Source: Rosistilla oblonga (GTDB lineage Bacteria > Planctomycetota > Planctomycetia > Pirellulales > Pirellulaceae). From it: a DNA stretch of 64,000 nt. Both the position numbers and the translations under genes were made by a program. Positions 1 through 64,000 of this stretch are shown here, piece by piece. A model generated the notes under the pieces. It was not told where the DNA came from. It saw only the letters and a list, made by a program, of their open reading frames with translations, and searched no databases. How positions within the stretch are numbered: position 1 is the first letter of the stretch; each line of letters begins with the position of its first letter. The DNA is taken from NCBI RefSeq assembly GCF_007751715.1, contig NZ_CP036292.1:62001-126000 (forward strand), read 5' to 3'.

Positions 1-378
1 TCGGTCGAAGCGCAAGCTTGTGCAACGCCGGTGATCGCTTACGGACGCGGTGGCAGCCTGGAAACGGTGGTCGAGGGAGTGACCGGGTGCTTCTTTGAAG
101 AACAGGTTCCAGAAAGTGTAGCCGCCGCCGTCGATGCGTTTGAGCAGCAGCAGAGTCAGTTCGATTTGCAGGCCACGCGGAAACATGCCGAGGGTTTTCG
201 CCCCGAACGGTTCCGCGCCGAACTGGCCGAGTTCATCGATTCGGAATGGCGTAAGTTCGTCCAGCACCGGCGGCGTCGACCCAAGCGTAGTATCACAAGT
301 TCGGTTCCCGATCCGTTGAATTGCCCGGTCGTCAAGTCTCCCGACTTGGTTAACTTCGCAGGAGTGTCATCCAAATGA
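1..378 (+). CDS. Glycosyltransferase family 4 (GT-B), C-terminal part, cut by window edge
   Basis: The frame is open from base 1 and its start lies outside the window; about 125 C-terminal codons are visible. The first residues include EAQACATPVIAYGRGG, the loop that follows the second conserved Glu in retaining GT-B glycosyltransferases and contacts the nucleotide-sugar donor. Then come the usual short C-terminal helices and a basic tail. The stop overlaps the ATG of the next gene (ATGA at 375-378), which suggests translational coupling. With the Wzz/GumC-like protein behind it, the enzyme probably adds a sugar to an exopolysaccharide or O-antigen repeat unit at the cytoplasmic membrane. Donor and acceptor cannot be told from this fragment. 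Confidence 0.85.
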   Translation, partial: SVEAQACATPVIAYGRGGSLETVVEGVTGCFFEEQVPESVAAAVDAFEQQQSQFDLQATRKHAEGFRPERFRAELAEFIDSEWRKFVQHRRRRPKRSITSSVPDPLNCPVVKSPDLVNFAGVSSK

Positions 379-1913
379 ATCAAGAAACCCCACGCACTGA
401 GAATTCCTTGGATCTCTTCACAGCCTTGTGGCAAAACAAAGGCAAGATGTTTCTCGTCTTCGCTTTGGTGATGGTCGCCACGGTTGGATATTTGTCCAAG
501 GCGAAATTGAAGTATACGTCCGAAGCGAAACTGTTCATCCGATTGGGAAAAGAGACCATCGGCTTGGACCCGACCGCAACCGTTGGGCAAACCGTTTCGG
601 TTCAGGAGGCCCGCGAAAAGGAGATCCATTCGGTGCAGACGCTTGTTCACAGTCGCAACGTGCTGGAACGAGTTGTCGATAACGTCGGCGTCGATCGCAT
701 CTTAGAACAGTCCGAGGACGGCGAGTCGAGCTGGATGCCAATCGATTTGGATTACATCAAATCGTTTAGCCCGGTCTATGTCGACAGCCCTCGCGACAAG
801 GCGATCGCAAAACTCGAGAAGAGTCTCGTCACGTTTAACCCACGCTCGACCGCGATTATCGGTTTGCGTTACGAAACGATCAGCCCCGAACTCGCTGCCG
901 AAGTGCTTCAGGAAGTCATTCATTCATCGGTGGATGCACAGGTTCGCGTGCATCAATCCGAGGGATCAAACGACTTCTTTCTGGTCCAGACGTCTCAACT
1001 TTCCGACGAAGTTGCCGCGTTGGAGGATCAAATGTTGAAGTTTAAAAACGAAACAGGAGTTTCGGAACTGAATCAACATCGGCAGGTGAAGATCGCTCAA
1101 CTGGCTTCGCTGGAAGACGCTTTGATGGATACGATTGCCAAGATCGAAGCGGCGCAAAGCGAGATCGAATCCCGCACGCTGTTGATTCGCGAATTGCCCG
1201 AACGCGTCCGCCTGGCGGAGACGACCGGTTTGCCCAGCAGTGCCGCTCAAGGAATGCGTGAACAACTCTATTCATTGCAGTTGATCGAAAATGAGTTGAT
1301 GTCGCGATACCAGCCCGATCATCCAAAAGTTCGCCAAACGCGAGCCCAGATCGCCGCGGCGCAAGAGACGCTGGAATCCGAACGCGTGCTAACGCAAGTC
1401 ACGATGGGAGTCAACGAATCGCGTCGCGAGATGGAATCCGCGCTGCTGAACCAACAGGCGATCGCCGAATCATTGGCCGCCCGGAAACAGATCCTGACTC
1501 GCCAGATCGCGGAGGTCGAAGAGGAACTTCGCGGCATCAATAAGAGTGAAATTACGTTGGCGCAGATCTCTCGCAAGTTGGACCTGGCACGCGCCAGCTA
1601 CCAAGACTACGCAAAACGATCCGAACTCGCTCGACTCGACATGGCGATCAGCAAAGGCAGCCTGTCGAATCTAAGCGTGTTGCAAAGGCCTAGCGATTCG
1701 AAGATCCCGTCCAGCCCCAAAGTTGCGTTGACGTTGGTGATGGGAACGACGCTGGGGTTGTTTCTCAGCTTGGCCGTCGGCTTGCTCGCTCAACTGATGG
1801 GCAACCATGCTCGAGATCCTCAAGAAAGCAAAAACAGAAGCTCGTTGTTTGCATGGAAATCGCTGCCGTTCGCCGATGCTGCAAACCGCTTCTTTTCCTT
1901 TCGTTGGCTCTAA
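375..1913 (+). CDS. Wzz/GumC-family polysaccharide chain-length / co-polymerase protein
   Basis: A 512-residue protein with the architecture of polysaccharide co-polymerases. A short cytoplasmic N-terminus is followed by a membrane segment at about 25-40, a large extracytoplasmic domain starting with a Wzz-like fold (about 45-190), long Gln/Glu/Leu-rich coiled coils (about 195-420), and a second membrane segment (about 450-475) preceded by the Pro-containing SDSKIPSSPK stretch typical of GumC. There is no C-terminal BY-kinase domain, only a 37-residue tail. Such proteins set chain length and help export polymer through Wza-type channels. It overlaps the upstream glycosyltransferase by 4 bases (ATGA) and ends 21 bases before the NRPS start, so it may be the last sugar gene of an EPS operon. 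Confidence 0.88.
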   Translation: MNQETPRTENSLDLFTALWQNKGKMFLVFALVMVATVGYLSKAKLKYTSEAKLFIRLGKETIGLDPTATVGQTVSVQEAREKEIHSVQTLVHSRNVLERVVDNVGVDRILEQSEDGESSWMPIDLDYIKSFSPVYVDSPRDKAIAKLEKSLVTFNPRSTAIIGLRYETISPELAAEVLQEVIHSSVDAQVRVHQSEGSNDFFLVQTSQLSDEVAALEDQMLKFKNETGVSELNQHRQVKIAQLASLEDALMDTIAKIEAAQSEIESRTLLIRELPERVRLAETTGLPSSAAQGMREQLYSLQLIENELMSRYQPDHPKVRQTRAQIAAAQETLESERVLTQVTMGVNESRREMESALLNQQAIAESLAARKQILTRQIAEVEEELRGINKSEITLAQISRKLDLARASYQDYAKRSELARLDMAISKGSLSNLSVLQRPSDSKIPSSPKVALTLVMGTTLGLFLSLAVGLLAQLMGNHARDPQESKNRSSLFAWKSLPFADAANRFFSFRWL

Positions 1914-1934
1914 CAGAGATCGGGGAAGGCAACG

Positions 1935-4900
1935 GTGACAATCATCCAACAAGGACTGCCAATGCATTCCATTCGCCCCCTCGGGGACTCGACATCGGGT
2001 GGCACCGACGAGGTTGCTGCGCGGTCGTCGGGTGATTTGTCGCGAAGCTGCCAACATCTGACACCCGACGAACAACACAAACTGTTGGAGCTTTGGAACC
2101 AGACCGAACATCGCTGGGATGATTCGCCGTGTTTGCATGAGTTGTTCACGGCGCAGTGCGAACGCACTCCCCAGGCGACTGCGGTGATCTACGGAGATCG
2201 GCAGATTACCTACGCGGAACTCGATGATCGGTCGCGTCGCGTCGCGTGTCGGTTGGTCGATTTGGGCATTGCCGCGGGGCAACCGGTAGCTGTTGTCGCC
2301 GATGGATCGCCCGACGCTTACGTTGGGCTGCTGGGAGTTCTGCGAGCGGGTGGTGCTTATCTGCCGATCGATCCCAAATTCCCCACCGATCGCATCGGCT
2401 TCTTTTTGGAAGACGCCGCGGTTGACGTGGTCGTCGGCGATTTGGGCCCCGCGTCTGTCGATGCGTTTCCCGATCTAACGATCATCCGTTGCGATGGTTT
2501 GCCCGACGGCAACGCCGATGACCTGCCGACCGTCTCGCCGCAAAACCTCGCCTATGTGCTGTTTACGTCGGGATCAACCGGCAGACCCAAAGGCGTGATG
2601 CTCAATCATCAAGGCCCTGTCAATACAGTTCGCGACATCAACCTGAGCTTCGAAGTCCAAGCGACCGATCGCGTGTTGGCGCTATCGGCTCTTGGGTTTG
2701 ATCTCTCGGTCTACGATCTGTTTGGTATGTTTGCGGTGGGTGGAGCGATCGTCTTGCCGACAGCCGACCAAATCCGCGATCCGGAGAGTTGGGCTGCGTT
2801 GATCGATCGACATCGCGTCACGATCTGGAATTCCGTCCCCGCGTTGATGGATATGTTGGTGACCTCGTTGGCCGACGCGGATCGCTTGGCCAGTCTGCGG
2901 CGTGTGATGCTCAGCGGCGACTGGATCCCGCTCGCATTACCGGCGCGTATTCGGCAATCCGCCCCGCAAGCGGAGCTGTTTTCGCTTGGTGGCAGCACCG
3001 AGGCATCGATCTGGTCGGTGATCTATCCGATCGGCAGCGTCGACCCCGCTTGGCGTAGCATTCCATACGGCAAACCGCTTCGCAATCAACGTTGTTACGT
3101 TCTCGATGCGGCACAAAAACGTTGCAAGATCGGTGAGGTGGGAGAGCTGTGTCTGGGAGGAGTTGGCGTCGCGCTAGGTTATGTGAACCGGCCCGATCTG
3201 ACTCAGGAACGTTTTATCGCCGATCCGTTTTCGCGCGGCGAGACGTTGTATCGTACCGGCGACCTGTGTCGTTATGGCGACGATGGAAATCTGGAATTCC
3301 TCGGTCGCACCGATCACCAGGTGAAGATCAATGGCTACCGAATTGGGCTCGGAGAGATCGAAGCCGAAACACTTCAATTGTCCGCCGTTCGCGAAGCGGT
3401 TGTGGTCGCGAGCGATGAGTCGGCTGGCACGCGTTTGATCGCTTATGTGGTTTTTGAAGCTGGGCAGCAACTGACCCTGGAACAACTGCAGTCGCGATTA
3501 AGCGATAGCCTTCCGAATTACATGTTGCCCGCGGCGCTAATTCCGCTGGACCGATTGCCGCTGACAGCCAATGGCAAGATCGATCGCAAGAGCTTGCCGT
3601 CGCCATCGGTCCACCGCGAACCGAGCCATTTGCAACAGCCCAGCAATCCGACCGAAGCGATCGTTTGCGAGATCCTTGCCGAACTGCTGCATCGCGATCA
3701 CATCGATCCACGCGACGGCTTCATTCCGCTCGGCGGAACGTCTCTGGTTGCCGTGGCGTTAGCCAGTCGGCTGAAGAAGGTTTTTGGCGTTCGCGTCGAC
3801 TACTGGCAGATTCTGGCAACTTCTCCCAACGCGATCGAGCTTGCTCAACAAATAGAAGCTGCGCCGCAGTCGGATCGAGTTGCTTCAAACGATCACGCGA
3901 CGATTGGCAACGAACCGATCGATCGCGCGCCGTTGTCGTATCAACAACAACAGTTGTGGGTCGAACATTTTCTGAAGTCGAACCGCGCTCGATACAACGT
4001 CCCGCTGGTATATGACTTGGGCGGCGACCTGGATCTGCTGGCGCTCCAGCAGGCGTTCACTCAAGTCATCGATCGCCACGCGATCCTCCGCACTCTGTAC
4101 GAACCAACCGCGGCGGGGCTGATCCAACGCGTGCTTGCACCAAGCGAGTTTTGTTTGCACGTTGTCGATCTGCAGTCGTTGCCCGATGCGACGCGTTGGC
4201 AAACGCTGGAACAGCAAACGCGGGAGTTCATCGCCCGGCCGTTCGAACTCGATCGAGAGCTCCCGATCCGGGCGACGCTGTTCCGCTTAACTCCCAGTGA
4301 ATCGCGACTGGTGCTGTCGGTTCATCACATCGCTTTTGATGGGCATTCGATCGATGTCTTGCAGCGGGATTTGGCTAGTTTCTACAACGAGATCGACCGC
4401 TGTGAGAGCGGTTCGCTTGCTGGCTTGCCGTATCAATACGCCAACTATGCAAACTGGCAACAGACACTTGAACAGGAGTCTTTTGACGATGCGGACCGCG
4501 ATTTTTGGCGAGCCCAGTTTGCCGACGACCCGCCACCGCTGAACCTGCCTTGCGATCCGTCCGACGCGGCCGAATCGGATGGCGATACGATCTCGTTGCA
4601 GATCGATAGCTGTCTGCTCGACGCGGCGCGACAGTTCTCGTCGAACCGCCAGACGACGCTGTTTGTCACGCTGTTGGCCGCGATCAAAGCAACGCTGTTT
4701 CGCTATACAGGGCAAGAGGATCTGGTCGTTGGATCGGCCGTGGCCGCGCGGCCCGATGCGGAGATGGAGGATCTGATCGGTTACTTCATCAACGTGTTGC
4801 CGCTGCGAACCCGATTCGCCGCCGACGGTTCGTTTGATGATTTGCACGCCAAGGTGCGAGACACCACGCTCTCGGCGATGGCACACCAAAACTATCCCTT

Positions 4901-7900
4901 GGAATTGCTCAAGCGGGAACTGCTCGCAGGGCAGGGGACCGGGGCAACTCCGTTTCAGGTGATGTTTGTTCTGGAGCACGAACCATCTGCGCTGACGCTG
5001 TCGGGAGTGCAGGCCCGCCGCGTGCCGATGGAAACCCAAACCGCGAAGTTCGATCTGTTGATCGCCGCCAGCGAGTCGGCTGATGCGCTGCGGATCGACC
5101 TTCAATACCGATGCAAAAGCTTCTGCCGGGAACGGATCGATCGCTTCGGCAAGCATTTTCAAACGCTGCTGGCCGCGGCTATCGATGCGCCGACAACCCC
5201 AGTCGATCGGATCGATATCCTGCCGGCTGCCGAACGGACGCGGCTGTTGAAGCAGTCCGTCGCAGCGGATGATCAAACGCCAAACGCGTGCGAAGCCGTT
5301 ACGAGCGATGGCGACGAAGCGAGTCCAACGCCATCGGTGATCCAGCCGTTCCAGGCTCAAGTCGCGAGCAATCCAGACCGCGAAGCGATTGCGTTTGTGG
5401 GGGATTCATTGACCTACGCGGAACTCGACAGTCGAGCCGCTGTTCTCGCGGCTCACCTGCGGCAGATGGAAGTTGGCCCCGATGTGCCAGTGGCGATCTG
5501 CATTCCGCGATCGTTGGAAATGATGGTCGCCGTTATCGCAGTGCTCAAAGCGGGCGGATGTTACGTCCCGATCGATCCGGCGTTGCCAGAGCATCGGCGA
5601 AAGCAGATCCTGGACGATTGCCGCGCCCCTGTACTGCTGACTCAAGCCGATTTGGCGAACGACTTGCTGCTCGACGCGACAGCGACCAAGCCGCTGTTGA
5701 TCGACGCGTTTGACTTCGGCGGCCAGTCGTTGCCAGCGGGCGAACTGCCCGACGTATCGAGTGAAAATCTGGCGTACATCCTCTATACGTCCGGTTCGAC
5801 GGGCCAGCCCAAAGGCGTCGCGATGCGTCACGGCGCGGTCGGGAATCTGATCTCCTGGCAATTAGAAAACTCGCAAGCCGACGCGTCGACAAAGACGTTG
5901 CAGTTTGCGTCGCTGGGATTTGATGTCTCGTTCCAGGAGATCTTTGCGACGCTCTGCAGCGGTGGTCGGCTGGAATTGGTTGGCGAGGATTTGCAACAGG
6001 ACCTGCATCGGTTGTGGAAGTTCATCGTCGATGCGCAGATCGGGCGGATCTTTGTTCCGTTTGTTGTGTTGCGAACGCTCTGCGAAATCGCGGGCGATTC
6101 GGCATCGCGATCGTCGCTGTGCGAAGTGATCACTGCCGGAGAGCAGTTGCAGATCACGCCGGCGGTGCGGAAGTTCTTTCAACAACAACCGGGCTGTCGG
6201 TTGTGGAATCACTATGGCCCGACCGAAACGCATGTTGCGACGGGATATTTAATGGCGGCCGATCCGAGCGAGTGGGCTGCGATCCCGCCGATCGGCAAAC
6301 CGATTGAAGGTTGCCAGGCCTTGATTCTCGACGACCACATGCAACCGGTGCCGCAGGGGATCGAGGGGGAACTGTACCTCGGCGGCTCCTGTTTGGCTCG
6401 CGGTTATTATCGAAACGCGGCGCTGACGCAGCAGCGATTTGTCAGCAATCCGTTTGGCCATTTGGCAACCGACCGCTTGTACCGTACCGGCGACCTCTGC
6501 CGTCTCAATTGGGATGGTGAAATCGAATTCATCCGTCGCAACGACGATCAGGTCAAACTGCGTGGCCATCGCGTGGAGCTGAGCGAGATCGAAACTGTAT
6601 TGAATCAACACGCCGACGTGAAACAAGCTGTCGTCTGTTACGACGCAAACGTCCTCGGCGGTCAGTTGGCCGCATACGTGTTGTGCGATTCGGCCGATAC
6701 GAGCATCAGCCAGCTGAAGAAGTTCCTCGAGTCGCGTTTGCCGGCATATATGTTGCCGAGTCGGTTCCACATCGTCGATGACGTTCCGAAAACCGCCAGC
6801 GGGAAGATCGATCGGAAACGGTTGCCGATGGTTGCGGTGACCGAGGGAGTTACGGAAACCGCGGCGGCGGCAAGTTCCGATCCCGACGATCCACTGATCG
6901 CACGCCTGCTGGAAATCTGGCGTTCGGTTTTGTCGACCGATGCGTTGGATGCCCACAGCAACTTCTTCGATTGCGGTGGCGACTCGCTGGCCGCTGCCAT
7001 ATTGTTCTCGCGCATGGAGAGCGAATTTGGCAAAGCGGTTTCGATTACGAAGTTGGTTGAATGTCCGACGGTCGCCGAGTTGGCTGATCTTTACCGACAG
7101 GACGACGACCGCGTCGAAGATTGTTGGAAGGGACTGTTGCGGATCGATCCACAACAAAAACATGCGGCGGAGCCTCCGCTGTTCTGCTTGCCGGGAATCG
7201 ACGGTCATCTGCTGAACTTCCGCGCATTGGCGACGGCGATTGGAAACGATCGACCCGTGTATGGGCTGCAGCCTTACGGGCTCGATGGTACGAGTTCGCC
7301 CTGCACATCGATCGAAGAGATCGCCGGTCGGCATGTCCAAGAGATCCGCAGGGTGATGCCCAGCGGGCCGTATCATTTGGCTGGGTTTTCGTTTGGTGGA
7401 GTTGTTGCGTTTGAGATCGCGCAACAATTGCGTCGGGCCGGTGAACAGGTCACGCTGGCGATCATCGACGCCTACACGGGGCTGCCCACCCCGGCGCCGC
7501 TGTTTCAGCGGTTCGCTTTCCATCTCCGCTTCGCCTGGCACTGCAAGGGACGCCAGTGTTGGCAATACCTTGGCGAACGCGTGACGGGCGTGAGCGCCGC
7601 GATCCAACACCGCTATGGCTGGATCACGATGGAGCAGCGGTTGGAACGCATCATCAACGCGACGGGGACCTACGCAAAAGTCGCCGCGACGAACATGACG
7701 GCGCTCGACGAATATCGCCCTCAATCGGCGGAAGGCCCCGCGACGCTGTACCGCGCCAAGTTCCGCGCCAACTGGCCCGGCCAAGATGTCTCCGATCCGC
7801 ACATGGGATGGGGCAAGGTCTTCGAAACATCCGACTTGGAAGTTGTCGAAGTCGAAGGCGCCCACGCCAACATGCTCTCCGAAGCGAAGCTGGCCGGATT

Positions 7901-7949
7901 GGTCGCTCATCTGCGGCAGACGCTCGCCCAGGACGACAACCAAGCGTAG
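1935..7949 (+). CDS. Dimodular NRPS A-PCP-C-A-PCP-TE, predicted Cys-Pro synthetase
   Basis: A 2004-residue nonribosomal peptide synthetase. Order: A1 (about 60-560, core YVLFTSGSTG), PCP1 (LGGTSL, Ser603), C (about 665-1110, HHIAFDG at 797), A2 (about 1135-1630, YILYTSGSTG), PCP2 (CGGDSL, Ser1684) and a type I TE (GFSFGG about 1816, Asp in IIDAY, His about 1977). Reading the specificity positions gives D256 L257 Y260 N299 M325 S327 L351 I359 W360 K for A1, identical to the cysteine code DLYNMSLIWK of yersiniabactin HMWP2. A2 gives D1330 V1331 Q1334 F1373 I1399 A1401 H1426 V1434 A1435 K, one residue from known proline codes. No Cy, E, MT or reductase domain is present, so a Cys-Pro dipeptide or its diketopiperazine is expected. 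The GTG at 1935 has GGGAAGG just upstream; ATG 1962, with AAGGA upstream, is an equally good start. Confidence 0.95.
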   Translation: MTIIQQGLPMHSIRPLGDSTSGGTDEVAARSSGDLSRSCQHLTPDEQHKLLELWNQTEHRWDDSPCLHELFTAQCERTPQATAVIYGDRQITYAELDDRSRRVACRLVDLGIAAGQPVAVVADGSPDAYVGLLGVLRAGGAYLPIDPKFPTDRIGFFLEDAAVDVVVGDLGPASVDAFPDLTIIRCDGLPDGNADDLPTVSPQNLAYVLFTSGSTGRPKGVMLNHQGPVNTVRDINLSFEVQATDRVLALSALGFDLSVYDLFGMFAVGGAIVLPTADQIRDPESWAALIDRHRVTIWNSVPALMDMLVTSLADADRLASLRRVMLSGDWIPLALPARIRQSAPQAELFSLGGSTEASIWSVIYPIGSVDPAWRSIPYGKPLRNQRCYVLDAAQKRCKIGEVGELCLGGVGVALGYVNRPDLTQERFIADPFSRGETLYRTGDLCRYGDDGNLEFLGRTDHQVKINGYRIGLGEIEAETLQLSAVREAVVVASDESAGTRLIAYVVFEAGQQLTLEQLQSRLSDSLPNYMLPAALIPLDRLPLTANGKIDRKSLPSPSVHREPSHLQQPSNPTEAIVCEILAELLHRDHIDPRDGFIPLGGTSLVAVALASRLKKVFGVRVDYWQILATSPNAIELAQQIEAAPQSDRVASNDHATIGNEPIDRAPLSYQQQQLWVEHFLKSNRARYNVPLVYDLGGDLDLLALQQAFTQVIDRHAILRTLYEPTAAGLIQRVLAPSEFCLHVVDLQSLPDATRWQTLEQQTREFIARPFELDRELPIRATLFRLTPSESRLVLSVHHIAFDGHSIDVLQRDLASFYNEIDRCESGSLAGLPYQYANYANWQQTLEQESFDDADRDFWRAQFADDPPPLNLPCDPSDAAESDGDTISLQIDSCLLDAARQFSSNRQTTLFVTLLAAIKATLFRYTGQEDLVVGSAVAARPDAEMEDLIGYFINVLPLRTRFAADGSFDDLHAKVRDTTLSAMAHQNYPLELLKRELLAGQGTGATPFQVMFVLEHEPSALTLSGVQARRVPMETQTAKFDLLIAASESADALRIDLQYRCKSFCRERIDRFGKHFQTLLAAAIDAPTTPVDRIDILPAAERTRLLKQSVAADDQTPNACEAVTSDGDEASPTPSVIQPFQAQVASNPDREAIAFVGDSLTYAELDSRAAVLAAHLRQMEVGPDVPVAICIPRSLEMMVAVIAVLKAGGCYVPIDPALPEHRRKQILDDCRAPVLLTQADLANDLLLDATATKPLLIDAFDFGGQSLPAGELPDVSSENLAYILYTSGSTGQPKGVAMRHGAVGNLISWQLENSQADASTKTLQFASLGFDVSFQEIFATLCSGGRLELVGEDLQQDLHRLWKFIVDAQIGRIFVPFVVLRTLCEIAGDSASRSSLCEVITAGEQLQITPAVRKFFQQQPGCRLWNHYGPTETHVATGYLMAADPSEWAAIPPIGKPIEGCQALILDDHMQPVPQGIEGELYLGGSCLARGYYRNAALTQQRFVSNPFGHLATDRLYRTGDLCRLNWDGEIEFIRRNDDQVKLRGHRVELSEIETVLNQHADVKQAVVCYDANVLGGQLAAYVLCDSADTSISQLKKFLESRLPAYMLPSRFHIVDDVPKTASGKIDRKRLPMVAVTEGVTETAAAASSDPDDPLIARLLEIWRSVLSTDALDAHSNFFDCGGDSLAAAILFSRMESEFGKAVSITKLVECPTVAELADLYRQDDDRVEDCWKGLLRIDPQQKHAAEPPLFCLPGIDGHLLNFRALATAIGNDRPVYGLQPYGLDGTSSPCTSIEEIAGRHVQEIRRVMPSGPYHLAGFSFGGVVAFEIAQQLRRAGEQVTLAIIDAYTGLPTPAPLFQRFAFHLRFAWHCKGRQCWQYLGERVTGVSAAIQHRYGWITMEQRLERIINATGTYAKVAATNMTALDEYRPQSAEGPATLYRAKFRANWPGQDVSDPHMGWGKVFETSDLEVVEVEGAHANMLSEAKLAGLVAHLRQTLAQDDNQA

Positions 7950-8067
7950 CAGCGGCCGCATCGATCGTGCGCCGCTCGATACCAAGCCTGCGATCGATCA
8001 ACAGCCGCGGCTAGAGGCGACCGCTGGTAGCCCGCCGCATCAGCGACAGGACGCATTCGATCGAGCC

Positions 8068-8112
8068 AAAAAAAAACACCGCCTGAAACGCAAAGGTTTC
8101 AGACGGTGTTTT
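8068..8112 (-). terminator. Intrinsic terminator of the tRNA-Ser gene (bidirectional stem)
   Basis: The stem CACCGCCTGAAAC / GTTTCAGACGGTG (8077-8089 with 8096-8108) has one mismatch and a 6-base loop. Read on the minus strand it is followed by nine T residues, 9 bases after the tRNA end. On the plus strand the tail is only TTTTC, so it could also weakly end NRPS transcription about 130 bases past its stop. Confidence 0.85.
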
Positions 8113-8120
8113 CGTCAAAG

Positions 8121-8202
8121 CGGAGGACACGGGACTCGAACCCGCAACCCCGTGAGGGGCAACTGATTTCGAATCAGCCTGCTAGCCATTCGCTTATCCT
8201 CC
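8121..8202 (-). tRNA. tRNA-Ser(CGA)
   Basis: The minus strand folds as a class II tRNA. The acceptor GGAGGAT pairs with GTCCTCC and is followed by discriminator G, as expected for serine. The anticodon arm has loop TTCGAAA, giving anticodon CGA (reads UCG). A long GC-rich variable arm (CCCC/GGGG) and a T loop with GGTTCGAGTCC follow. CCA is not encoded. The D arm is compact and was not modelled in detail, so the ends could shift by a base. Confidence 0.92.
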
Positions 8203-8461
8203 TCGACCCGGAATTGATAACGTATCGGCCGACAACCGTCAAGCAGGATCGAGCGGCGGTTTGGATTTGCGTGCCAAAGTCGCAGCATTTTGCGGGACTT
8301 TTCCCCAACTCATGTTTTCGGGGGGCCAGCCGTTTCCGCGTTGCTAGCGATTGCCGGTCGGTTTTGATTCGCATGGGTTCGTCGATCGGTTACGATTGAA
8401 CGCTACCCCGCCGGTCTCTCTTTGGCCGCTCCCCGCACGTACGTCGCAGCATCGAGTGAAC

Positions 8462-10732
8462 ATGAAATACGCTTTTTTTCAATTGCTGGCATTTCTCGGA
8501 GTTTCAATCGGAGCGGCTTTCGCCCAAGATGCCGCCGCGCCAGCTGATGCTCCCGCCGCGAACGCTTCCCCCGACGCAGCGGTCAGCGAAGCGGCGGTCG
8601 ATCCGGAATCGGACCCGCAGGCCGAGGCGATCGTTCGCCAATTGCGGCCCTCGCTGGTCACGATTCGTGTGAAGGGACGCGATGGGCAACAGCGTGGGCT
8701 GGGCTCGGGCTTCATCGTCGACGCCGAGGGCTTGATCGCGACGAATCTGCATGTAATCAGCGAAGGACGCCGATTTTCAGTCGAAACGGCTGACGGTCAG
8801 TCATTAAAAGTCTTGGCGGTCGAAGCGTCCGACAGCACGCACGATCTGGCGTTGGTCCGCGTCGAGCTGCAGGATACGAAACTTGTTCCGCTGCAATTGG
8901 CCGCCGCCGATTCGATCGCTCAGGGAGCGACGGTGATGGCGCTCGGGAATCCGTTGGGGCTGGAGTACAGCGTCGTGCAAGGGATCGTTTCAGCGATCCG
9001 CGATGTCGACGATCGTCAGATGATTCAGGTGGCGATGCCGATCGAATTCGGCAACAGCGGCGGACCGCTTGTCGATGCGAAGGGGCAGGTCCACGGGATC
9101 ATTAATATGAAGAGCGCGATCCAAGAACGGGTCGGTTTTGCGATTCCGATCGCCCGACTGCACGAGTTGCGAGCGCGGCCGAATCCCGTCGTGATCGATC
9201 GCTGGGCGCGGTTGGGGCGGCTGGACGAAAAACGCTGGACGCCACAAGCGGGAGCCGATTGGCAGCACAGCAGCGGGATGATCCAGGTTCGCGGCAGTGG
9301 TGGCGGAATCGGCGGTCGGTCGCTGTGCGTGTCGTCGCTCGCCATTCCAGAGGAACCGTTTGAGATCTCGGTCAGCGTCCGTCTGCACGATGAAACCGGC
9401 GCGGCGGGGCTGATCTTTCACCGCGACGCGAAGGACCGACACTACGGGTTTTATCCCAGCAATGGGCGGCTGCGGTTGAGTTGCTTTCTGGGCCCTTCGG
9501 TCTTCTCTTGGCAGGTGCTGGCCGAAGTCGACTCGCCCGATTTTCTGCCGGGCCAATGGAATCGTTTGAAGGTTCGCATCGACGATCAGGGAATCAAGTG
9601 TTACGTCAACGGCAAGCTGGCGATCGAATCCAACGATACTCAATTGACCGGCGGCAACGCTGGCTTGGCGACTTTTCGGTCGACCTCGGCCGACTTCCGG
9701 CAGTTCCGCGTCGGCGATATTTCGGAAGACGATCAACTGGCCGGGCCGGCTCAAGATTGGTTCGCTGCGACGGCGTCCGATCCTCAGAAGCTCGATGCCG
9801 TTTCGCAAAGTGAGCTCGAGATGTTGGCGGACAGCCGCGACGCCAGCGTGTTGGAACTGGCGCGTCGTGCGATTCAATTACAGCGTCAAGCGAAACAGAT
9901 GCAAAAGCTGGCCGAAGATGTTCGCCGGGTCCCGGTGTTGCGAGCGTTGGGCGATCTGCTGACCGGAGAGGACGAAGACGATCTGTTGCGCGGGGCGCTG
10001 TTGGTCGCGTCGTTGGACAATCCCGATCTCGATATCCAAGCCTATCTCGATCGGATCGATCAGATGGCTGGCGAGATCCGCGAGGGGCTCGCTGAAGACG
10101 CCGATCCGGCGGCGCGGCTGAAACAACTCGATCGCTATCTGTTCGAAGAGAACGGTTTTCACGGCGGCCGCGACGAATATTATCATCCCGCCAACAGCCA
10201 TCTGAATCGTGTGATCGACGATCGCGAAGGGCTTCCGATCACGATGGCGATCCTGTACATCGAACTCGGTCGTCGGCTGGGGCTGGAGATCGAAGGGGTC
10301 GGATTGCCGGGGCACTTTGTCGTCCGGCATATCGATGGAGAAAGCGAAGGGCAGTTGATCGATGTCTTTGAACGGGGCGAGCGAATGTCGCGCGCCGACG
10401 CGGCTCGGATCGTGCTGCAGTTTTCCGGCCGAATGCTCGAGGGGAACGATCTTCGCCCGCAGACGACCGAAGATATTTTGATCCGCGTGCTGCGGAACCT
10501 GATGGGATCGGCGGGGCGATTGCGCGACGCCGAAGCGGTGTTGCGGTATATCGATGCCTTGGTCGCGCTGCGTCCCGACGATGGCGAATACCGGATGATG
10601 CGAGCCGCGGCGCGGCATCAGACCGATCGCGATCATGCGGCGTTGGAAGATCTTCAGTGGTTGATCCAGAACCAACCGCCGGGGATCGACATCCACGAAG
10701 TCCAAGAGATGCGTGACTTCTTGCTGAAGTAG
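8462..10732 (+). CDS. Secreted HtrA-like serine protease fused to a laminin-G/DUF1080-like and a SirB1-type domain
   Basis: A 756-residue protein. The ATG at 8462 opens a clear signal peptide (MKYAFFQLLAFLGVSIGAAFA); the frame continues upstream but without a secretory start. An Ala/Pro linker leads to a trypsin-like domain (about 45-230) with the triad visible as TNLHVIS (His), STHDLAL (Asp) and EFGNSGGPL (Ser). No PDZ domain follows. Residues about 235-425 look like a concanavalin/DUF1080-type beta sandwich (GLIFHRDAKDRHYGFY, NRLKVRIDDQGIKCYVNGK). Residues about 470-756 are a SirB1/transglutaminase-like domain (EYYHPANSHLNRVIDDREG, GLPGHFVVRH) with a TPR-like tail; I see no obvious catalytic Cys in it. 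It probably acts in periplasmic protein quality control; substrates are unknown. Confidence 0.9.
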   Translation: MKYAFFQLLAFLGVSIGAAFAQDAAAPADAPAANASPDAAVSEAAVDPESDPQAEAIVRQLRPSLVTIRVKGRDGQQRGLGSGFIVDAEGLIATNLHVISEGRRFSVETADGQSLKVLAVEASDSTHDLALVRVELQDTKLVPLQLAAADSIAQGATVMALGNPLGLEYSVVQGIVSAIRDVDDRQMIQVAMPIEFGNSGGPLVDAKGQVHGIINMKSAIQERVGFAIPIARLHELRARPNPVVIDRWARLGRLDEKRWTPQAGADWQHSSGMIQVRGSGGGIGGRSLCVSSLAIPEEPFEISVSVRLHDETGAAGLIFHRDAKDRHYGFYPSNGRLRLSCFLGPSVFSWQVLAEVDSPDFLPGQWNRLKVRIDDQGIKCYVNGKLAIESNDTQLTGGNAGLATFRSTSADFRQFRVGDISEDDQLAGPAQDWFAATASDPQKLDAVSQSELEMLADSRDASVLELARRAIQLQRQAKQMQKLAEDVRRVPVLRALGDLLTGEDEDDLLRGALLVASLDNPDLDIQAYLDRIDQMAGEIREGLAEDADPAARLKQLDRYLFEENGFHGGRDEYYHPANSHLNRVIDDREGLPITMAILYIELGRRLGLEIEGVGLPGHFVVRHIDGESEGQLIDVFERGERMSRADAARIVLQFSGRMLEGNDLRPQTTEDILIRVLRNLMGSAGRLRDAEAVLRYIDALVALRPDDGEYRMMRAAARHQTDRDHAALEDLQWLIQNQPPGIDIHEVQEMRDFLLK

Positions 10733-10846
10733 GGGCTCGCGAAGTGTGTCCCTTCGCCGCGGATGGTGAAGCAATGACGATTGCGGTGTTTGGGCGACAG
10801 GTCCGCGGAAACCTCAACTTATGGGTGGAATCCCAGCCAAACGAGG

Positions 10847-10890
10847 TTGACCGTTGGTCCGCTTCCACGCAAACTATTGATGCATAGTTT
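10847..10890 (+). promoter_or_regulatory. Probable marR promoter with overlapping autoregulatory operator
   Basis: The perfect inverted repeat AAACTAT-N6-ATAGTTT lies at 10871-10890, in the size range of MarR-family operators. A -35-like TTGACC sits at 10847-10852, placing the -10 region inside the palindrome, so a bound dimer would block RNA polymerase. The site is 22 bases upstream of the ATG chosen for the adjacent MarR gene, consistent with autorepression (inferred). Confidence 0.6.
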
Positions 10891-10912
10891 AATTCCTAGT
10901 GGGTGTTCACCG

Positions 10913-11395
10913 ATGTCCAGCAGCCAGTTGCAAAAAGAACTCAAGAAGAAACGCCCCTTCGAATCGCCCGAACAGGAAGCGATCTTGAACCTGTTGCGGA
11001 CCAACGACCAATTTCAGAATCGGTTTGGGCGGCTGTTCCGCGAATATGGTCTGACCTCGTCGCAGTACAACGTGTTGCGAATCTTACGCGGCGAGGGGAA
11101 CCCGCTGCCTTCGTTGGAGATCGCCGAGCGGATGATCCAAGTTGTGCCGGCGATCACCGGGCTGATCGACCGCTTGGAAAAGCAGGGGTTGGTCACGCGA
11201 AAACGCTGCCTGGAAGATCGCCGCGTGATCTACATCGAGATCACCGACAGTGCGCTGGCGCTGCTGAAACAGATCGACGAACCATTGCTCAGTCTTCACA
11301 AGCGGTTGATCGGACACCTGAACCGCACCGAACTGAAGGAACTCAGTCGGCTGCTGGAGAAGGCTCGGTTGAGTCTGCCGGGACTGGACGATTGA
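10913..11395 (+). CDS. MarR-family transcriptional regulator
   Basis: A 160-residue winged-helix regulator. Residues about 30-130 hold the MarR fold: FGRLFREYGLTSSQYNVLRIL, the recognition helix region (LEIAERMIQVVPAITGLIDR), and the wing with the family signature LVTRKRCLEDRRVIYIEIT. The helices flanking it form the dimer interface. An ATG at 10880 is in frame but falls inside the AAACTAT/ATAGTTT operator, so ATG 10913 is preferred although its ribosome-binding site is weak. No obvious target gene is divergently placed; the operator immediately upstream suggests autoregulation. The ligand is unknown; members of this family often sense phenolics or oxidants. Confidence 0.93.
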   Translation: MSSSQLQKELKKKRPFESPEQEAILNLLRTNDQFQNRFGRLFREYGLTSSQYNVLRILRGEGNPLPSLEIAERMIQVVPAITGLIDRLEKQGLVTRKRCLEDRRVIYIEITDSALALLKQIDEPLLSLHKRLIGHLNRTELKELSRLLEKARLSLPGLDD

Positions 11396-11569
11396 ATTCG
11401 GTACCGCCGCCGGTCACAACCAGTGTTTTAATGAGCGGGTAGGCTGAAACATAAACGCTGATCGCCCTGTGTTCCGCTGCGGCTTTTGCTTGCAAGTCTA
11501 TAGATTTAGGGTAAAATCGGCGGCTGCGTTGCCGGGTTTCGGCGGCGATTCCTGGCGGAGTTCCAACCG

Positions 11570-13072
11570 ATGTCATCGAATGCAACGCGATTTTTCTTTG
11601 GTTGTCCAGTATTGCCGTTGCTTTCTCGCGTCCTGTTCTTCGCCAGTTGCCTCCTGCTGACGTCGGTCGCTAGCGCCGCCCCCAACGTCTTGTTCATCGT
11701 CGCCGACGATTTGAACTGTGCGATCAGCCCCTACGGCGATCCCGTTGCCAAGACGCCGAATTTGGAACGCCTTGCCAAACGTGGGCTGACGTTCACGCGG
11801 ACTTATTGCCAACAAGCGGTCTGCAATCCATCGCGGTCTTCGTTTTTGACGGGGCTGCGTCCCGATACGGTCAAAGTCGACGATCTTCGCAAGTATTTCC
11901 GCAATACGGCGGCCGGTGGCAGCACGCTGGTCACGCTCCCCCAGCACTTCAAGAACCACGGATATTTCTGTCAGAACATCGGCAAGATGTTTCACAATAT
12001 GGGCGACACACAAGACCGCCGCTCGTGGTCGATCGATGAAGTCCTGTTTCGCGGCACCCACGCGGCCGACACGATTTACAACAACACGCCCAGCGGTGGC
12101 AAGCCGCGGCAATTTAAGGCTCCGGCGACCGAAGCTCACGACGTTCCCGATACCGCCTATCGCGACGGGCAGATCGCCAATCTGGCGGCGGCGATGATTC
12201 GCGATCACGCCACCAGCGACCAACCGTTTTTCCTGGCGGTTGGATTCTGGCGGCCCCACCTGCCGTTTGTCGCTCCGCGGCGGTACTGGGATTTATATGA
12301 CGCCGACACGATCCCGATGCCCGACCCCGCGGCGGCGCCAGAAGATGTGCCAGCGATCGCGATGCATCCCTCCTCCGAAATCCGCGGCTACGGCGGTGTG
12401 CCGAAAGATCGTCCGCTCAGCGAGGCGGAGGTTCGGCATCTGCGCCACGGCTATTACGCATCGATCAGTTTCATCGACGCGCAGGTCGGCGAGATCTTGG
12501 ACGCTTTGGACGCAAGCGGTCGAGCCGACGACACCATCGTTGTCTTCACGTCCGACCACGGCTTCCACATCGGCGAACGCACGCTATGGGGAAAGACCTC
12601 CAATTTTGAACTCGACGCCCGCGTGCCGCTGATCGTTGTCGCCCCACGGCATCCGGCCAGCCAAGGCAAATCGACGCCAGCTCTAGCTGAACTCATCGAC
12701 CTCTATCCAACTCTCGCCCAGCTCGCTGGCATCTCCGACGACCTCCCGCGGCGACTGGAAGGGACCAGTTTGGCGCCGATCTTCGAAGACCCCAAAGCTT
12801 CGGTCAAACAAGCTGCTTTCACTCAACATCAACAACCCTTTTACGGCAATCCCAGCAACTGGAAGGCTTGGGGATGTTCGATGCGAACCGATCGCTGGCG
12901 GTACACCCGTTGGACGGCGATCGACAGCGGCGACGTGATCGCGCGGGAACTTTACGATCACGACCACGATCCGCTGGAAACCACCAATCTCGCCGCCGAT
13001 CGCGAACACGAGAAAATGATCGCGGAATTTGATCAAACATTAGCCAATGCGTTTCCAGAGCGACAACAATAG
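11570..13072 (+). CDS. Secreted sulfatase, iduronate-2-sulfatase-like
   Basis: A 500-residue sulfatase. A signal peptide (about 1-37, cut near ASA-AP) is followed by the metal-binding start NVLFIVADDLNC and the active-site motif CNPSR (Cys85, converted to formylglycine in this family). Later family features are visible: PFFLAVGFWRPHLPF, the TSDHGFHIGE metal/substrate loop and WGKTSNFELDARVPLIV, which together resemble iduronate-2-sulfatases. It hydrolyses sulfate esters from glycans in the periplasm or outside the cell. It precedes a VCBS-sialidase protein on the same strand by about 115 bases and may share its glycan substrate. It would need an anaerobic- or FGE-type maturase encoded elsewhere. 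Confidence 0.95.
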   Translation: MSSNATRFFFGCPVLPLLSRVLFFASCLLLTSVASAAPNVLFIVADDLNCAISPYGDPVAKTPNLERLAKRGLTFTRTYCQQAVCNPSRSSFLTGLRPDTVKVDDLRKYFRNTAAGGSTLVTLPQHFKNHGYFCQNIGKMFHNMGDTQDRRSWSIDEVLFRGTHAADTIYNNTPSGGKPRQFKAPATEAHDVPDTAYRDGQIANLAAAMIRDHATSDQPFFLAVGFWRPHLPFVAPRRYWDLYDADTIPMPDPAAAPEDVPAIAMHPSSEIRGYGGVPKDRPLSEAEVRHLRHGYYASISFIDAQVGEILDALDASGRADDTIVVFTSDHGFHIGERTLWGKTSNFELDARVPLIVVAPRHPASQGKSTPALAELIDLYPTLAQLAGISDDLPRRLEGTSLAPIFEDPKASVKQAAFTQHQQPFYGNPSNWKAWGCSMRTDRWRYTRWTAIDSGDVIARELYDHDHDPLETTNLAADREHEKMIAEFDQTLANAFPERQQ

Positions 13073-13193
13073 ACGGTTTCCGCTTTTGGAAGCTTCCCAC
13101 CCCTACCTGTTTGCGACGGTGCCACGCCGACGCTCCACCCCACGTGACGATCCAACCCAACCGCCATCGACAATTACTTCCGAGGTGATGAAA

Positions 13194-16100
13194 GTGACAC
13201 GAATCCTAACCCGGCTGCCCCTCGTTGCAGCGCTGATGTTTGCCAGTTGCCTGACGGCTCAAGAGAGCGACTGGAAACTGTTGCCACTGGAATACAACAA
13301 CCCCGGCCTGAAGGTCGATCTGGGCGTTGGGCTGTGGGCCTGGCCGATGCCGATGGATTACGACGGTGACGGTGATATCGACTTGTTGGTGTCGTGTCCC
13401 GACAAACCCTCCAACGGCGTCTATTACTTCGAGAATCCGTCGCAAGACCCAGCTGAAAAGATGCCGGTCTTTCTCCCCGGAGTTCACGTTGGCAAGACTT
13501 CGCACAACATGCAGGTCAGCTACGTCGATGGCAAGCCGCGGATCCTGCATACCCGTTTTGAATACCCTCGCGACGAAGCGACGGGTGCGTTTGCCTTCGA
13601 CAAGAGAAAGCAGATCTATCCTAAGGGGAACGTCCACGAAAACAACGTCCGCGGAAACATGTGGCGGTACGTCGATTACGATGGCGACGGTGATCACGAC
13701 ATCGTCGTCGGCGCCGGCGATTGGTCGGAATACGTGTGGGACAACGCTTACGATCGCAATGGCCTTTGGAAGAACGGGCGGCTGCGTGGTTACGTCTACT
13801 TGATCGAGAACGCTGGCAGCGATCAGGAGCCGCAGTATTCCGACAAGCCTGTCAAATTGCAGGCTGGTGGCGGCGATATCGACGTCTACGGCTGGCCCTC
13901 GCCCAACTTCGCCGACTTCGATGGCGATGGCGATCTCGACTTGTTGTGCGGTGAATTCCTCGACGGCTTCACCTACTTCGAGAACATCGGCACGCGGACA
14001 GAGCCAGAATACGCTGCCGGCAGCAAGTTGGCCGACGATACCGGCAAGCCGCTGGTGATGGATCTGCAGATGATTACTCCCACCGCGTTCGATTGGGATG
14101 GCGATGGCGATCTCGATTTGATCGTCGGCGATGAAGATGGACGCGTCGCGCTTGTCGAAAACAGTGGCCAGATGCGCGGCAGCAAGCCGGTCTTCTTGGC
14201 TCCCGTCTACTTTCAACAGGAAGCCGATACGCTGAAGTTTGGTGCGTTGGCGACCCCCGCAGTCTACGACTGGGATGGCGATGGCGACGAGGACATCCTG
14301 TGTGGCAACACGGCGGGATACATCGGTCTGTTCGAAAATCTTGGCGCCGGCGAGAACGGAGCGCCAAAGTGGGCCGCTCCTAAACTGCTGGAAGCGAAGC
14401 AGAGTGAAGCCGCTGACAGTTCGCAGGTCTTCCGAGTCCTCGCTGGCAGCGACGGTTCGATCCAGGGGCCGTGCGAAGCGAAGTGGGGTTACACGACGCT
14501 TTCGGTTGCCGATTGGGATGGCGATCAAGATCCCGACGTCATCTACAACTCGATCCTCTCTCGCGTCGGCGTGTTGCGGAACGACGGTGGCGTGTTGATC
14601 GACACTGCGTTGGAGACCGGACAACGCGAAGCTCCGCCAAGATGGTATTGGTGGCAGACGTTGGCGTCGGACACGTTGACCCAGTGGCGGACGACTCCAT
14701 TTGCCATCGATTTCGATGCCGACGGTAGCGTCGATTTGGTGATGCTGGATCAAGAAGGATTCCTGACGCTGCGACGCGGTGGCAAAGCTGCCGAACGCAT
14801 TTTTGTCGACGAGAACAATCAACCGTTGCAGTTGAACACCAGGTCGTGTGGCAGTTCGGGACGCGTCAAACTGACGGTTGTCGACTGGGACGGCGACGGG
14901 CGATTGGACGTGCTGGTCAACTCGCAGAACGCTCTTTGGTACCGCAACTGCGAAGATCGCGATGGCAAGATCGTACTGAAGAAGGTCGGCAATCTGGCGC
15001 GGCGGAACGTCGCTGGGCACACATCCAGCCCCGCGGTCTGCGACTTCAATCGCGACGGCAAACCCGATCTGTTGATCGGTGCCGAAAACGGACGACTCTA
15101 TTTCGCCGACCACAACGACTGCATTGCCTATCCCGAGGAGAAGCTGGTGGCTGCAAAACCTAAGGCGATCGAGGAGCCCAAATTCCCTGGTTTTGTCAGT
15201 GAGGAATTCGTCTACACCAAAGCCAGTTTCCCGCAGTGCCATGCGTCGACGATCTGCGAGACCAATCGTGGGTTGGTGGCCGCTTGGTTCGGTGGAACGC
15301 GAGAGAAGGATAAAGACGTTGGCATCTGGGTCAGCTATCACGATGGAAACGGATGGTCGTCACCGAGGGAATGGGCCAACGGCGTGCAGCACGATGGGCT
15401 TCGGTATCCCTGCTGGAACCCCGTCCTCTACCAATCGCCTGGAGATGGGCCGACGTTGCTGTTCTTCAAAGTTGGCCCCGACCCACAAACTTGGTGGGGC
15501 GAGGTGATGGTCAGTTACGACCGTGGGCGTTCGTTTGTCGAGCGCAAACGATTGCCCGAAGGGATCGATGGCCCGGTCCGTTGCAAGCCGATCCTGTTGG
15601 CCGATGGCAAGACGCTGCTGTCGGGTTCGTCGACCGAATACGACGGTTGGACGATCCACTTCGAATCGACAACGCTGACCGATGGGCAGCCCAGCGGAAC
15701 CTGGAAACGTGTCGGCCCGATCGAACCGGCGACCGATTTCAACGCGATCCAGCCGACGATCCTGCAGCACGCCGATGGGCGTTTGCAGGTGCTGTGCCGG
15801 ACCAAGGAGAGCGTGATCGTCAGCAGCTTCTCCGACGACGAGGGTGCTTCGTGGTCGAAGCTGGAACCGATCGACATGCCGAATCCGAACTCGGGAATCG
15901 ACGTCGTGACACTCAAGGATGGCCGTCAATTGATGATCTACAATCACCTTGGCAGCGGCAAAACCGGCTGGGGGCGACGCGGTCTGCTGAACCTGGCGAT
16001 CTCCGACGACGGCCTGGCGTGGCATAAGGTCGGCGTTGTCGAACGCGATGAAAAGGGTGAATTCAGCTACCCCGCGATCATCCAATCCGACGACGGTTTG

Positions 16101-16211
16101 GTCCACATCAGCTACACCTGGAAGCGTCAGCGGATCAAACATGTGGTCGTCGATCCGGCAAAGATCCTTGCCGGAAGCCTGTTGAGCAAAGACAATTGGG
16201 ATGCAGAGTGA
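13194..16211 (+). CDS. Secreted VCBS/FG-GAP repeat protein fused to a BNR sialidase-like domain
   Basis: About 1005 residues with an N-terminal signal peptide (VTRILTRLPLVAALMFASC). I count nine calcium-binding FG-GAP/VCBS motifs of the type DxDxDGDxD, for example DYDGDGDIDLLV, DFDGDGDLDLLC, DWDGDGDLDLIV and DFNRDGKPDLLI, which form a beta-propeller over about residues 20-640. From about 665 to the end is a sialidase-family propeller with Asp boxes (SYDRGRSF, SDDEGASW) and an opening CHASTICETNRGLVAAWFGG. It likely binds or cleaves a surface glycan; the catalytic class is not certain. A perfect GAGGTGA at 13182-13188 sits 5 bases before GTG 13194, whereas ATG 13188 would overlap it, so GTG is chosen; the difference is two residues. 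Confidence 0.92.
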   Translation: MTRILTRLPLVAALMFASCLTAQESDWKLLPLEYNNPGLKVDLGVGLWAWPMPMDYDGDGDIDLLVSCPDKPSNGVYYFENPSQDPAEKMPVFLPGVHVGKTSHNMQVSYVDGKPRILHTRFEYPRDEATGAFAFDKRKQIYPKGNVHENNVRGNMWRYVDYDGDGDHDIVVGAGDWSEYVWDNAYDRNGLWKNGRLRGYVYLIENAGSDQEPQYSDKPVKLQAGGGDIDVYGWPSPNFADFDGDGDLDLLCGEFLDGFTYFENIGTRTEPEYAAGSKLADDTGKPLVMDLQMITPTAFDWDGDGDLDLIVGDEDGRVALVENSGQMRGSKPVFLAPVYFQQEADTLKFGALATPAVYDWDGDGDEDILCGNTAGYIGLFENLGAGENGAPKWAAPKLLEAKQSEAADSSQVFRVLAGSDGSIQGPCEAKWGYTTLSVADWDGDQDPDVIYNSILSRVGVLRNDGGVLIDTALETGQREAPPRWYWWQTLASDTLTQWRTTPFAIDFDADGSVDLVMLDQEGFLTLRRGGKAAERIFVDENNQPLQLNTRSCGSSGRVKLTVVDWDGDGRLDVLVNSQNALWYRNCEDRDGKIVLKKVGNLARRNVAGHTSSPAVCDFNRDGKPDLLIGAENGRLYFADHNDCIAYPEEKLVAAKPKAIEEPKFPGFVSEEFVYTKASFPQCHASTICETNRGLVAAWFGGTREKDKDVGIWVSYHDGNGWSSPREWANGVQHDGLRYPCWNPVLYQSPGDGPTLLFFKVGPDPQTWWGEVMVSYDRGRSFVERKRLPEGIDGPVRCKPILLADGKTLLSGSSTEYDGWTIHFESTTLTDGQPSGTWKRVGPIEPATDFNAIQPTILQHADGRLQVLCRTKESVIVSSFSDDEGASWSKLEPIDMPNPNSGIDVVTLKDGRQLMIYNHLGSGKTGWGRRGLLNLAISDDGLAWHKVGVVERDEKGEFSYPAIIQSDDGLVHISYTWKRQRIKHVVVDPAKILAGSLLSKDNWDAE

Positions 16212-16247
16212 TTTCTGCATATCGAATCCCCCAATTTTTCAGAGCTC

Positions 16248-17531
16248 ATGAATAATAACCTCTTCAATCGACGCGACGCCCTGGCCATGCTGGGGCTCGC
16301 GACAGCGGGTGCGGCGATGGCTGCCGACAACGCAGCGGCACCAACAAAGGCCAAGAAAAAGATCCTGCTGCGATCGTCTTGGCAAACCGTCAACATCGGC
16401 GACATCGCTCACACGCCCGGAGTGCTGCAAATCCTGCGGACTCACATGCCCGACGCGGAGATCACGCTGTGGCCTAGCCGCGTCGACAATGGAGTCGAAG
16501 AGTTGCTGCGGGCCGAGTTTCCGAAGCTGAAGATCATCAAAACCGCTGCCCAGCGGAAGCAGGCTTTTGAAGAGTGTGAGTTTCTGTTGCACGGTTCGGG
16601 GCCTTCGTTGGTTGCACAAAAAGATGTGATTCGTTGGCGCGACGAGACACAAAAACCGTATGGCGTCTATGGGATCACGCTACCGTCGAAAGGATCGGCT
16701 TCCACGAAACCGACGACGGAACCTGCGATGGCGAAGACGATCGAGGTGCTGAGCGGTGCCGAGTTTGTTTTCTTCCGCGATTCGCATTCGCTGGCTCTGG
16801 CCAAAGAAAAGGGTTGCCAATCGAAGATCATGGAATTTGGTCCCGACGGCGCGTTTGCTTGCGATCTGCGGGAACCGGAAAAAGCGAACGCCTTCTTAAA
16901 AGCCAACGATCTGCAGCCGGGCAAGTTCCTGTGCTGTATTCCGCGGCTGCGTTACACGCCCTATTGGACGATCAAGGATCGCCCGTTCGACGAGGTGAAA
17001 CACGCGCGGAACGAAGCGATGAAAGAGCACGATCATGCGCAGCTGCGTCGAGCGATCGTCGAAGTGGTGAAGACGACCGATCTGAAAGTCTTGGTCTGTC
17101 CCGAAGATCAAACGCAGATGAAAGTCGGCAAAGAATTGTTAGTCGATCCGCTGCCGGCGGAGATCCGCAAACGTGTCGTTTGGCGGCCGAACTATTGGTT
17201 GACGGGCGAAGCGGTCAGCACGTATGTGCAAAGTGCGGGGCTGTTTGGCAACGAGATGCATTCGCCGATCATGTGCATCGGCCACGGCATCCCGGCGATC
17301 GTCTGCCGCTGGGCCGAACAGACGTCCAAGGGCTACATGTGGGAAGACATCGGGCTGGGAGATTGGCTATTCGATCTGGACAATCCCGCCGACATGCCGA
17401 AGATCGTCCCCGCGGTTCTCGAGATGGCTCAAAACCCCGACAAAGCCAAACAAATCGCTGCGGCGGGTCGCAAGGTTGTCGAGCGAAGGCAAGCCGAAAC
17501 GATGGCCGTCTTAAAGCGTTCGCTCGCTTAG
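16248..17531 (+). CDS. Polysaccharide pyruvyl transferase family protein with Tat-like signal
   Basis: A 427-residue protein of the CsaB/WcaK-like polysaccharide pyruvyl transferase family: [20 protein letters not shown] near the N-terminus, [27 protein letters not shown] and PDGAFACDL, and a C-terminal [19 protein letters not shown] that matches the donor-side motif of the family. Known members transfer pyruvyl groups from PEP to sugars in the cytoplasm. This one begins [20 protein letters not shown], a twin-arginine-style leader ending in AMA, so export is predicted. It lies 36 bases after the VCBS-sialidase gene and probably belongs to the same transcript. Whether it is an active transferase is unknown. 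Confidence 0.85.
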
Positions 17532-17831
17532 ACGATTGCAGCGAAGTCCAACACGGAATGCGTTGCGCTAAGCAATCATCGCTTGGCCACAACCGCTGGC
17601 TTCACTTGCCAGCCGCATGGAAGGTGAGACGTTCGAAACGTGGCACGCCACGTTCGCGATGTCGTCGCAAGAAAGATCGGCTGAAGTCTTTGACGTCAGC
17701 GGTTGCGCGTCACGACGAGGGTCGTGACAAAGAGTGGTCGGCGATCCATCGCCTTTGAGGCACCAACGTGCAACGCGACTGTTCGCGTTGCAGGGGGCAG
17801 CAAAAGGGGAGGCTTCGCCGAGGGGCGTCGC
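17532..17831. repeat. Intergenic array of six inverted repeats between convergent genes
   Basis: The 300-base gap between the pyruvyl transferase-like gene and the cyclophilin holds no gene. It contains six successive stems: GCTAAGC/GCTTGGC (17567-17587, one wobble), GCTGGC/GCCAGC (17595-17613), AACGTGGC/GCCACGTT (17637-17654), GTCACGAC/GTCGTGAC (17709-17728), GGCGAT/ATCGCC (17740-17753) and GCAACGCG/CGCGTTGC (17770-17791). None has a T tail. They may act as a bidirectional transcription barrier or be a REP-like cluster. Confidence 0.7.
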
Positions 17832-18398
17832 TTATTGAGCGATCGTGACCTTTTCGATGATCACGGGAGTGCGTGGGACGTCGCCGTGAGGGCCAACGTT
17901 TCCGGTGGCAACTTTGCCGATCGCGTCGACGATTTCGGTTCCCTTGGTCACTTTGCCAAACACGCAATACCCAAAACCATCGCGAGCGTTGGCCCGGTCC
18001 AAGAAACCGTTGTCGGTGCCGGTGTTGATGAAGAACTGGCTGGTCGCGCTGTGAGGATTCGGAGTCCGCGCCATGGCGATCGTGTACTTTTCGTTCTTGA
18101 GTCCGTTGGCCGATTCGTTTTGAATCATCGCGCCGGTCTCTTTCTCTTGCATGTTGGGCGTGAATCCACCGCCTTGGATCATGAACCCATCGATCACGCG
18201 ATGGAAGATCGTGCCGTCGTAGAAGCCTTTGTTAGCGTAGTTAACAAAGTTCTTAACGGTCTCGGGAGCTTTGTCGGGATACATCTCGATCTGGATCGGC
18301 CCCATCGAGGTCTTCATATCGACAACAACAGGATTGGCAGCGCTAAGCGTGGCGGTGGCCAACAGTGTTACGGCAAGCATCGCAGCGAAATTTCGCAT
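17832..18398 (-). CDS. Periplasmic cyclophilin-type peptidyl-prolyl cis-trans isomerase
   Basis: A 188-residue protein with a signal peptide (MRNFAAMLAVTLLATATLSA) followed by one cyclophilin domain. Family landmarks are VVDMKTSMGPIQIEMYPDKAPETV, FHRVIDGFMIQGGGF (catalytic Arg), TSQFFIN and a C-terminal FGKVTKGTEIVDAIG. Cyclophilins catalyse prolyl-bond isomerisation; the signal peptide places it in the periplasm, like E. coli PpiA. The size is normal for the bacterial class. AAGGAG lies about 11 bases upstream of the ATG. The gene stands alone, convergent with the plus-strand glycan genes across the hairpin array. Confidence 0.95.
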   Translation of the reverse strand: MRNFAAMLAVTLLATATLSAANPVVVDMKTSMGPIQIEMYPDKAPETVKNFVNYANKGFYDGTIFHRVIDGFMIQGGGFTPNMQEKETGAMIQNESANGLKNEKYTIAMARTPNPHSATSQFFINTGTDNGFLDRANARDGFGYCVFGKVTKGTEIVDAIGKVATGNVGPHGDVPRTPVIIEKVTIAQ

Positions 18399-18645
18399 CG
18401 GGTAGATACTCCTTGGTATCGGAAAGGCAGGTGGTTAGGTTTCACATCGCCCAGAGTCGTCGCAGCGGAATGAAACCGAGGGTTCTTGAGGTTCAACGAC
18501 AGGCTATTGTCCGTACCTGACCTGCAAAGGCAAGTCCAATCGATCGAAGTCTTTTCTATAAACCAAGTTTTGCTAGCAAACCCTAGCTTACTCAGATCGA
18601 AGCGTTCTCGCCGTTTTTTGAGTGAAGCAGGAGCAACACATCACT

Positions 18646-19199
18646 TCACCCTCCCAAAACGCAGTTTGGTAGGGAGGGTCGAACCAGCGCAGCGAGGTTC
18701 GGGGAGGGGAGTCCGCGGGGAATTCCAAGCGTCTCGAACCAGCGGAAGGCCCTCCCCGAAAAACGTCGCTAAACGCTCGTTTTCCGACCCTCCCTGGCTT
18801 CGCCGGGCGAGTGAAGCAACCCACTACTTCACCCTCCGCAAACGCAGTTTGAGGGGAGGGTCGAACCAGCGAAGCGAGGTTCGGGGAAGGGAGTCCGCGG
18901 GGAATTCCAAGCGTCTCGAACCAGCGGAAGGCCCTCCCCGAAAAACGTCGCTAAACGCTTGTTTTCCGACCCTCCCTGGCTTCGCCGGGCGAGTGAAGCA
19001 ACCCATTACTTCACCCTCCGCAAACGCAGTTTGAGGGGAGGGTCGAACCAGCGAAGCGAGGTTCGGGGAGGGGAGTCTGCGGACGATCCCGTGCCGCTCG
19101 AACCATGGTAATGCCCTCCCCGAAAAACGTCGCTAAACGCTCGTTTTCCGACCCTCCCTGGCTTCGCCGGGCGGGTGAATTAATGCATCCTTCACCCTG
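18646..19199 (+). repeat. Three tandem copies of a 182-bp MITE-like palindromic element
   Basis: Three head-to-tail copies with a period of 182 bases; the shared GGGAGGGTCGAACC ends at about 18684, 18866 and 19048. Each unit starts TTCACCCTCC and ends GGG(C)GAGTGAA, so its ends are inverted. The left arm GGGAGGGTCG and GGGGAGGG is matched by the right arm CCCTCCCCG and CGACCCTCCC, giving one long imperfect hairpin around a variable core. Copies 1 and 2 are nearly identical; copy 3 differs mainly in the core (19080-19115). Open frames crossing the array are by-products of the period. The same element, inverted, occurs at 40.4-40.75 kb. Confidence 0.9.
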
Positions 19200-19200
19200 C

Positions 19201-20904
19201 TCAACCAAACAGTCCGTGCAGATACCACTGGCTGGTCGTCAGTTTGCGATAGATCCAGAACCAATCGCCTTGATTGGTCTCGATGCGAAAGTAATCGCGG
19301 CGGATCATCGATCCGCTCCACCAAGCTGTCTCGATTCGCTCGGGGCCCCAAAAACGATGCGTCTGCAGTTGGCGATCGCGGTATCCGAACAGCATCGGCG
19401 GCGTCCCCCGCTCGATCTTGAAGACTGTCAGTTCGATCGGTGCTTTCAACAATTGGATCGGTCGCCGCAGCGGGTCGTGCGGCGAGGGGACAAAGCTTTC
19501 GCTGTCGGATTGCTCGTTGAAAAATCCCCGCGGCTTCGTCGAACGGGATGATTTTCGAACGGCCGATCGGCTGCCGCCGCGTCGCATCCGCGCGATCTCA
19601 CCGACCGGTTGGCCAGTCAACGGTTGAGTTCGGTAGGCTGATTCGGGTTCAGGATTCCGCGTCGCCCGGACTCCCAACACCGATTGGCGCCCCAGTCGTC
19701 CCGCCAGGTTATCGATCAGATTGGCAAGCGCCGGAGCGCTGTTGGCATGCGTCGACACGTCGCCGATCAGATCGGGTTGGCGTTGCTGCAGCGGAGCGGT
19801 TAACGTGGCGGAGACCGCCACGCGATGGACGTCGGCCGGCAACCGCTGGCGGCCGAAATGATTGGCCAATAAACGGTTGAGGTGTTGGTCGTCGGCGGTC
19901 GGCGCGAATAAGCTCAATCGCATCTCGACAGCTTCGTGCTGCAGCAGGTCAAACCGGCAAGCGATCCGCAGCGCGCCGTGACCACGCCGTCGCAGCCCCT
20001 TCACCAACCGCTGCATCAATTGTTCGCTGCTGTAGATCAGGATCTCCGTGTCGCGCGTCGGATGCTCCAGATCGATGCTGACATGATCTTCGGGACGGTG
20101 GTGGTAGACGGGCAGCGGTTCGTCGGCGCGACCTAACAGTTGGTCGATCCGCAACATCAAATCGGCACCCAGCCGCGTGGCAAGTCCTTCGCGAGGGAGC
20201 CGCAGCAATTGACCAAATTGCTCGATCCCCAGCCGAGCCAGCGTCTCGACACAAGCCGGTTCCAACCGCATCACGCGGGTTGGCATCGAGACCAAGTGAT
20301 GGAACTCGGTCTCCGGTTTGGTGATGCAATAACGTTTTGTTGTTTCGATGGTCTTGCGACGCGAGGCGGGGCTTCGCGCCAAACCCCACGCGGCGGCTAA
20401 CGTGCTGGCCAGCGCGATCCGAACCTGCAGGTTGCGGCTTTGGAAAAATTCATCGATCTGGCGGCAGAGCGATTCTTCGCCATCGAACAACGGACCGATC
20501 CCGGTCACGTCCATCACCAAGCCTTGCGGCATGTGCAGCAGCTGGCCCGCCCAAGGGCGTGGGCCCAGCGGTTCCATGCCGACTAGCGGACTGAAGCGTT
20601 CGGTGCAGGCGGCGGCGAGTTCCTGCAGCGCTTCGAGGTCGGCTTGAGCGTCGTGCGGTTGAGTCGTCGATTGCGCATCGGTTGCCGCTTCGATCAACGA
20701 AGTCGCTTCGCCGCCCGACATCTCGACTTTGATCCCCGCCATCGCGGCGCGGCGACAGCAGGCGACGACGCGCTGTCCGCGGCGAGGGTCGCGAGCGATC
20801 AAGACCAGCGGCGGGCGATCAGGCCCGGCGGGCAGATTGCTGGCGGCGTGCAGTCTTTGGATGGGCCAATTCGGCAGCCAAATGCTGAGCACTCTTGGAT
20901 TCAC
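19201..20904 (-). CDS. imuB: ImuB-like Y-family DNA polymerase (mutasome subunit)
   Basis: A 567-residue protein. The N-terminus MNPRVLSIWLPNWPIQRL and the palm/finger region (VMDVTGIGPLF, ALASTLAAAWGLAR) follow the Y-family polymerase fold without the usual acidic catalytic motif at the start, as in ImuB proteins, which act as a clamp-binding adaptor rather than a polymerase. The little-finger region and a C-terminal extension ending TAWWSGSMIRRDYFRIET and FWIYRKLTTSQWYLHGLFG match the ImuB tail. It overlaps imuA by 86 bases, which implies coupled translation. Family knowledge: ImuA, ImuB and DnaE2 carry out SOS-induced error-prone lesion bypass. No dnaE2 follows; the stop abuts the 182-bp repeat array. 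Confidence 0.9.
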   Translation of the reverse strand: MNPRVLSIWLPNWPIQRLHAASNLPAGPDRPPLVLIARDPRRGQRVVACCRRAAMAGIKVEMSGGEATSLIEAATDAQSTTQPHDAQADLEALQELAAACTERFSPLVGMEPLGPRPWAGQLLHMPQGLVMDVTGIGPLFDGEESLCRQIDEFFQSRNLQVRIALASTLAAAWGLARSPASRRKTIETTKRYCITKPETEFHHLVSMPTRVMRLEPACVETLARLGIEQFGQLLRLPREGLATRLGADLMLRIDQLLGRADEPLPVYHHRPEDHVSIDLEHPTRDTEILIYSSEQLMQRLVKGLRRRGHGALRIACRFDLLQHEAVEMRLSLFAPTADDQHLNRLLANHFGRQRLPADVHRVAVSATLTAPLQQRQPDLIGDVSTHANSAPALANLIDNLAGRLGRQSVLGVRATRNPEPESAYRTQPLTGQPVGEIARMRRGGSRSAVRKSSRSTKPRGFFNEQSDSESFVPSPHDPLRRPIQLLKAPIELTVFKIERGTPPMLFGYRDRQLQTHRFWGPERIETAWWSGSMIRRDYFRIETNQGDWFWIYRKLTTSQWYLHGLFG

Positions 20905-21802
20905 GTGGCAGTTCCTTGCGAACGATTCGCGACTGTTGATCGATCTGCAGCATCAATTGCTGTCCGGCGGTAGCCCCGCGGGCACGCAGCAACCGCACGG
21001 CCAGCAGGCGGTCGGAATTCGCCGTCAGAATGGAGGTCGGGGCAGCCGATCGGGGGACGACTCCGCGGACCTGCCAACGGACCTCGGCCCAGCTGGTTTG
21101 CCGGATCGCTGTCGCTGGCCGCAACAGCATCCCCAACGTCGCTCCCGTTTCGGCAGCCAATTGCAACCGCCGGGCATCGTTGTCCTGCAGATTCCCGATG
21201 CGTCCCCAAACCGCCGCTACCGCGGAACAGCGAAGCGATTGGTCGAGCGACCAGATCAGGTCTTCTCGCGACTTGGGCTGCAGCAGCACGATCGCATCGG
21301 CTGGCAACCCGGCAGCGATTGCGGCGGGGGGATAAAACGTCCGCTCGGTGTCGACGATCACGACCTTCCCCCCGGTGTGCCGATGAGCCGCGACCGCACC
21401 GGTCAGCGACAACCAAGCCGCACCGCCGGCGTGCCCGACGTCGATCCATTCGACCAATGAACCAGGGGGATAACCGGCTTGGGGGAGCAGTGCATCCAGC
21501 GGTTCGATGCCCGAAGAGATGGCCTGCGACTCGGGACGCCGAGCCGCTTCGACGCGGCGGAGCTGTTTTCGTAAGCTAGACAAAACGTCCGCTTTGCCGG
21601 CGGGCGGCTGGCACTCGTCCTGCTCGCCGTTTTTCGGACACCGTTGCTGTGTGGAAAAAACGTCAGTTTTGGCGTCTGGCGGCGCGGCAGCTAGCTCGGC
21701 AGAACCCGCGGCCAGCGGTGGTTCCACCGGCGGCTGAGCCTTCCTTTCTGGAAATGCTAGCGTTTTTGCAGGCTCATCCCACAATTGCAGTTGCACAGAC
21801 AT
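20819..21802 (-). CDS. imuA: ImuA-like RecA-fold protein (mutasome regulator)
   Basis: A 327-residue protein. A low-complexity N-terminal part (about 1-90) precedes a RecA-like core: ISSGIEPLDALLPQAGYPPGSLVEW, a degenerate P-loop region, GGKVVIVDTERTFYPPAA, and SREDLIWSLDQSLRCSAVAAVWGRIG, ending with QTSWAEVRWQVRG. This pattern is that of ImuA/SulA-like proteins paired with ImuB in translesion mutagenesis cassettes. GAGGGAG lies just upstream of the ATG, and a promoter plus inverted repeat lie further up. It is the first gene of a two-gene operon with imuB. Function at the molecular level is inferred from the pairing. Confidence 0.88.
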   Translation of the reverse strand: MSVQLQLWDEPAKTLAFPERKAQPPVEPPLAAGSAELAAAPPDAKTDVFSTQQRCPKNGEQDECQPPAGKADVLSSLRKQLRRVEAARRPESQAISSGIEPLDALLPQAGYPPGSLVEWIDVGHAGGAAWLSLTGAVAAHRHTGGKVVIVDTERTFYPPAAIAAGLPADAIVLLQPKSREDLIWSLDQSLRCSAVAAVWGRIGNLQDNDARRLQLAAETGATLGMLLRPATAIRQTSWAEVRWQVRGVVPRSAAPTSILTANSDRLLAVRLLRARGATAGQQLMLQIDQQSRIVRKELPRESKSAQHLAAELAHPKTARRQQSARRA

Positions 21803-21820
21803 CGCTCCCTCACCATGAAC

Positions 21821-21870
21821 TTGATGTATCGGTGAAACATCAATGCTATCACCAACAATTCAGTTGTCCA
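21821..21870 (-). promoter_or_regulatory. imuA promoter with inverted-repeat operator (candidate SOS site)
   Basis: On the minus strand a -35-like TGGACA (21865-21870) is followed after 16 bases by TAGCAT (21843-21848). The inverted repeat TTGATGT-N9-ACATCAA (21821-21843) overlaps the end of the -10 and the likely start point, 19-41 bases before the imuA ATG. The position fits a repressor site. imuAB cassettes are usually under LexA, but I do not know the LexA motif of this group, so the regulator is unproven. Confidence 0.5.
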
Positions 21871-21957
21871 CGAAGAGGATATTTGGCGTTTGGACACGTT
21901 TGGTCCCCGCCAAAAAAGGGTTCCCAGCAGGGGGGCGTGACGCGGTCGAGTGCGGCG

Positions 21958-23631
21958 TTAGTTGGGAGTTGCCAGTTGTTCTGCGCCGCCGGCGATGATC
22001 ACTTCGGGCGTTCCGCGATCTCCGCAGGCGATTTCGTCGAGGAACATCTGCACGCCCAGCGGTGGTGGGATCAGGGTCAGCCCGCGCGCCGTGAGATGCT
22101 TTTCCAGGTCGGCGACCATGCCGATCTCCGCCCACGGTCCCCAAGCGACAGCAAAGGTCCGCGTTTGCGGCCAAGCTTGGTTCAGCGTGCAGGCGACTTT
22201 GCCCAAGACCTCGTTCGCCGCCGCGTAGTCGCTCTGCCCGCGGTTGCCAAATCGGCTGGCGACCGAAGCAAACAGGGCGAGGAACTTCAATTGGTTGGGG
22301 GCGATCGCATCGATCAGTCCTGCTGTGCTGTGGACTTTGGTGTTGAAGACGCGATCGAACGAATCGGGAGTCTTGTCGCGCAACAGCTTGTCTTCGATCA
22401 CTCCCGCGCCGTGGACCACTCCGGCGATCTGGCCGTATTCGGCTTGGATGTTATGCAGCATGGCGGCAAACGATTCGCGATCCGAGACGTCGACCGATCG
22501 GTAGTCGGCATGGCCGCCAGCCTGCCGGATTCGATCCAACGTCTGCCGAATCTCGCGGGCCGCCATGATGCGATTCGCTTGCCGTCCGATCTCGGCCGGT
22601 TTGGGCGTTTCGCCTCGCGCTTTGGCCAGCTGGATCAGGGCGGATTTCAGTTCCACGTCGCTGGTCGCCGCAGCGATCTCCGCCGGTTCAACCTGTTCGG
22701 GCAATTGAGACCGTCCCAGCAAAACCAGTTGCGATTGATACTTCTTCGCCAGGCCGACCGCCATCTCAGCGGTGATCCCTCGGGCGCCACCGGTCATCAC
22801 GATCACTTCGCCCGGTTCCAGAACCAGTTTGTTTTCGCTGGCGGGATCGATCGTCGCGGCGATCGGTTCCCAGGTGATCCGGCCAGCGCTGCTGACACCA
22901 ATCTCCAGCGGTCCGGTCGACTGACCCAGTTCCGCCGCGATGGCATCAAAGGTCGTGGAGGTGTTCATTTCGGGGGAGATATCGACGGCGCGAACCAAGA
23001 CGTCGGGCCATTCCAAGCCGATGCATTTAACCAGACCCAAGATACCGCCATGGGCGGCGCGAGCGATTGGTTGGTCGGCCGACGTGCCGTAGCCGAGTCG
23101 CCCGTCGATCGCGGTTGCTGCCAGCAGGACTGCGCTGCCGTTCTTAGCCGCTTCGGTTAGATCGGATTCCATCGCTCGAGCCAACAGGTAGAGCGATCGG
23201 GAATCGCGGCGTGCGCGATCGACAAGGGTGTCGGTGTCGCTAAACTGCGACAGAGGCGATAGATGGATCAGTCCGGCCAGGGCGTCGTGGTGCTGACGCA
23301 GAGCTGGGATCAGAGCATCGATCACCGCGGCGTCGCTGAGATCGGCTTCGATCACATCGTCGATCGTCGACAGGTCCAACGGTTTGCCGTCGACGTGACG
23401 CAGCAGAACGGTTGGATGGTCGAACATGTCAAAACGTTCGACGACTTTGTTGGCGATCCCGCGGTCGTCGCAGGTGATGACAACGGTTCCGGCGGGCAAG
23501 ATCCCAGCACCCAGGTTGCTGCCCAGCGGCGCGGGGATCAACCGCACGCCACCTCGCGAGATCGGAATCGTTCCGTCGTCGACGACCTCGGCGGCTGGGG
23601 ATGCTTCGGGCGCAGGGGGTGTTGATTCCAC
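21958..23631 (-). CDS. Ketoreductase (KR) segment of the PUFA-synthase-like PKS, in the -1 frame
   Basis: 557 residues counted from GTG 23631. Residues about 285-530 form a type I PKS ketoreductase: VIVMTGGARGITAEMAVGLA (NADPH site), VVHGAGVIED, FASVASRFGNRGQSDYAAAN (Ser/Tyr/Asn active site). The part before it is the structural KR subdomain (GILGLVKCIGLEWPDVLVRAVD). The frame is open upstream of the GTG, through an Ala/Pro linker (VDPAAAAVEPAEPTAVAEA), to the A10 run at 23706-23715, where the PKS frame stops 10 codons earlier than this one begins to look like protein. No ribosome-binding site fits the GTG. It is most probably not a separate gene but the C-terminal KR of the upstream PKS, reached by a -1 shift. 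As an independent protein it would be an oddly truncated linker-KR. Confidence 0.85.
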   Translation of the reverse strand: MESTPPAPEASPAAEVVDDGTIPISRGGVRLIPAPLGSNLGAGILPAGTVVITCDDRGIANKVVERFDMFDHPTVLLRHVDGKPLDLSTIDDVIEADLSDAAVIDALIPALRQHHDALAGLIHLSPLSQFSDTDTLVDRARRDSRSLYLLARAMESDLTEAAKNGSAVLLAATAIDGRLGYGTSADQPIARAAHGGILGLVKCIGLEWPDVLVRAVDISPEMNTSTTFDAIAAELGQSTGPLEIGVSSAGRITWEPIAATIDPASENKLVLEPGEVIVMTGGARGITAEMAVGLAKKYQSQLVLLGRSQLPEQVEPAEIAAATSDVELKSALIQLAKARGETPKPAEIGRQANRIMAAREIRQTLDRIRQAGGHADYRSVDVSDRESFAAMLHNIQAEYGQIAGVVHGAGVIEDKLLRDKTPDSFDRVFNTKVHSTAGLIDAIAPNQLKFLALFASVASRFGNRGQSDYAAANEVLGKVACTLNQAWPQTRTFAVAWGPWAEIGMVADLEKHLTARGLTLIPPPLGVQMFLDEIACGDRGTPEVIIAGGAEQLATPN

Positions 23632-23693
23632 AGCGGTCGCGGCTTCGGCAACGGCTGTTGGTTCAGCGGGTTCGACCGCCGCAGCGGCTGGAT

Positions 23694-26600
23694 CTACGAC
23701 GTCACTTTTTTTTTTGCGTCGTCGCTGAAGATCGCTTCATCGAGATAGTCGACGATTCCTCGCAGCGTGCGAAGCGTCGTCAACTTCTCCAGTTCCAACG
23801 TATCTTCCAGCGATTCGCCGTCGCCAGCGAGCTGCAGGACTTCGGCGAGGTTCCCCAGGATCTCGACCCGTTTGATCGAATCGATTCCGAGATCGCCTTC
23901 GAGGTCGGCTTCCATGTCGAGCATGTCGACGGGGTAACCGGTCCGGTCGGCGACCAGTTCCAGCAACGCTTCTTCGGCTTGTTGAATCGACGCGGGAGCC
24001 GCTTGGTCGTTGTCGGTCGGCGCGGCGGCGGCGGCTGGTTCGGCAACTGCGGGCGATGGCGCGGCGGGTGTCGGTTCCGGTGCAGCGGCTGGCGCCGGTG
24101 CGGGAGCGGGAGCAGCGGCAGCTGGTGGTGCAGCGGCGACTGGCGCGGCGGCAGGGATCGCCGGTGCGGGCTTCGCTGCGTGGCCGTTTTCGCCGTTGTG
24201 GCTGATCGCCGCGTAGGTCGGCTGCGGTCGCTGAGCGATCTGCGGTTGAGCGGCTTGAGGGAGCATGCCGTTGTCGGATTCGGGAGCTTCCCCTTGCAAG
24301 TACGTGACCATCACATCGCGTTGCGTTTGCAAGAACTGACGCATCAGTTGTTGGTAGCCAAGCATCACGGCTGTTGCTTCGTCATGATACGTGGCGGCGG
24401 GTGTTTGAGCCGATCCGTTGGTTTCTTGTGGAAGACGATTCGTAGCGGAGGATGTTAGTTGCATGGTGTTTTGATCAGATGGAACAACGGGAGTTGGAGC
24501 TGTCGGTTTTTGCGGCCGCTGTGGCGCGGCAGATGCTGCTGGCGGCAGCGGCTTCGTTTCACGAGGTTTTTGTGTTGGGACTTGTTGTGGTTTTTGCAGC
24601 TCCGCTGCGACGGCAATCGGTTTTGCCGTTGCCGCAGCCGCCGATGGTTTGGCGGCGGGTTCCTGTTTCGCAGGTTGGCCGTTTCCTGTGGCGGCCGGCC
24701 GAGGTTTGTCGGCGTCGGGATGACGCTGCCCCAGATAATGTTTTTCCGGTTCGTTGATCGGGCGGTTCCGCATCCCGTTGACCATCCATGCGTTCTTAGG
24801 ATAGTCGGGATGGCCGATCTGTGAATTCAATTTTCGCAGGTCGATGCGTTGCGGAGCACGTGCGGCAAACAGAGCCGAAGGCCGGATGCCGTCGACACCC
24901 GCGGTGATCAAGCGGCCCAGCGTGTGAACCAGTTGAGACAACGAATCGCGACCGCGTCGATCGATCGACACGGCGGTGTGCGGTTGGTCTTTCAACGTTT
25001 GCCCGACCAGACCGGTCAACGCGCTGCCGGGGCCGACTTCGATAAACGTTCGCACACCGTCGGCGTGCATCGCGGCAACCTGTTGACGGAAGCGAACCGG
25101 CGATGCGAGGTGCGTCTTGAGCGTGGCGAGCATCTCTGCCGGAGCGGCCGGATGTTTGGCGGCGGTTGTGTTGCTGTAGACCGTTCGCTGTGGAGCTTTC
25201 CATGCAAGCGAATCGAGCTTCTCGGCAAAGGCGGTTCCAGCGGCGGCGACTTGCGGTGAATGGAAGGCACACGAGACGTCCAACTTGACGACTCGCATTC
25301 CGGCGGCCGTCAGTTTTTCGATCGCGCTGTCGACCGCTGCGGTCGGACCGGAGATCACGATCTGCTGCGGCGAGTTGTCGTTGGCGATCGTGATCGCTTC
25401 GGCCAATCCGGCGGCGGATAGCTCTTTTTGAATCGTGGCTGCGTCGGCGGAAACCGCCGCCATCGCACCGGCAAAACCGCCGTCGGGCTGCGGTTGAGCG
25501 GCCGATCGCATCGCGTCGCCACGCGCCGCGGCAAGGCTCAGCAGATCGTCGTACGTCAACGCTTCGGCGGCTGCCACGGCGACTAGTTCGCCAAAGCTGT
25601 GACCGCCGACGACATCGGCGCGAATCCCCAACGCATCGATCACCTGCAGCGCGGCCCACGATGTGGCGGCGAGTGCCGGTTGAGCGACCGCTGTGTCGGC
25701 CAAGGCCTTGCGGTTGGCATCGCGATCGGCGTCGGTGAACGGCGATGGCGGATAGATCAGTTGAGCAAATCGACTGGCAAAATGTTCGTCGTAGACCGCT
25801 GCGGCATGATCGACCGCAGCGTGTGCTGCGGGGAATGCGAGCAGCAGTTCGGCGAGCATGTCGGGATATTGTGCCCCTTGGCCGGGGAACAGCAGCGCGA
25901 CTTTGCCCGCGGTCTCGGGTTCGATCTCGGCCAGGTAGATGCCGCGCGGATCGGAGATCGCCAACGGCGTCGCTTCACATTTTTTGATAGCGATCGCAAG
26001 ATGATCGGTCAGCTGGCCCAGGTCTTTGGCAACGATTGCCGCCACGCATTCGGCGGCGGTTGTCTTTTCAAAGGCATCGGCCAGCGAAGCCGCCAGTTCG
26101 GGCAGTTCCGGCATCGCGCCGGCGGCAAGCCAGGCCTGGATCCGCGTTAGTTCGGTTCGCAACGCGGCGGGATTCGCCGCTCGCCAGACCAGCAATTCGG
26201 CGGGCCAGTGGTCGCGAGCAACCTCGGGCGGATTGGCGAAGTCTTCGGTATATTCTTCCAAGACCAAGTGGACGTTGGTGCCACCAAATCCGAACGCGCT
26301 GACTCCGGCGCGACGCGGGTGGTCTTCGCCATTGATCCAGGGACGCGTCTCGGTGTTCAAGTACAGCCCAGTGTTAGGGAAGTCGATCGCGGGGCTGGGC
26401 GTTTCGACGAGCGTTGGGGGCAGGGTCTTGGTGTGCAAGGCCATCGCGGCTTTGATCAGACCCGCGACGCCGGCGGCACACTTGCTGTGACCGATCATCG
26501 ATTTGACGCTGCCGATCGCGACCGATTGGCGGCGGGCTCCCGATTCGTCCAGGACGGTCGCGACCGAAGTCGCTTCGGTCCGATCGCCGACAACGGTTCC

Positions 26601-29600
26601 GGTTCCATGGGCTTCGACCAAACCGATCGACGATGGTTCGACGCGGGCTTGTTCGTAGGCGCGTCGCAGGGCGCGGATCTGTCCGGTGGCGTTGGGGGCG
26701 GTCAGCCCTTTGTCCTTGCCGTCGCTGCTGCTGCCGATGCCGCGAATCACCGCGTAGATCTTGTCGCCGTCGCGCTCGGCATCCGCCAAACGCTTCAGCA
26801 TCACGATCCCAAGGCCTTCGCTGAGCACGATCCCGTCGGCTTCGGCGTCGAACGGCCGGCAGCGTCCCTGCGGCGAGAGGGCGTGCGTTTTGCTGAAGGC
26901 CATAAAGGCGTAAGGCGTTTGCACGGTGTCGGCACCCATCGCAAACGCGACGTCGGTGGTTCCCAGTTGCAATTCGCGGATGCAGGCGTGGACGGCGGCC
27001 AGCGACGAGGCGCAAGCGGCGTCCAGAGCGTAGTTCGATCCGCCCAGATTAAACCGATTGGCGACGCGGCCGACGGCGACGTTCATCAAAATCCCGGGGA
27101 ACGAATCTTCGGTCCATTCGGGCAGATGGTTTTTCACCGCGTCGCAAATCGCTTGTCCTGAGACCGGCAGTTCGGGAGCGGTTTCGATGATCGGCAGCGA
27201 GCTGCGGATGCCATACATCACGCCCATCGGGCTGCCACCGCCGCCGATGCCCAGCACCGCACATGCTGTCTCGCGGTTGAACGGTCGGCGATCGTAACCG
27301 CCGTCGGACAGCGTTCGCTTCATCGATTCCAGCAGCAACAATTGCAGCGGTTCGATCGACGCGATGCTTCGCGGCGTGATCCCGTATTCGAATGGATTAA
27401 AGACTTGGTCGGTCAGGAAGCCGCCCCACTTGCTGACGATCTTGTCGGGAGCTCGCGGGTCGGGATCGTAGAACAACGTCCAGTCCCAGTGCGAATCGCG
27501 AGGGACTTCGGTGACGGCGTAGTGTTTGTTAAGGATGTTCTCCCAGTACTGCGCCAGTTCGTTGCCGCCGGGATACATCGCACTCATCCCAACGATCGCG
27601 ATATCGCAGGGGGGCGGCGCGTCGACCGAATCGGTGAAGCTTGGTTTGGGAGCGACGTTCAAATTCGCCGAGGCTTGTTGCAGTCGTTGCGTTCCGGTTT
27701 GGCTGACATCGGCGTGCAGCTGGCCGATCGTCGTCACGCTGTCGCGGAGCGCGGCGACTTGGCCGACCATGTACATTCCGCGTTCGTATTGTTTGTCGCT
27801 GGAGACGTTTTCCAGTTTGCTTTTGCCACCATCGCTGGGCGTCGATCGCTCGATTCCCTTGCTGGCGACGCGCAGCCGCCCGATGTTCATCCATTCCAGT
27901 TCGCGTGTGATCTCGTCGGCGGTTTTGCCTTCGCCAGCCAGTCGTCGCCGCTCGCGATCGAACAGGTCGCGGTAAGGGGTTCGGATGCAGCGGATCGCGT
28001 GGCCGGGACCGGTTTCCAACAGGACGGTGTCGTGGCTGCGGATCGCTTCCTCTTGAAAGCGTGGCACGATCGCGCCCGCTTCGACAGCTTCTTTGGTGAA
28101 CAGATAGGCCGAACCCATCAGCACGCCAACTTTGGCGCCCAGTTGCGACAGGCGTCCGGCGACCGATGTTGCCATCGCGGCGGAGAGGCCATCGTGGATG
28201 CCGCCGGCGAACAGCAGATGCAGCTTGGAGATTTCTCTGGGGTTCTTTTTGGCAAATGCTTCGAGCACGACCAGCAAGCTTTCCCACAACACGAAGCTGC
28301 TGCGCGGTCCGACGTGTCCGCCGCACTCGCGGCCTTCGAAGACGAACCGCCGTGCACCGTCGCGGAGGAACATTTCCAGCAGCCCCGGCGAAGGAGCGTG
28401 CAGGTAGGTCGGGATGTCGATCGCTTCGAGCTCTTTGGCTTGGTCGGGGCGTCCACCAGCGATCAAGGCAACTGGTGGCCGGTGCTCTCGGATCGCAGCG
28501 ATCTGTTCGGTGCGGATCTCGGGCGGCAGAAAGCCCAGCAGGCCGGCACCCCAACCGCGATCTCCCAGCTTGGCTCGCGTGGCTGCCAGGATTTTGGAGG
28601 CTTCGGGGCCGCGCATCAGAGCCAGCGCGATCAACGGCAGGCCTCCTTCGCTGGCGACCGCTTCGGCAAACTCCGCCGTATCGCTGACTCGCGTCATCGG
28701 TCCCTGAACGATTGGCAACCCGATGCCGTGGCTGGCGGCGAGCGGTCCGTCGGCGTCCAACGGATTCACTTCGGCTGCCGCTTGGATGTTCTCGCGCGAT
28801 TGATCGATGATGGCGGTGACGGTGCCGCGAACGTCGACGCAGCGCTGGGCCAGCCCCGCGGCAAAGGCGAGGTCTTGGCCGGCGATCAAGACGCGCGGGT
28901 CATCGTTTGCGGCGACTGCTTGTTCGACGCCGTCGATCCAGGCTTGTGCAAACGATTGGTCGGGGGCGGATTCCTGTTTGGCTAACAGGTTCAGTTCGAG
29001 TTCGCGCAGTTGTTGCAGGAGCGCTGCGCTTGGCGGCGCGGCAAATCGGAAGCATCGCCCCAGCGATTCGCCCAGCAAATGAGTCTGGCTGCCATCGTAG
29101 GAACGGACCCAGGTGGCGGCTGCGGGGGAGAGTGGCGATGCTTGGGCCAAGAGGACCTGAGAATCGATGACCACGCCGCGGGCGCCGGCCGCTTCGCAAG
29201 CGGCTGCGGTGTGTGGGCCGATTCCACCTTGGGCGTAGGCGGGCAGACGCTGGCGACGCGCGTCGTCCAATCGGGCCCAACGCTGCAGCAGCAAGAAGGT
29301 GGTTTCGCTGGCGACCCAGCCTCCCGCTTCGTTCCCCTTGAGGATCACGCCATCAAGCGGCAGGCCGATCGCTTCTTGCAGCGCCTCGCTGCGCGTAATC
29401 TCGGCTAGCAGGCGGACTTGGTTCCCCAGCCGGTTGCGCAGCGAAGTGACTCGCTGAGCTGTGATTTCACCAGCCAGGATCACTGCATCGAGCTGCGACG
29501 CGTGTTGCGCTAGCTGTTCGAGGTGAACCGGTTCGGTGTTTGGACCGATCCGCGCGGCAAAAGGGTTGTTTGTGAAGCGAACCAATCGCTCGATAGAAGC

Positions 29601-29726
29601 CGCTGTCGAATCGCCGTTGCTGGCGAGGTCGAGAGTGCCGATCGCGCCGGCACGGCAGGCAGCAATGGCGAGGTCGATCGAAGCGAGACGAGGCAGGGTG
29701 ACGACGAAAATATCGGTCGGGAGCAT
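23694..29726 (-). CDS. PUFA-synthase-like type I PKS: NMO-NMO-KS-AT-ACP
   Basis: 2010 residues. Two nitronate-monooxygenase/FabK-like (PfaD-type enoyl reductase) domains come first: a degenerate one (about 1-230) and a better one (about 335-640, GLPIVQGPMTRV, EGRECGGHVGPR). KS spans about 706-1160 with DAACASS (Cys905), EAHGTGT (His1040) and GHSKCAAG (His1080). AT (about 1275-1590) has PGQGAQ, GHSFGE (Ser1377) and CAFHSP, favouring malonyl-CoA. After an Ala/Pro/Gln linker, one ACP carries GIDSIKRVEIL (Ser about 1950), the signature of PfaA-type carriers. The frame ends four codons after A10, as ...DDAKKKVTS. A -1 shift there joins the KR, giving 2589 residues. No DH, PPTase or PfaB/C gene is in the window. 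The product is probably a polyunsaturated or hydroxylated long-chain acyl chain. Confidence 0.92.
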   Translation of the reverse strand: MLPTDIFVVTLPRLASIDLAIAACRAGAIGTLDLASNGDSTAASIERLVRFTNNPFAARIGPNTEPVHLEQLAQHASQLDAVILAGEITAQRVTSLRNRLGNQVRLLAEITRSEALQEAIGLPLDGVILKGNEAGGWVASETTFLLLQRWARLDDARRQRLPAYAQGGIGPHTAAACEAAGARGVVIDSQVLLAQASPLSPAAATWVRSYDGSQTHLLGESLGRCFRFAAPPSAALLQQLRELELNLLAKQESAPDQSFAQAWIDGVEQAVAANDDPRVLIAGQDLAFAAGLAQRCVDVRGTVTAIIDQSRENIQAAAEVNPLDADGPLAASHGIGLPIVQGPMTRVSDTAEFAEAVASEGGLPLIALALMRGPEASKILAATRAKLGDRGWGAGLLGFLPPEIRTEQIAAIREHRPPVALIAGGRPDQAKELEAIDIPTYLHAPSPGLLEMFLRDGARRFVFEGRECGGHVGPRSSFVLWESLLVVLEAFAKKNPREISKLHLLFAGGIHDGLSAAMATSVAGRLSQLGAKVGVLMGSAYLFTKEAVEAGAIVPRFQEEAIRSHDTVLLETGPGHAIRCIRTPYRDLFDRERRRLAGEGKTADEITRELEWMNIGRLRVASKGIERSTPSDGGKSKLENVSSDKQYERGMYMVGQVAALRDSVTTIGQLHADVSQTGTQRLQQASANLNVAPKPSFTDSVDAPPPCDIAIVGMSAMYPGGNELAQYWENILNKHYAVTEVPRDSHWDWTLFYDPDPRAPDKIVSKWGGFLTDQVFNPFEYGITPRSIASIEPLQLLLLESMKRTLSDGGYDRRPFNRETACAVLGIGGGGSPMGVMYGIRSSLPIIETAPELPVSGQAICDAVKNHLPEWTEDSFPGILMNVAVGRVANRFNLGGSNYALDAACASSLAAVHACIRELQLGTTDVAFAMGADTVQTPYAFMAFSKTHALSPQGRCRPFDAEADGIVLSEGLGIVMLKRLADAERDGDKIYAVIRGIGSSSDGKDKGLTAPNATGQIRALRRAYEQARVEPSSIGLVEAHGTGTVVGDRTEATSVATVLDESGARRQSVAIGSVKSMIGHSKCAAGVAGLIKAAMALHTKTLPPTLVETPSPAIDFPNTGLYLNTETRPWINGEDHPRRAGVSAFGFGGTNVHLVLEEYTEDFANPPEVARDHWPAELLVWRAANPAALRTELTRIQAWLAAGAMPELPELAASLADAFEKTTAAECVAAIVAKDLGQLTDHLAIAIKKCEATPLAISDPRGIYLAEIEPETAGKVALLFPGQGAQYPDMLAELLLAFPAAHAAVDHAAAVYDEHFASRFAQLIYPPSPFTDADRDANRKALADTAVAQPALAATSWAALQVIDALGIRADVVGGHSFGELVAVAAAEALTYDDLLSLAAARGDAMRSAAQPQPDGGFAGAMAAVSADAATIQKELSAAGLAEAITIANDNSPQQIVISGPTAAVDSAIEKLTAAGMRVVKLDVSCAFHSPQVAAAGTAFAEKLDSLAWKAPQRTVYSNTTAAKHPAAPAEMLATLKTHLASPVRFRQQVAAMHADGVRTFIEVGPGSALTGLVGQTLKDQPHTAVSIDRRGRDSLSQLVHTLGRLITAGVDGIRPSALFAARAPQRIDLRKLNSQIGHPDYPKNAWMVNGMRNRPINEPEKHYLGQRHPDADKPRPAATGNGQPAKQEPAAKPSAAAATAKPIAVAAELQKPQQVPTQKPRETKPLPPAASAAPQRPQKPTAPTPVVPSDQNTMQLTSSATNRLPQETNGSAQTPAATYHDEATAVMLGYQQLMRQFLQTQRDVMVTYLQGEAPESDNGMLPQAAQPQIAQRPQPTYAAISHNGENGHAAKPAPAIPAAAPVAAAPPAAAAPAPAPAPAAAPEPTPAAPSPAVAEPAAAAAPTDNDQAAPASIQQAEEALLELVADRTGYPVDMLDMEADLEGDLGIDSIKRVEILGNLAEVLQLAGDGESLEDTLELEKLTTLRTLRGIVDYLDEAIFSDDAKKKVTS
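23696..23722 (-). other. Probable -1 recoding / slippage site joining the PKS and KR frames
   Basis: On the coding strand the PKS reads GCA AAA AAA AAA GTG ACG TCG TAG. The A10 run includes the classic -1 slippery heptamer A AAA AAA. Slipping back one base gives AAA AGT GAC GTC GTA, which runs without a stop into the KR. One extra A from polymerase slippage has the same effect. ACGACG and CGTCGT flank the run and could pair, holding it in a 15-base loop, and a GC stem (CCGC/GCGG) lies about 20 bases downstream. Confidence 0.6.
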
Positions 29727-30295
29727 ATCCGTTGGCTCTGTTGGAATCCCAGGTCAATTTAATAGTACCGCGGTCGCATAGGGCTGCGTTCAGGTTAACC
29801 TGAAACGCCCCCTCATGTTGGACTACAGCCGAGATAAATAAACCTAGGTTCGAAACGAGCTGGAGAGGCAAATATTCAACAAATTGCCTAGTGTGTCGGG
29901 AAGTCTTGCACCCGTGCGGGGGGGGCGGTTTTGGGCGCGGGAAGGATCGATTTTACGTCGCCCAAGCGGGCCGATTTCGCAATTAAATGAGTGCCGAGAG
30001 GCGACACTTGGAGCAAGGGCGGATCGGAGGGGGCACCGTAGCGTTAGCAATGCCGTCACAACGCCGCGCGTGGAACGACCTTGTAGAATCAGTCGTCCTT
30101 TTTTGCCCGGCGCGGTCGGCAGGCAGCCCTTGGAATTCGCAGTGGGATGGGACCGACGCGGTCCGCTGCCTGAACCCGATGATGAAGATCGTGTGAGAGG
30201 TTCAGGGATCGATTGGGCACAGAGGGCGTTGCCGTGTGCCGGAAGGGCATGCGACGCCAGACTGGCGTCGCTGCAGTGCTTGGCGGCGACAGGTA
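29727..30295. other. Intergenic region upstream of the PKS, with palindromes
   Basis: I see no gene in these 569 bases. Near the PKS start lie a perfect 16-base palindrome TTCAGGTTAACCTGAA (29789-29804, 63-78 bases upstream of the ATG) and a perfect AACCTAGGTT (29841-29850). Both resemble operator half-site pairs and could control the PKS. The rest (29870-30295) is GC-rich with no convincing frame, promoter or terminator; it is the 3' side of the epimerase gene. Confidence 0.5.
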
Positions 30296-31318
30296 TTAGC
30301 CGACTTGGTAGTAGTCGCGATACCAATCGACAAAGCGGCTGATGCCGGTTTCGATCGACGTCTTCGGTTGGAATCCGACAGCATCGACGAGGGCTTGCAC
30401 GTCGGCATAGGTCGCCGGGACGTCGCCCGGTTGCATGTCCATAAAGTTCTTTTCCGCGGTTCGGCCCAGCGCCGTTTCGATCGCGCCGATGAACTGGTTC
30501 AATTCCACCGGGTTATTGTTTCCGATGTTGTAGATCCGGTAGGGAGCTTTGCTGGTTCCGGGATCGGGGTTGTCGCTGGACCATTCGGGATTGGGAGCCG
30601 CGATCTGGTCGGCTGTTCGAGCGACGCCTTCGACGATGTCATCGATGTAGGTGAAGTCTCGCTGCATCCGACCGTGGTTGAAGACGTCGATCGGGCGGCC
30701 TTCGAGGATCGCTTTGGTGAACAGGAACAGTGCCATGTCGGGGCGTCCCCAGGGACCGTAGACGGTGAAGAACCGCAGCCCCGTGGTCGGTAGACCGTAG
30801 AGATGGCTGTAGGTGTGAGCCATCAGTTCATTCGACTTTTTGGTAGCCGCATACAGGCTGACCGGATGGTCGACATTGTGATGAACCGAAAACGGCATCT
30901 TGGTATTGGCGCCGTAGACGCTGCTGCTGCTGGCATACGTCAGGTGTGGAACTTGTGTGTGCCGGCAACCTTCGAGGATGTTTAGAAAACCGTTGATGTT
31001 GCTTTGGATATAAGCCGCTGGATTTTCGATCGAATAGCGAACACCGGCTTGCGCGGCGAGGTTCACGACGCGATCAAACTGATGCGACTGGAACAGTTCC
31101 GTCATCGGACCCGTATCTTCCAGGCTGATCTGTTGGAACTCAAAATTGGGATGGCTTTTGAGTTGCGACAGCCGGCTGTTTTTGAGATCGACCGAGTAGT
31201 AGTCGTTCAGATTATCGATGCCGACAACGCTGTGATCGCGGGCCAGCAGGTATTGGGAGAGATGGAAACCGATAAAGCCTGCGGCTCCGGTAATCAAATA
31301 CTTCATGGTCGAATTCAT
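30296..31318 (-). CDS. NAD-dependent nucleotide-sugar epimerase, UDP-glucuronate 4-epimerase-like
   Basis: A 340-residue extended SDR. The Rossmann start [19 protein letters not shown] carries the GxxGxxG motif, followed by an acidic residue after strand 2 ([20 protein letters not shown]), which is typical of UDP-glucuronate/UDP-galacturonate epimerases. [20 protein letters not shown] (the YxxxK pair), [17 protein letters not shown] and [12 protein letters not shown] complete the family pattern. It makes an activated uronic acid for cell-surface polysaccharide. The first ATG is at 31318; ATG 31306, giving MKYLITG, is an equally likely start, and neither has a strong ribosome-binding site. It lies downstream of a small ORF and glmS on the same strand, so cell-envelope sugar supply is the common theme. 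Confidence 0.93.
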
Positions 31319-31449
31319 CCGTGGGCTGGCGTGGCCAGCAAATGAGCGGTTCCCGCGGGAGCATTCCGTCTCGCGGGAAGTTTTTTAGATCAGTTGTCCT
31401 CTGTTAAACCCCGTCCGCTGCACGCATTACCACGTGCGCTGCGATCGGT

Positions 31450-31644
31450 TTAGCGAGGTTCTTCGCCGGCCATCTGTGGTTCTTGATTCGGCACAATCCG
31501 CGTGACCGATACTTTATTGCGTTGCAATTCGTCGATTTGAGCCGACATGCGTTGGATCAGGTTGGCGATTTCCGAACCAGCGGAATCGCCGATATTAACC
31601 ATCAGAGCTTTGCGCGAGTTGTAGCTTAAACCATTTGTCTTCAT
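31450..31644 (-). CDS. Small uncharacterised protein, 64 residues
   Basis: A short frame starting MKTNGLSYNSRKALMVNIGD, with AGGAGAT placed 6 bases before the ATG at 31644, a strong signal here, so I accept it as a gene. An in-frame ATG further up (31704) lacks this support. The protein has an amphipathic central helix (SEIANLIQRMSAQIDELQRN) that could form a coiled coil, and a basic-to-acidic Pro/Gln-rich tail. There is no signal peptide or membrane segment. It lies 95 bases downstream of the glmS stop and upstream of the epimerase. I do not recognise the family; a small oligomeric or binding protein is all that can be suggested. Confidence 0.65.
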   Translation of the reverse strand: MKTNGLSYNSRKALMVNIGDSAGSEIANLIQRMSAQIDELQRNKVSVTRIVPNQEPQMAGEEPR

Positions 31645-31739
31645 AGGTTTATCTCCTGTTGTGAAGCGGAGCGTTCCGGTCGATCTGCCAGCCGGAAACG
31701 CCAATATTAATGAAATGTACTACCTAAAGCTTGCGGAAT

Positions 31740-33599
31740 TCACTCAACCGTAACACTCTTCGCTAAATTGCGTGGTTTATCCACATCGCAACCCCGTGCC
31801 AACGCGACGTGATACGACAACAGTTGCAATGGCACGACGCTAACGATCGGTTGTAGGAATTCGGGGACCTCGGGGATCCGGATCACATCTTCGGCGATCT
31901 CGGTGATCCGGTTGTCGTCGTGAGATGTGATCGCGATGATCGGTCCGCCGCGGGCGTGAACCTCTTCCATGTTCGACATGACTTTGTCGTAAACCGTACC
32001 TCGCGGAATGATGAAGACGCTGGGTGTATGTTCGTCGACCAAAGCGATCGGGCCGTGCTTCATCTCCGCCGCCGGATAACCCTCGGCGTGGATATAGCTG
32101 ATTTCCTTTAACTTCAACGCGCCTTCGAGCGCGGTTGGGAAGTTGTATTGGCGACCGAGGTACAGGAAGTTGGTTGCCGATTGGTATTTCGCGGCGACTT
32201 GGCGGATCTGTTGATCGCAGCTGAGGGCTTCTTGAACCGCGGCGGGGACGCGTTTGATCTCTTCGATCATCTGCTTGCCGGCTTCGAAGCTGAGGTGTCG
32301 CAGGCGGCCGAAGTAGAGGGTCAGCAGGGCCAACACGATGCACTGGGATGTATAGGCTTTGGTGCTGGCCACGCCGATCTCGGGGCCAGCGTGCAGGTAG
32401 ACGCCGCCGTCGGCGTTCTGCGCGATGCTGCTGCCGACGACATTGCACAGGGCCAGCGTGCGGTGACCTTTGCGTTTCATTTCACGCAGCGCCGCCAGCG
32501 TATCGGCAGTCTCGCCGCTCTGCGTGATCCCAAACACGATCGTGTCCGATTCCAGCGGAGGATTGCGGTATCGCAGCTCGCTGGCATATTCGACTTCGAC
32601 AGGAATCCGTGCGAACTCCTCCAGTAGATATTCGCCGACGAGAGCCGAGTGCCAGCTGGTGCCGCAGCCGGTCAGGATGATGCGGTTGACCGAGCGCAGT
32701 TGTTGCGGGGTGAGATTCAAACCGCCGAAGATCGCCGTCGCGTTCTCTTCGTCCAAGCGGCCGCGGATCGCATTTTTCAGCGCCTCGGGTTGCTCGTAGA
32801 TCTCTTTGAGCATGTAGTGGTCGAAGCCTTCGAGGCTGACTTGGTCCTCGCCAACTTCCAATGGTTGCACGTCCAAGCGAACGCGGCCCTGTTCGCGATG
32901 CGTGACGGTCATCGAATCGGGAGTCAGCATGGCGATTTGGTGATCGGCCAAGTAGACGATGCGGTCGGTGTGACCGGCCAACGGGGAAGCGTCGCTGGCG
33001 ACAAAGTGTTCGCCGCGGCCGACGCCGATCACCAGTGGGCTGCCGAAGCGGGCAGCGATCAGCAGTTCGGGTTCGTCTTTGAATAGGATCGCCAATCCGT
33101 AGGTACCGCGCAGTTTGGCGACAGCTTGTTGGACGGCGGCCAGATAATGGGCGTAGCGGTCGGTTTCGCTGGGGCTGGAATTCTTCAAACCCTCGGCGAT
33201 CAAGTGGGCGATGACTTCGCTGTCGGTGTCGGATTGGAAGTGGTAGCCCTTGGCGATCAGTTCCTCTTTCAAGATCTGAAAGTTTTCGATCACGCCGTTG
33301 TGAACCAGGGTGACAAGGTTGTCGCCGCCGACGTGTGGGTGGGCGTTCGGTTCGGTCGCCGGTCCGTGGGTGGCCCACCGCGTGTGGCCGATGCCAAGCG
33401 TGCCAGCGATTCCGGGTTGTTTTTCCAATGCCGTGGCGAGGTCGGCGATCCGGCCGACGCTGCGGCATTTATAGACCTGCGTCGCGTCGTGCAGAGCGAC
33501 TCCGGCACTGTCGTAGCCTCGATATTCCAGCCGCCGCAAACCGCTCATCAAAAAATCGAGCGAGTCTCGTTTACCGACATATCCAACGATTCCGCACAT
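31740..33599 (-). CDS. glmS: Glutamine--fructose-6-phosphate aminotransferase (isomerizing)
   Basis: A 619-residue protein of normal GlmS length. It begins MCGIVGYVG, where Cys2 is the N-terminal nucleophile of class II glutaminases, and has GHTRWATHG and LVHNGVIENF. Two SIS domains follow (about 290-610) with TGCGTSWHSAL, GITQSGETADTLAAL and the C-terminal HAEGYPAAEMKHGPIALV and LAKSVTVE. It makes glucosamine-6-phosphate from fructose-6-phosphate and glutamine, the entry point to UDP-GlcNAc for wall, LPS or capsule. AAGGAGATGG lies just upstream of the ATG. No riboswitch/ribozyme of the glmS type is visible upstream. Confidence 0.98.
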   Translation of the reverse strand: MCGIVGYVGKRDSLDFLMSGLRRLEYRGYDSAGVALHDATQVYKCRSVGRIADLATALEKQPGIAGTLGIGHTRWATHGPATEPNAHPHVGGDNLVTLVHNGVIENFQILKEELIAKGYHFQSDTDSEVIAHLIAEGLKNSSPSETDRYAHYLAAVQQAVAKLRGTYGLAILFKDEPELLIAARFGSPLVIGVGRGEHFVASDASPLAGHTDRIVYLADHQIAMLTPDSMTVTHREQGRVRLDVQPLEVGEDQVSLEGFDHYMLKEIYEQPEALKNAIRGRLDEENATAIFGGLNLTPQQLRSVNRIILTGCGTSWHSALVGEYLLEEFARIPVEVEYASELRYRNPPLESDTIVFGITQSGETADTLAALREMKRKGHRTLALCNVVGSSIAQNADGGVYLHAGPEIGVASTKAYTSQCIVLALLTLYFGRLRHLSFEAGKQMIEEIKRVPAAVQEALSCDQQIRQVAAKYQSATNFLYLGRQYNFPTALEGALKLKEISYIHAEGYPAAEMKHGPIALVDEHTPSVFIIPRGTVYDKVMSNMEEVHARGGPIIAITSHDDNRITEIAEDVIRIPEVPEFLQPIVSVVPLQLLSYHVALARGCDVDKPRNLAKSVTVE

Positions 33600-34037
33600 C
33601 CAACCATCTCCTTCGCGCCGCCCAGGGCCATTGCAACACCGATCCTGTTCGTAGGCGGGCAGCCTAACAATCGCGGCGGTTTGCTTGCCAGACCAATGTT
33701 TAGCACAGCCGGAATAAGTTGCCTAGCCTGTCTATATCTATGTTGCAGATGCCCCGGTAGAGCGGGAATTTCGCAAATTCAGCGGGAAAAAACAGAGGCT
33801 GCGGCGGAGGAACTGTAGCGATTCGCTCCTCTTGCCCACCGGCCCTTTGGCTCGCAGAGCCGAGGGTGAGCGGAGAGTTGCAGTTGTTTTTTGCAGATTC
33901 TCGCTCCCTCGCAGGGTGTTTCGAGGAGAGATGTGTTTTTTGCGAATCTTCTTCGCGCCTAGCGACCCTTTTGAGCAAAGGGGGATGGGGAGAGGGGATC
34001 CGCAGGATCGAGCGCTGCCAGGAATCGGGCCGAAACG
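33600..34037. other. Intergenic region with three inverted repeats
   Basis: The 438 bases between glmS and the helicase hold no convincing gene. They include the glmS ribosome-binding site next to 33600 and short perfect stems GGCTC-gca-GAGCC (33849-33861), CCCTTT-tgagc-AAAGGG (33966-33982) and GATCC-gca-GGATC (33998-34010). The last lies about 30 bases after the helicase stop and may help end that transcript, although it has no T run. Confidence 0.4.
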
Positions 34038-35870
34038 CTACATCTCTTCCCAGACGCTGTGGTAGCCGCCGATCGCTTCGACGTATTCAAGAAACTCCGT
34101 ATAAAACGGGTTTACGCCCAACGTGGCGCTGTCGCCGACGACGATCAATTTGCGGCGGGCTCGGGTCAGGGCGACGTTCATCCGCCGCTTATCAGCCAGA
34201 AAACCGATCTCGCCGATCGCGTTGGATCGGACCAATGAGATCAGGATCGCTTCTTTTTCGCGGCCCTGAAAACCATCGACCGTGTCGATTTCGATCCGCG
34301 GATGCTGGCACCGCTGTCGCAGCAGGCGGACCTGAGCCGCGTAGGGTGCGATGATCCCGATATCCTCCGCCGCGACGCCCGCTTCTCGCAGTTCGTGCGC
34401 CTTTCGCAGAACCAGAATCGCCTCTTGCGGATTCCGTTTGCTCAGCCCATCGGGTTCGAGCTCCTCGTCCCAACCGGCGCCGGCAGAATCGTAGTAGGTG
34501 ACCGGTTGATCGGTCTCGGGCAGCAGGTCGATCGATTCGAGATCGCTCAATCGGTGCGAAGCGACGCTCGGGTCGGCGACTAATGATCCGTCATAAAACT
34601 GCTGCGAAGCAAAGTTCATGACGTGGTTGTGCATTCGGTACTGAACGTTTAACTGCCGCGTGATCGCGTCGCCGTAATGTTCGACCAGCCGCTGCATCAT
34701 GCTGATCGCAAACCCTTCATCGGCCGCTTCGACCGACAGCACCGTCGGCGGCAACTGGCAGTGGTCCCCGGCCAGAACGATCCGATCGGCGCGGGTGACA
34801 ACGGGCCAGTTGCCCGGTTCGGTGCTCTGACACGCTTCGTCGACCACGGCGAGATCAAACGTCCGGTCTCCCAAGATCTGGCCATCAAACGTCGTCGTCG
34901 CACAGACGATGTCGGCGCGATCGATCACGTTCTGGATCACTTGCCGTTCCATCAACCGAGCGTCGTCGCGCAACCGGCAGGCCTCGCGTCGCAGCGATTG
35001 TTTGTGTCCCTTGTCCGGCTTGGCTCGCGTGTAGCGGCCCAGTTGTCGGAACAGGTCTTCCGATTCACGCATCATCTCGCTGACGACTCGCATCGCCGGA
35101 TCGTTGGCCGCTTGGCCGTCGAGCGTATGCAGTTGCAGGTCTTGATTGACGCGAGCCGGGTGTCCCAGCCGGACCACTTTGGAACCGGCTTGGACCAGTC
35201 GCGTCACCAGGTTGTCGACCGCTGTATTGCTGGGGGCACAAGCCAACACGGTGTCGCCGCGACCGACGGCGTAACGAATCATCTCGACCACGGTTGTCGT
35301 CTTGCCGGTTCCCGGCGGGCCGTGGATGATCGCCACGTCGCGAGCGCTCAAGGCGAACCGGATCGCTTCTTGTTGCGACTGGTTCAGTCGGCTGGAGATC
35401 AAGATCTCGGGCAGCTTGCCAAACGCCGGCTCCCGTTCGCCCAGCAGCACGTCGCGCAGCTGAGCCAAGCGGCCGCGGCTGGTCCGGACCGTCGCCAACG
35501 CTTGGTGCTGGCGGACCCGCGTGACTTCGTCGGGAGACATGTCGATGCGATAGACGTCGCCGTCGGGCCATTGGTCCAGGGCGACTTGGATCGATTCGTT
35601 GTTGCGGCGGCTGACAACGCCCGGCATGCTGTCGATCGAGTGATCGTCTTGGGCGGCGACGATCACCGGCGAACCGACTTTGAAGCGATTCCAGGGGAGT
35701 GGAAGATTGCGATTTCGCTTGACGAAGCTCAGCAGATAACGTCCGCCGAGCCCGGTGTCATGATCGCTGACGACCAGATCCAACAGCGTTTCGCCGTACG
35801 ATTCGGCTTGCTTGCCACTGGCCCGTTGGCGGCGTTCGTCCATCCGCAGCCGCTCGGCGACCGATTCCAT
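34038..35870 (-). CDS. SF1 helicase of the Upf1/IGHMBP2-like family
   Basis: 610 residues from ATG 35870. An N-terminal beta-barrel region (about 25-150) precedes a superfamily 1B helicase core: Walker A HGPPGTGKTTTVVEMI, Walker B VVDEACQST, motif III AGDHCQLPP, motif IV-like NVQYRMH, motif V TVDGFQGREKEAI and motif VI NVALTRARRK. Such proteins are 5'-3' DNA/RNA helicases; the bacterial role is unclear. The frame stays open upstream and encodes NNDSEKHFDQLAEWLK, which resembles the usual N-terminus of the family, but no ATG, GTG or TTG occurs there. ATT at 35921 is a possible rare start that would add 17 residues. The gene is monocistronic. Confidence 0.93.
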   Translation of the reverse strand: MESVAERLRMDERRQRASGKQAESYGETLLDLVVSDHDTGLGGRYLLSFVKRNRNLPLPWNRFKVGSPVIVAAQDDHSIDSMPGVVSRRNNESIQVALDQWPDGDVYRIDMSPDEVTRVRQHQALATVRTSRGRLAQLRDVLLGEREPAFGKLPEILISSRLNQSQQEAIRFALSARDVAIIHGPPGTGKTTTVVEMIRYAVGRGDTVLACAPSNTAVDNLVTRLVQAGSKVVRLGHPARVNQDLQLHTLDGQAANDPAMRVVSEMMRESEDLFRQLGRYTRAKPDKGHKQSLRREACRLRDDARLMERQVIQNVIDRADIVCATTTFDGQILGDRTFDLAVVDEACQSTEPGNWPVVTRADRIVLAGDHCQLPPTVLSVEAADEGFAISMMQRLVEHYGDAITRQLNVQYRMHNHVMNFASQQFYDGSLVADPSVASHRLSDLESIDLLPETDQPVTYYDSAGAGWDEELEPDGLSKRNPQEAILVLRKAHELREAGVAAEDIGIIAPYAAQVRLLRQRCQHPRIEIDTVDGFQGREKEAILISLVRSNAIGEIGFLADKRRMNVALTRARRKLIVVGDSATLGVNPFYTEFLEYVEAIGGYHSVWEEM

Positions 35871-36215
35871 CTTGAGCCATTCGGCGAGCTGATCGAAGTG
35901 CTTTTCGCTGTCGTTGTTAATCGTGTTGTTCCAAAATTTACGGACGCGCTGGCATCGGGGGCGATGCCAGAAATGATAGAGCGTCGCAGAGTCCGTGGCG
36001 AGCCGTCACGGATCACCCGGTGCCACAAGAGATGGCGTGTTGCGTTGCAGGTGCGGGCAGGCGACGAGAGTTCGTCCAGGAGAACATGCCGACACGCTTG
36101 GGCAATCTGCTCCGACGCGTCGGCGCTTTTGCCACTTGTTGGGTGCTCGAATCAAAACCACAGCGGCGAAGTGCCGCCGCTGTGCAGTGGGCTTCGGGCG
36201 AGCAGTTTCGGGAAC

Positions 36216-37172
36216 TTAAGGGCCCGCGATCTCGGTAGCCGAAAACGCTTCGAACTGCTTCGCGATCTCAGCTTCTTCGGTCGTTCCGTCGTGCAAGATC
36301 ACGCGATATCGCAGTTGGATCGTTTCGCCCGGTGCCAAGCGGAAGCCGTCGGTCTTCTCTTTGTCGCCGACAAAATGATAGTGACCGAAGGGATTGGCAG
36401 CAAACAGGCCATAGTTTCGCACGTGCCAGCGGCAGGGGAAATTGAAGCTCGACGGATGGTTCAGGATCGCGATGCCACGCGTCTTGCCTTCAACTGGTCC
36501 GAAGTAGTCGCACCATTTGGCTTTGGTTCCCCAGGCTTCGACGTTCTTTTCGCCGTTGCTGTTCAGGATTGTTCCGCCCGTCTTGGCGTCGACTTTCATC
36601 GTCCCCGCGGTGCGGATTCCGAACGAACCCTCTTTGGTGTCGCCGAAGTGAACTTCGCCAGCCGAAGCGATCAAGGTGAAATCGCAATCGACCCAACGCA
36701 TCGTATCATCGCCACCAAAGATGAACCGGCGGCGGTCCGACAGGATCTTCTTCCCCTCGGGGCTCATCCAGTCGTTAGCCGTCGCGATCACGGCCTGCTT
36801 GCCACCCTTGGCTTCCAGAATTTCTTTCTGCTCGATGACGCCGTGCCCCTCGGTCTCGGCCCAGAAGTCGATGTCGTTGACTTCGCCGTGGGTGAACCAC
36901 AGCGAGCGATGGTGGATGTGATCGCTGCGTTCGTCGGAAGAAGCGTCGCGCATCGGGTAACCGCGAGTCATCTCGACGTCGCCCGGTCCGTACAGCGGCC
37001 AGATGATCGGCTTGGCTCCGCTGCGGAACAGGTAGGTGGCTACGGGCGAATCGCCCTGTTTGATCTCGATCGACTTATCGGTTTTGCGAACCGAAAAATC
37101 TTCGCCGCTGACTGGTGAGACGGCGGCGGTGCTGAGGCAGGTCAGGGCAATCAAAAGGGACAGGTATCGCAT
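36216..37172 (-). CDS. Secreted DUF6807 (PmoA-like) family protein
   Basis: A 318-residue protein with a signal peptide (MRYLSLLIALTCLSTAAVSPVSG). The body matches the DUF6807 or 'PmoA family' proteins abundant in planctomycetes: VATYLFRSGAKPIIWPLYGPG, then the hallmark DHIHHRSLWFTHGEVNDIDFW, FGIRTAGTMK, WCDYFGPVEGKTRGIAIL and the C-terminal NYGLFAANPFGHYHF and LRYRVILHDG. Despite the label, no methane oxidation activity is implied; the fold resembles galactose-mutarotase-like carbohydrate-active proteins. Its His-rich motif suggests metal or sugar binding. It is predicted to be periplasmic and probably linked to polysaccharide use. No operon partner is evident. Confidence 0.9.
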   Translation of the reverse strand: MRYLSLLIALTCLSTAAVSPVSGEDFSVRKTDKSIEIKQGDSPVATYLFRSGAKPIIWPLYGPGDVEMTRGYPMRDASSDERSDHIHHRSLWFTHGEVNDIDFWAETEGHGVIEQKEILEAKGGKQAVIATANDWMSPEGKKILSDRRRFIFGGDDTMRWVDCDFTLIASAGEVHFGDTKEGSFGIRTAGTMKVDAKTGGTILNSNGEKNVEAWGTKAKWCDYFGPVEGKTRGIAILNHPSSFNFPCRWHVRNYGLFAANPFGHYHFVGDKEKTDGFRLAPGETIQLRYRVILHDGTTEEAEIAKQFEAFSATEIAGP

Positions 37173-37328
37173 GCAGAACTCTCGGGGAATGTCAGGCGGT
37201 GAAGTGACAGCGATCGTTTGCGATTGTCGGTAGCTCGACGATCGACCGCTAGGTTGGTAGCTGCCGATTATAGCAGAACGGTCGCTGTTGCACGCAAAAA
37301 CTTCCGCGTCCCAATCCCCTCGGCTGGA

Positions 37329-37754
37329 TCAGTCCTCTTGCAGGCCCAGCGTCTTCAGATCGACAGGTTTGCCGTCGGCCCACAGCGATTCGAGATCGTA
37401 ATAGCCGCGAGTCTCTTGATCGAACAGATGGACGACGATCGTGCCGTAATCGAGCACGATCCAGCGGCTCTCTTGGTAGCCTTCGATCCCCATCCGCTTG
37501 TCGTTGAGCGATTTTTCCAGCACATCGTCGATCTCTTCGCTGATCGCGTGCAGCTGCCGCCGGCTGGTTCCGGTCGCCAGGACAAAATAGTCGAAGAGGA
37601 CCGTTTGGTCGGAAACATCGATCACCATCACGTCGCTACCACGATTTTCGATCGCTACGCGAGCTGCCGCGGTCGCCAGTTCCAGGCTCCGCTGCTTGCC
37701 CGAAACGGGTGGATGCGTCTGTGAATCTTCGTTTTGTGCTTGTTCGCTCACCAA
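37329..37754 (-). CDS. rsfS: Ribosomal silencing factor RsfS
   Basis: A 141-residue protein of the RsfS/DUF143 family. After a 25-residue N-terminal tail, the conserved core runs RSLELATAAARVAIENRGSDVMVIDVSD, FDYFVLATGTSRRQLHAISEEID, ESRWIVLDYGTIVVHLFDQETRGYYDLESLW. RsfS binds ribosomal protein uL14 and blocks subunit joining under starvation. The first possible start is TTG 37754, and GTG 37751 follows it directly; neither has a strong ribosome-binding site. It is usually next to nadD, which is not present here. Confidence 0.95.
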   Translation of the reverse strand: MVSEQAQNEDSQTHPPVSGKQRSLELATAAARVAIENRGSDVMVIDVSDQTVLFDYFVLATGTSRRQLHAISEEIDDVLEKSLNDKRMGIEGYQESRWIVLDYGTIVVHLFDQETRGYYDLESLWADGKPVDLKTLGLQED

Positions 37755-38017
37755 ATCGTCTTGTGTGGTTAAGGTTCTCTTGGAAGGTGGACGATGTCGC
37801 CACCTAATCAGATTCTAACCGATTGCCCTGCCATGTCACCGGTGGCATTCCCTACAGAGCCCAGATTCCCCGAGGTGGTTCGCGCAGGCAATCGAGGGAG
37901 AAAAGGGCCGCAAACCGGGCTGAAGAGGTTATCGAGTCGCAATTGTCTCCGGCGCAAACGACACGAAACTGCTGTGGGAGCGACCCGCAAGGCGCTGTCG
38001 AAGCCCAGGATTCTACG

Positions 38018-39553
38018 TTACGACCAGATATCGCGGTCCAGTAGCCGGTAATTGACAGCTTCTTGCAGGTGAACTTGTTGGATCGTTTCGGCGCCGTCGA
38101 GGTCGGCGATCGTTCGGGCGACTCTCAAGATCTTGTCGTGGGCTCGAGCCGACAAGCCCATCTCTTCGACGCTGTCGCGCAACAGATTGCGACTGGCTTT
38201 GTCGAGTTCGCAGAATTCGCGGACCTCGCGACTGGTCATGTCCGCGTTGCAACGCGTCGTGCGATCGCGAAACCGTTCGGCTTGGGCGGTTCTGCCGGCC
38301 AACACCTCCTCGCGCATCGCGGCGCTGCTGGTCCCAGCGGCGCGACCGGAGAGTTCATCAAATGGGACCGCGGGAACTTCGATGTGGATGTCGATCCGAT
38401 CCAACAGCGGCCCGGAGATGCGCCCCATGTAGCGTTCGATCTGGGGCGGAGTGCAATTGCATTGGCGACGCGTGTCGCCGCGATAGCCACAAGGACACGG
38501 GTTTGCAGCCGCGATTAACATGAAGTTGCACGGGAACGTGCTGGTTCGCAGCGCTCGCGAGATCGTCACGATCCCATCTTCCAAAGGTTGCCGCATCACC
38601 TCCAACGTCTTGCGGTTGAACTCTGGCAATTCATCGAGAAACAGCACCCCGTTGTGGCTCTTCGAAATCTCCCCCGGCGCCGGAGGACTTCCACCGCCTA
38701 CCAACCCCGGTTCGCTGATCGTATGGTGAGGGCTGCGGAACGGCCGCGTGGCCATCAGCGGTTGGCCAGCTCGAAGTTGCCCCAAGACGCTATAAATGCG
38801 AGTCGTTTCGATCGACTCGGCGGCTGTCAAACGAGGCAGTATCGTCGGCAACCGCTTGGCCAACATCGTCTTTCCGCTGCCGGGCGGACCGATCATAAGT
38901 AAGTTATGTTTGCCAGTGGCAGCTAGCGTTAACGCCCGCTTGGCGACCTCTTGGCCGCGGACGTCGCAGAAGTCGATTTCGTAGGTGCTGAACTCATCGA
39001 ACAGTTGTTCCAGCCGACTGGGAGCCGGTTCGATATCCAACGATCCCGACAGAAACCCGACGGCGGCAATCAGGCTGTCGACCGGGATGACTTCGATGTC
39101 TTCGACCACCGCCGCTTCGGCCGCACTTTCGGCGGGGACGATGATCCCTTTCATCCCTTCCGCCGCGGCAGCGATCGCCATCGAGAGCGCTCCTTTGACG
39201 GGACGCGTGTAACCTTCGAGAGCCAGTTCGCCGACGATCGCGTAATCGTCCAGCCGATCGGATTGGAACTGGCCGCTGCCGATCAGCACGCCGATCGAGA
39301 TCGGCAAGTCGAACGAAGGGGCTTGTTTGGGGAGGTCGCCGGGAGCGAGGTTGATAACAACACGATCTTGCGGGCGAGTGAAGCCGCTGTTGACGATCGC
39401 CCGTTCCACCCGATGAGTGCTCTCTTTGACAGCGGTCTCGGGCAGGCCAACCAGAATCGTTTTGGGGAGTGCCGCGGCAGACAGGTCGACTTCGACGTCG
39501 ACCGGCAAAGCATCGATCCCCAGCAGCGTAAACGTTTTTAGTTTGGCAAGCAT
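38018..39553 (-). CDS. YifB/ComM-family Mg-chelatase-like AAA ATPase
   Basis: 511 residues from ATG 39553. The start MLAKLKTFTLLGIDALPVDVEVD is the normal family N-terminus; the frame continues upstream (ATG 39565, ATG 39646) without family support. An N-terminal Lon-protease-like ChlI domain (about 15-135) precedes the AAA core with Walker A MIGPPGSGKTMLAKR, Walker B GVLFLDELPEF, the Cys cluster NPCPCGYRGDTRRQCNC, and GPLLDRIDIHIEVPAVPF. The C-terminal Mg_chelatase_C domain ends LLDRDIWS. Family knowledge: ComM is a hexameric branch-migration helicase in natural transformation; the general role of YifB is less sure. It is downstream of a small secreted protein gene on the same strand. Confidence 0.95.
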   Translation of the reverse strand: MLAKLKTFTLLGIDALPVDVEVDLSAAALPKTILVGLPETAVKESTHRVERAIVNSGFTRPQDRVVINLAPGDLPKQAPSFDLPISIGVLIGSGQFQSDRLDDYAIVGELALEGYTRPVKGALSMAIAAAAEGMKGIIVPAESAAEAAVVEDIEVIPVDSLIAAVGFLSGSLDIEPAPSRLEQLFDEFSTYEIDFCDVRGQEVAKRALTLAATGKHNLLMIGPPGSGKTMLAKRLPTILPRLTAAESIETTRIYSVLGQLRAGQPLMATRPFRSPHHTISEPGLVGGGSPPAPGEISKSHNGVLFLDELPEFNRKTLEVMRQPLEDGIVTISRALRTSTFPCNFMLIAAANPCPCGYRGDTRRQCNCTPPQIERYMGRISGPLLDRIDIHIEVPAVPFDELSGRAAGTSSAAMREEVLAGRTAQAERFRDRTTRCNADMTSREVREFCELDKASRNLLRDSVEEMGLSARAHDKILRVARTIADLDGAETIQQVHLQEAVNYRLLDRDIWS

Positions 39554-39682
39554 GCCGTTTAACATAACGCTGATTGGTGCCGCGGGGAAGCATTTTTGAG
39601 CTTCGAAACCCCGCGGTTCGCTTTTGTGCTGCGAAAGGGCAAACAATTCGCAGTATCGGAGCAGGGAACGGCGGTCGGCCGA

Positions 39683-40018
39683 TCAGTGTTCGTGGATCGT
39701 CGTAAATCCGAGCTTCTTCAGCCACGCTTCCCACTGGTGGGCGGTGTCGTGATCTTTGACTGTCAATTGCTTCCACTTGGGGCAGCGGTATTTGACGTCT
39801 TTGTGATTGCCGTGGTCGCTGACTTCCATCTCGACCTTCAGCGTTTTAAAGGCTTTGATCAGTTTTTCGGCATCGTCGTTGTTTCTGGTGTGTTTGTTCT
39901 TCCATTCCAACAACTGATACTTCACTACTTCTTTGGTTTCGGCACCTGCAGGTTCTGCCGGGGCCGTTGCCGCGAAGCTCAAACAAATCGTGGCGGCCAA
40001 CAGGAGTCGCATCATCAT
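39683..40018 (-). CDS. Small secreted protein of unknown function, 111 residues
   Basis: A signal peptide (MMMRLLLAATICLSFAATAPA) is followed by a compact domain of about 85 residues rich in Lys, His and Trp: VVKYQLLEWKNKHTRNNDDAEKL, VEMEVSDHGNHKDVKYRCPKW, HQWEAWLKKLGFTTIHEH. The alpha/beta alternation and the single Cys suggest a small ferredoxin-like or heavy-metal-associated-like fold, but no metal CxxC is present. Three Met codons begin the protein, so the exact start is uncertain. I do not recognise the family beyond its similarity in style to short planctomycete exported proteins. yifB lies downstream on the same strand. Confidence 0.75.
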   Translation of the reverse strand: MMMRLLLAATICLSFAATAPAEPAGAETKEVVKYQLLEWKNKHTRNNDDAEKLIKAFKTLKVEMEVSDHGNHKDVKYRCPKWKQLTVKDHDTAHQWEAWLKKLGFTTIHEH

Positions 40019-40827
40019 AGGTCACTCTCCAGGGTGGTTTGGATTTCTTGACGGTTGCATCGGCGCCCCCCAGTCGAGGGTGCGGGAGATCCGATCGGTC
40101 GCCATCGAACAAGCGTCGCACGCTTGCGTTCAGTTTTCGGTAGCGGGCGAGGATTCTAGCCAACAATCGACCGCCACGACAACCGAGCTTCAAAACGCCT
40201 GCCTTGGCTATCCACTGCATTACAGGCTTTCGGGTCGATGCTTCCTGCTGGACCAATCCGGGGTGGGGTAAGTGGTGTTCAAGCGAATCGACAGCCGGTT
40301 TCCCCCAATCCCAGTGTGAGCCAAAGAGTGCGAACTACGGGCGTTTACAGGGATTCTGTGGAAAGTCCTTGATGATCATTGTCGAACATGCATTGACGCA
40401 CGCGGCTGCCCCTCCCCGAACCTCGCTTCGCTGGTTCGACCCTCCCCCGCAAACTTCGTTTGGGGCGGGTGGAGTTATGTGTGACTTCACCCGCTAGGCG
40501 AAGCCAGGGAGGGTCGGAAAACAAGCGTTTAGCGAGTTTTCCGGGGATGGCGTTCCACTGGTGTGAGAGGTAGTGAATGCTTCGCAGACTCCTCCCCCCG
40601 AACCTTGCTTCGCTGGTTCGACCCTCCCGTGCAAACTTCGTTTGGGGCGGGTGTAGTTATGTGTGACTTCACCCGCCCGGCGAAGCCAGGGAGGGTCGGA
40701 AAACAAGCGTTTAGCGACGTTTCCCGGGGAGGGCCTTCCACTGGGGCGAGCATCACGAAACTGTTCTGCCTGGAACCTCGCGGCACTGGTTCGCCCGTTT
40801 GCACGGTCCTGGACCGTGCTCGGCGAT
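40019..40827. other. Intergenic region containing the inverted 182-bp repeats
   Basis: No gene is visible in these 809 bases. 40019-40400 shows nothing I can name. 40409-40745 holds two copies of the 182-bp element (listed separately). A perfect 19-base palindrome, GCACGGTCCTGGACCGTGC, lies at 40801-40819, 9 bases past the stop of the second NRPS; it could form a 9-bp stem and stabilise or end the NRPS message, although it lacks a T run. Confidence 0.6.
40409..40745 (-). repeat. Two tandem copies of the 182-bp palindromic element, inverted
   Basis: The same element as at 18.6-19.2 kb, in the opposite orientation. The marker CTGGTTCGAC ends at 40440 and again at 40622, the same 182-base period. 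Each copy has CTCCCCGAACCTCGCTTCG, then a TTCGTTTGGGGCGGGTG block, CTTCACCCGC, and GAGGGTCGGAAAACAAGCG TTTAGCGA. The copies differ slightly from each other (for example GAGTTTTCCGGGG against GACGTTTCCCGGGG) and from the first array, indicating independent ageing. Confidence 0.88.
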
Positions 40828-43800
40828 TTAAGAAACGAGTGCCTGTTCGGTCTGCTGCATGATCGTCTCCAGCGATTTTGCTAGCACTTCCACCGCCGGG
40901 GGCTGCAGCATGTGAGCGTGGTCGCCCGGGACCTGGACGTTCCGCACTTCGGTGACATGCGACTGCCACCCCAGAGCGGTGTCGTCGAACAGGTTTCCGG
41001 TCCGCGCTTGTTCGGCGGGGCGGATCAGGGTCAACGGACCATCAAACTTTGGTGCCCGATACGTGTGGACCGCTTTGACATTTGCTTGGAAGACTTGGTA
41101 GACGTTTTGGCCGTAATCGGAGGCTTCGTCCGGCACGATCCCCGCCTGAGCGGCTTGGCTGGTGAAGTAGGCCAGCTGTTCGGCTGGCGACTTTTTCCGC
41201 AACTCTTCCAACGAGAAATGAGCTTCGGCGCCGGGGAACAGAGCCATGATCAGCGGCAGGAAGTCCTCTTCGCTGAGCGTCGAGTTGTCGTCCATCAGCC
41301 CCGAATCGATCAGCCCCAGCATCCCGACCTCGCGTCCCATCGCCTTCAATTGACAAGCGACTTCATACGCGATGTTCCCTCCCAGCGACCATCCGGTGAC
41401 GTGCAACATTCCCTCGGGGCATTGCTGCTGGATCGCTTTCGCGTAATGCGCGGCCATCTCCTCCACCGTCTCTTGCGGCGGGTGGCTGCCGTCGACGCCG
41501 ACCGCCTGCAGTCCATAGACCGGGCGGTCCTGCGACAGGCTGCGGGCCAGTTCCAGGTAGCAGAAGACGGTTCCGCCAGCCGGATGGATGCAGAACAAAG
41601 GGACGCCGGAGTCGCTGGTTCGCAGCGGGACCAGCGACGATGCGGTCATGGCTGATTCGGGCCGGCCGAGGATCGATGCCAGATGCGCGACCGTGGGGTC
41701 TTGGAAAAGAGCGGCCAGCGGGATCGCATGCCCGGCCAGGCGTTCGATCTCGGACATCATCCGGACCGCCAACATGCTGTGTCCGCCCAGTTCGAAGAAG
41801 TTGTCGACGCGGCCGATCGGACGAACATCCAACAGATCTTCCCAGATCCCCGCGATCAATCGCTCCTCGTCAGTCGCCGGTGGTTCAAACCCCGCGGCTC
41901 CTTCCGGGCGTCCCGCCGGGGCGGGCAAGCGGTCTTTGTCCAGCTTGCCGTTGATCGTCCGCGGGATCTCGTTTAACGTAACCACTGACGACGGGATCAT
42001 GTATTGCGGCAGCCGATCCTTCAACGCATCGCGTACCTGTTTGGCAAACTGTTGTTGCGTCCGACTGGCCAACGGGTTGCTGGCGAATTGCCCAAGCCCC
42101 TCCAGCCCGACCAGCGTACCTGGCATCACAGGAGCCACCGCCGTTACCGATTCCGCCACATCAACGACCGCGTCGATCGTGACGTCGAAGGCAGCGGGAT
42201 CGTCCACGTTCCAGGAGAGATTGACCGACCTGTCGAGATCGGTCGCAAGTTTCCAGAATGTTTGCGGATGTTGGGTCGGGATCTCGCCGACCGATTGCTT
42301 CAGTTCGCCAACGCTTCGGTCCTCGACGAACCTGGCCAGTTTGTTCTGGATCGCGACGTCGCGGGCGACCCGCGAGTTCGGAACACCTTGTAACACAAAA
42401 GCCTGATCTGGCGATTGAGCCAACTGTTGAGCAAACGATTCGAAATCGAAGTCGTCCGTGAATTCGATCCGCTGTCGATCCTCGGCCGGCGTCGGTCGAT
42501 CGAACTCCAGCACTACGTCGTACCGGAACCAACTGAGTTCATTTTCGGCGGTGGCATCTTTCAACTGAACCGTGACGCCGGTCAAGTTTTCGATTCGCGA
42601 CTTGAGCGCGGCGAACAACCGTGGGTCGACCAACAGTTCCTCTTCGTGTTGGATCCGCGCTGCAACGCGGTCTCGCAGCGACTTGATCGACAGCGCGTCG
42701 GGAGCCTGTTGCAGTTCGATCGCCGTCGCCATCGTCGACTGCAAACGGTAGTTCCGCAGATCGCCCAGGAACATCCGTCCGCCGGGAGCCAGCAGACGCG
42801 AGGCCTGTTGGATGACGCGAGCCAGGTAGTCGACGCTGGGGAAATATTGGACGACCGAGTTGAGCACGATCAGATCGAAGCGGCGATCGGCCAGGTTTTC
42901 CAAATCGTCGGCCGGCTGATGGAACAATTCGACTTTGCCCGCCAATTCGGGGCGGTTCTTCAGCGCTTGCCGCACGTTTTCCAACGACGGAGCCAACAGA
43001 TCGGTTCCGACGTACGAATCGCATTGGCCAGCGATCCGCAACAGAATCAGCCCCGTTCCGCAGCCGATCTCCAGCACGTTTTGCGGATGCAAATCTTCGA
43101 TCCGCCGCGCCGCCGCATCGGCCCACTCGACCATCTCATCGCCCGGGATCGGTTGCCCCGTAAACGTGCTGATCCAACCGGTGATGTTGAACTCGGGGTT
43201 CAGCACCGGTGGCGCGACGCGGTGCGCGTTGGTGAACAGATCGCTCCAGCTGTCGACATGCGCGTGCTCGAGCGACTGCGCCGCGGAATCCTGTCTGGCG
43301 GCCGACTCGGGCACAACGTAAGCGACCAGCTGTCCCGAATCAGCTTCGCCTCGCAGCACCACCGCCGCTTGGCGAACTTGTGGCAAACGCTCCAGCGCCG
43401 CCGCGATCTCTCCCGGTTCGATCCGGAAACCACGCAGACTGATCTGATCGTCGACGCGGCCAAGGAACTGCACCACGCCGTCGGGCAACCAACGCCCCAG
43501 GTCGCCGGTCCGATACATCCGCGCCGTCGGATCATCGACAAACGGATCGGGAACGTAGACCTTGGCTGTCAGTTCGGGTTGGTTCAAGTAGCCGCGACCG
43601 ACGCCTCGGCCGCCGATGTAGATCTCTCCCGGCATCCCGATCGGCACCGGCTGGGCTTGCGGATCGAGAACATACATCCGCATGTTCCGCATCGGGCCAC
43701 CGATCGGCGGCCGATCGTCGCTGCACGGATCGGGGATCAGCATCATCGACACGCCAACTGTCGCTTCGGTCGGTCCGTAGCCGTTGAACATCCATCGGCC

Positions 43801-46143
43801 CGGCACCCAACGCCGCGCCAATTCGCCGGTCAATTTGTCCCCCGCGGAGGCAACGATCTTCAAATTCGGAAGCTGATCGCTGTGCAGCATCGACAGCAGG
43901 GCAGGGGGAAACTTTGCCACGGTGACCTGTTCGTCTTGCAGCATCGCGGTCAACAGACGCGGATCGCGAATCGTATCGGCGTCGGCGATCACCAACGTCG
44001 CGCCGCTGATCAGCGTTAGCAGGATCTCCGAAATCGCACCGTCGAAGCTTGGCGAAAAGCCATGCATCACGCGATCGCTGTCGGTCACTCCCATCCGCTC
44101 GATCTGAGCGAGGATGAAGTTGACGATCGTGCGATGTTCGATCTGCACCCCTTTGGAAACGCCCGTCGATCCGGAGGTGAAGATGATGTAGGCGCGGCTG
44201 GTCGCGGTGGCGCGTCCGGCCAGGTTCGCTTCTGTAGCGGCGGAGGCTGCGGATTCCAGCAGGCCAGCCGGCGTGGAGCATCGGATCCCGGCAAACGTTA
44301 GCTCCGAACAGAGGTCTTCGTCGGCAATCGTCAGCGTCGCCGCGACGTCGCCAACGACCGACGCGACCCGCGCGAAGGGGACTGCGGGATCGATCGGAAC
44401 GTAGGTCCCACCGGCTTTGAAAATGGCAAACATCGATGCGACCGCGTCGATCGATCGGGGCAACGCCACGACAACGGGCGCTTCGTCGCCGACGCCTCGG
44501 GCGACCAATGTCGACGCCAACGCGTTGGCTCGCTGGTTCAATTCGCCAAACGTGATCGAATCTCCCTGGGCCCGAATCGCAACCGCGTCGGGATCGGTCG
44601 CCGCGCGGAGATCGAAGTGTTTGTGCACCGTATGCGGCGGAGCGAACTCCACGACGGGAGGATTAAAATCATCGATCACGCACCGCCGCTGCTGGGGCGA
44701 GACCGCCGGCAACAGATCGATGCCACAATCGGGATCGGCGACCGCAGCGGTCAACAGGACGGTAAAGCTGTCGATCAGTCGAGCGATCGTCTCGGGGCGG
44801 AACAACCGCGTGCGGTATTCGACGTGACCGATCAACCGCTGCGTCTCCTCCCACAGAAAGAAGGTCAGGTCGTATTTGGCCGTTCCGTTGTCGATCGGGA
44901 TCGGCTGGATCGTCGTCTGGCCGTGGTTGAAGTCGCGGGGCAGATTCTGCATCACCAAAGCGGATTGGAAGATCGGCGAATAGCTGCGATCGCGTCGCGG
45001 AGCAAATTCTTCGACCATCCGCTCGAACGGCAGATCGGCGTGATCGTAGCCGCCCAAGGTGACCTGCCGGACATGATCCAGCAGCTCCCGGAACGTCGGG
45101 TTGCCAGCGGTCTTTATCCGCAGCGGCAGCGTGCCGACGAAGAACCCGATCAACGCTTCGAGCTCCGGTTCGGTGCGGTTGGCCACCGCGGTTCCCAGCA
45201 CGACGTCGCTCTGCCGCGCGAACCGCGACAGCAGTGTTGCTTGAGCTGCTAACAAAACCATGTACGGGGTGCACTGCATCGACTGGGCCAACGCGTTGAT
45301 CTGCAGCGTCAACGCCTGCGGCAGTTCCAACGGCAGCGTGGCCCCATCAAAATCTTGCGTCGCCGGCCGCGGAAAATCGGTCGGGAAGTCGAGGGCCATC
45401 GGAGCGCCGGCCAGCTGAGTTCGCCAGTATTCCAACTGTTGCTCCATCCGCGATTCCGACATCGCCGATTGCTGCCAATAGGCAAAGTCGGAGTACTGGA
45501 TCGGCAGCGGTGGCAGGATCGATGCGTCGTCGATCGGCCGCGAGGGATCGGATTGGAAGGCGGCGTAGAAGGCCGCGATCTCCTTCAACATCACGATCAT
45601 CGACCAGCCGTCGGAGACGATGTGATGCATCACCAACAGCACGACATGTTCTTCCTCAGCGATCCGGTAGACGATCGCGCGGAACAGCGGCCCGGTCTCG
45701 ATATCGAACGACTCTCGGCTCTCCAGCGTCAGTTGCCGCGGAAGGTCTTCGAAATCGTCGACGAACCGCGGCGCGATTGCTAGCGTTTCGGCGACCCGCC
45801 GCTCCGGCTGGCCATCGACCAAGTGGTAGGTCGACCGTAGCGTTTCGTGGCGATCGACAATCGCCTGGATCGAACGCGTGAAGGCCTGCCGATCCAGCGG
45901 TCCCGTGATCCGCGCGGCCAGCGGCATGTTGTAAAACGGATCGTCCGGCTCCAGTCGATCGACGAACCACAACCGCTGTTCGGCTTGAGAGAGCAGCTGC
46001 GGCGCATCGGCGGGGCGCCGCGGGATCTTGGTCGTCGGAGCAGTTTGCGCCGGGCGACGCCGCGATTTTTCGAGCAGCATCTGTTCCAGGAGCGCACGTT
46101 TCTCGGGGCTCAGCTGCCGCAAGCGGTCTTGAAAATCGGGCAT
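40828..46143 (-). CDS. Monomodular NRPS C-A-MT-PCP-TE
   Basis: A 1771-residue NRPS. A start helix region leads to C (about 45-470, MHHIVSDGWS with His173-174, Asp178), then A (about 495-975; AYIIFTSGSTG about 650, GYGPTEATV about 785, YRTGDLGRW). A methyltransferase is inserted between A8 and A10 (about 1000-1210; VLEIGCGTGLILLRIAG, FDLIVLNSVVQYF, LAPGGRMFLGDL), and A10 NGKLDK follows at about 1398. PCP carries LGGHSML (Ser about 1454) and the TE GWSLGGN (about 1586) with LIDSG and DHAHML. The specificity residues read D G S K A A G V G K, which I cannot assign, though Asp235 implies an alpha-amino acid. A C domain at the front means it accepts an acyl or peptidyl donor from another protein or a free carrier. 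No MbtH gene or partner module adjoins it. Confidence 0.94.
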   Translation of the reverse strand: MPDFQDRLRQLSPEKRALLEQMLLEKSRRRPAQTAPTTKIPRRPADAPQLLSQAEQRLWFVDRLEPDDPFYNMPLAARITGPLDRQAFTRSIQAIVDRHETLRSTYHLVDGQPERRVAETLAIAPRFVDDFEDLPRQLTLESRESFDIETGPLFRAIVYRIAEEEHVVLLVMHHIVSDGWSMIVMLKEIAAFYAAFQSDPSRPIDDASILPPLPIQYSDFAYWQQSAMSESRMEQQLEYWRTQLAGAPMALDFPTDFPRPATQDFDGATLPLELPQALTLQINALAQSMQCTPYMVLLAAQATLLSRFARQSDVVLGTAVANRTEPELEALIGFFVGTLPLRIKTAGNPTFRELLDHVRQVTLGGYDHADLPFERMVEEFAPRRDRSYSPIFQSALVMQNLPRDFNHGQTTIQPIPIDNGTAKYDLTFFLWEETQRLIGHVEYRTRLFRPETIARLIDSFTVLLTAAVADPDCGIDLLPAVSPQQRRCVIDDFNPPVVEFAPPHTVHKHFDLRAATDPDAVAIRAQGDSITFGELNQRANALASTLVARGVGDEAPVVVALPRSIDAVASMFAIFKAGGTYVPIDPAVPFARVASVVGDVAATLTIADEDLCSELTFAGIRCSTPAGLLESAASAATEANLAGRATATSRAYIIFTSGSTGVSKGVQIEHRTIVNFILAQIERMGVTDSDRVMHGFSPSFDGAISEILLTLISGATLVIADADTIRDPRLLTAMLQDEQVTVAKFPPALLSMLHSDQLPNLKIVASAGDKLTGELARRWVPGRWMFNGYGPTEATVGVSMMLIPDPCSDDRPPIGGPMRNMRMYVLDPQAQPVPIGMPGEIYIGGRGVGRGYLNQPELTAKVYVPDPFVDDPTARMYRTGDLGRWLPDGVVQFLGRVDDQISLRGFRIEPGEIAAALERLPQVRQAAVVLRGEADSGQLVAYVVPESAARQDSAAQSLEHAHVDSWSDLFTNAHRVAPPVLNPEFNITGWISTFTGQPIPGDEMVEWADAAARRIEDLHPQNVLEIGCGTGLILLRIAGQCDSYVGTDLLAPSLENVRQALKNRPELAGKVELFHQPADDLENLADRRFDLIVLNSVVQYFPSVDYLARVIQQASRLLAPGGRMFLGDLRNYRLQSTMATAIELQQAPDALSIKSLRDRVAARIQHEEELLVDPRLFAALKSRIENLTGVTVQLKDATAENELSWFRYDVVLEFDRPTPAEDRQRIEFTDDFDFESFAQQLAQSPDQAFVLQGVPNSRVARDVAIQNKLARFVEDRSVGELKQSVGEIPTQHPQTFWKLATDLDRSVNLSWNVDDPAAFDVTIDAVVDVAESVTAVAPVMPGTLVGLEGLGQFASNPLASRTQQQFAKQVRDALKDRLPQYMIPSSVVTLNEIPRTINGKLDKDRLPAPAGRPEGAAGFEPPATDEERLIAGIWEDLLDVRPIGRVDNFFELGGHSMLAVRMMSEIERLAGHAIPLAALFQDPTVAHLASILGRPESAMTASSLVPLRTSDSGVPLFCIHPAGGTVFCYLELARSLSQDRPVYGLQAVGVDGSHPPQETVEEMAAHYAKAIQQQCPEGMLHVTGWSLGGNIAYEVACQLKAMGREVGMLGLIDSGLMDDNSTLSEEDFLPLIMALFPGAEAHFSLEELRKKSPAEQLAYFTSQAAQAGIVPDEASDYGQNVYQVFQANVKAVHTYRAPKFDGPLTLIRPAEQARTGNLFDDTALGWQSHVTEVRNVQVPGDHAHMLQPPAVEVLAKSLETIMQQTEQALVS

Positions 46144-46440
46144 GACTAATTCAGGTCCGCGATGAAAATGTGAGTTCTGGTCGGTATTGCTAGCACGCTA
46201 CTGGTCGACGTTCAGCCGCTCGGACGCGGCCGCCCGCATCCCGAACCGGCCGGCAATTGCAAGCATTGTCCAGGAAACCGCCCGGGCCGCCATCCCGGGC
46301 GAAGCGGCGGCGATCGACGCATCGGCTTCCAAAATAATCGGCACATCGCCGCTGAAGATCCGGTCCAATGTGGCGGCGGCTGACATGAGATCTGCCGCGA
46401 ATCGCCCGGTCGCAGCGGCTGGTTGAAGTGCTTTCCCTGC
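46144..46440. other. Intergenic region, possible short frame
   Basis: These 297 bases lie upstream of the second NRPS and must hold its promoter, but I cannot pick convincing -35/-10 boxes. A 62-codon minus-strand frame (46198-46386, starting MSAAATLDRIFSGDVP) has a protein-like composition with a hydrophobic centre (VSWTMLAIAGRFGM), but it lacks a ribosome-binding site and any family signature, so I do not call it a gene. Confidence 0.4.
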
Positions 46441-47163
46441 TCATTGGGGCCGATCGTTCCCTGCCCGGCGTTTGGAGATCAATTGGTTGGCGTAGGCCAA
46501 TACGTCGACGGCGATGTCGGCGATGATCGTTCGTCCTTTGGCGAGCCAGGCGGCGGCAAACGCCCAGATCGCGATCCACTCCATCCAGAACAGGAAGTTG
46601 TAATCGTTGAGCGTTTGTTTCCATTGGCTATTCAAAATGAACAGGAATCCTCCCATCGTGACCAAGCTGATCAGGATCACGATCCCGCTGGCCCGGTAGA
46701 TCCATCGGCGTTCCTGCAGGTGCGGTTCGGCTTCCCGCTGCGAATCGCGGGGAAAGTGGTACAGCGAATAGAAGGCGAGCGTCAGGAAGAAGACGCCGCC
46801 GCTGAACGTATGCAGGTACCCGGTCAGCGATTTCTGCACCAGCGGGTCGCTGTTGAAGTCCAGCGGAAAAAGAGCCACGCCGAGGGCCGAAGCACAGCCG
46901 AGGTTGGCGGTCCAGTTTTCGATCCAGTCGTAACCGCGGTAGCAGTACAAAAAAATACCGATCGCGCACAGCGTGCCGACGAAGATGTCACGCATCCCGG
47001 TGTGATAGTAGCTGCTGATGTTGTGCTGAAACGGAATTCCAAACAGCCAGCCTCCGGGGCCCAGGACAAGCGGCAGCAGCAGCCCGCTGACACCGATCGC
47101 GCGGCGGATCGTTAGATAGGAGACGACCAGGACGTTGGTCTGGTCGGGATAATCGGGGATCAC
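46441..47163 (-). CDS. Six-TM membrane protein of unknown function (DUF998-like in style)
   Basis: A 240-residue integral membrane protein. I see six hydrophobic segments: about 22-42 (IGVSGLLLPLVLGPGGWLFG), 58-76 (MRDIFVGTLCAIGIFLYCY), 88-103, 117-140 (LHTFSGGVFFLTLAFYSLY), 155-176 and 188-206. Conserved-looking polar residues include ISSYYHTGMRDIF between TM1 and TM2 and the His in YLHTFSGG, reminiscent of DUF998/ceramidase-like proteins, but I cannot assign it firmly. It starts at GTG 47163, overlapping the EcsC stop (GTGA), so the two are translationally coupled. It is probably a membrane partner of the EcsC protein. Confidence 0.85.
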   Translation of the reverse strand: MIPDYPDQTNVLVVSYLTIRRAIGVSGLLLPLVLGPGGWLFGIPFQHNISSYYHTGMRDIFVGTLCAIGIFLYCYRGYDWIENWTANLGCASALGVALFPLDFNSDPLVQKSLTGYLHTFSGGVFFLTLAFYSLYHFPRDSQREAEPHLQERRWIYRASGIVILISLVTMGGFLFILNSQWKQTLNDYNFLFWMEWIAIWAFAAAWLAKGRTIIADIAVDVLAYANQLISKRRAGNDRPQ

Positions 47164-48014
47164 GTCAACGTACCGTAAGCCTCGCGGACGACCGCTTGGC
47201 CGTAAGCGCGTTCCAAGCGGCGAATCGTGAAGTGGGCGCGGGCCAGGTCTTGGTAGTGGTCGATGAAGTAGCTGTTGATCAATGCGCCGCCAACCGCTCC
47301 GATCACGGGGATCGCTTGAGCTGCGATCTTTTCGCTGACGACAACGCCAAACCGCTTGCCGATCTGAGCCACTAGTTTGACCAACGGTGGGGCCGCGGAA
47401 TCGGCGAAGCCGTTCTTCAGCACGTACTGCGAAGCGTCGCGAATCTGTTTCGCCATCGCCGCGCGGACTGCGAAGTATCCGATCTCGGTATCGTCATCGA
47501 CCTCCGACTTCGCTCCCGGATCCAGCGCGAAGACTTGCAGACAGGCCAGGCGGGATTCGACGCTCGACAAATCCTCTCCTTCGCTGCGAGCGATGTCGGC
47601 GACGCTGCGGAGGATCAACACCGTCGAGACGGGCAATTCGGCGGCGACCGTCGCGCCACCCATCGCGCCACCGGCGGCTCCGGAGAGTCCGGCCAACAGT
47701 TTGTGCGTCAACAAGCGAGGTTTGCCCGTCTTGCCCGCGTCGTCACCGAGCGTGCGGAGAGCGACATCCAACGCGACGTTTAACGATTTGTCGATCGCAG
47801 CGTAGACAGCGTTTTCGGCGACGTCGGGCAACAGCCTCAGCGAAGCGGTGATCGGAGCTCCGATCATCTCGGTCAAACGGTCTGCGATCCCGTGGTGCTC
47901 CAGAATCCGCTTGGCTTCGCGGAGCTCGTCAGCTGCCGAATCGGGCAACCGGTTGTCGATTAGTTCATTTGTCATCGGAATCGCTTTCGATCCTAAGGCT
48001 ACTGTTTTATTCAT
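47160..48014 (-). CDS. EcsC family protein
   Basis: A 284-residue protein with the EcsC fold: hydrophobic Gly/Ala-rich helices (LAGLSGAAGGAMGGATVAAELPVSTVLILRS), the conserved DIARSEGEDLSSVESRLACLQVFAL, and a C-terminal IPVIGAVGGALINSYFIDHYQDLARAHFTIRRLE. EcsC proteins are poorly understood; the name comes from the B. subtilis ecsABC operon. The ATG at 48014 has GGTGA 8 bases upstream; a second ATG at 47975 is possible. It overlaps the downstream six-TM gene by 4 bases, and the GlsB-like gene lies 37 bases upstream, so the three form a likely operon. A membrane-associated stress role is inferred. Confidence 0.92.
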   Translation of the reverse strand: MNKTVALGSKAIPMTNELIDNRLPDSAADELREAKRILEHHGIADRLTEMIGAPITASLRLLPDVAENAVYAAIDKSLNVALDVALRTLGDDAGKTGKPRLLTHKLLAGLSGAAGGAMGGATVAAELPVSTVLILRSVADIARSEGEDLSSVESRLACLQVFALDPGAKSEVDDDTEIGYFAVRAAMAKQIRDASQYVLKNGFADSAAPPLVKLVAQIGKRFGVVVSEKIAAQAIPVIGAVGGALINSYFIDHYQDLARAHFTIRRLERAYGQAVVREAYGTLT

Positions 48015-48051
48015 TTGGTATTCACCGTTTATATCGGAAGTCGGCGGGGGC

Positions 48052-48306
48052 CTAATCGATGAACTTGCTGCGACGAACGGAAATCACCAGCAATAGGATC
48101 GCACCAACGATCGACCCGATCCAACCGCTCGATTGGACCGCGGAACCGCCCTGCAGCAAATACCCGATCGCTCCGCCAACAAACGATCCGGCAACGCCCA
48201 ACATGATCGTCTGCATGCAGCCCATCGCCTGCGTGTTGGGAACCAGCATGCGAGCGATCAAGCCAACCAGCAGGCCAAAGAATATCCAACCAATGATCGA
48301 GAACAT
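48052..48306 (-). CDS. GlsB/YeaQ/YmgE family stress-response membrane protein
   Basis: An 84-residue protein with three hydrophobic segments: IIGWIFFGLLVGLIARMLVP, the Gly-rich GCMQTIMLGVAGSFVGGAIGYLL, and GWIGSIVGAILLLVISV, followed by a short basic tail RRSKF. This is the 'transglycosylase-associated' or GlsB/YeaQ family: small inner-membrane proteins commonly induced by general, acid or envelope stress. It is first in a three-gene minus-strand run with EcsC and a six-TM protein. A GAAACTCTC stretch precedes the ATG; ribosome-binding site AGGAAACTC (minus) is 4-7 bases upstream. Confidence 0.95.
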   Translation of the reverse strand: MFSIIGWIFFGLLVGLIARMLVPNTQAMGCMQTIMLGVAGSFVGGAIGYLLQGGSAVQSSGWIGSIVGAILLLVISVRRSKFID

Positions 48307-48733
48307 GAGAGTTTCCTGTGAGTAAAGTTGTCGCCCTGTCGATCGTGGCGGTCGATCGAAGCTATTTACTCAGTGATGCAATTCTCGTGCCATGTTCCCT
48401 CGCCGCCGCAAAGTCGGGGCGATTCAGTTTTTCAAACTGAGGTATCAGCCGACGGCGCCCGGTTTCATTGCACAACGGGCGAAGGGGCAACGCCCCGGGG
48501 TAGGTGTGACAATCGACCGGGCCTACAGCCCAACCATGTCAATCATCGCCGCTAGAACCCAGGCCGATGGCCTGGGCTTTGCAAATGGTCGAGCCTGCGG
48601 CCCTGACTTGCATGAATGCGATGTGGAACGGTCTGCGACGAACGAAAGACTTCTCGCTGGCCTCGCAAGCGTTCGGTCGCGACCACTCACCATGACTTAC
48701 GTATAATTGCCCGGAGCACTATGCCTCCACTTT
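48307..48733. repeat. Intergenic palindromic element with four hairpins
   Basis: No gene in 427 bases. Four perfect stems follow each other: CAGTTT-ttc-AAACTG (48425-48439), GGGGC-aac-GCCCC (48484-48496), GGGC-ctaca-GCCC (48519-48531) and CCCAGGCC-gat-GGCCTGGG (48558-48576, followed by CTTT). The order and composition look like a composite interspersed repeat rather than a single terminator. The last two could act on plus- or minus-strand transcripts from neighbouring genes. Confidence 0.6.
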
Positions 48734-49837
48734 TTAGAAGCGATAGTTCGCGGCGACTGCGCCTCCGTCGGGCATCGAATCGTGGCATCCACGGAGGACG
48801 CTTCCGCCATGACGCAGCGTCTGGATAACAACCAGGTTCACCAGGTCGTCGACGGCTTCGCTCTCACTGACCATCACCGATTCGATGCGTCCGTGTTTGG
48901 CGGCGAACACGACTTCGGAAATGTCGCTCGATGCAAGCGATTGAGCGGCGGCGGTTCCAAAGCGTTCGGCAAAATTCGCCTGTTCCTGAGCTGACGGATC
49001 GGAGATCGCCTGGCCGACCTGTTCGTTCAACTTGTCGTCGCTCCACCTCGCCGGGCTGCCATCGACTTTGGCGTCGATCGTCAGATCGGTCGTGGCGGCG
49101 AAGTGCCCGCCGACTTCTTTAGTCGCAACGACGACCAGCGGTAGGTTGGAGTTGTAGACCGCGGAACTGACGAGGTCATCGACGCGCGTCAGATACTGCT
49201 GGCGATCGGCTTCGATTTTGTCTTCTCCCTCGCCGTGGCCGTGGAACATCGCCGTCGACGTGCCTGGCGTGTCGGCGACGCTGCGGTGGCTGGTGTTCTG
49301 CAGGTTCTCTTCGGGATCGCGAGGCAGCACCAAATCGTGAAACTTCGCCGGCAGCAAATCGGTTTCCACCAGCTCCATCGACTCGCCATCGCATCGGTAC
49401 AACTTCGCCTCATCCCAGGTGAGCGTCAGGGCAAAGCAGTGCCCATCGCGGCTGTGCTGCGGCGCCAGCGGGGACAAGAAAAACGAATCACCCACGCAGC
49501 TCCGTTCCTTCACGGAATGTGGCAATTGAAAAGCCCACAACTGGTCGGCGGTCAGATAGATCGCCAGCCCATCGGCCTGATGCTGCCAGAAGTCGGTCGT
49601 GGTTGATAATGACACAACGGGGTCGAGGATCGAACAGTCGTGGCCGGCCGATTTGAGTTGATCGGACGCTTGAGCGAGCAGATTTTTGAGCCGAATCGCA
49701 GCCTGTTGGACTTCGCGGCCGGTGCGGTGCGTCGGTAGCAGGATCGAAACGCAAGGGTCGGCGCAGACGTTCGCCAGTTCTTTCAGGTCGCTTGCTTTCA
49801 GGGTGCGAAGGGTCGTCGCTTGAGTCGTCGTCGACAT
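48734..49837 (-). CDS. baeRF3-type protein (bacterial archaeo-eukaryotic release-factor-like)
   Basis: 367 residues from ATG 49837, chosen because GAGGAT lies 5 bases upstream; an ATG at 49864 lacks this. The N-terminal part has the family start PCVSILLPTHRTGREVQQAAIRLKNLL, then YLTADQLWAFQLP, FALTLTWDEAKLYRCDG and a central VVVATKEVGGHFAA region. The C-terminal part has the eRF1-domain-2-like order ending VNLVVIQTLRHGGSVLRG. Family knowledge: baeRF proteins are predicted ribosome-associated factors used under stress or against translation inhibitors; none is well studied. No GGQ motif is visible. It stands alone, upstream of the stress cassette and divergent from the dehydrogenase run. Confidence 0.85.
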   Translation of the reverse strand: MSTTTQATTLRTLKASDLKELANVCADPCVSILLPTHRTGREVQQAAIRLKNLLAQASDQLKSAGHDCSILDPVVSLSTTTDFWQHQADGLAIYLTADQLWAFQLPHSVKERSCVGDSFFLSPLAPQHSRDGHCFALTLTWDEAKLYRCDGESMELVETDLLPAKFHDLVLPRDPEENLQNTSHRSVADTPGTSTAMFHGHGEGEDKIEADRQQYLTRVDDLVSSAVYNSNLPLVVVATKEVGGHFAATTDLTIDAKVDGSPARWSDDKLNEQVGQAISDPSAQEQANFAERFGTAAAQSLASSDISEVVFAAKHGRIESVMVSESEAVDDLVNLVVIQTLRHGGSVLRGCHDSMPDGGAVAANYRF

Positions 49838-50122
49838 GAGTATCCTCGGGGCTGTGGTTTGCAAATTGGAATCAACTGGACCTGGGTAGCTGCAAACCGA
49901 ATGCCGACCGACCGAACCGTCGCGATCCCAACGAATTCAATTACATGCAACGGCTTGTCGAAAGACTAGAAATCGATCGCTCGTCCGGGGATATTGAATA
50001 TTGGCACGGCAATCGCACGGGAGAGTCTTGCTAGCCGCTGCTGCCACGCGATTGAATTGCCTGTCTTTGACGGGCGTCGCTTTGCCGGAACGTCTTTCGA
50101 ACTCGAGTCGCTGGGAAAACAA

Positions 50123-50902
50123 ATGACCACATTGATTACTGGAGCCTCATCCGGCATCGGCTGGGAACTTGCCAAACAGTTTGCCGCCGGGGGAGACGAC
50201 GTCGTGCTGGTCGCTCGCAGCGAAGAGAAGCTGCAAAAGTTGGCGGTTGAGATTCGCGAGACGCATCGCGTTTCCGCGACCGTCATCCGCAGCGACTTCG
50301 CAGAAACCGATGGAGTCGATCGGCTGTGCGAGCGGCTGCGATCCGATGAGATTCAGATCGACACGCTCGTAAACAACGCTGGTTTTGGTGCGTTGGGGCG
50401 GTTTGCCGAACTGCCCGTCGACCGACAGACCGATATGTTGATGGTCAACGTCGTCGCGTTGACTCGTCTGACGCGGCTGTTGCTTCCCGCGATGTTGGCC
50501 ACCGGCAAGGGAGGCATCTTGAACGTCGGTTCGATCGCCGCGTATCAAGCCGGTCCGAACATGTCGGTCTATTACGCCAGCAAAGCGTATGTGCTGTCGT
50601 TCACCGAAGGGCTTCGCGAAGAGCTGGCTGGTACGGGGCTGCACGTCACGTGTCTCGAACCGGGGCCCACCGAGACCGGCTTCGGTGACGATTCCGGCAT
50701 GGGCAAGCTGGACATGTTTAGTTCGGCGGCGATGTCGGCCGAGGATGTTGCCGCGGCGGGCTATCGCGGCTATCGAAAGAACGACGACGTCGTGATCCCC
50801 GGTTGGAAGGATCGGCTGATGGTGACATCGGCTGGCTTTTTGCCTCGCATCGCGACACGCAAACTTGTAGCGAAGATGCAGAGCGTCTCTCACGCTTCTT
50901 AA
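50123..50902 (+). CDS. SDR-family oxidoreductase (short-chain dehydrogenase)
   Basis: A 259-residue classical SDR starting MTTLITGASSGIGWELAKQ (ATG 50123); the frame runs further up without family similarity. The glycine motif TGASSGIG, NNAGFGALG, the catalytic Ser in NVGSIAAYQAG, and YYASKAYV (Tyr and Lys of YxxxK) are all in place, followed by CLEPGPTETGF. The pattern is close to the YohF/DltE-like group of NADP-dependent dehydrogenases with unknown alcohol or carbonyl substrates. It leads a three-gene plus-strand run with an aldehyde dehydrogenase and an MDR reductase, hinting at detoxification of carbonyl compounds or catabolism of an alcohol. Confidence 0.93.
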   Translation: MTTLITGASSGIGWELAKQFAAGGDDVVLVARSEEKLQKLAVEIRETHRVSATVIRSDFAETDGVDRLCERLRSDEIQIDTLVNNAGFGALGRFAELPVDRQTDMLMVNVVALTRLTRLLLPAMLATGKGGILNVGSIAAYQAGPNMSVYYASKAYVLSFTEGLREELAGTGLHVTCLEPGPTETGFGDDSGMGKLDMFSSAAMSAEDVAAAGYRGYRKNDDVVIPGWKDRLMVTSAGFLPRIATRKLVAKMQSVSHAS

Positions 50903-50927
50903 TCCCAACAACCCCAAGGTGAATACC

Positions 50928-52298
50928 ATGTCGATCGCAAGTATCAATCCCGCGACGAACCAGACGATCCGCGAATTTGAACCGCTGAATAAAGATGCCG
51001 TGCTCGATGCGATCGAGGCTGCCGACAAGGCCTACCAATCGTGGCGAGAGACGACGTTTGCGGAGCGGCAGAGGTGTTTGCTGAAGTTCGCCGATCTGCT
51101 GCGAGCCGATGCCGACGAATATGCCCGGATGATCACCTTGGACATGGGGAAGCGGATCTCCGAGAGCCAGTACGAAATCGAATACTGTGCGAAGATCGCG
51201 GAGTTCTACGCTAACGGGGCCGAGCGATTTTTAGCCGACCAGCCGATGGAGGTCGCCGACGCGGATGCCTACATCCACTACGAACCGCTTGGCGTTTTGA
51301 TGGGCGTGATGCCGTGGAACTTCCCGTTCTACCAAGTCGTCCGTTTCGCCACGCCGAACATCATGGCGGGCAATACCGTGTTGGTGAAACACGCCAGCAA
51401 CGTGCCGCAGTGCGCCGCGGCGATCGAAGAACTCTACTCTCGCTGCGGATTGCCCGAGGGCGTCTACACGAATCTGTTTATCCCGTCGGAGTTTGTGGAG
51501 ATGATCGTCGCGGACCGGCGGGTCCAAGGCGTCTCGTTGACCGGCAGTGAACCGGCCGGCGCCGCGGTCGCCGCGCTGGCGGGAAAGAACCTGAAGCGGA
51601 GCGTCTTGGAACTCGGTGGCAATGATCCGTTCATCGTCTTGGAGGACGCCGACCTCGAGAAAACGGTCGAACTGGCCGTCAAAGGACGGATGGTTAACGC
51701 GGGGCAGTCGTGCGTCGCGTCGAAGCGATTTATCGTCGTCGAAGCGGTTGCCGAGCGATTCTTGGAGGGCTTCAAAAAACAGCTCTCCGCGCTGCAGATG
51801 GGCGATCCGATGGACGAACAGACGACGCTCTCGCCGCTGTCGACCGAATCGGCTGCGGTTCAGTTGCAACAACAGGTTCAATCGTCGATCGACGCCGGAG
51901 CGACGGTTGTGATCGGAGGCGATCGGCCGGACCGCGAAGGGGCCTACTTCAACCCCACGATCCTGACCGATGTCACGCCCGACATGCCAACTTTCGATCA
52001 GGAACTGTTTGGCCCAGTCGCGACGGTCTACGTCGTCAAAGACGAAGCGGAAGCGATCGAGCTGGCGAATCGTTCGTCGTACGGTCTCGGTGGCAGCGTC
52101 TTCACCGCCGACGTGCAACGCGGCCGACGCGTCGCCGAAAAGATCGAGACCGGGATGGTATTCATCAACCAACCGACCAAGTCGCAGGCGGAACTTCCCT
52201 TTGGCGGAATCAAGAACTCCGGCTACGGTCGCGAACTGTCACACTTGGGGATCCTCGAGTTTGTGAACAAAAAATTGATCCACCTGGGCAAAAAGTAA
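50928..52298 (+). CDS. NAD(P)-dependent aldehyde dehydrogenase, succinate-semialdehyde type
   Basis: A 456-residue ALDH. ATG 50928 has AAGGTGA 6 bases upstream; the GTG at 50919 is less likely. Key parts: WNFPFYQVVRFATPNIMAGN, the NAD-binding VSLTGSEPAGAAVAALAG, catalytic Glu in VLELGGNDPFIVL, the nucleophile in NAGQSCVASKRFI, and the C-terminal FGGIKNSGYGRELSHLGILEF. It most resembles the Sad/YneI succinate-semialdehyde dehydrogenases, but other small aldehydes are possible. It follows the SDR by 25 bases and precedes the MDR by 62 bases, consistent with one transcript. Confidence 0.93.
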   Translation: MSIASINPATNQTIREFEPLNKDAVLDAIEAADKAYQSWRETTFAERQRCLLKFADLLRADADEYARMITLDMGKRISESQYEIEYCAKIAEFYANGAERFLADQPMEVADADAYIHYEPLGVLMGVMPWNFPFYQVVRFATPNIMAGNTVLVKHASNVPQCAAAIEELYSRCGLPEGVYTNLFIPSEFVEMIVADRRVQGVSLTGSEPAGAAVAALAGKNLKRSVLELGGNDPFIVLEDADLEKTVELAVKGRMVNAGQSCVASKRFIVVEAVAERFLEGFKKQLSALQMGDPMDEQTTLSPLSTESAAVQLQQQVQSSIDAGATVVIGGDRPDREGAYFNPTILTDVTPDMPTFDQELFGPVATVYVVKDEAEAIELANRSSYGLGGSVFTADVQRGRRVAEKIETGMVFINQPTKSQAELPFGGIKNSGYGRELSHLGILEFVNKKLIHLGKK

Positions 52299-52360
52299 CC
52301 GCCTCGCCGACGTCTGCCAGTTCTACGCCTCTTCTAAACTTTTGCATTACGGATACCACG

Positions 52361-53386
52361 ATGACAACCAACGCCACTCAGGCGACTCGCTCGCGACAGA
52401 TCGAACTCGCTTCGCGTCCCGACGGGATGCCGACGACCAGCAACTTTCAACTGAAGACAGCTGAACTGTCACCGATCGGCGAGGGGGAGTTCCTGGTCAA
52501 GAACCATTGGATGTCGGTCGATCCCTACATGCGAGGCCGGATGAAAGAGGGCAAAAGCTACGTGCCACCGTTCCAGATCGGCGAACCGTTGGAAGGCGGA
52601 TGTGTTGGCGAGGTGGTGGAATCGCGGCATCCGAAGTTCAAGACCGGGGCGATGGTCTTGGGGAACCTCGGCTGGCGGGAGTACTGGAAGTCCGACGGCG
52701 CGGGCGTCGTGGTGATCGATGCTGAGCGAGCTCCGGCGCAGGCTTATCTTGGCGCATTGGGAATGACGGGGATGACTGCCTGGGTCGGGCTGAACAAGAT
52801 CGCCAAGCTGCAACCTGGCAGCACCGTTTTTGTCTCCGCCGCTTCGGGAGCTGTCGGGTCGATCGTCTGCCAGTTGGCCAAAGCGAAAGATTGCCGGGTG
52901 ATCGGCAGCGCGGGATCGCCCGACAAGATCGACTGGCTGCGCGAGCAGACCGGCGTCGATGCTGTCATCAATTACAAGCAGACCGATGACCTGGCCGGAG
53001 CGTTGGCACAACACGCTCCCGACGGCGTCGACGTCTACTTCGACAACGTTGGTGGCGACCATCTAGAGGCAGCGATCGAGGTGATGAACGACTTTGGTTG
53101 CTGTGTCGAATGCGGAATGATCTCCACCTACAACGCGACCGAGCCGCCCGCCGCACCGCGGAACCTGTTTAAAGTGATCGCCAAGCGGTTGCGAATGCAA
53201 GGCTTTATCGTTCGCGACCACATGGACGCGCAAGACGAATTCGTGCAAGAGATGGCATCGTTGATCGAAGCCAAAAAAGTCGTTTGGGAAGAGACGGTCA
53301 GCGAGGGGATCGAGCAAGCTCCGCAGGCGTTTATCGGTCTGTTCGAAGGAGAGAACCTGGGCAAACAGTTGGTCCACATCGCGTGA
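52361..53386 (+). CDS. NADPH-dependent MDR oxidoreductase, CurA/prostaglandin-reductase-like
   Basis: A 341-residue medium-chain dehydrogenase without zinc ligands. The frame runs on upstream, but ATG 52361 starts the protein at the family position (RSRQIELASRPDGMPTTSNF). Signatures are WMSVDPYMRGRM, LGALGMTGMTAWVGL, the nucleotide-binding VFVSAASGAVGSIVCQLAKAKDCRVIGSAGS, VDVYFDNVGGDHLEAA and a C-terminal EGENLGKQLV. This matches the CurA/prostaglandin reductase/leukotriene B4 dehydrogenase group, which reduces alpha,beta-unsaturated carbonyls. With the aldehyde dehydrogenase and SDR upstream it may handle reactive lipid-derived carbonyls. Confidence 0.94.
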   Translation: MTTNATQATRSRQIELASRPDGMPTTSNFQLKTAELSPIGEGEFLVKNHWMSVDPYMRGRMKEGKSYVPPFQIGEPLEGGCVGEVVESRHPKFKTGAMVLGNLGWREYWKSDGAGVVVIDAERAPAQAYLGALGMTGMTAWVGLNKIAKLQPGSTVFVSAASGAVGSIVCQLAKAKDCRVIGSAGSPDKIDWLREQTGVDAVINYKQTDDLAGALAQHAPDGVDVYFDNVGGDHLEAAIEVMNDFGCCVECGMISTYNATEPPAAPRNLFKVIAKRLRMQGFIVRDHMDAQDEFVQEMASLIEAKKVVWEETVSEGIEQAPQAFIGLFEGENLGKQLVHIA

Positions 53387-53472
53387 GCGAAGCGTTTTCC
53401 GGGGACTGATCGACCGCGGCTCGGCGCGTTTTCACAGTTCGCAGGGGGCGTATGTTTGCGGCGGTTTGACCT

Positions 53473-54762
53473 TTAGGTCGACCCGTCGCGTTGCAACTGT
53501 GATTCGACGGTTGTGGCGAGCATCAACATTTGGAACAGTTGTCCCAGCGTGTGCGTGTCGATCTCTCGCATTCGCAGCTGAGTCGTCGGACATCCGGCGG
53601 CATGTAGTGCGGCGTCGGTATCGGCGATCGCTTCGGTCATCAAGTCAGGCAGTTTGCGATCGGATAACGCGTTCAGCCCGTCGTGGTCGCCATCGTTGTG
53701 GCCGACCTGCCACGGATCGGCGCGATGCTGTTGGACGATCAAATGATTGACGACTTTGCCCTGCAGGTTCGCTGGATCCAGGTGGTGCCCGTCGCGAGGG
53801 CTGACAGTTGTCAGCGGCAGCATCTGGTTGCCCGAACCGGCGAGCAATTGGTCGTGCCAGAGGCCAAACGTTTCGAGTGCCGAGCCCCAGACATTCATCA
53901 CGCGTCGATCGAGCCCACGTTGCGTTTGCAGCAGATGATGGATGGCGACGTACTGCAGCACGAGGTTGGTTTCGGGAGGGGCGGTCTTGAAGTGTTCGTC
54001 CATCGCGGCGGCTCCTTCGAGCAGCTGGACGCAGTCCAACCCAAGCATCGCGGCGGGCAAGACACCGGCGGCGGAGAGGACGTTGAACCGTTCATCGATT
54101 GCCGCGGGGATCGGGAAGATCTCCTTGCAACCGATCGCCTGGGCGAGATCGCGCAGCTTGCTTGGCTGGTCGGTCACGGGAAGGAGCAATTCGGGCAACC
54201 ACTGTGCCACGTCGTCGGCGAGCGATTCCTCCATCGCCGGCAGGAACTGACGCAGTGCTAACGCTCGCTCTCGCGTTTCGCCTGCCGGATCGATCACGAC
54301 CATCGCCCAACGCCGAACGACTGGATCGATCGCTGTCAGATCGCGACCCAGCCGATGCAGCAGAGCACTCGACGCATCGTTGTCGAGATCGTTGCCGGTG
54401 AAATACATTCGCGGCTTGCTGCCACGGCCACCGCGAGACAATTCGTTGTGGTAGGGATCGCAGCAGGCGTCGCGGAGCGATTGGACACCGCGATAGGCGC
54501 CGCCGCCAGCGAGGACGACGACCGCATCGACTTCATCGTGCAAGCGGTTGGCGACGCGGAAGATCTGCCCCAGTGGGCTGTCGTCGCGAAGCTCGGTGTA
54601 GCCATCCAGCAGTTCGCGCGGCAGCGAGGCGAACGGCGGCGCGACGTCGACGAACTCCTGTTGCAAGTCGAGCAACTTGGGGGCCAGGTCCGCAATTTGA
54701 GCTTCGGTCACGCCATAATCGGCGTCGACCGCACCCGAAAAATCAAATTGAATCAGACCCAC
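53473..54762 (-). CDS. pgi: Glucose-6-phosphate isomerase, divergent planctomycete type
   Basis: 429 residues from GTG 54762, which has AAAGG 6 bases upstream; TTG 54777 is an alternative. The protein is shorter than E. coli Pgi (about 550) but keeps SIS-domain landmarks: VVVLAGGGAYRGVQSLRDACCDPYHN, YFTGNDLDNDASSAL, MVVIDPAGETRERALALR, VWGSALETFGLWHDQLLAGSGNQ, and a C-terminal half with QQHRADPWQVGHNDGD and HTLGQLFQMLMLATTVES. It interconverts glucose-6-phosphate and fructose-6-phosphate. gpmI lies 60 bases upstream on the same strand, so the pair probably forms a glycolytic operon. Confidence 0.9.
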   Translation of the reverse strand: MGLIQFDFSGAVDADYGVTEAQIADLAPKLLDLQQEFVDVAPPFASLPRELLDGYTELRDDSPLGQIFRVANRLHDEVDAVVVLAGGGAYRGVQSLRDACCDPYHNELSRGGRGSKPRMYFTGNDLDNDASSALLHRLGRDLTAIDPVVRRWAMVVIDPAGETRERALALRQFLPAMEESLADDVAQWLPELLLPVTDQPSKLRDLAQAIGCKEIFPIPAAIDERFNVLSAAGVLPAAMLGLDCVQLLEGAAAMDEHFKTAPPETNLVLQYVAIHHLLQTQRGLDRRVMNVWGSALETFGLWHDQLLAGSGNQMLPLTTVSPRDGHHLDPANLQGKVVNHLIVQQHRADPWQVGHNDGDHDGLNALSDRKLPDLMTEAIADTDAALHAAGCPTTQLRMREIDTHTLGQLFQMLMLATTVESQLQRDGST

Positions 54763-54822
54763 AAAATGCCTTTGCAAGAGATGTCATGAACCGCGGCGGG
54801 ATCGACCGCGGCAGGCCCCCGA

Positions 54823-56439
54823 TCAATCGACGGCGATCAACGATTCCCCGGTCATCTCTTCCGGCTTTTCCAAGCCCAGTAGGGCCAGAGCGGTCGGTGC
54901 GATATCGGCCAACCGGCCGCCGCTGCGCAGTTGCTTGCCGTCCAGGCCTGGTTCGACGACGATCAACGGCACATCGTAGGTCGTGTGCGCGGTGTGCGGT
55001 CCGCCGGTTTCCGGATTGATCATCTGTTCGCAATTGCCGTGGTCGGCGGTCACGATCAGCGAACCGCCCGCGGCCAATGTCGCTTCGACGATCTTGCCGA
55101 CACATTCATCGACGACTTCGACCGCCTTGATCGCTGCGTTCAGGTTACCGGTGTGGCCGACCATGTCGCCGTTGGCGTAGTTCATGATGATCAGATCGGT
55201 CTGGCCTGCTGCGATCTCTTGCAGCACGCGGTCGGTAATCCCCGCGGCCGACATCTCCGGCTTCTGATCGTAGGTCGACACATCGCGGGGCGACTGCAAC
55301 ATCCCACGCTCTTCGTTTTCGAAAGGATCGTCGCGGTAGTCGTTGAAGAAGAAGGTGACGTGAGGATACTTTTCGGTCTCCGCACAACGGAACTGCTTCA
55401 GGCCCAAGGTGCTGATGTACTGGCCCAGGATGTTTGGCATCTTCGCTGGTTTTTCGAAGATCACGTGGACGGGCAGGCCGGTTTCGTAGCCGGTCATCGT
55501 AGCGAAGTAGAGGTTGTCGATCTTTTCGCCGCGATCGAATCCGCCGCCATCGATGTTCGCCCACTCGGTGTCGTCGTAGGTGAAGGCTTTGGTTAGTTCG
55601 CGCGTTCGGTCGCCGCGGTAGTTCAAGAAGATCACCGCGTCGCCCGCTTTGACAAGCTGCTTCGGATCGACGGTGTCGGCGTCCGATACGGTGATCGGAG
55701 TGATGAATTCGTCGCCGGTGCGATTCGATTCGGTTGGGTTGTCGTAATAGCTCTGGATCGCTTCGCTAGCTGTTGCTGCGGTTTGCTCGGCGCCGCGAGT
55801 CATCATGTCGTAGGCGAGTTTGACGCGATCCCAACGCAGGTCGCGGTCCATCGCGTAATAACGACCGATCACGCTGCCGACTTTGCCAACGCCTTCGGAT
55901 GCGAGGTTCTCTTGCAGTTTTGCCACGTAGCCCAGGCCGCCGGTCGGCGCGGTGTCGCGGCCGTCGGTGATCGCGTGGACGATGTAACGGTCGCCCGCCA
56001 AGCCGCTTCGCTTGACCAATTCGGTGACGGCAAACGCGTGTTCCAGGTCGCTGTGCACGCGTCCGTCGGACATCAATCCGACCAGGTGCAGCGAACCGCC
56101 GGAAGCTTTGACGTGCGCGATCGCTTCTTGCAGCACGGGGTTCTCGAAGAACTCACCCTTGCGAATCGAACGGGTGATCCGCATCACTTCTTGGTCGACG
56201 ATTCGGCCGGCACCGATGTTCTGGTGTCCGACTTCGCTGTTCCCCATCACGCCGGCTGGCAGACCAACATCTTCGCCCGATGTCTTGATCAGCGTGTTGG
56301 GATAGCTTTGCATCAAAGCGTCGGAGACTGGAGTCTTGCCCATGAGGACCGCATTGGATTGATCCCATTTCGAAAAGGGATTTTGTCCCCAACCATCACG
56401 AACGATCACAACAACAGGTTTTCGGCGAACTTCAGTCAC
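54823..56439 (-). CDS. gpmI: 2,3-bisphosphoglycerate-independent phosphoglycerate mutase
   Basis: 538 residues from GTG 56439; GGAGAG sits 7 bases upstream, whereas the ATG at 56469 lies before that site. The alkaline-phosphatase-fold metal site is seen in VVVIVRDGWGQNP, the phosphoserine motif in GVMGNSEVGHQNIGAGR, then DGRVHSDLEHAFAV, HAITDGRDTAPTGG, FLNYRGDRTRELTKAF, NYANGDMVGHTGNLNAAIKA, and IVTADHGNCEQMINPETG. The protein interconverts 3- and 2-phosphoglycerate with two Mn ions and needs no cofactor. The length fits the family. It is upstream of pgi in the same orientation. Confidence 0.97.
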   Translation of the reverse strand: MTEVRRKPVVVIVRDGWGQNPFSKWDQSNAVLMGKTPVSDALMQSYPNTLIKTSGEDVGLPAGVMGNSEVGHQNIGAGRIVDQEVMRITRSIRKGEFFENPVLQEAIAHVKASGGSLHLVGLMSDGRVHSDLEHAFAVTELVKRSGLAGDRYIVHAITDGRDTAPTGGLGYVAKLQENLASEGVGKVGSVIGRYYAMDRDLRWDRVKLAYDMMTRGAEQTAATASEAIQSYYDNPTESNRTGDEFITPITVSDADTVDPKQLVKAGDAVIFLNYRGDRTRELTKAFTYDDTEWANIDGGGFDRGEKIDNLYFATMTGYETGLPVHVIFEKPAKMPNILGQYISTLGLKQFRCAETEKYPHVTFFFNDYRDDPFENEERGMLQSPRDVSTYDQKPEMSAAGITDRVLQEIAAGQTDLIIMNYANGDMVGHTGNLNAAIKAVEVVDECVGKIVEATLAAGGSLIVTADHGNCEQMINPETGGPHTAHTTYDVPLIVVEPGLDGKQLRSGGRLADIAPTALALLGLEKPEEMTGESLIAVD

Positions 56440-56624
56440 AGGTGACTCTCCAAATAATAAGTCAGGCAAACTCTGACAAACGACGGGCGTGGTCGCGAGA
56501 TCGGACCAGCGGCCGGCAGCCAGCGAGAGGATCCATCGTACCGAAAACGTCTTTTTTTCGATACCGGCCCGGCGCCAGCGGTTGCTCGCAAATCGAGCCG
56601 CCGGCGACGTTTACGCCGCAAAAA

Positions 56625-57581
56625 TCAGGCTTTTGGTTGCCGTCGACAGAGCGTCTGCAAGATCGCTGGCGGGATGAAGATTGCGTTAGCGATGATCATC
56701 GTCACGCCAAAGGTGATCATGCCTAGGAACAGAGCGATTCCGCCGTGGACCATCACCGCCGTCAACAGCACCCAGGGGCGAGTCAGCCGCGGCCAAACCA
56801 ATGCACAGTAGAAGGTTTCCCACAGGACGGTGGCGTGCGAAAGAGCGGCGAACAGGATCGGATAGTGGACGATCCAGGTCATGTCCATCGATTGGTATTC
56901 GTAATTGGAAACCGCGAACCAGGTCGCCGTTCCATCCCACCACATCTCGCCGCGCATCTTGCTGACACCGCCAAACAGATAGATCACACACAGATGCAGT
57001 TGCATCAGCCGGGTGCCGATGTTGGCGGCGATCGAAGGGGAGGCCGATGGCAACCACCATCGCGACGGCTGTCCCGCGGCTTGGCGACGACGACGCAGCC
57101 AAGCGTCGACCGACCAGACCGATCCGCACGGCGTCAGCATCAGATACATCGTGATCATCGTTGTCATCTGGTCCAAGCCAAACAACGCGCCGGTCAGACG
57201 ATGCATGTACATCAACTGAAGAAACCACGCCGCGGGAGCGGTCAGCCGCGTGAAGATCCCGCAGGCGAAGCAGATCGTTACGGCGATCGTGACCAAGTGA
57301 TGCGTCCACAGGATCGCGGGGCTATCGACGTACCAAAGATAGGACCAGGCGTAATCGTTTTGGTGCAGCTGGCGAACCGTGTCGGTCGTGACCCAGGCAT
57401 CGGTGCCAACAAACGCGAGCAGTTGAGACGCCAGCACCAGGTGCGTGTAGAGCAGCATCAACCCGATCGCGATCCGGATCGCGGCCAGGGTATGCGGCGC
57501 GGTGGGAGTGAACCAGAACCGATCCCACAGCGTGGTGAGTTCGGCGAAATAGCTGGCGATCCAGCGACGCGGTTTATTCAT
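56625..57581 (-). CDS. HTTM-domain membrane protein (gamma-carboxylase-like)
   Basis: A 318-residue integral membrane protein with the HTTM / vitamin-K-dependent gamma-carboxylase-like fold: AAIRIAIGLMLLYTHLVLA, the periplasmic-side WYVDSPAILWTHHLVTIAVTI, FLQLMYMHRLTGALFGLDQ, a TM-rich second half with NIGTRLMQLHLCVIYLFGGVSKMRG (the conserved LHLCVIY region) and WWDGTATWFAVS. Bacterial members are poorly understood; no Vit-K-dependent substrate is evident. Its ATG overlaps the upstream gene's stop (ATGA at 57578-57581), so the two products probably form a pair. Confidence 0.9.
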   Translation of the reverse strand: MNKPRRWIASYFAELTTLWDRFWFTPTAPHTLAAIRIAIGLMLLYTHLVLASQLLAFVGTDAWVTTDTVRQLHQNDYAWSYLWYVDSPAILWTHHLVTIAVTICFACGIFTRLTAPAAWFLQLMYMHRLTGALFGLDQMTTMITMYLMLTPCGSVWSVDAWLRRRRQAAGQPSRWWLPSASPSIAANIGTRLMQLHLCVIYLFGGVSKMRGEMWWDGTATWFAVSNYEYQSMDMTWIVHYPILFAALSHATVLWETFYCALVWPRLTRPWVLLTAVMVHGGIALFLGMITFGVTMIIANAIFIPPAILQTLCRRQPKA

Positions 57582-58222
57582 GGTGCGATCCCATCGAAAG
57601 CCGGCAGGCCATCGGGCAGCGTCAGATACAGCCGCTCGTTTTGCAAATCGATCCGTTCCTCGATGAACTCAGGGATGCCGGGCATGCGGTGTTCGACGCG
57701 ATCGATCTGCACCGCGCTACCGCCATGGACGTGTTGCAGATGATTGGCAAAACCGTCGCGGATCATTTCATACCGATCGCGGCCGGATCGCCATTCGCGA
57801 AAGATCACGCTGTCGCGCGGCACGTCGGGCGGCAGCGACTGAGGCTCGTGCATGTTGTGCAAAAACTCGGTCAACATGAAGTGACGGTGATACAGCAAAC
57901 GAGGCCACTGGTTGTTGCGATCGGGAAACGTCTCGGTTTGCGGCTGACCCTCGGCATCGATCCAGCTGGCTGCGACGAGATGGCTGGGGCCGGGATCGGG
58001 AGCGAAAAACGCATAGCCGTGACTGAGATAAAGGAAGTCGACGTAGCGGCCGACCGGGGCGCGAAAGGCCGACGCGGCGGGTGAGGGGCCGCCGGGACCA
58101 CGCGTTGAAAAGCGGATCGGTTCGGCAACGACCGCCCACAGATGGACGACGACGGCGATGCTGATCGCTATCTTCAACCAACGCGGCGGCGCGAAAGGGG
58201 GCGAGAGTGTGTCGTCGTTCAT
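57578..58222 (-). CDS. HTTM-partner protein with one N-terminal membrane anchor, unknown function
   Basis: A 214-residue protein. A short cytoplasmic start is followed by one TM segment (about 16-33, LKIAISIAVVVHLWAVVAEP) and an extracytoplasmic domain with DFLYLSHGYAFFAPDPGPSH, a conserved-looking motif, then an Arg/His-rich middle (WPRLLYHRHFMLTEFLHNMH) and a C-terminal beta-rich end. I do not recognise a named family, but its four-base coupling to the HTTM gene is strong evidence that the two work together. The transcript begins after the terminator of the TIGR03000 gene (58253-58284). Confidence 0.85.
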   Translation of the reverse strand: MNDDTLSPPFAPPRWLKIAISIAVVVHLWAVVAEPIRFSTRGPGGPSPAASAFRAPVGRYVDFLYLSHGYAFFAPDPGPSHLVAASWIDAEGQPQTETFPDRNNQWPRLLYHRHFMLTEFLHNMHEPQSLPPDVPRDSVIFREWRSGRDRYEMIRDGFANHLQHVHGGSAVQIDRVEHRMPGIPEFIEERIDLQNERLYLTLPDGLPAFDGIAP

Positions 58223-58252
58223 GCGTCAGAAGATAACCGCCCGCAGCGCACG

Positions 58253-58284
58253 AAAAAACCCGCGTTGGAAATTTCCAACGCGGG
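58253..58284 (-). terminator. Intrinsic terminator of the TIGR03000 protein gene
   Basis: A perfect 12-13 bp stem, CCCGCGTTGGAAA paired with TTTCCAACGCGGG (58259-58284), with essentially no loop beyond the central bases, is followed on the minus strand by six T residues (58253-58258). It lies 31-63 bases after the stop at 58316 and before the HTTM-partner start at 58222, so it separates the two transcription units. Confidence 0.92.
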
Positions 58285-58315
58285 CTTCTGGGTCGTGTCA
58301 GTGCGAATCGATCGC

Positions 58316-59539
58316 CTAACGCATTGCAACGGTTTCGTCAGCGAAATCGAAGGTCAGTTCTGGCGTGCTGCCAGCCGACAACGAAATCGTCTTCTCTTCG
58401 GTCAACGTCCGTCCGTCGCGTTGGATCGCAACGGTGACGGTGTAGTCGCTCCAAACTTGACCAGCTTGCAATTGCTTGGTGCGGAAGGTACGCGTGGTAC
58501 CATCGGCATCGGTCGCGTTGCCAGCCAAAGTCACCTTGGCGTCAGCAGGCACGTTGACGGTCAAAACGGTTTCGACAACATCCGATTCGGCTTCTGGAGC
58601 GGCAACGTAAGCTGGCGCTTCAACCGCAGGTGCCGAATAGACCAACGAACGTGTTTCGCCACCGTGCAGGCGGACGACCTTCGATTCGGTGACCAATTCG
58701 CCGTTGACGGTGTGCTCGATACGGACGTCGTACGAATAGGCATAACCAGGAGTCAGGCCACGCGAGACGAATTGGCGGTGAGCGCCAGTGCTGCGGGTCT
58801 TGGTGCCGTTGACGTAAACGTCTGCGTCGGCGGGAACTTCCATCGTCAACAATGCTTCGCTTGTCGAGCTTGCCGATTGAGTTTGGTACGAAGCGCCTTC
58901 GACTGGTGTTTCGATGATCGATTCACCTTCAGCCGCTTCGGCTGCGGGTTCGCTGTAGATCGGTGCCGATTCGTACATTGGAGTCGAATACGATTCGACG
59001 GGTGCCGAATAGTAGCTGGCGCTGTACGATCCGCTGCTGCCGCCGCTGGATTGATGTCCGCTCGATCCGCCGCTGCTGCCATAGCTGCTGTAGGCGCGAT
59101 ACGAACCGTAGCTGCCGCCGCTGCTGGCATAGCTGCTGACGCTGTATCCGCTCGATCCGCTGCTAGCATATCCGCTCGATCCGCCGCTGCTGGCGCGAGC
59201 TGCACGCCAAGCTTGGTGGCGAGCGTGGTGCCGAGCCTTGATTCGCTTCAGGATACCGAAGTGTCCCGAGCTGCCGCCGCTGGAACCGGAGCTGCCATAG
59301 CTGGCGCCAGAGCTTCCGTAGCTGCTGTACGAGACCGAGTAGCTGCCATAGCTACCGCTGCTCGCTCCCGAGCTGCCGTACGAGCGATAGCCGCCCGAGG
59401 AGCCGTAGCTGCCCGAAGAGCCATGGCTTCCGTAGGAGCCGTAACTGCCGAAGGAACCCCAGCCCGCGTGGGCCGCTTCCCCGGTAAATGTCATTGCCAC
59501 GGCTGCAATCGCAACCGGAATCACGTGAATTCGTCGCAT
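58316..59539 (-). CDS. Secreted Ser/Gly/Tyr-rich protein with two TIGR03000 domains
   Basis: A 407-residue protein. After a signal peptide (MRRIHVIPVAIAAVAMTFTGEAAHA) comes a low-complexity Gly/Ser/Tyr region (about 26-175) built from repeats such as YGSSGASSGSYGSY, interrupted by a basic patch (ILKRIKARHHARHQAWRAARA). Two related beta domains of about 70 residues follow, LLTMEVPADADVYVNGTKT... and VLTVNVPADAKVTLAGNAT..., which match the TIGR03000 domain known only from planctomycetes. A possible structural or adhesive surface protein. GGGAGG lies 9 bases before the ATG. The gene ends in a strong terminator. Confidence 0.92.
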   Translation of the reverse strand: MRRIHVIPVAIAAVAMTFTGEAAHAGWGSFGSYGSYGSHGSSGSYGSSGGYRSYGSSGASSGSYGSYSVSYSSYGSSGASYGSSGSSGGSSGHFGILKRIKARHHARHQAWRAARASSGGSSGYASSGSSGYSVSSYASSGGSYGSYRAYSSYGSSGGSSGHQSSGGSSGSYSASYYSAPVESYSTPMYESAPIYSEPAAEAAEGESIIETPVEGASYQTQSASSTSEALLTMEVPADADVYVNGTKTRSTGAHRQFVSRGLTPGYAYSYDVRIEHTVNGELVTESKVVRLHGGETRSLVYSAPAVEAPAYVAAPEAESDVVETVLTVNVPADAKVTLAGNATDADGTTRTFRTKQLQAGQVWSDYTVTVAIQRDGRTLTEEKTISLSAGSTPELTFDFADETVAMR

Positions 59540-60065
59540 GAGTCAGAACCTCCCGATCCTTTCCAACTTATCCCAAAATCTACATTAAGCGTGTTCGCAT
59601 TTACGCGCCCAGAATACCCAGATAGGATAATCTTCCAGGCCGTTGATTCAAGCTCGCTAGCTCTATTTATTTAGCTCAAAACTACGATTTTGGCTCAAGT
59701 AATCCTAATAAAACGCATGCGCTATCTCGCGTGATTACGCATGGACACCATGGCTTCCAAGGCAAGGTGAGCCGCGAAAGCTGGCTGGTTTGCGGGCTCT
59801 GGGATGCCTGTTGCGACCGAGCGGAGCGATCGCGGGAGCGGCAAAAGACGTCTTATTTGCGGCCAGAGTGGCGGTGTAGGTCGCGCTAGAGGGTTGGGTG
59901 CATCGCTGTCCGCAGCGGGCGAGACTGGCGGTTGCGAGCTGCCCACGTCACCGCAAGCGGGCGGGGCGGAGGAGCTAAAAAAAGTGGGCCGCGCCGGCCG
60001 ATTTTATTTAGCCGGATCGGGGCCGAGCCAGGCTTAGCCCCGAAAACGCACCCAAGCTGCGGCGG
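59540..60065. other. Intergenic region upstream of the TIGR03000 gene
   Basis: 526 bases without a convincing gene. 59560-59720 is markedly AT-rich for this genome and contains inverted stretches such as CAAAAC-tacga-TTTTGG (59678-59694), the likely promoter/regulatory area of the minus-strand TIGR03000 gene. 59760-59970 is GC-rich with nothing recognisable. 59977-59999 holds a terminator for the PCMT-like gene. A GGGGC/GCCCC stem (60021-60041) follows. Confidence 0.5.
59977..59999 (-). terminator. Intrinsic terminator of the PCMT-like gene
   Basis: GGCCG-cgc-CGGCC (59987-59999) forms a 5-bp GC stem. On the minus strand it is followed by CAC and seven T residues (59977-59983). It lies 67-89 bases beyond the stop of the PCMT-like gene at 60066. 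Confidence 0.7.
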
Positions 60066-61265
60066 TTAACGTTCGGGAGTCAGCGTGACGCTATCGAAGT
60101 CGGCGATGCCGGTGGCTCCGAAGAGTCCGATTCGGACGATCGCTTCACGAGTCGTCGGTGGGACGCGGAAGGAGCGTTGGTGCTGCGTCCAGTCTTGCTC
60201 TTTGGGGAACGGACCGATCCAGAACGTCCCCAATTCTCGCCGCTTGTCGTCGTAGAAACTGACAGCCAGAAGGGGCTGGCGATCGGGACGGCCTCCGCTG
60301 TCGACGTCTTGAGTTCGCACGTTGCCCGACAATCGAACGCGAGCGATCGCCCGTCCATCCAACGCCAAGCCTTGCAGCAGATGGGAATCGCGGCCCAGTG
60401 TTTCGTTCTCAAAGCGGACAAAATTGCCGCCGCTTGTCGGATCGGGCATCAGGTTGAACTGGCGTCCGTAATACCAACCCGGGACCTGTTCGGGATCGTC
60501 CGAGGGGAGATCAAAGCTGCTGTTGACCAGTTCGGGGTTCTCGGGATCGGGCTGCTTCAACCGTCCGTCCTCCGCGGTGCCGGTCATCGGGACAAACAGC
60601 GTCGGGCGGAGCGATTGGCGGACGATTTTGCCGTCCTTCTTTTCCATCAGATACAGCGTTTGTTGGTATCGCTCGCCGACGGGGATCACCATCCGGCCGC
60701 CTTCTTTTAATTGATCGACCAGCGGTTGCGGGACCGATTCGGGAGAGCAGGTGACGATGATCTTGTCGAACGGTGCGGCTTCGGGCCAGCCTAAAAAGCC
60801 ATCGCCGACTTGGGCCGAGACGTTTTCGTAGCCGAGTCGCTTGAGCGTCGCGGCCGCTTTGATCCCCAGCGGTTCGACGATTTCAATCGTGTAGACGTGT
60901 TTGACCAGCGGGCTCAGCACCGCGGCTTGGTATCCGCTGCCGGTGCCGATCTCCAGCACGACGTCGTCCGGTTCGCACTGCAGCACCTCGGTCATATGAG
61001 CGACGATAAACGGGCTGCTGATCGTCTGCGCGTCGCCGATCGGCAGGGCCATGTCGTAATAGGCCTGATCCCACAGCTTGCGTGGGATGAATTGGTGCCG
61101 GGGCGTCGTTTCGATCGATCGCAGGACTGCGGGATCGGTCACGCCGGCGGGAGCCACGCGATCTCGCACCAACTTTTTACGCGCTGCCTCGTAGGGATCC
61201 TCCGCGTTGACAGCGGGAGCCACGGTGGCGACAAGCGAGAGCAAAAGAGCAGGGCGGAGAGACAT
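60066..61265 (-). CDS. Secreted protein-L-isoaspartate O-methyltransferase-like protein with C-terminal beta domain
   Basis: 399 residues from ATG 61265, chosen because it opens a signal peptide (MSLRPALLLSLVATVAPAVNA) and has GGAG 9 bases upstream; an earlier ATG at 61355 adds a non-secretory start. Residues about 25-235 are PCMT: TPRHQFIPRKLWDQAYYD, the SAM-binding VLEIGTGSGYQAAVLSPLV, and FDKIIVTCSPESVPQPLVDQLKEGGRMVIPVG. Residues about 245-399 form a beta-sandwich with a lectin- or carbohydrate-binding-like pattern (DLPSDDPEQVPGWYYGRQFN). PCMT repairs isoaspartyl residues with SAM, which is cytoplasmic, so a secreted version raises the question of a SAM source. It may be inactive or have another substrate. 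Confidence 0.87.
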   Translation of the reverse strand: MSLRPALLLSLVATVAPAVNAEDPYEAARKKLVRDRVAPAGVTDPAVLRSIETTPRHQFIPRKLWDQAYYDMALPIGDAQTISSPFIVAHMTEVLQCEPDDVVLEIGTGSGYQAAVLSPLVKHVYTIEIVEPLGIKAAATLKRLGYENVSAQVGDGFLGWPEAAPFDKIIVTCSPESVPQPLVDQLKEGGRMVIPVGERYQQTLYLMEKKDGKIVRQSLRPTLFVPMTGTAEDGRLKQPDPENPELVNSSFDLPSDDPEQVPGWYYGRQFNLMPDPTSGGNFVRFENETLGRDSHLLQGLALDGRAIARVRLSGNVRTQDVDSGGRPDRQPLLAVSFYDDKRRELGTFWIGPFPKEQDWTQHQRSFRVPPTTREAIVRIGLFGATGIADFDSVTLTPER

Positions 61266-61475
61266 GCCGGACGACTCCGAAGTGATAAAAAGGCGGTCAG
61301 TCGACCCGCGCGTTTCGATCGGGTCGACGAGCCAGCCGCGCAGCGACCGGCCCACTTACAGCCTACCACAATCCCTTTGCGCGACCGGAATTTTGTGAAC
61401 CGTTCGGCCGATCGCCAGCTGTTTCAGACTCCCCAATCGTTGCAGCCGTCGCGGCTGCCAAGCGGCGGCGGGGCG

Positions 61476-63056
61476 TTATTGTTCGGCCCGAATCATCACG
61501 CGCAACCCAAACACCTCTTCGAAAAGGGTGCTGTTTTGCCGGATCGCTAGTTGTTCCAGGGTGACGTCTTCGACCCGCGGGACCTCGATCACCAATCGAT
61601 CGCGCTGCTTGATGCATTTGAAATCCTGCACGCGGCCGGATCGCGAATCGTGCATCGCGATCGCCAACCGCAGCAGCGCGGCCATCTTTGCAACCGCCAC
61701 TCGCTCGCTACGGCTGAGACTTCCGTAACCGTCGTGTCCCGGTTGCGGATGCGCGCGGCGGTGGTATCGGGCGACCAACGCGACTAACAAAACGTCCTGG
61801 CGACTGAGCCCAAAGATCTCGCTGTTGCGGATCAAATACATCGCGTGTTTATGGTTGCTGCGGACGTCGACAAACATCCCGATCTCGTGCAACAGCGCCG
61901 CGACGTGCAGCATGACTTCGTATTTGGCATCCAGTTGATGTTCGGCCTTCAATTGTTCGAACAACAGGCTGGCCGACGCCGCCACATGTTTGGCATAGGG
62001 TTGATCAAAATCGCACTTCCGCCCCAGAGTCATCGCCGACCGCAGGATTTGATTGCGAAACTCCGCCGTCCAACGCCCCTCGCTGGCCATTTCCAACAGC
62101 AGGCCATCGCGGAGGTTGGTGTCCGAAACCAGCACGGTATCCAGCTGGAAGATCCTTGCCAGCATCAGGTTGCTCAACAGCGCCGGCCCCAGCGTGGTCG
62201 CGTCGGAGAAGTTGACGTTCAGCTTTTGGACGATCTCGTCCTCGTTGTATTTCAGCACCTCGTTGACCAACGCGTCCAAGGCGTCGACCGAGACCCGCGC
62301 TAGGGTCCCTCCATCCCAATCGCCCAAGATGTGACTGGCGGCGAAACGCATGTCGCCACCCAACGCGATCAATTCGATTTTGCCATCCTCGGCAAACACC
62401 TGTTCGCGGATCCGCGCGACGGTTTGCCGGATTTGCGTCTCCATGATGCTGCGTCGCCGCATCCCCGGAGCGCCAAGACTTTCCAAGCGTTCGGCCAGTC
62501 GCAGCGAACCGAGCCGATGGGTTTCCGAAAACAGAACGTTGCCGCTGCGGACGACCAGCACCTCGGTCGACCCACCGCCAACTTCCACCACGACCGACTT
62601 GGCGACTGCCAGCTTGGGATCGCTGTCCAGATGCGGTTGGATGCCCATGTAGGTGATCCGATTCACCTCGGCTTCTTCGATCGATTCGACCTCCAGCCCG
62701 GTGGCGATGAAGACGCGATCCAGGAAAGCGAGTCGGTTGACAGCTTCGCGAACCGCGCTGGTGGCGACGACACGAATATCGTCGGTCGATGTGATCCCGT
62801 ATTCCAACAGCACCTTCTGGTAGGATCGCAGGATCCGCACGCATTCTTCGATCGATGACCTGGTGATCTGCCGCGATTTGAAGACGTCTTCGCCCAGCGT
62901 GATCTTGCGAGTCAGCGAATCGATCGTGCGGACCAGCCCCAGGTCGCTGATCTCAGCTATTGCCATCCGGATGCTGGTGGCGCCGATATCGATAACGGCA
63001 ACGGTTCGCGGCGGCATCAAGCCAGCCGAGATGGAGCGTTCGGTTGTTTCAGACAC
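61476..63056 (-). CDS. Ppx/GppA phosphatase family protein with HD domain
   Basis: A 526-residue protein. The ASKHA start TVAVIDIGATSIRMAIAEI, VVATSAVREAVNR, the phosphate/GGGS loop VVVEVGGGSTEVLVV, and GDMRFAASHIL place it with exopolyphosphatases / pppGpp phosphohydrolases. The C-terminal half has an HD-type region: HVAALLHEIGMFVDVRSNHKHAMYLI and LVALVARYHRR. It hydrolyses polyphosphate or (p)ppGpp, linking it to the stringent response. The GTG at 63056 is taken as start; ATG 63017 (MPPRTVAV) is nearer the domain and equally possible. No operon partner. Confidence 0.93.
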   Translation of the reverse strand: MSETTERSISAGLMPPRTVAVIDIGATSIRMAIAEISDLGLVRTIDSLTRKITLGEDVFKSRQITRSSIEECVRILRSYQKVLLEYGITSTDDIRVVATSAVREAVNRLAFLDRVFIATGLEVESIEEAEVNRITYMGIQPHLDSDPKLAVAKSVVVEVGGGSTEVLVVRSGNVLFSETHRLGSLRLAERLESLGAPGMRRRSIMETQIRQTVARIREQVFAEDGKIELIALGGDMRFAASHILGDWDGGTLARVSVDALDALVNEVLKYNEDEIVQKLNVNFSDATTLGPALLSNLMLARIFQLDTVLVSDTNLRDGLLLEMASEGRWTAEFRNQILRSAMTLGRKCDFDQPYAKHVAASASLLFEQLKAEHQLDAKYEVMLHVAALLHEIGMFVDVRSNHKHAMYLIRNSEIFGLSRQDVLLVALVARYHRRAHPQPGHDGYGSLSRSERVAVAKMAALLRLAIAMHDSRSGRVQDFKCIKQRDRLVIEVPRVEDVTLEQLAIRQNSTLFEEVFGLRVMIRAEQ

Positions 63057-63135
63057 AGAAATGACTCAGCCCAAAGTCGTATGGAAGCGATTTCTTGCAA
63101 CAGGAATCCGCTGCGACGACCAATTGTAGCGGAAG

Positions 63136-63759
63136 TTAAACAAAACATCGGTACCCCATCGCGCGAAGGTCTTCGATCAGCGTCGGGGTGTCGATGTAAT
63201 GAATCGCTCGCCAACCGCACGCTGTCGCACCTTGCACGTTTTCGAGCCGATCGTCGATGAACAGGATCTGTTCGGCGGCGCAGCCGGCGAGTTCGGCAGC
63301 GGCATGATAAATCTTGGGATCGGGTTTCATACACCCGATCTCGTAACTGAGCGCCGCCGGCGTTCCGATCAGCCGCAGCAGGCCGTAGTTCTGCCGCATG
63401 ATCCAATCCCAGTGCGGGCGACAGGTGTTCGACAGGATCCCCATCGGCACGCCTTCGCTGACCAAACGCGAGACGACCGGCAGGATCGGTGTGTTCAAGC
63501 GGAACATCGCGCTCATCGCCTCCAACACCGCGTCGCCGGCGGCGCTGCGGCCGACCGAGCTGAACAAGCGGTCGAGAAACTCCGGCTCTTCGATCTGTCC
63601 CGATTCCAGCAGTTCTTCGATCCCGCTGTCGTACATCGCGGCGCGAATCGTCGCCGGATCGCACTCCAACAGATCGCCCACCTGCCGGCACGCAAGCTCG
63701 GGATCGAACTTCACAAGCACGTTGCCCAAATCAAAATAGACGAAAGTCGATGTCAGCAC
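63136..63759 (-). CDS. HAD-superfamily hydrolase, YihX-like
   Basis: 207 residues from GTG 63759, giving MLTSTFVYFDLGNVLVKFD; earlier ATGs at 63831 and 63909 add residues without family similarity. Motif I FDLGNVL (Asn in the second position, as in YihX-like members), motif II ILSNT, motif III CMKPDPKIY and motif IV FIDDRLENV are all visible, with the cap between I and II (about 20-85). The family dephosphorylates small sugar phosphates. The substrate cannot be told. It lies in the same direction as ppx/gppA with a 79-base gap. Confidence 0.9.
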   Translation of the reverse strand: MLTSTFVYFDLGNVLVKFDPELACRQVGDLLECDPATIRAAMYDSGIEELLESGQIEEPEFLDRLFSSVGRSAAGDAVLEAMSAMFRLNTPILPVVSRLVSEGVPMGILSNTCRPHWDWIMRQNYGLLRLIGTPAALSYEIGCMKPDPKIYHAAAELAGCAAEQILFIDDRLENVQGATACGWRAIHYIDTPTLIEDLRAMGYRCFV

Positions 63760-64000
63760 GTTAGCAACTTTGGCGACAGGAGGAACGGAAAAAAATTGGC
63801 TGCGGCGAATCGCAAAACGTTCGGCGGCCATCGTCGTTTCAACATATCGCCGCAGCCGGAACTGGCCAAGCTGGCTGCGACGCGGGGCCCCCTCCGTTCG
63901 ACAAAGCAACGATGCGTCGGTACAAAGGGAGCTTCATCGCCCACGTCGCGTTCCCTCCCTCCCTTCGCAATCTCTCTCGACGCACTTCTTTATGGTCATC

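Follow-up and report, generated by a model that had tools for sequence, protein, structure and literature searches.

An NRPS gene closing an exopolysaccharide operon

The window, a 64,000-nt stretch of the Rosistilla oblonga genome, opens inside a six-gene exopolysaccharide (EPS) operon of the Wzx/Wzy type, whose last gene encodes a two-module NRPS. The operon encodes, in this order, a flippase, a 434-aa multi-span protein, two GT4-family glycosyltransferases, a chain-length protein and the NRPS, and the five genes after that of the flippase lie close together or overlap. The part that falls in the window lies on the forward strand and begins with the C-terminal part of glycosyltransferase b (nt 1-378, Pfam Glycos_transf_1/Glyco_transf_4), whose gene starts 848 bases ahead of the window (L047:19152-20378). 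This gene shares a 4-base overlap with that of a Wzz/Wzc-type chain-length protein without a kinase domain (nt 375-1913, PF02706 at the cut-off, TIGR03007 at 1e-28). An earlier note on this DNA had placed an EPS chain-length gene next to the NRPS, and that gene is real.

The operon has several of the components expected of a Wzx/Wzy pathway, namely a Wzx-type flippase (PF01943 match of 8e-11, MATE-like), a chain-length protein and glycosyltransferases. The candidate for the polymerase is the 434-aa protein, which is hydrophobic and has no Pfam match; its counterpart in the same place in a third genus (genome G097, described below) matches PF04932. No initiating transferase or Wza-type exporter lies in the operon; candidates for both occur elsewhere in the genome, with six Bac_transf genes and four Poly_export genes, as do one AcpS-sized and one Sfp-sized phosphopantetheinyl transferase. 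On the 3' side of the NRPS gene, a terminator-like hairpin (nt 8072-8113, forward strand, fold z-score -3.84) closes the operon.

The NRPS gene (nt 1935-7949, forward strand) starts after a gap of 21 bases. It is a single open frame of 2004 aa without internal stops, and its GTG start lines up with an ATG in the orthologues of two congeners; simple rules and homology served to call the open reading frames. Pfam matched AMP-binding and PP-binding twice each and Condensation and Thioesterase once each, the domain order being A-T-C-A-T-TE. The first module consists of an adenylation domain (A1, nt 2145-3578) and a carrier domain (T1, nt 3648-3854), the Ser of which (nt 3741-3743) lies in a LGGTSL motif that reads LGGNSL in the other orthologues. 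The second is made of a condensation domain (nt 3924-5249, HHIAFDG at nt 4323-4343), a second adenylation domain (A2, nt 5337-6818) and a carrier domain (T2, nt 6903-7091, GGDSL, Ser at nt 6984-6986). It is followed by the thioesterase (nt 7173-7919), with a GFSFGG motif (Ser at nt 7389-7391), an Asp (nt 7467-7469) and a His (nt 7863-7865), these last two being assigned from conservation. Both carrier Ser, the HHIAFDG of the C domain and the GFSFGG, Asp and His of the TE are intact in all six orthologues. With its A, T, C and TE domains and intact catalytic motifs, the protein has the make-up of a type I modular NRPS.

Neither a second Condensation match of the epimerisation type nor a reductase was detected by Pfam. 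The sole C domain carries HHIAFDG in six of six orthologues, in place of the DxxxxD motif of cyclization domains. The Pfam matches and this motif thus bear out what had been read from the sequence beforehand, an NRPS with two A domains and a single TE, devoid of cyclization, epimerase and reductase domains.

Predicted substrates of the two adenylation domains

The ten code positions were read against GrsA by pairwise and multiple alignment, with a GrsA core that corresponds to PDB 1amu except for one edge residue. The readout was DLYNMSLIWK for A1 and DVQFIAHVAK for A2, the same letters as in the earlier note. Among the six orthologues, the codes are DL[Y/F]NMSLIWK for A1 and DVQF[IVM]AHV[AV]K for A2. 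Pairwise alignment gave shifted codes for three orthologues (DLYNVLLIWK, DLFNVLLIWK and DVQFMAHV-K), which were discarded as artefacts; motif readout and multiple alignment gave back MLSGDW and the A/V site.

In a quick tree of 95 A domains, for which SH-aLRT was the only support computed, A1 sits within the clade of Cys codes together with other DL[YF]N-SLIW domains (SH-aLRT 99), and A2 within the Pro clade of DVQF-AHV domains (SH-aLRT 99). The Cys codes of a 2025 signature-sequence survey include DLYNMSLIWK, and Val236 together with Gln239 is given there as the hallmark of Pro domains (PMC12283262). A1 thus classes as Cys-activating by its ten-residue code and its clade, and A2 as Pro-activating by Val236, Gln239 and its clade. 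Cysteine followed by proline are, with high confidence, the predicted substrates of the NRPS. The prediction is well supported because code, placement in the Cys and Pro clades and conservation among orthologues all enter into it, and the substrates proposed in the earlier note stand.

Conservation of the operon and a one-module version

The NRPS has orthologues in five other genomes: two congeners, with 72-73% identity, and three members of a second genus, with 57-59%. The order of the six-gene block is kept in all six genomes of the two genera, and nothing beyond the block, upstream or downstream, is conserved in the stretches compared. In the other five genomes, glycosyltransferase b shows 77-87% identity and the chain-length protein 67-80%; a polymerase-like protein with at least 70% identity was confined to the six genomes. 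The chain-length and NRPS genes are separated by 21-24 bases within the genus of the window, and in the second genus (g45) they meet at TAATG or a similar overlap. The dN/dS of the NRPS orthologues is 0.11-0.21, and the gene is therefore under purifying selection. The TE ranks with the most conserved domains of the six NRPS orthologues. Apart from the EPS flippase, the genes that accompany the NRPS include no peptide exporter, and none of them is a tailoring or metal-related gene.

G097, which belongs to a third genus of the family, has a related operon composed of a flippase with 50% identity, a PF04932 protein of the polymerase type, a chain-length protein (39-40% identity) and, at its end, an 894-aa one-module NRPS of A(Cys)-T-TE order. 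The chain-length and NRPS genes share a 4-base ATGA overlap. The A domain of this protein has the code DLYNMSLIWK, identical to that of A1, with 46-49% identity to A1-T1, and its TE clusters with the six orthologue TEs in a single clade (ultrafast bootstrap 98, SH-aLRT 93). Adjoining the operon, in divergent orientation, are genes for a glycosyltransferase, a heptose-kinase-like GHMP kinase, an epimerase and a nucleotidyltransferase fused to a GmhB-like phosphatase; this is therefore also a polysaccharide locus. No similarity was detectable between the PF04932 polymerase of G097 and the polymerase-like protein of the window's operon. Polymerase and glycosyltransferases differ between G097 and the other six genomes, and the flippase, the chain-length protein and the Cys NRPS stay together.

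The flippase was searched at E<=1e-60 among 241 genomes of the family and found in exactly seven, which are the same seven that have an EPS-linked Cys NRPS. By a hypergeometric test, p is about 1e-13 for this overlap when counted by genome and about 2e-5 by genus, common descent being uncorrected in both. Since the system is confined to three genera, the association may go back to two or three independent events. The place of the NRPS behind an EPS gene had been called unusual; this holds and was understated, the gene being fixed in the operon of all seven flippase genomes. We consider it probable, from this genomic context, that the NRPS is functionally part of the polysaccharide pathway.

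Several other relatives were set aside. Two proteins matching at 32-35% are not orthologues: that of G004 (L059) has an A-T-C-A(Pro)-T-TE-like organisation and an A1 code that is degenerate, and that of G103 (L058) belongs to a different assembly line. Further proteins of the phylum with a Cys code or resembling L086 (G504, G565, G263, G311, G358, G487, G413, G020, G113 and G130) lie within larger assembly lines, or the EPS genes are absent from the stretches read around them. In the EPS loci of G013, G105, G087 and G198, which encode distant relatives of the polymerase, nothing resembling an NRPS was seen within the 20 kb read. Only general actinobacterial and Bacillota NRPSs were matched when named genomes were scanned, and the A-T-TE protein, used as query against plasmids, matched no more than general NRPSs.

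Proposed product, alternatives and known systems

NRPSs are usually assumed to produce free small molecules, and here one is fixed in a polysaccharide operon with its own flippase. Its chemistry is ordinary; what is unusual is this fixed place, with a matched flippase and in one- and two-module forms. In the mechanism that we propose, A1 would load L-Cys onto T1 and A2 L-Pro onto T2, the C domain would join Cys to Pro, and the Cys-Pro reaching the TE would be handed to an acceptor belonging to the pathway, the likeliest being a hydroxyl or amine group on a lipid-linked oligosaccharide. The dedicated flippase would then export the Cys-Pro-bearing oligosaccharide, leading to a thiol-bearing polysaccharide capable of disulfide cross-linking or metal binding. 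Two considerations lead to this scheme. An A(Cys)-T-TE protein limited to hydrolysis would waste ATP, so that the TE family most likely either transfers the aminoacyl group to some acceptor or builds oligomers; and the flippase and chain-length protein always travel with the NRPS, which makes a lipid-linked glycan the likeliest acceptor. We infer from the genes the actual substrates, transfer rather than hydrolysis, the identity of the acceptor and the function of the thiol. As a whole, the reading of an NRPS belonging to the EPS operon, whose TE transfers Cys-Pro to a glycan acceptor, has in our view an even chance of being right, and the covalent attachment of peptide to glycan, taken by itself, falls just short of that.

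The earlier note, after reading Cys then Pro, had expected a simple thiol-bearing product, whether Cys-Pro, cyclo(Cys-Pro) or an oligomer, that could serve as metal binder or redox buffer; nothing points to such a free product. The free small molecule is nevertheless the main rival to glycan attachment: the TE, or a spontaneous cyclisation, would release linear Cys-Pro or cyclo(Cys-Pro) to act as a thiol, metal ligand or signal, and the gene would merely be co-transcribed with those for EPS. The A-T-C-A-T-TE architecture is enough for a dipeptide, the MATE-like flippase could serve as its exporter, and flippases of the MOP family are able to export small molecules too, which counts against glycan attachment. 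Pro as the second residue favours uncatalysed release, so that diketopiperazine formation would compete with transfer; a precedent is the gramicidin system, in which dipeptidyl-Pro thioesters, with D-Phe-Pro, undergo spontaneous, uncatalysed cyclisation (PMC3759424). Against a free product stand the strict linkage to the Wzx/Wzz operon with an exclusive flippase, the G097 form, which activates Cys alone and retains the TE, and the strong conservation of the TE, although diketopiperazine release needs none. We therefore regard it as rather unlikely. A variant in which the TE works iteratively, producing a cyclic or linear oligomer such as cyclo(Cys-Pro)2, or a Cys dimer in G097, would render the one-module A(Cys)-T-TE non-futile, and EntF, which has an iterative TE, is distantly related to the TE of the NRPS. 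However, the alignment with EntF covers only part of the TE, no tailoring gene lies alongside the NRPS, and the EPS operon is left unexplained, so that this variant seems improbable.

Two further alternatives concern the premises of the scheme, and both have little in their favour. The codes, being predictions only, may mislead, with other residues used in place of Cys and Pro, for instance a substituted proline or another small amino acid. The commonest Pro code has Val at position 331, unlike A2, which has Ala. This site, however, varies between A and V among the orthologues, and A2 groups with DVQF-AHV domains; the A1 code is nearly fixed in the seven genomes and lies inside the Cys clade, and published code lists agree with Cys and Pro (PMC12283262), making other substrates very unlikely. 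That the NRPS would be a chance neighbour of the EPS genes, without functional tie, might be suggested by the presence of at least four other condensation-domain genes in the genome, but the block is conserved in six genomes, its genes overlap, the same pair occurs a second time in another genus, and the flippase is exclusive to genomes with the Cys NRPS. Chance is, by a small margin, the least credible of the alternatives.

Glycan attachment, the preferred reading, leads us to suggest, tentatively, a new route of EPS decoration, in which Cys (one-module form) or Cys-Pro (two-module form) would be transferred by the TE to the lipid-linked repeat unit before export, giving a matrix or holdfast that disulfides can cross-link. 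If true, it would explain how a thiol-bearing, cross-linkable or metal-binding surface polymer is made. It would also provide a genetic route to thiolated bacterial polysaccharides, possibly to their manufacture, and a small gene set with which to test where the thiols of bacterial sheaths and holdfasts come from.

Neither a Cys-Pro NRPS nor an NRPS-modified exopolysaccharide was found in the literature search, subscription papers being mostly outside its reach; partial parallels exist with several known systems. In the Dlt system for D-alanylation of teichoic acids, an A domain and a carrier also activate an amino acid for a surface polymer. Dlt differs by its separate A and carrier proteins and its MBOAT transferase, none of which is present in the NRPS operon. 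The AusA type (aureusimine, A-T-C-A-T-R) resembles the NRPS by its A-T-C-A-T order and its first module without C domain, and it gave the second-best NCBIfam score. This score is 939.6 bits, far below the cut-off of 2500, and the terminal reductase is absent, so that the NRPS is not of the AusA type; it ends in a TE instead of R and lies in an EPS operon. AusA joins Val to Tyr/Phe, versus the predicted Cys-Pro here. The Cys A domains of yersiniabactin, pyochelin and bacillamide synthesis share the code class DL[YF]N-[LM]-SLIWK and the motif GG[AS]TE-SIW with A1. In contrast with their modules, Cys is here the first residue and the cyclization domain is absent; therefore no thiazoline is expected.

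The model proposed for the product is the sheath of Leptothrix, whose polymer has a Cys-containing peptide part. No NRPS was found reported for this sheath in the literature searched. The sheath is a glycoconjugate ("thiopeptidoglycan"), chemically defined, in which thiols cross-link the polysaccharide nanofibrils (PMC8264430), whereas the product considered here is predicted from the genes. For the release step, a parallel is the terminal TE of mycobacterial Pks13, which releases its acyl chain onto a sugar, accepting polyols and preferably trehalose (PMC9210659). It is among the few solved TEs that align over their full length with the TE of the NRPS, with a weak similarity that is partly that of the common TE fold, and it transfers mycolic precursors, whereas a dipeptide would be transferred here.

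Genes downstream of the operon

Immediately past the terminator-like hairpin of the exopolysaccharide operon lies a gene (window 8351-10732, plus strand) encoding a fusion of a trypsin-like protease, a transglutaminase-like domain and TPR repeats, for which no counterpart was found in the orthologous loci compared. Further along, a sulfatase gene (11570-13072) adjoins a gene (13047-16211, plus strand) whose product combines FG-GAP repeats and a sialidase-like BNR domain in one fused protein.

Other NRPSs in the family genomes

One broadly conserved NRPS (G000:C1:7048063-7052046), roughly 1800 aa long, has the Gly-type code DILQ-G--WK and recurs throughout the family, with relatives in many of its genomes (stretches L022, L025, L027, L029 and L036). 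In genome G004, ORF 5696-11656 of stretch L059 encodes a further two-module protein, similar in length to the window NRPS (1935-7949); its last module carries a Pro code, and the code of its first A domain is degenerate and fits no usual substrate prediction.

Other large synthases in the window

The window also encodes a one-module NRPS of 1771 aa (40828-46143, minus strand), ordered C-A-T-TE, in which a methyltransferase domain interrupts the A domain. A protein of 2010 aa (23694-29726, minus strand), with nitronate-monooxygenase-type, ketosynthase, acyltransferase and carrier domains, resembles a polyketide or PUFA synthase.

Follow-up and report, generated by a model that had tools for sequence, protein, structure and literature searches.

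In a 64,000-nt stretch of the Rosistilla oblonga genome (hereafter the window; the genome is G000, and G001 and G002 are two species of the same genus), three copies of a structured repeat stand between an ImuB-like ORF and an ORF resembling a peptidyl-prolyl isomerase (Table 1). The units are about 171 bp long and run head to tail. An exact 182-base period had been described in the initial annotation; the three copies stand, but the period is only nearly right, since the step is 183 and then 182. Tandem Repeats Finder places the array at 18632-19179 with a period of 182, 3.0 copies, 92% matches and a score of 919. The termini TTCACCC...GGGTGAA and the internal GGGAGGGTCG/CGACCCTCCC arms that had been pointed out are present in the units, and the array does adjoin the imuB stop codon (19201), with 21 nt between the two. 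An Rfam scan of the window at the gathering score gave no match, and a protein-level search of the genome contigs for imuB found no relative.

Table 1. Repeat units, their parts and neighbouring features (positions in the 64,000-nt window)
Feature	Position	Strand	Basis or detail
Peptidyl-prolyl-isomerase-like ORF, other side of array	17832-18398	-	name read from translation
Unit 1	18645-18815	+	profile HMM match, model 1-170, 157.8 bits; sequence
Unit 1, arm A	18645-18709	+	sequence
Unit 1, arm A hairpin H1 (ACCCTCCC...GGGAGGGT)	18645-18679	+	sequence; covariation, A1 columns 7-42
Unit 1, arm A hairpin H2 (CGAACC...GGTTCG)	18680-18701	+	sequence; A1 columns 43-64
Unit 1, tail of arm A (GGGGAGGGG); its purines mirror the 3' strand of H1, candidate third strand of an intrastrand triplex	18701-18709	+	
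Unit 1, centre	18710-18749	+	sequence
Unit 1, inverted arm A'	18750-18815	+	sequence
Spacer, units 1/2, locus-specific	18816-18827	.	12 nt
Unit 2	18828-18997	+	HMM 149.7 bits
Spacer, units 2/3, near-identical to spacer 1	18998-19009	.	12 nt
Unit 3, centre differs from other units	19010-19179	+	HMM 149.2 bits; sequence
imuB, ImuB-like ORF, 567 aa	19201-20904	-	ORF list; name from the initial annotation
Second array, same family: partial + full unit (40486-40654) + partial	40320-40796	-	13-nt spacers

Each unit consists of two inverted arms of about 65 nt around a short centre. Its predicted fold is strong (-89.1 kcal/mol on the + strand and -94.9 on the - strand, z about -5.5), with none of 200 shuffles as good. 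The arms had been thought to fold the whole unit; the computed fold agrees with this, but covariation backs the hairpins within each arm and not arm-to-arm pairing. Covariation was scored on an alignment (A1) of 66 rows, comprising 64 non-redundant units from the genus and two from the genome G014; it left out 9 of the 73 non-redundant full units, which were short, shifted or odd. RNAalifold placed few pairs on A1 and its structure was set aside; the helices tested were those of a structure drawn by hand, by eye, on a single A1 row. For the within-arm hairpins, 92.6% of cells are paired and 14 of 41 pairs show a double change (54 cells), a level that none of 500 shuffles reached. A whole-unit hairpin was rejected as a conserved structure, with double changes in 1 of 32 pairs (4 cells), a level matched by 351 of 500 shuffles. 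Relatedness among the rows inflates the covariation counts, equally for within-arm and arm-to-arm structures. Mismatches of the G.T kind outnumber A.C (arms read from the outside inwards, summed by hand), an excess consistent with each arm folding as a single strand. What selection has preserved is thus not the whole-unit fold. The arm itself is laid out as a pyrimidine/purine hairpin, a second hairpin in the window family, and a G-rich tail mirroring the purine strand. In arm A of A1, 64 of 66 rows have at least six of eight mirrored purines, and a strict rule for the triplex motif is satisfied by 176 of 217 full units.

The element is dispersed. While the possibility had been raised that copies are restricted to the two arrays of the window, the genome-wide count that had been proposed as a check gave at least 86 BLAST matches at many loci in G000, and at least 120 and at least 86 in the two same-genus species, with the best 40 of 53-63 candidates per genome scored. 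It was found in 5 of 60 relatives, G000 itself included. Over the fetched loci, a profile HMM made 90, 119 and 87 matches in G000, G001 and G002 (full units: 65, 93 and 59), which fall into about 43, 38 and 42 clusters. Tandem arrays had been called unusual for such elements; here they are common, as 24 of the 43 G000 clusters hold at least two units and one G001 cluster holds eight. Spacers are constant in length and sequence within a locus and differ among loci. Unit ends form both borders of 63 of the 123 clusters, and 52 clusters have at least one border in a unit centre; the arm is therefore the elementary part. Comparison of flanks gave 47 cluster groups, 21 of them common to all three species (two of the 21 merged via related flanks). 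Unit number varies at these fixed loci, for example 1, 7 and 3 units at L053, L091 and L126, and 3, 3 and 1 at imuB, with flanking DNA 94-97% identical. The loci thus appear to be old and the unit numbers young. In G014, about 112 kb of one contig (G014:C2:241428-353542) holds most copies of one sub-family, judged from the best 40 of 129 candidates.

Copies in G000 are intergenic, save where they overlap a small number of low-scoring ORF calls, and the element lies just 3' of genes. Gaps that carry it number 46 convergent, 60 codirectional and 14 divergent, compared with 38, 152 and 59 gaps without it; convergent gaps are enriched (Fisher p = 2e-6) and divergent ones depleted (p = 0.008), although both p-values are too small, as genes were called by a home-made procedure and orthologous loci were pooled. 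The median distance to a stop codon is 30 nt, versus 57 nt for random points. At the few planctomycete junctions read, there was no target-site duplication, and the flanks of empty sites were altered. Both duplications and empty sites had been proposed as checks, and in planctomycetes and E. coli alike the few junctions inspected gave neither a duplication nor a clean empty site.

The initial annotation had placed the element among non-autonomous, MITE-like or REP-like repeats, which holds for its dispersed, intergenic copies and inverted ends but not for an IS or RAYT transposase as partner. REPIN and BIME families consist of one gene and many gene-less copies, and their arrays have two alternating spacers. 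The class of element described here resembles REP, REPIN and BIME repeats with their RAYT on both counts, as well as in its dispersed, intergenic, often clustered inverted palindromic arms. Unlike them, it has a predicted PD-(D/E)XK nuclease and not a Y1 transposase as its likely partner, and arms of 40-70 nt on a triplex plan. In G000 there are five Y1_Tnp (RAYT-like) genes (loci L029, L032, L036, L040 and L044). A RAYT partner was rejected: across four genomes the element is missing from all 25 Y1_Tnp loci (best E 1.2). The transposase with matching ends that had been suggested was not found there, and the likely partner is a DUF559 nuclease gene. Read by eye, each Y1_Tnp gene of G000 adjoins a different short palindrome family with two hairpins. 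Palindromes of the L029 type stand beside or between parts of 182-bp arrays at L148, L124 and L089, and two repeat classes therefore nest. With MITEs the element shares its short length, inverted terminal repeats and a gene-less twin of a gene-bearing element, but no target-site duplication was seen at the junctions read and there is no DDE or Y1 transposase.

The gene-bearing form came from the neighbours of the repeats. A Pfam scan of 78 genes adjoining G000 clusters found DUF559 twice, and no transposase family stood among the 25 of 94 families listed for the same genes. In four genomes searched, eight DUF559 matches comprised six stand-alone genes and two domains in longer frames. All six stand-alone genes stand among arrays of the element or of a related family. 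The other two (L194 and L197) are weak matches in frames of 384-385 aa, where self-comparison shows no repeats, and they were excluded from the flank test. At one G000 locus (L067), a truncated DUF559 gene lies between two units, and the counterpart in G001 (L098) has one unit and no gene. In G000 the gene sits between whole units, not in the unit centre where the inverted-repeat class has it, which counts against our reading. The closest named DUF559 gene, from Rhodopirellula solitaria, is adjoined by the window's element family; the arms at L217 and L222 share the arm plan of the window, and the arm at L191 bridges that plan and the canonical motif. In the genome G171, two arms (4075931-4076016 and 4076363-4076418) enclose a DUF559 gene (4076027-4076335), and 58 arm matches occur genome-wide, many in gene-less inverted pairs, most pairs reading 130-210 bp. 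This genome thus holds a gene-bearing partner with the same ends, of the kind expected for a MITE. Three DUF559 loci in G014 each have their own arm family; two of the families are close, and their arrays occur in three further fetched stretches. DUF559 genes also occur in tandem rows, five of them at G022:C5:330442-338537 and others at G127:C1:259159-302813.

To compare loci more widely, we relied on the similarity of left and right flanks, as Tandem Repeats Finder was too blunt on DUF559 loci. Flanks were similar at 30 of 30 testable loci from the family (35 given, 5 too short), at 16 of 16 from named planctomycetes (21 given; the set includes L265, labelled only 'bacterium') and at 38 of 55 from other phyla (59 given), leaving 17 of the 55 with no flank similarity. 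The RrnaAD control gave 2 of 28, one being a short-contig artefact. Repeats within 200 nt on both sides were present at 22 of 30 family, 15 of 18 named planctomycete and 37 of 58 other loci, against 0 of 27 for RrnaAD, 0 of 20 window genes, 1 of 200 random segments and 6 of 24 Y1_Tnp loci. Under a fixed rule, a triplex motif lay within 600 nt of DUF559 at 23 of 30 family loci, 10 of 17 named planctomycete loci and 46 of 56 loci from other phyla; the controls gave 0 of 27 for RrnaAD, 2 of 29 for window genes, 0 of 100 for random segments and 0 of 24 for Y1_Tnp, and shuffled flanks gave none anywhere. The two passing window genes may be neighbours of the window's arrays, since the window holds two. 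L228 was omitted from the control in the close-repeat and triplex-rule tests, and family and named planctomycete counts are not summed because 10 loci are common to both. Hence DUF559 genes are associated with hairpin and triplex-motif arms across phyla. At the level of whole genomes the link is weak. Of the 199 family genomes, 109 have DUF559, and the canonical motif co-occurs with it (22 of 29 versus 87 of 170; Fisher p = 0.015) in a test that ignores phylogeny. Motif-rich genomes without DUF559 include G151 (47 canonical motifs) and G067 (26). G001, which has the most units (119 HMM matches), has no stand-alone DUF559, and array growth therefore needs none.

The DUF559 partner is predicted to be a PD-(D/E)XK, Vsr-like nuclease of the E. 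coli YcjD family. The L192 protein scores 117.1 bits against Pfam DUF559 (PF04480; cut-off 20.6). A match to the PRK09767 model NF007294 falls below the cut-off of that model. The family profile matches PDB 3hrl (E 1.9e-34) and PDB 3r3p, a 'mobile intron protein' (E 4e-5), which we take to be I-Bth0305I. In alignment A3, E24, D53, E64, D66, H70 and D77 are invariant. The likeness to Vsr-like EDxHD homing endonucleases extends to this nuclease profile, and homing would account for spread free of a transposase; unlike them, DUF559 is without intron or intein, and hairpin arms flank the gene. In the text available of each source, YcjD has been linked to Vsr (PMC1189080), a Caulobacter DUF559 protein has been termed Vsr-like and tied to DNA damage (PMC12907096), and Legionella segments with a transposase and DUF559 have been termed recombination hotspots (PMC12308824).

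The arms at many DUF559 loci read CCCTCTCCC..GGGAGAGGG..GGGTGAGGG, which is the TM/PIT/BoxC motif of the intrastrand-triplex repeats described in bacteria by Holder et al. 2015 (PMC4666352, where Hoyne et al. 2000 is cited). The text available of that paper describes no transposase or integrase remnant and no mobility gene near the motif, calls the origin unclear, and does not contain the term 'DUF'. By its layout, the window arm follows this PIT/BoxC plan, that of a putative triplex: pyrimidine and purine hairpin strands are followed by a mirrored purine strand, and the elements are intergenic, often in inverted pairs and linked to local instability. It differs in an extra linker hairpin, the tail GGGGAGGGG and long tandem arrays, and the canonical CCCTCNCCC..GGGNGAGGG..GGGTGAGGG pattern has no match in G000, G001 or G002. 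In E. coli MG1655 (K-12), motif no. 9 (1351205-1351239) lies about 170 bp from ycjD, the DUF559 gene (1351407-1351760). Motif-pair loci vary among 5,426 E. coli genomes. In the handful of strains compared, pairs collapse to a single hairpin, the flanks of empty sites are altered, and the junctions show neither a target-site duplication nor a clean empty site. Lines without ycjD carry an efflux operon between fabI and sapF, as the available part of PMC12817139 also indicates; in NZ_CP070124 (3575189-3580452, L363), the efflux operon follows fabI where K-12 has ycjD.

We read the window array as a probable gene-less form derived from a PIT/BoxC-like element linked to DUF559, and such an origin is likely for the gene-less pairs as well as for the window's arrays. 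The fuller reading, a tandem cluster of such derivatives with a PIT/BoxC arm plan that was spread by the nuclease, seems to us reasonably probable. Similarly built repeats border DUF559 genes in many groups of bacteria, which makes the nuclease a good candidate for spreading this class of orphan repeats, and we infer that it moves the arms by homing-like repair. The nuclease would recognise folded arms and nick or cut at arms or arm-like sites, and repair would then copy arms elsewhere in the manner of homing; pairs without the gene would be carried along, as REPINs are on RAYTs. To our knowledge, no strand-transfer step is known for a lone nuclease, which counts against the proposal. So do the junctions read, which gave no target-site duplication or clean empty site, the many units of G001 beside its lack of a stand-alone DUF559 gene, the motif-rich genomes without DUF559, and the 17 loci of other phyla whose flanks show no similarity. 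Where arms follow one another as A'-spacer-A-centre-A', head-to-tail arrays could grow or shrink when direct-repeat arms exchange unequally or slip; the spacer would stay locus-specific, and no nuclease would be required. Array growth and loss are thus likely to proceed by recombination between arms, independently of the nuclease.

The repeats might instead be host elements at gene ends, serving in termination, mRNA 3' protection or supercoil control, with DUF559 as a homing-type parasite landing there and plain recombination varying the arrays. Such a role suits the nearness of units to stop codons, the excess in convergent gaps (46/120 versus 38/249) with depletion in divergent ones, arrays old enough to share loci in three species, the motif-rich genomes without DUF559, and a relative (3r3p) that is a mobile intron protein. 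We nevertheless consider it unlikely. At each G014 DUF559 locus the arm family is its own or closely shared, and two of the three have matching arrays at other places; partners would be expected to show this, and a parasite using one common host element would not. Loci also differ between close relatives, and PIT elements are described as having no promoter or terminator effect in E. coli in the available text of PMC4666352.

Two further explanations strike us as very improbable. One is a REPIN or BIME family whose mover was a RAYT (HUH, Y1) transposase that has since been lost or works in trans. The element is absent from every one of the Y1_Tnp loci searched, the triplex motif is absent from all 24 scored, and the DUF559 linkage is far stronger; in its favour, inverted arms that alternate and have spacers of two kinds do resemble BIMEs, and all five Y1_Tnp matches in G000 have palindromes of their own. 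Nor do we give much credence to a satellite only, in which a palindromic stretch was duplicated in tandem on the spot and never moved. Head-to-tail order, a spacer kept per locus, changing unit numbers at fixed loci and the collapse of E. coli pairs to single hairpins are all in its favour, but one genome has about 43 clusters, in intergenic regions unrelated to one another, and these require dispersal, as do related arms beside the nuclease gene. Local recombination accounts for the array and not for the spread.

Extended to bacteria at large, spread by DUF559 nucleases would make DUF559/YcjD-like proteins the missing mobility enzymes of PIT/BoxC repeats, each with its own arm family: one Vsr-like nuclease gene of about 120-140 aa plus structured arms, spreading in a homing-like way with no transposase, the planctomycete tandem arrays being the most expanded gene-less form. 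We regard this extension as evenly balanced between right and wrong. The mobility gene of PIT/BoxC repeats was previously unknown, and no mention of a linkage to DUF559 appears in the titles and abstract openings of our literature search (open PMC papers), in which no paper on Rhodopirellula and an intergenic repeat was found either. The controlled linkage across phyla offers a testable answer to the origin of these repeats and points to a role for DUF559, a widespread domain whose function had been unknown. Repeats would thereby have a further way of spreading through bacterial genomes, one that relies on a nuclease and not on a transposase, and fast-changing tandem loci at gene ends would be accounted for.

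Elsewhere in the window, minisatellites of 18-36 bp (59132-59455) lie inside a called gene (58316-59494), and a 2010-aa ORF (23694-29726) resembles, from its translation, a polyketide or polyunsaturated fatty acid synthase.

Follow-up and report, generated by a model that had tools for sequence, protein, structure and literature searches.

A conserved A10 run at the ACP-KR boundary of a PfaA-like polyketide synthase in Rosistilla as a likely site of programmed transcriptional slippage

In the marine planctomycete Rosistilla oblonga CA51 a polyketide synthase (PKS) gene breaks off at a run of ten adenines while its KR domain continues in the -1 frame, which raises the question of whether the break is an error or a programmed site from which two forms of the synthase, with and without KR, are made. 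The locus was analyzed within a stretch of 64,000 nucleotides (the window; positions 62,001 to 126,000 of contig NZ_CP036292.1), and its features are collected in Table 1. Around the run the coding (-) strand reads GAC GCA AAA AAA AAA GTG ACG TCG TAG, with the 0-frame TAG 9 nt past the end of the run; the -1 frame passes through an Ala/Pro linker into a complete KR, ending at 21958. Because the two pieces match consecutive parts of TIGR02813 (PfaA, NCBIfam; model positions 7-908 for the 0-frame piece and 1803-2256 for the KR piece), they make up one PfaA-like protein together, and the KS-AT-ACP-KR order of the model is reproduced only when the frameshift joins them. The PKS nevertheless differs from PfaA: scored as two pieces and not as the joined protein, it falls below the family cut-off of 1010 bits (0-frame piece 803.7, KR piece 290), it has a single ACP where the PfaA criterion is tandem ACPs, and it carries a PfaD/NMO-like ER at its N-terminus and is split before the KR.

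Table 1. Positions of the features of the PKS locus in the window
Feature	Position	Strand	Remarks
0-frame ORF: NMO/PfaD-like ER, KS, AT, ACP	23694..29726	-	2010 aa; ends DDA-KKK-VTS-stop
Ketosynthase (KS)	26409..27605	-	PF00109 + PF02801, residues 708-1106
Acyltransferase (AT)	24894..25892	-	PF00698, residues 1279-1611
ACP	23742..23972	-	PF00550, residues 1919-1995; DSIKR phosphopantetheine motif
A10 slippery run	23706..23715	-	T10 on +; exact A10 in three species
0-frame TAG stop	23694..23696	-	Same in all three species; the rare -1-frame Val codon GTA overlaps it
Ala/Pro-type linker (SDVVDPAAAAVEP...), -1 frame	23550..23706	-	
-1-frame continuation: KR + KR N-terminal subdomain, up to own stop	21958..23712	-	
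KR catalytic domain	22126..22803	-	PF08659, E=1.2e-37; TGGARGI cofactor motif, SDYAAAN

The first-pass annotation, made from the sequence alone, had proposed most of this arrangement: a PKS and KR split by a -1 shift at the A10, an open -1 frame through an Ala/Pro linker to a complete KR, a total of 2589 residues, a classic -1 slippery heptamer, and a run striking in itself. The run, the stop and the frames were confirmed, the KR is supported by its PF08659 match, and the total is about right. The heptamer also held as sequence (A_AAA_AAA occurs twice), with a ribosomal mechanism judged less probable than a transcriptional one. The run is indeed rare: the 7,250,512-base genome of R. oblonga CA51 contains only seven exact A10 runs and no A11, and the presence of one of them at the PKS split is more than chance. 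The PKS locus lies between two NRPS genes, one with A-C-A, PCPs and a thioesterase (window 1935-7949, + strand) and the other with C-A-MT-PCP-TE (window 40828-46143, - strand); neither contains a run of at least eight A.

The arrangement was compared across three complete Rosistilla genomes, which we take to be R. oblonga CA51 (G000), R. carotiformis Poly24 (G001) and, probably, R. ulvae EC9 (G002). At this homologous locus the three species share the same A10, 0-frame TAG and split (the sequence at the run and TAG is GTGACGTCGTAG, with the variant GTGAAGTCGTAG in G001), and the KR is intact in the -1 frame of both sister species (99% and 95% identity). Values of dN/dS among the three are low both in the KR (0.04-0.12) and in the upstream, 0-frame part (0.10-0.16), indicating that both halves of the PKS are functional and under purifying selection. 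Just 3' of the run the linker is stop-free in the -1 frame, whose codon score exceeds that of the other two frames in each species, and the differences over 50 linker codons fall mostly at third positions of that frame (15, against 8 and 7 at the others). The -1-frame codon overlapped by the TAG is GTA, which accounts for only 14 of the 730 valine codons (1.9%) in the genes of the window; the TAG is unchanged in the three species although the next codon varies, and its retention through a rare codon therefore suggests selection on the stop itself. The run, stop and split are thus established, as are their conservation and the selection acting on both halves.

Orthologs outside the genus were sought in 60 relatives and in 241 family, 397 order and 392 phylum members, and about a dozen were found. 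The complete ones have a single open frame of about 2400-2900 aa that joins ACP to KR, so the fusion is the norm, and in most orthologs the ACP-KR linker lacks an A run. Two species of another genus (g32; genomes G033 and G115) have an A10 of their own within this linker, in frame (GAG TTA AAA AAA AAA GAC in G033 and GTC GAA AAA AAA AAG CAC in G115); each of the two shifted frames closes within about 20 codons. In the 9.2 Mb of the G033 genome A10 occurs just five times; by a rough estimate, one of these runs would fall in a linker of 250 bases with a probability of about 1e-4, which rises to about 2e-3 once the number of homologs examined is taken into account. Another PKS, that of G012 (L018), also has an in-frame A10, directly behind an ACP. 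We read the in-frame A10 of G033 and G115 as the mirror image of the split arrangement in Rosistilla, not as a refutation of slippage.

Our preferred reading, to which we assign a probability of roughly 0.72 in the absence of any RNA, protein or reporter evidence, is that the A10 serves as a programmed slippage site between ACP and KR, where transcriptional slippage, possibly with a ribosomal -1 contribution, gives a KR-less and a KR-bearing synthase. RNA polymerase on the A10 template would sometimes add one A or drop two, producing a mixture of A10 and A11 (or A8) mRNA. The A10 mRNA would be translated up to the TAG, giving a KR-less NMO-KS-AT-ACP protein, and the A11 (or A8) mRNA would enter the -1 frame, giving the full PKS with KR. 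The predicted junction peptide is DDAKKKSDVVDP for A11 mRNA or a -1 ribosome and DDAKKSDVVDP for A8 mRNA; ribosomal -1 slippage on the A_AAA_AAA heptamers within the run may add to the transcriptional slippage. That slippage occurs, at what level it does so, and that both forms are useful are inferred. The locus nevertheless has the sequence marks of a transcriptional slippage gene: a homopolymer A/T run (usually 8-9 or longer) in a coding region; a run length conserved among homologs (a criterion given in PMC1088944), here exactly A10 in the three Rosistilla species, with an A10 in the same linker of G033 and G115 and none in the other genera; and an early stop in one frame (the TAG at 9 nt) combined with conserved coding in the other (KR dN/dS of 0.04-0.12).

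The dnaX gene serves as an internal control. In R. oblonga CA51 it carries an A10 at G000:C1:2938537-2938546, the third A10 conserved across Rosistilla, exactly at the known tau/gamma slippage site. Among the readable Pirellulales dnaX loci, 24 of 29 have A9 or A10 at this site and none has a longer run, a pattern which suggests that dnaX is subject to transcriptional slippage across the order. The runs occupy codon phases 0, 1 and 2, and in 24 of 24 cases the -1 frame stops within 8 codons past the run (chance expectation, 22%); the median distance to the first shifted-frame stop is 1 codon in the -1 frame and 2 in the +1 frame, compared with 29 and 21 at random positions of the same genes. 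This combination of phase independence and early stops in both shifted frames is expected of RNA-polymerase slippage but not of a ribosomal heptamer, and we therefore take it to indicate RNA-polymerase slippage in Pirellulales dnaX.

We found no conserved RNA structure that could act as a stimulator at the PKS run. The first-pass annotation had noted ACGACG/CGTCGT repeats flanking the run and a GC stem downstream of it. The inverted repeat held only in part, being intact in CA51 and G002 and broken at one position in G001 (GTGAAGTCGT), and the downstream stem failed: no downstream stem-loop is significant (z of -0.4 and 0.4 in CA51, and of -1.6 and -0.9 in G002). A hairpin upstream of the run is pronounced in CA51 (z of -3.5 to -4.2) and strong in G002, but it weakens in G001 (z of -1.1) and is absent at other A10 genes, and it was rejected as a stimulator. 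Given this lack of a conserved stimulatory structure and the presence of A9 or A10 in every codon phase of dnaX, RNA-polymerase slippage is the more probable mechanism.

About 110 A10 sites in 37 genomes were read, with coding judged by codon score; most are non-coding, and those on the coding strand are confined to a few kinds of multi-domain gene. In a gene for an ACP-aminotransferase-[A10]-thioesterase protein the run is in frame in the three Rosistilla species and in Roseimaritima ulvae (G029; 76% identity over 816 aa), lying before the thioesterase at G000:C1:1068303-1068312 in CA51. A perfect 8-bp hairpin (CGTCGGAC...GTCCGACG) abuts the run in the CA51 gene. DUF1080-ThuA-NPCBM-PVC genes are split at an A10 between ThuA and NPCBM/PVC in G029, G019 and G014, with a TAG or TAA immediately past the run in the first two of these genomes. 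In G002 such a gene is split at an A10 between DUF1080 and ThuA, and the same A10 is in frame in G000 and G001, so that one and the same site occurs both split and in frame among close relatives. The R. oblonga CA51 gene of this type (G000:C1:4111793) has two in-frame A10 runs. A ThuA|SGNH-hydrolase-PVC gene of G012 (L114, G012:C1:2447702) is split at an A10 with the opposite shift, needing 9 or 12 A, and a MetH-type methionine synthase in G032 (L188, G032:C48:5426-5437) has an in-frame A10 between its pterin and B12 halves. Given this recurring series, the PKS split is unlikely to be an isolated error. The series also allows a bolder reading, towards which the balance tips only slightly in our view, that Pirellulaceae generally use A10 transcriptional slippage to make the last domain or domains of large multi-domain proteins optional, linkers having repeatedly acquired the run, and a change of one base switching the default product from full-length to truncated. 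The optional parts would be the tau/gamma portion of dnaX, the KR of the PfaA-like PKS, the thioesterase of the ACP-aminotransferase-thioesterase protein, the PVC part of ThuA-PVC proteins and the B12 half of MetH.

Programmed -1 ribosomal frameshifting, in which tRNA-Lys re-pairs on A_AAA_AAA within GCA AAA AAA AAA GTG, would give the same two products. The heptamer occurs twice in the right phase, and Escherichia coli dnaX uses A_AAA_AAG (PMC3711429). Against this, no SD-like element was found upstream in AGCGACGACGC, the downstream structure is neither significant nor conserved, ten A exceed what a heptamer requires, dnaX of the same lineage keeps its runs in all three codon phases, and the split L114 gene needs the opposite shift, the last two points being incompatible with a -1 heptamer; we consider ribosomal frameshifting unlikely as the main mechanism, without excluding it. 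Separate production of the KR, through initiation within the gene or reinitiation beyond the TAG, with the domain acting in trans, has candidate starts at GTG codon 25, TTG codon 55 (behind GAGGTGG) and ATG codon 93 after the run. However, there is no SD ahead of the GTG, and the 25 codons leading to it look coding in the -1 frame; the weak GAGGTGG, which merely precedes the TTG, encodes part of an ISRGG motif and is GAGGCGG in Poly24, and it was rejected as an SD for a separate start; and the distant orthologs are all fusions. This explanation seems to us very improbable. We give as little weight to DNA-level phase variation, in which replication slippage would toggle the KR between cells, and to a decaying pseudogene. 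A10 runs can mutate (see also PMC1088944), but the length is exactly 10 in three species and dnaX, where switching would be harmful, carries the same run; decay of a pseudogene is excluded by the KR dN/dS of 0.04-0.12.

The main doubt concerns a sequencing artefact: the true run could be A11, with one A missed in each of the three assemblies, in which case the PKS would be a single uninterrupted frame. The three Rosistilla genomes were all produced by one project (PMC7716947, PMC8303584) and none of them contains an A11, so a shared undercall is conceivable; moreover, 11 A would be required to join the frames in five of the six split genes (phases derived by hand). Against it, the A10 runs of dnaX and the aminotransferase-thioesterase gene are in frame in the same assemblies, indicating that A10 is not generally miscalled; the G014 assembly does call A11, and yet its gene is split at A10; the 0-frame TAG is conserved together with the rare codon that it overlaps; and a search of 37 genomes turned up no A11 inside a gene that is convincingly coding. 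An artefact is thus very unlikely, if not fully excluded, and even with a true A11, slippage on the run would likely yield both PKS forms. The first-pass annotation had offered such an error, or a real frameshift, as its alternative, and this is disfavored by the A10, TAG and split kept in three species and by the A10 in the linker of a second genus. It had also held that relatives with an uninterrupted frame would point to an error; distant orthologs literally fulfil this, but in them the A10 is absent or in frame. Its proposal of two PKS forms, with and without KR, is supported by the comparison with relatives, with the mechanism corrected to RNA-polymerase slippage as the more probable one.

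Split dnaX genes with A10 and the A9 of Thermus thermophilus dnaX are published precedents, and GeneTack also describes dnaX that needs recoding for its longer product (PMC3711429). The PKS resembles the dnaX tau/gamma system, which is also present in CA51, in having an A9/A10 at a domain boundary, a nearby shifted-frame stop and two nested proteins; it differs in being a PKS module whose optional part is a catalytic KR domain. The best functional analogue is tssM, which has a split A11 in Citrobacter rodentium and an in-frame A9 in Yersinia pseudotuberculosis, with 20-25% slippage and both forms needed in C. rodentium (PMC4256274), so that slippage makes the long form in one homolog and the short form in the other. 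The split PKS of Rosistilla and the in-frame PKS of G033 and G115 form the same mirror pair; tssM, however, encodes an enterobacterial secretion protein and not a megasynthase, and its slippage has been measured where that of the PKS is inferred. After the tssM work, AAGAAGAAG is the altered counterpart of the A10 for a reporter comparison. Slippage giving two products is thus known, but our searches of the literature (titles and abstracts of full-text matches) returned nothing relevant on slippage or programmed frameshifting in a polyketide synthase; within that scope, a PKS, PUFA synthase or other megasynthase with its KR made optional in this way is unreported, and the recurrence across Pirellulaceae multi-domain genes appears new.

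If the slippage reading is correct, one gene would give two forms of an iterative megasynthase, only one of which could reduce the beta-keto group, and slippage by RNA polymerase would determine either the product or the stoichiometry in which the complex is assembled. Megasynthases and ThuA-PVC proteins annotated as frameshifted or split in planctomycetes would then be real genes rather than errors, and Pirellulales would possess a set of slippage-regulated genes for which the dnaX series provides a ready internal control.
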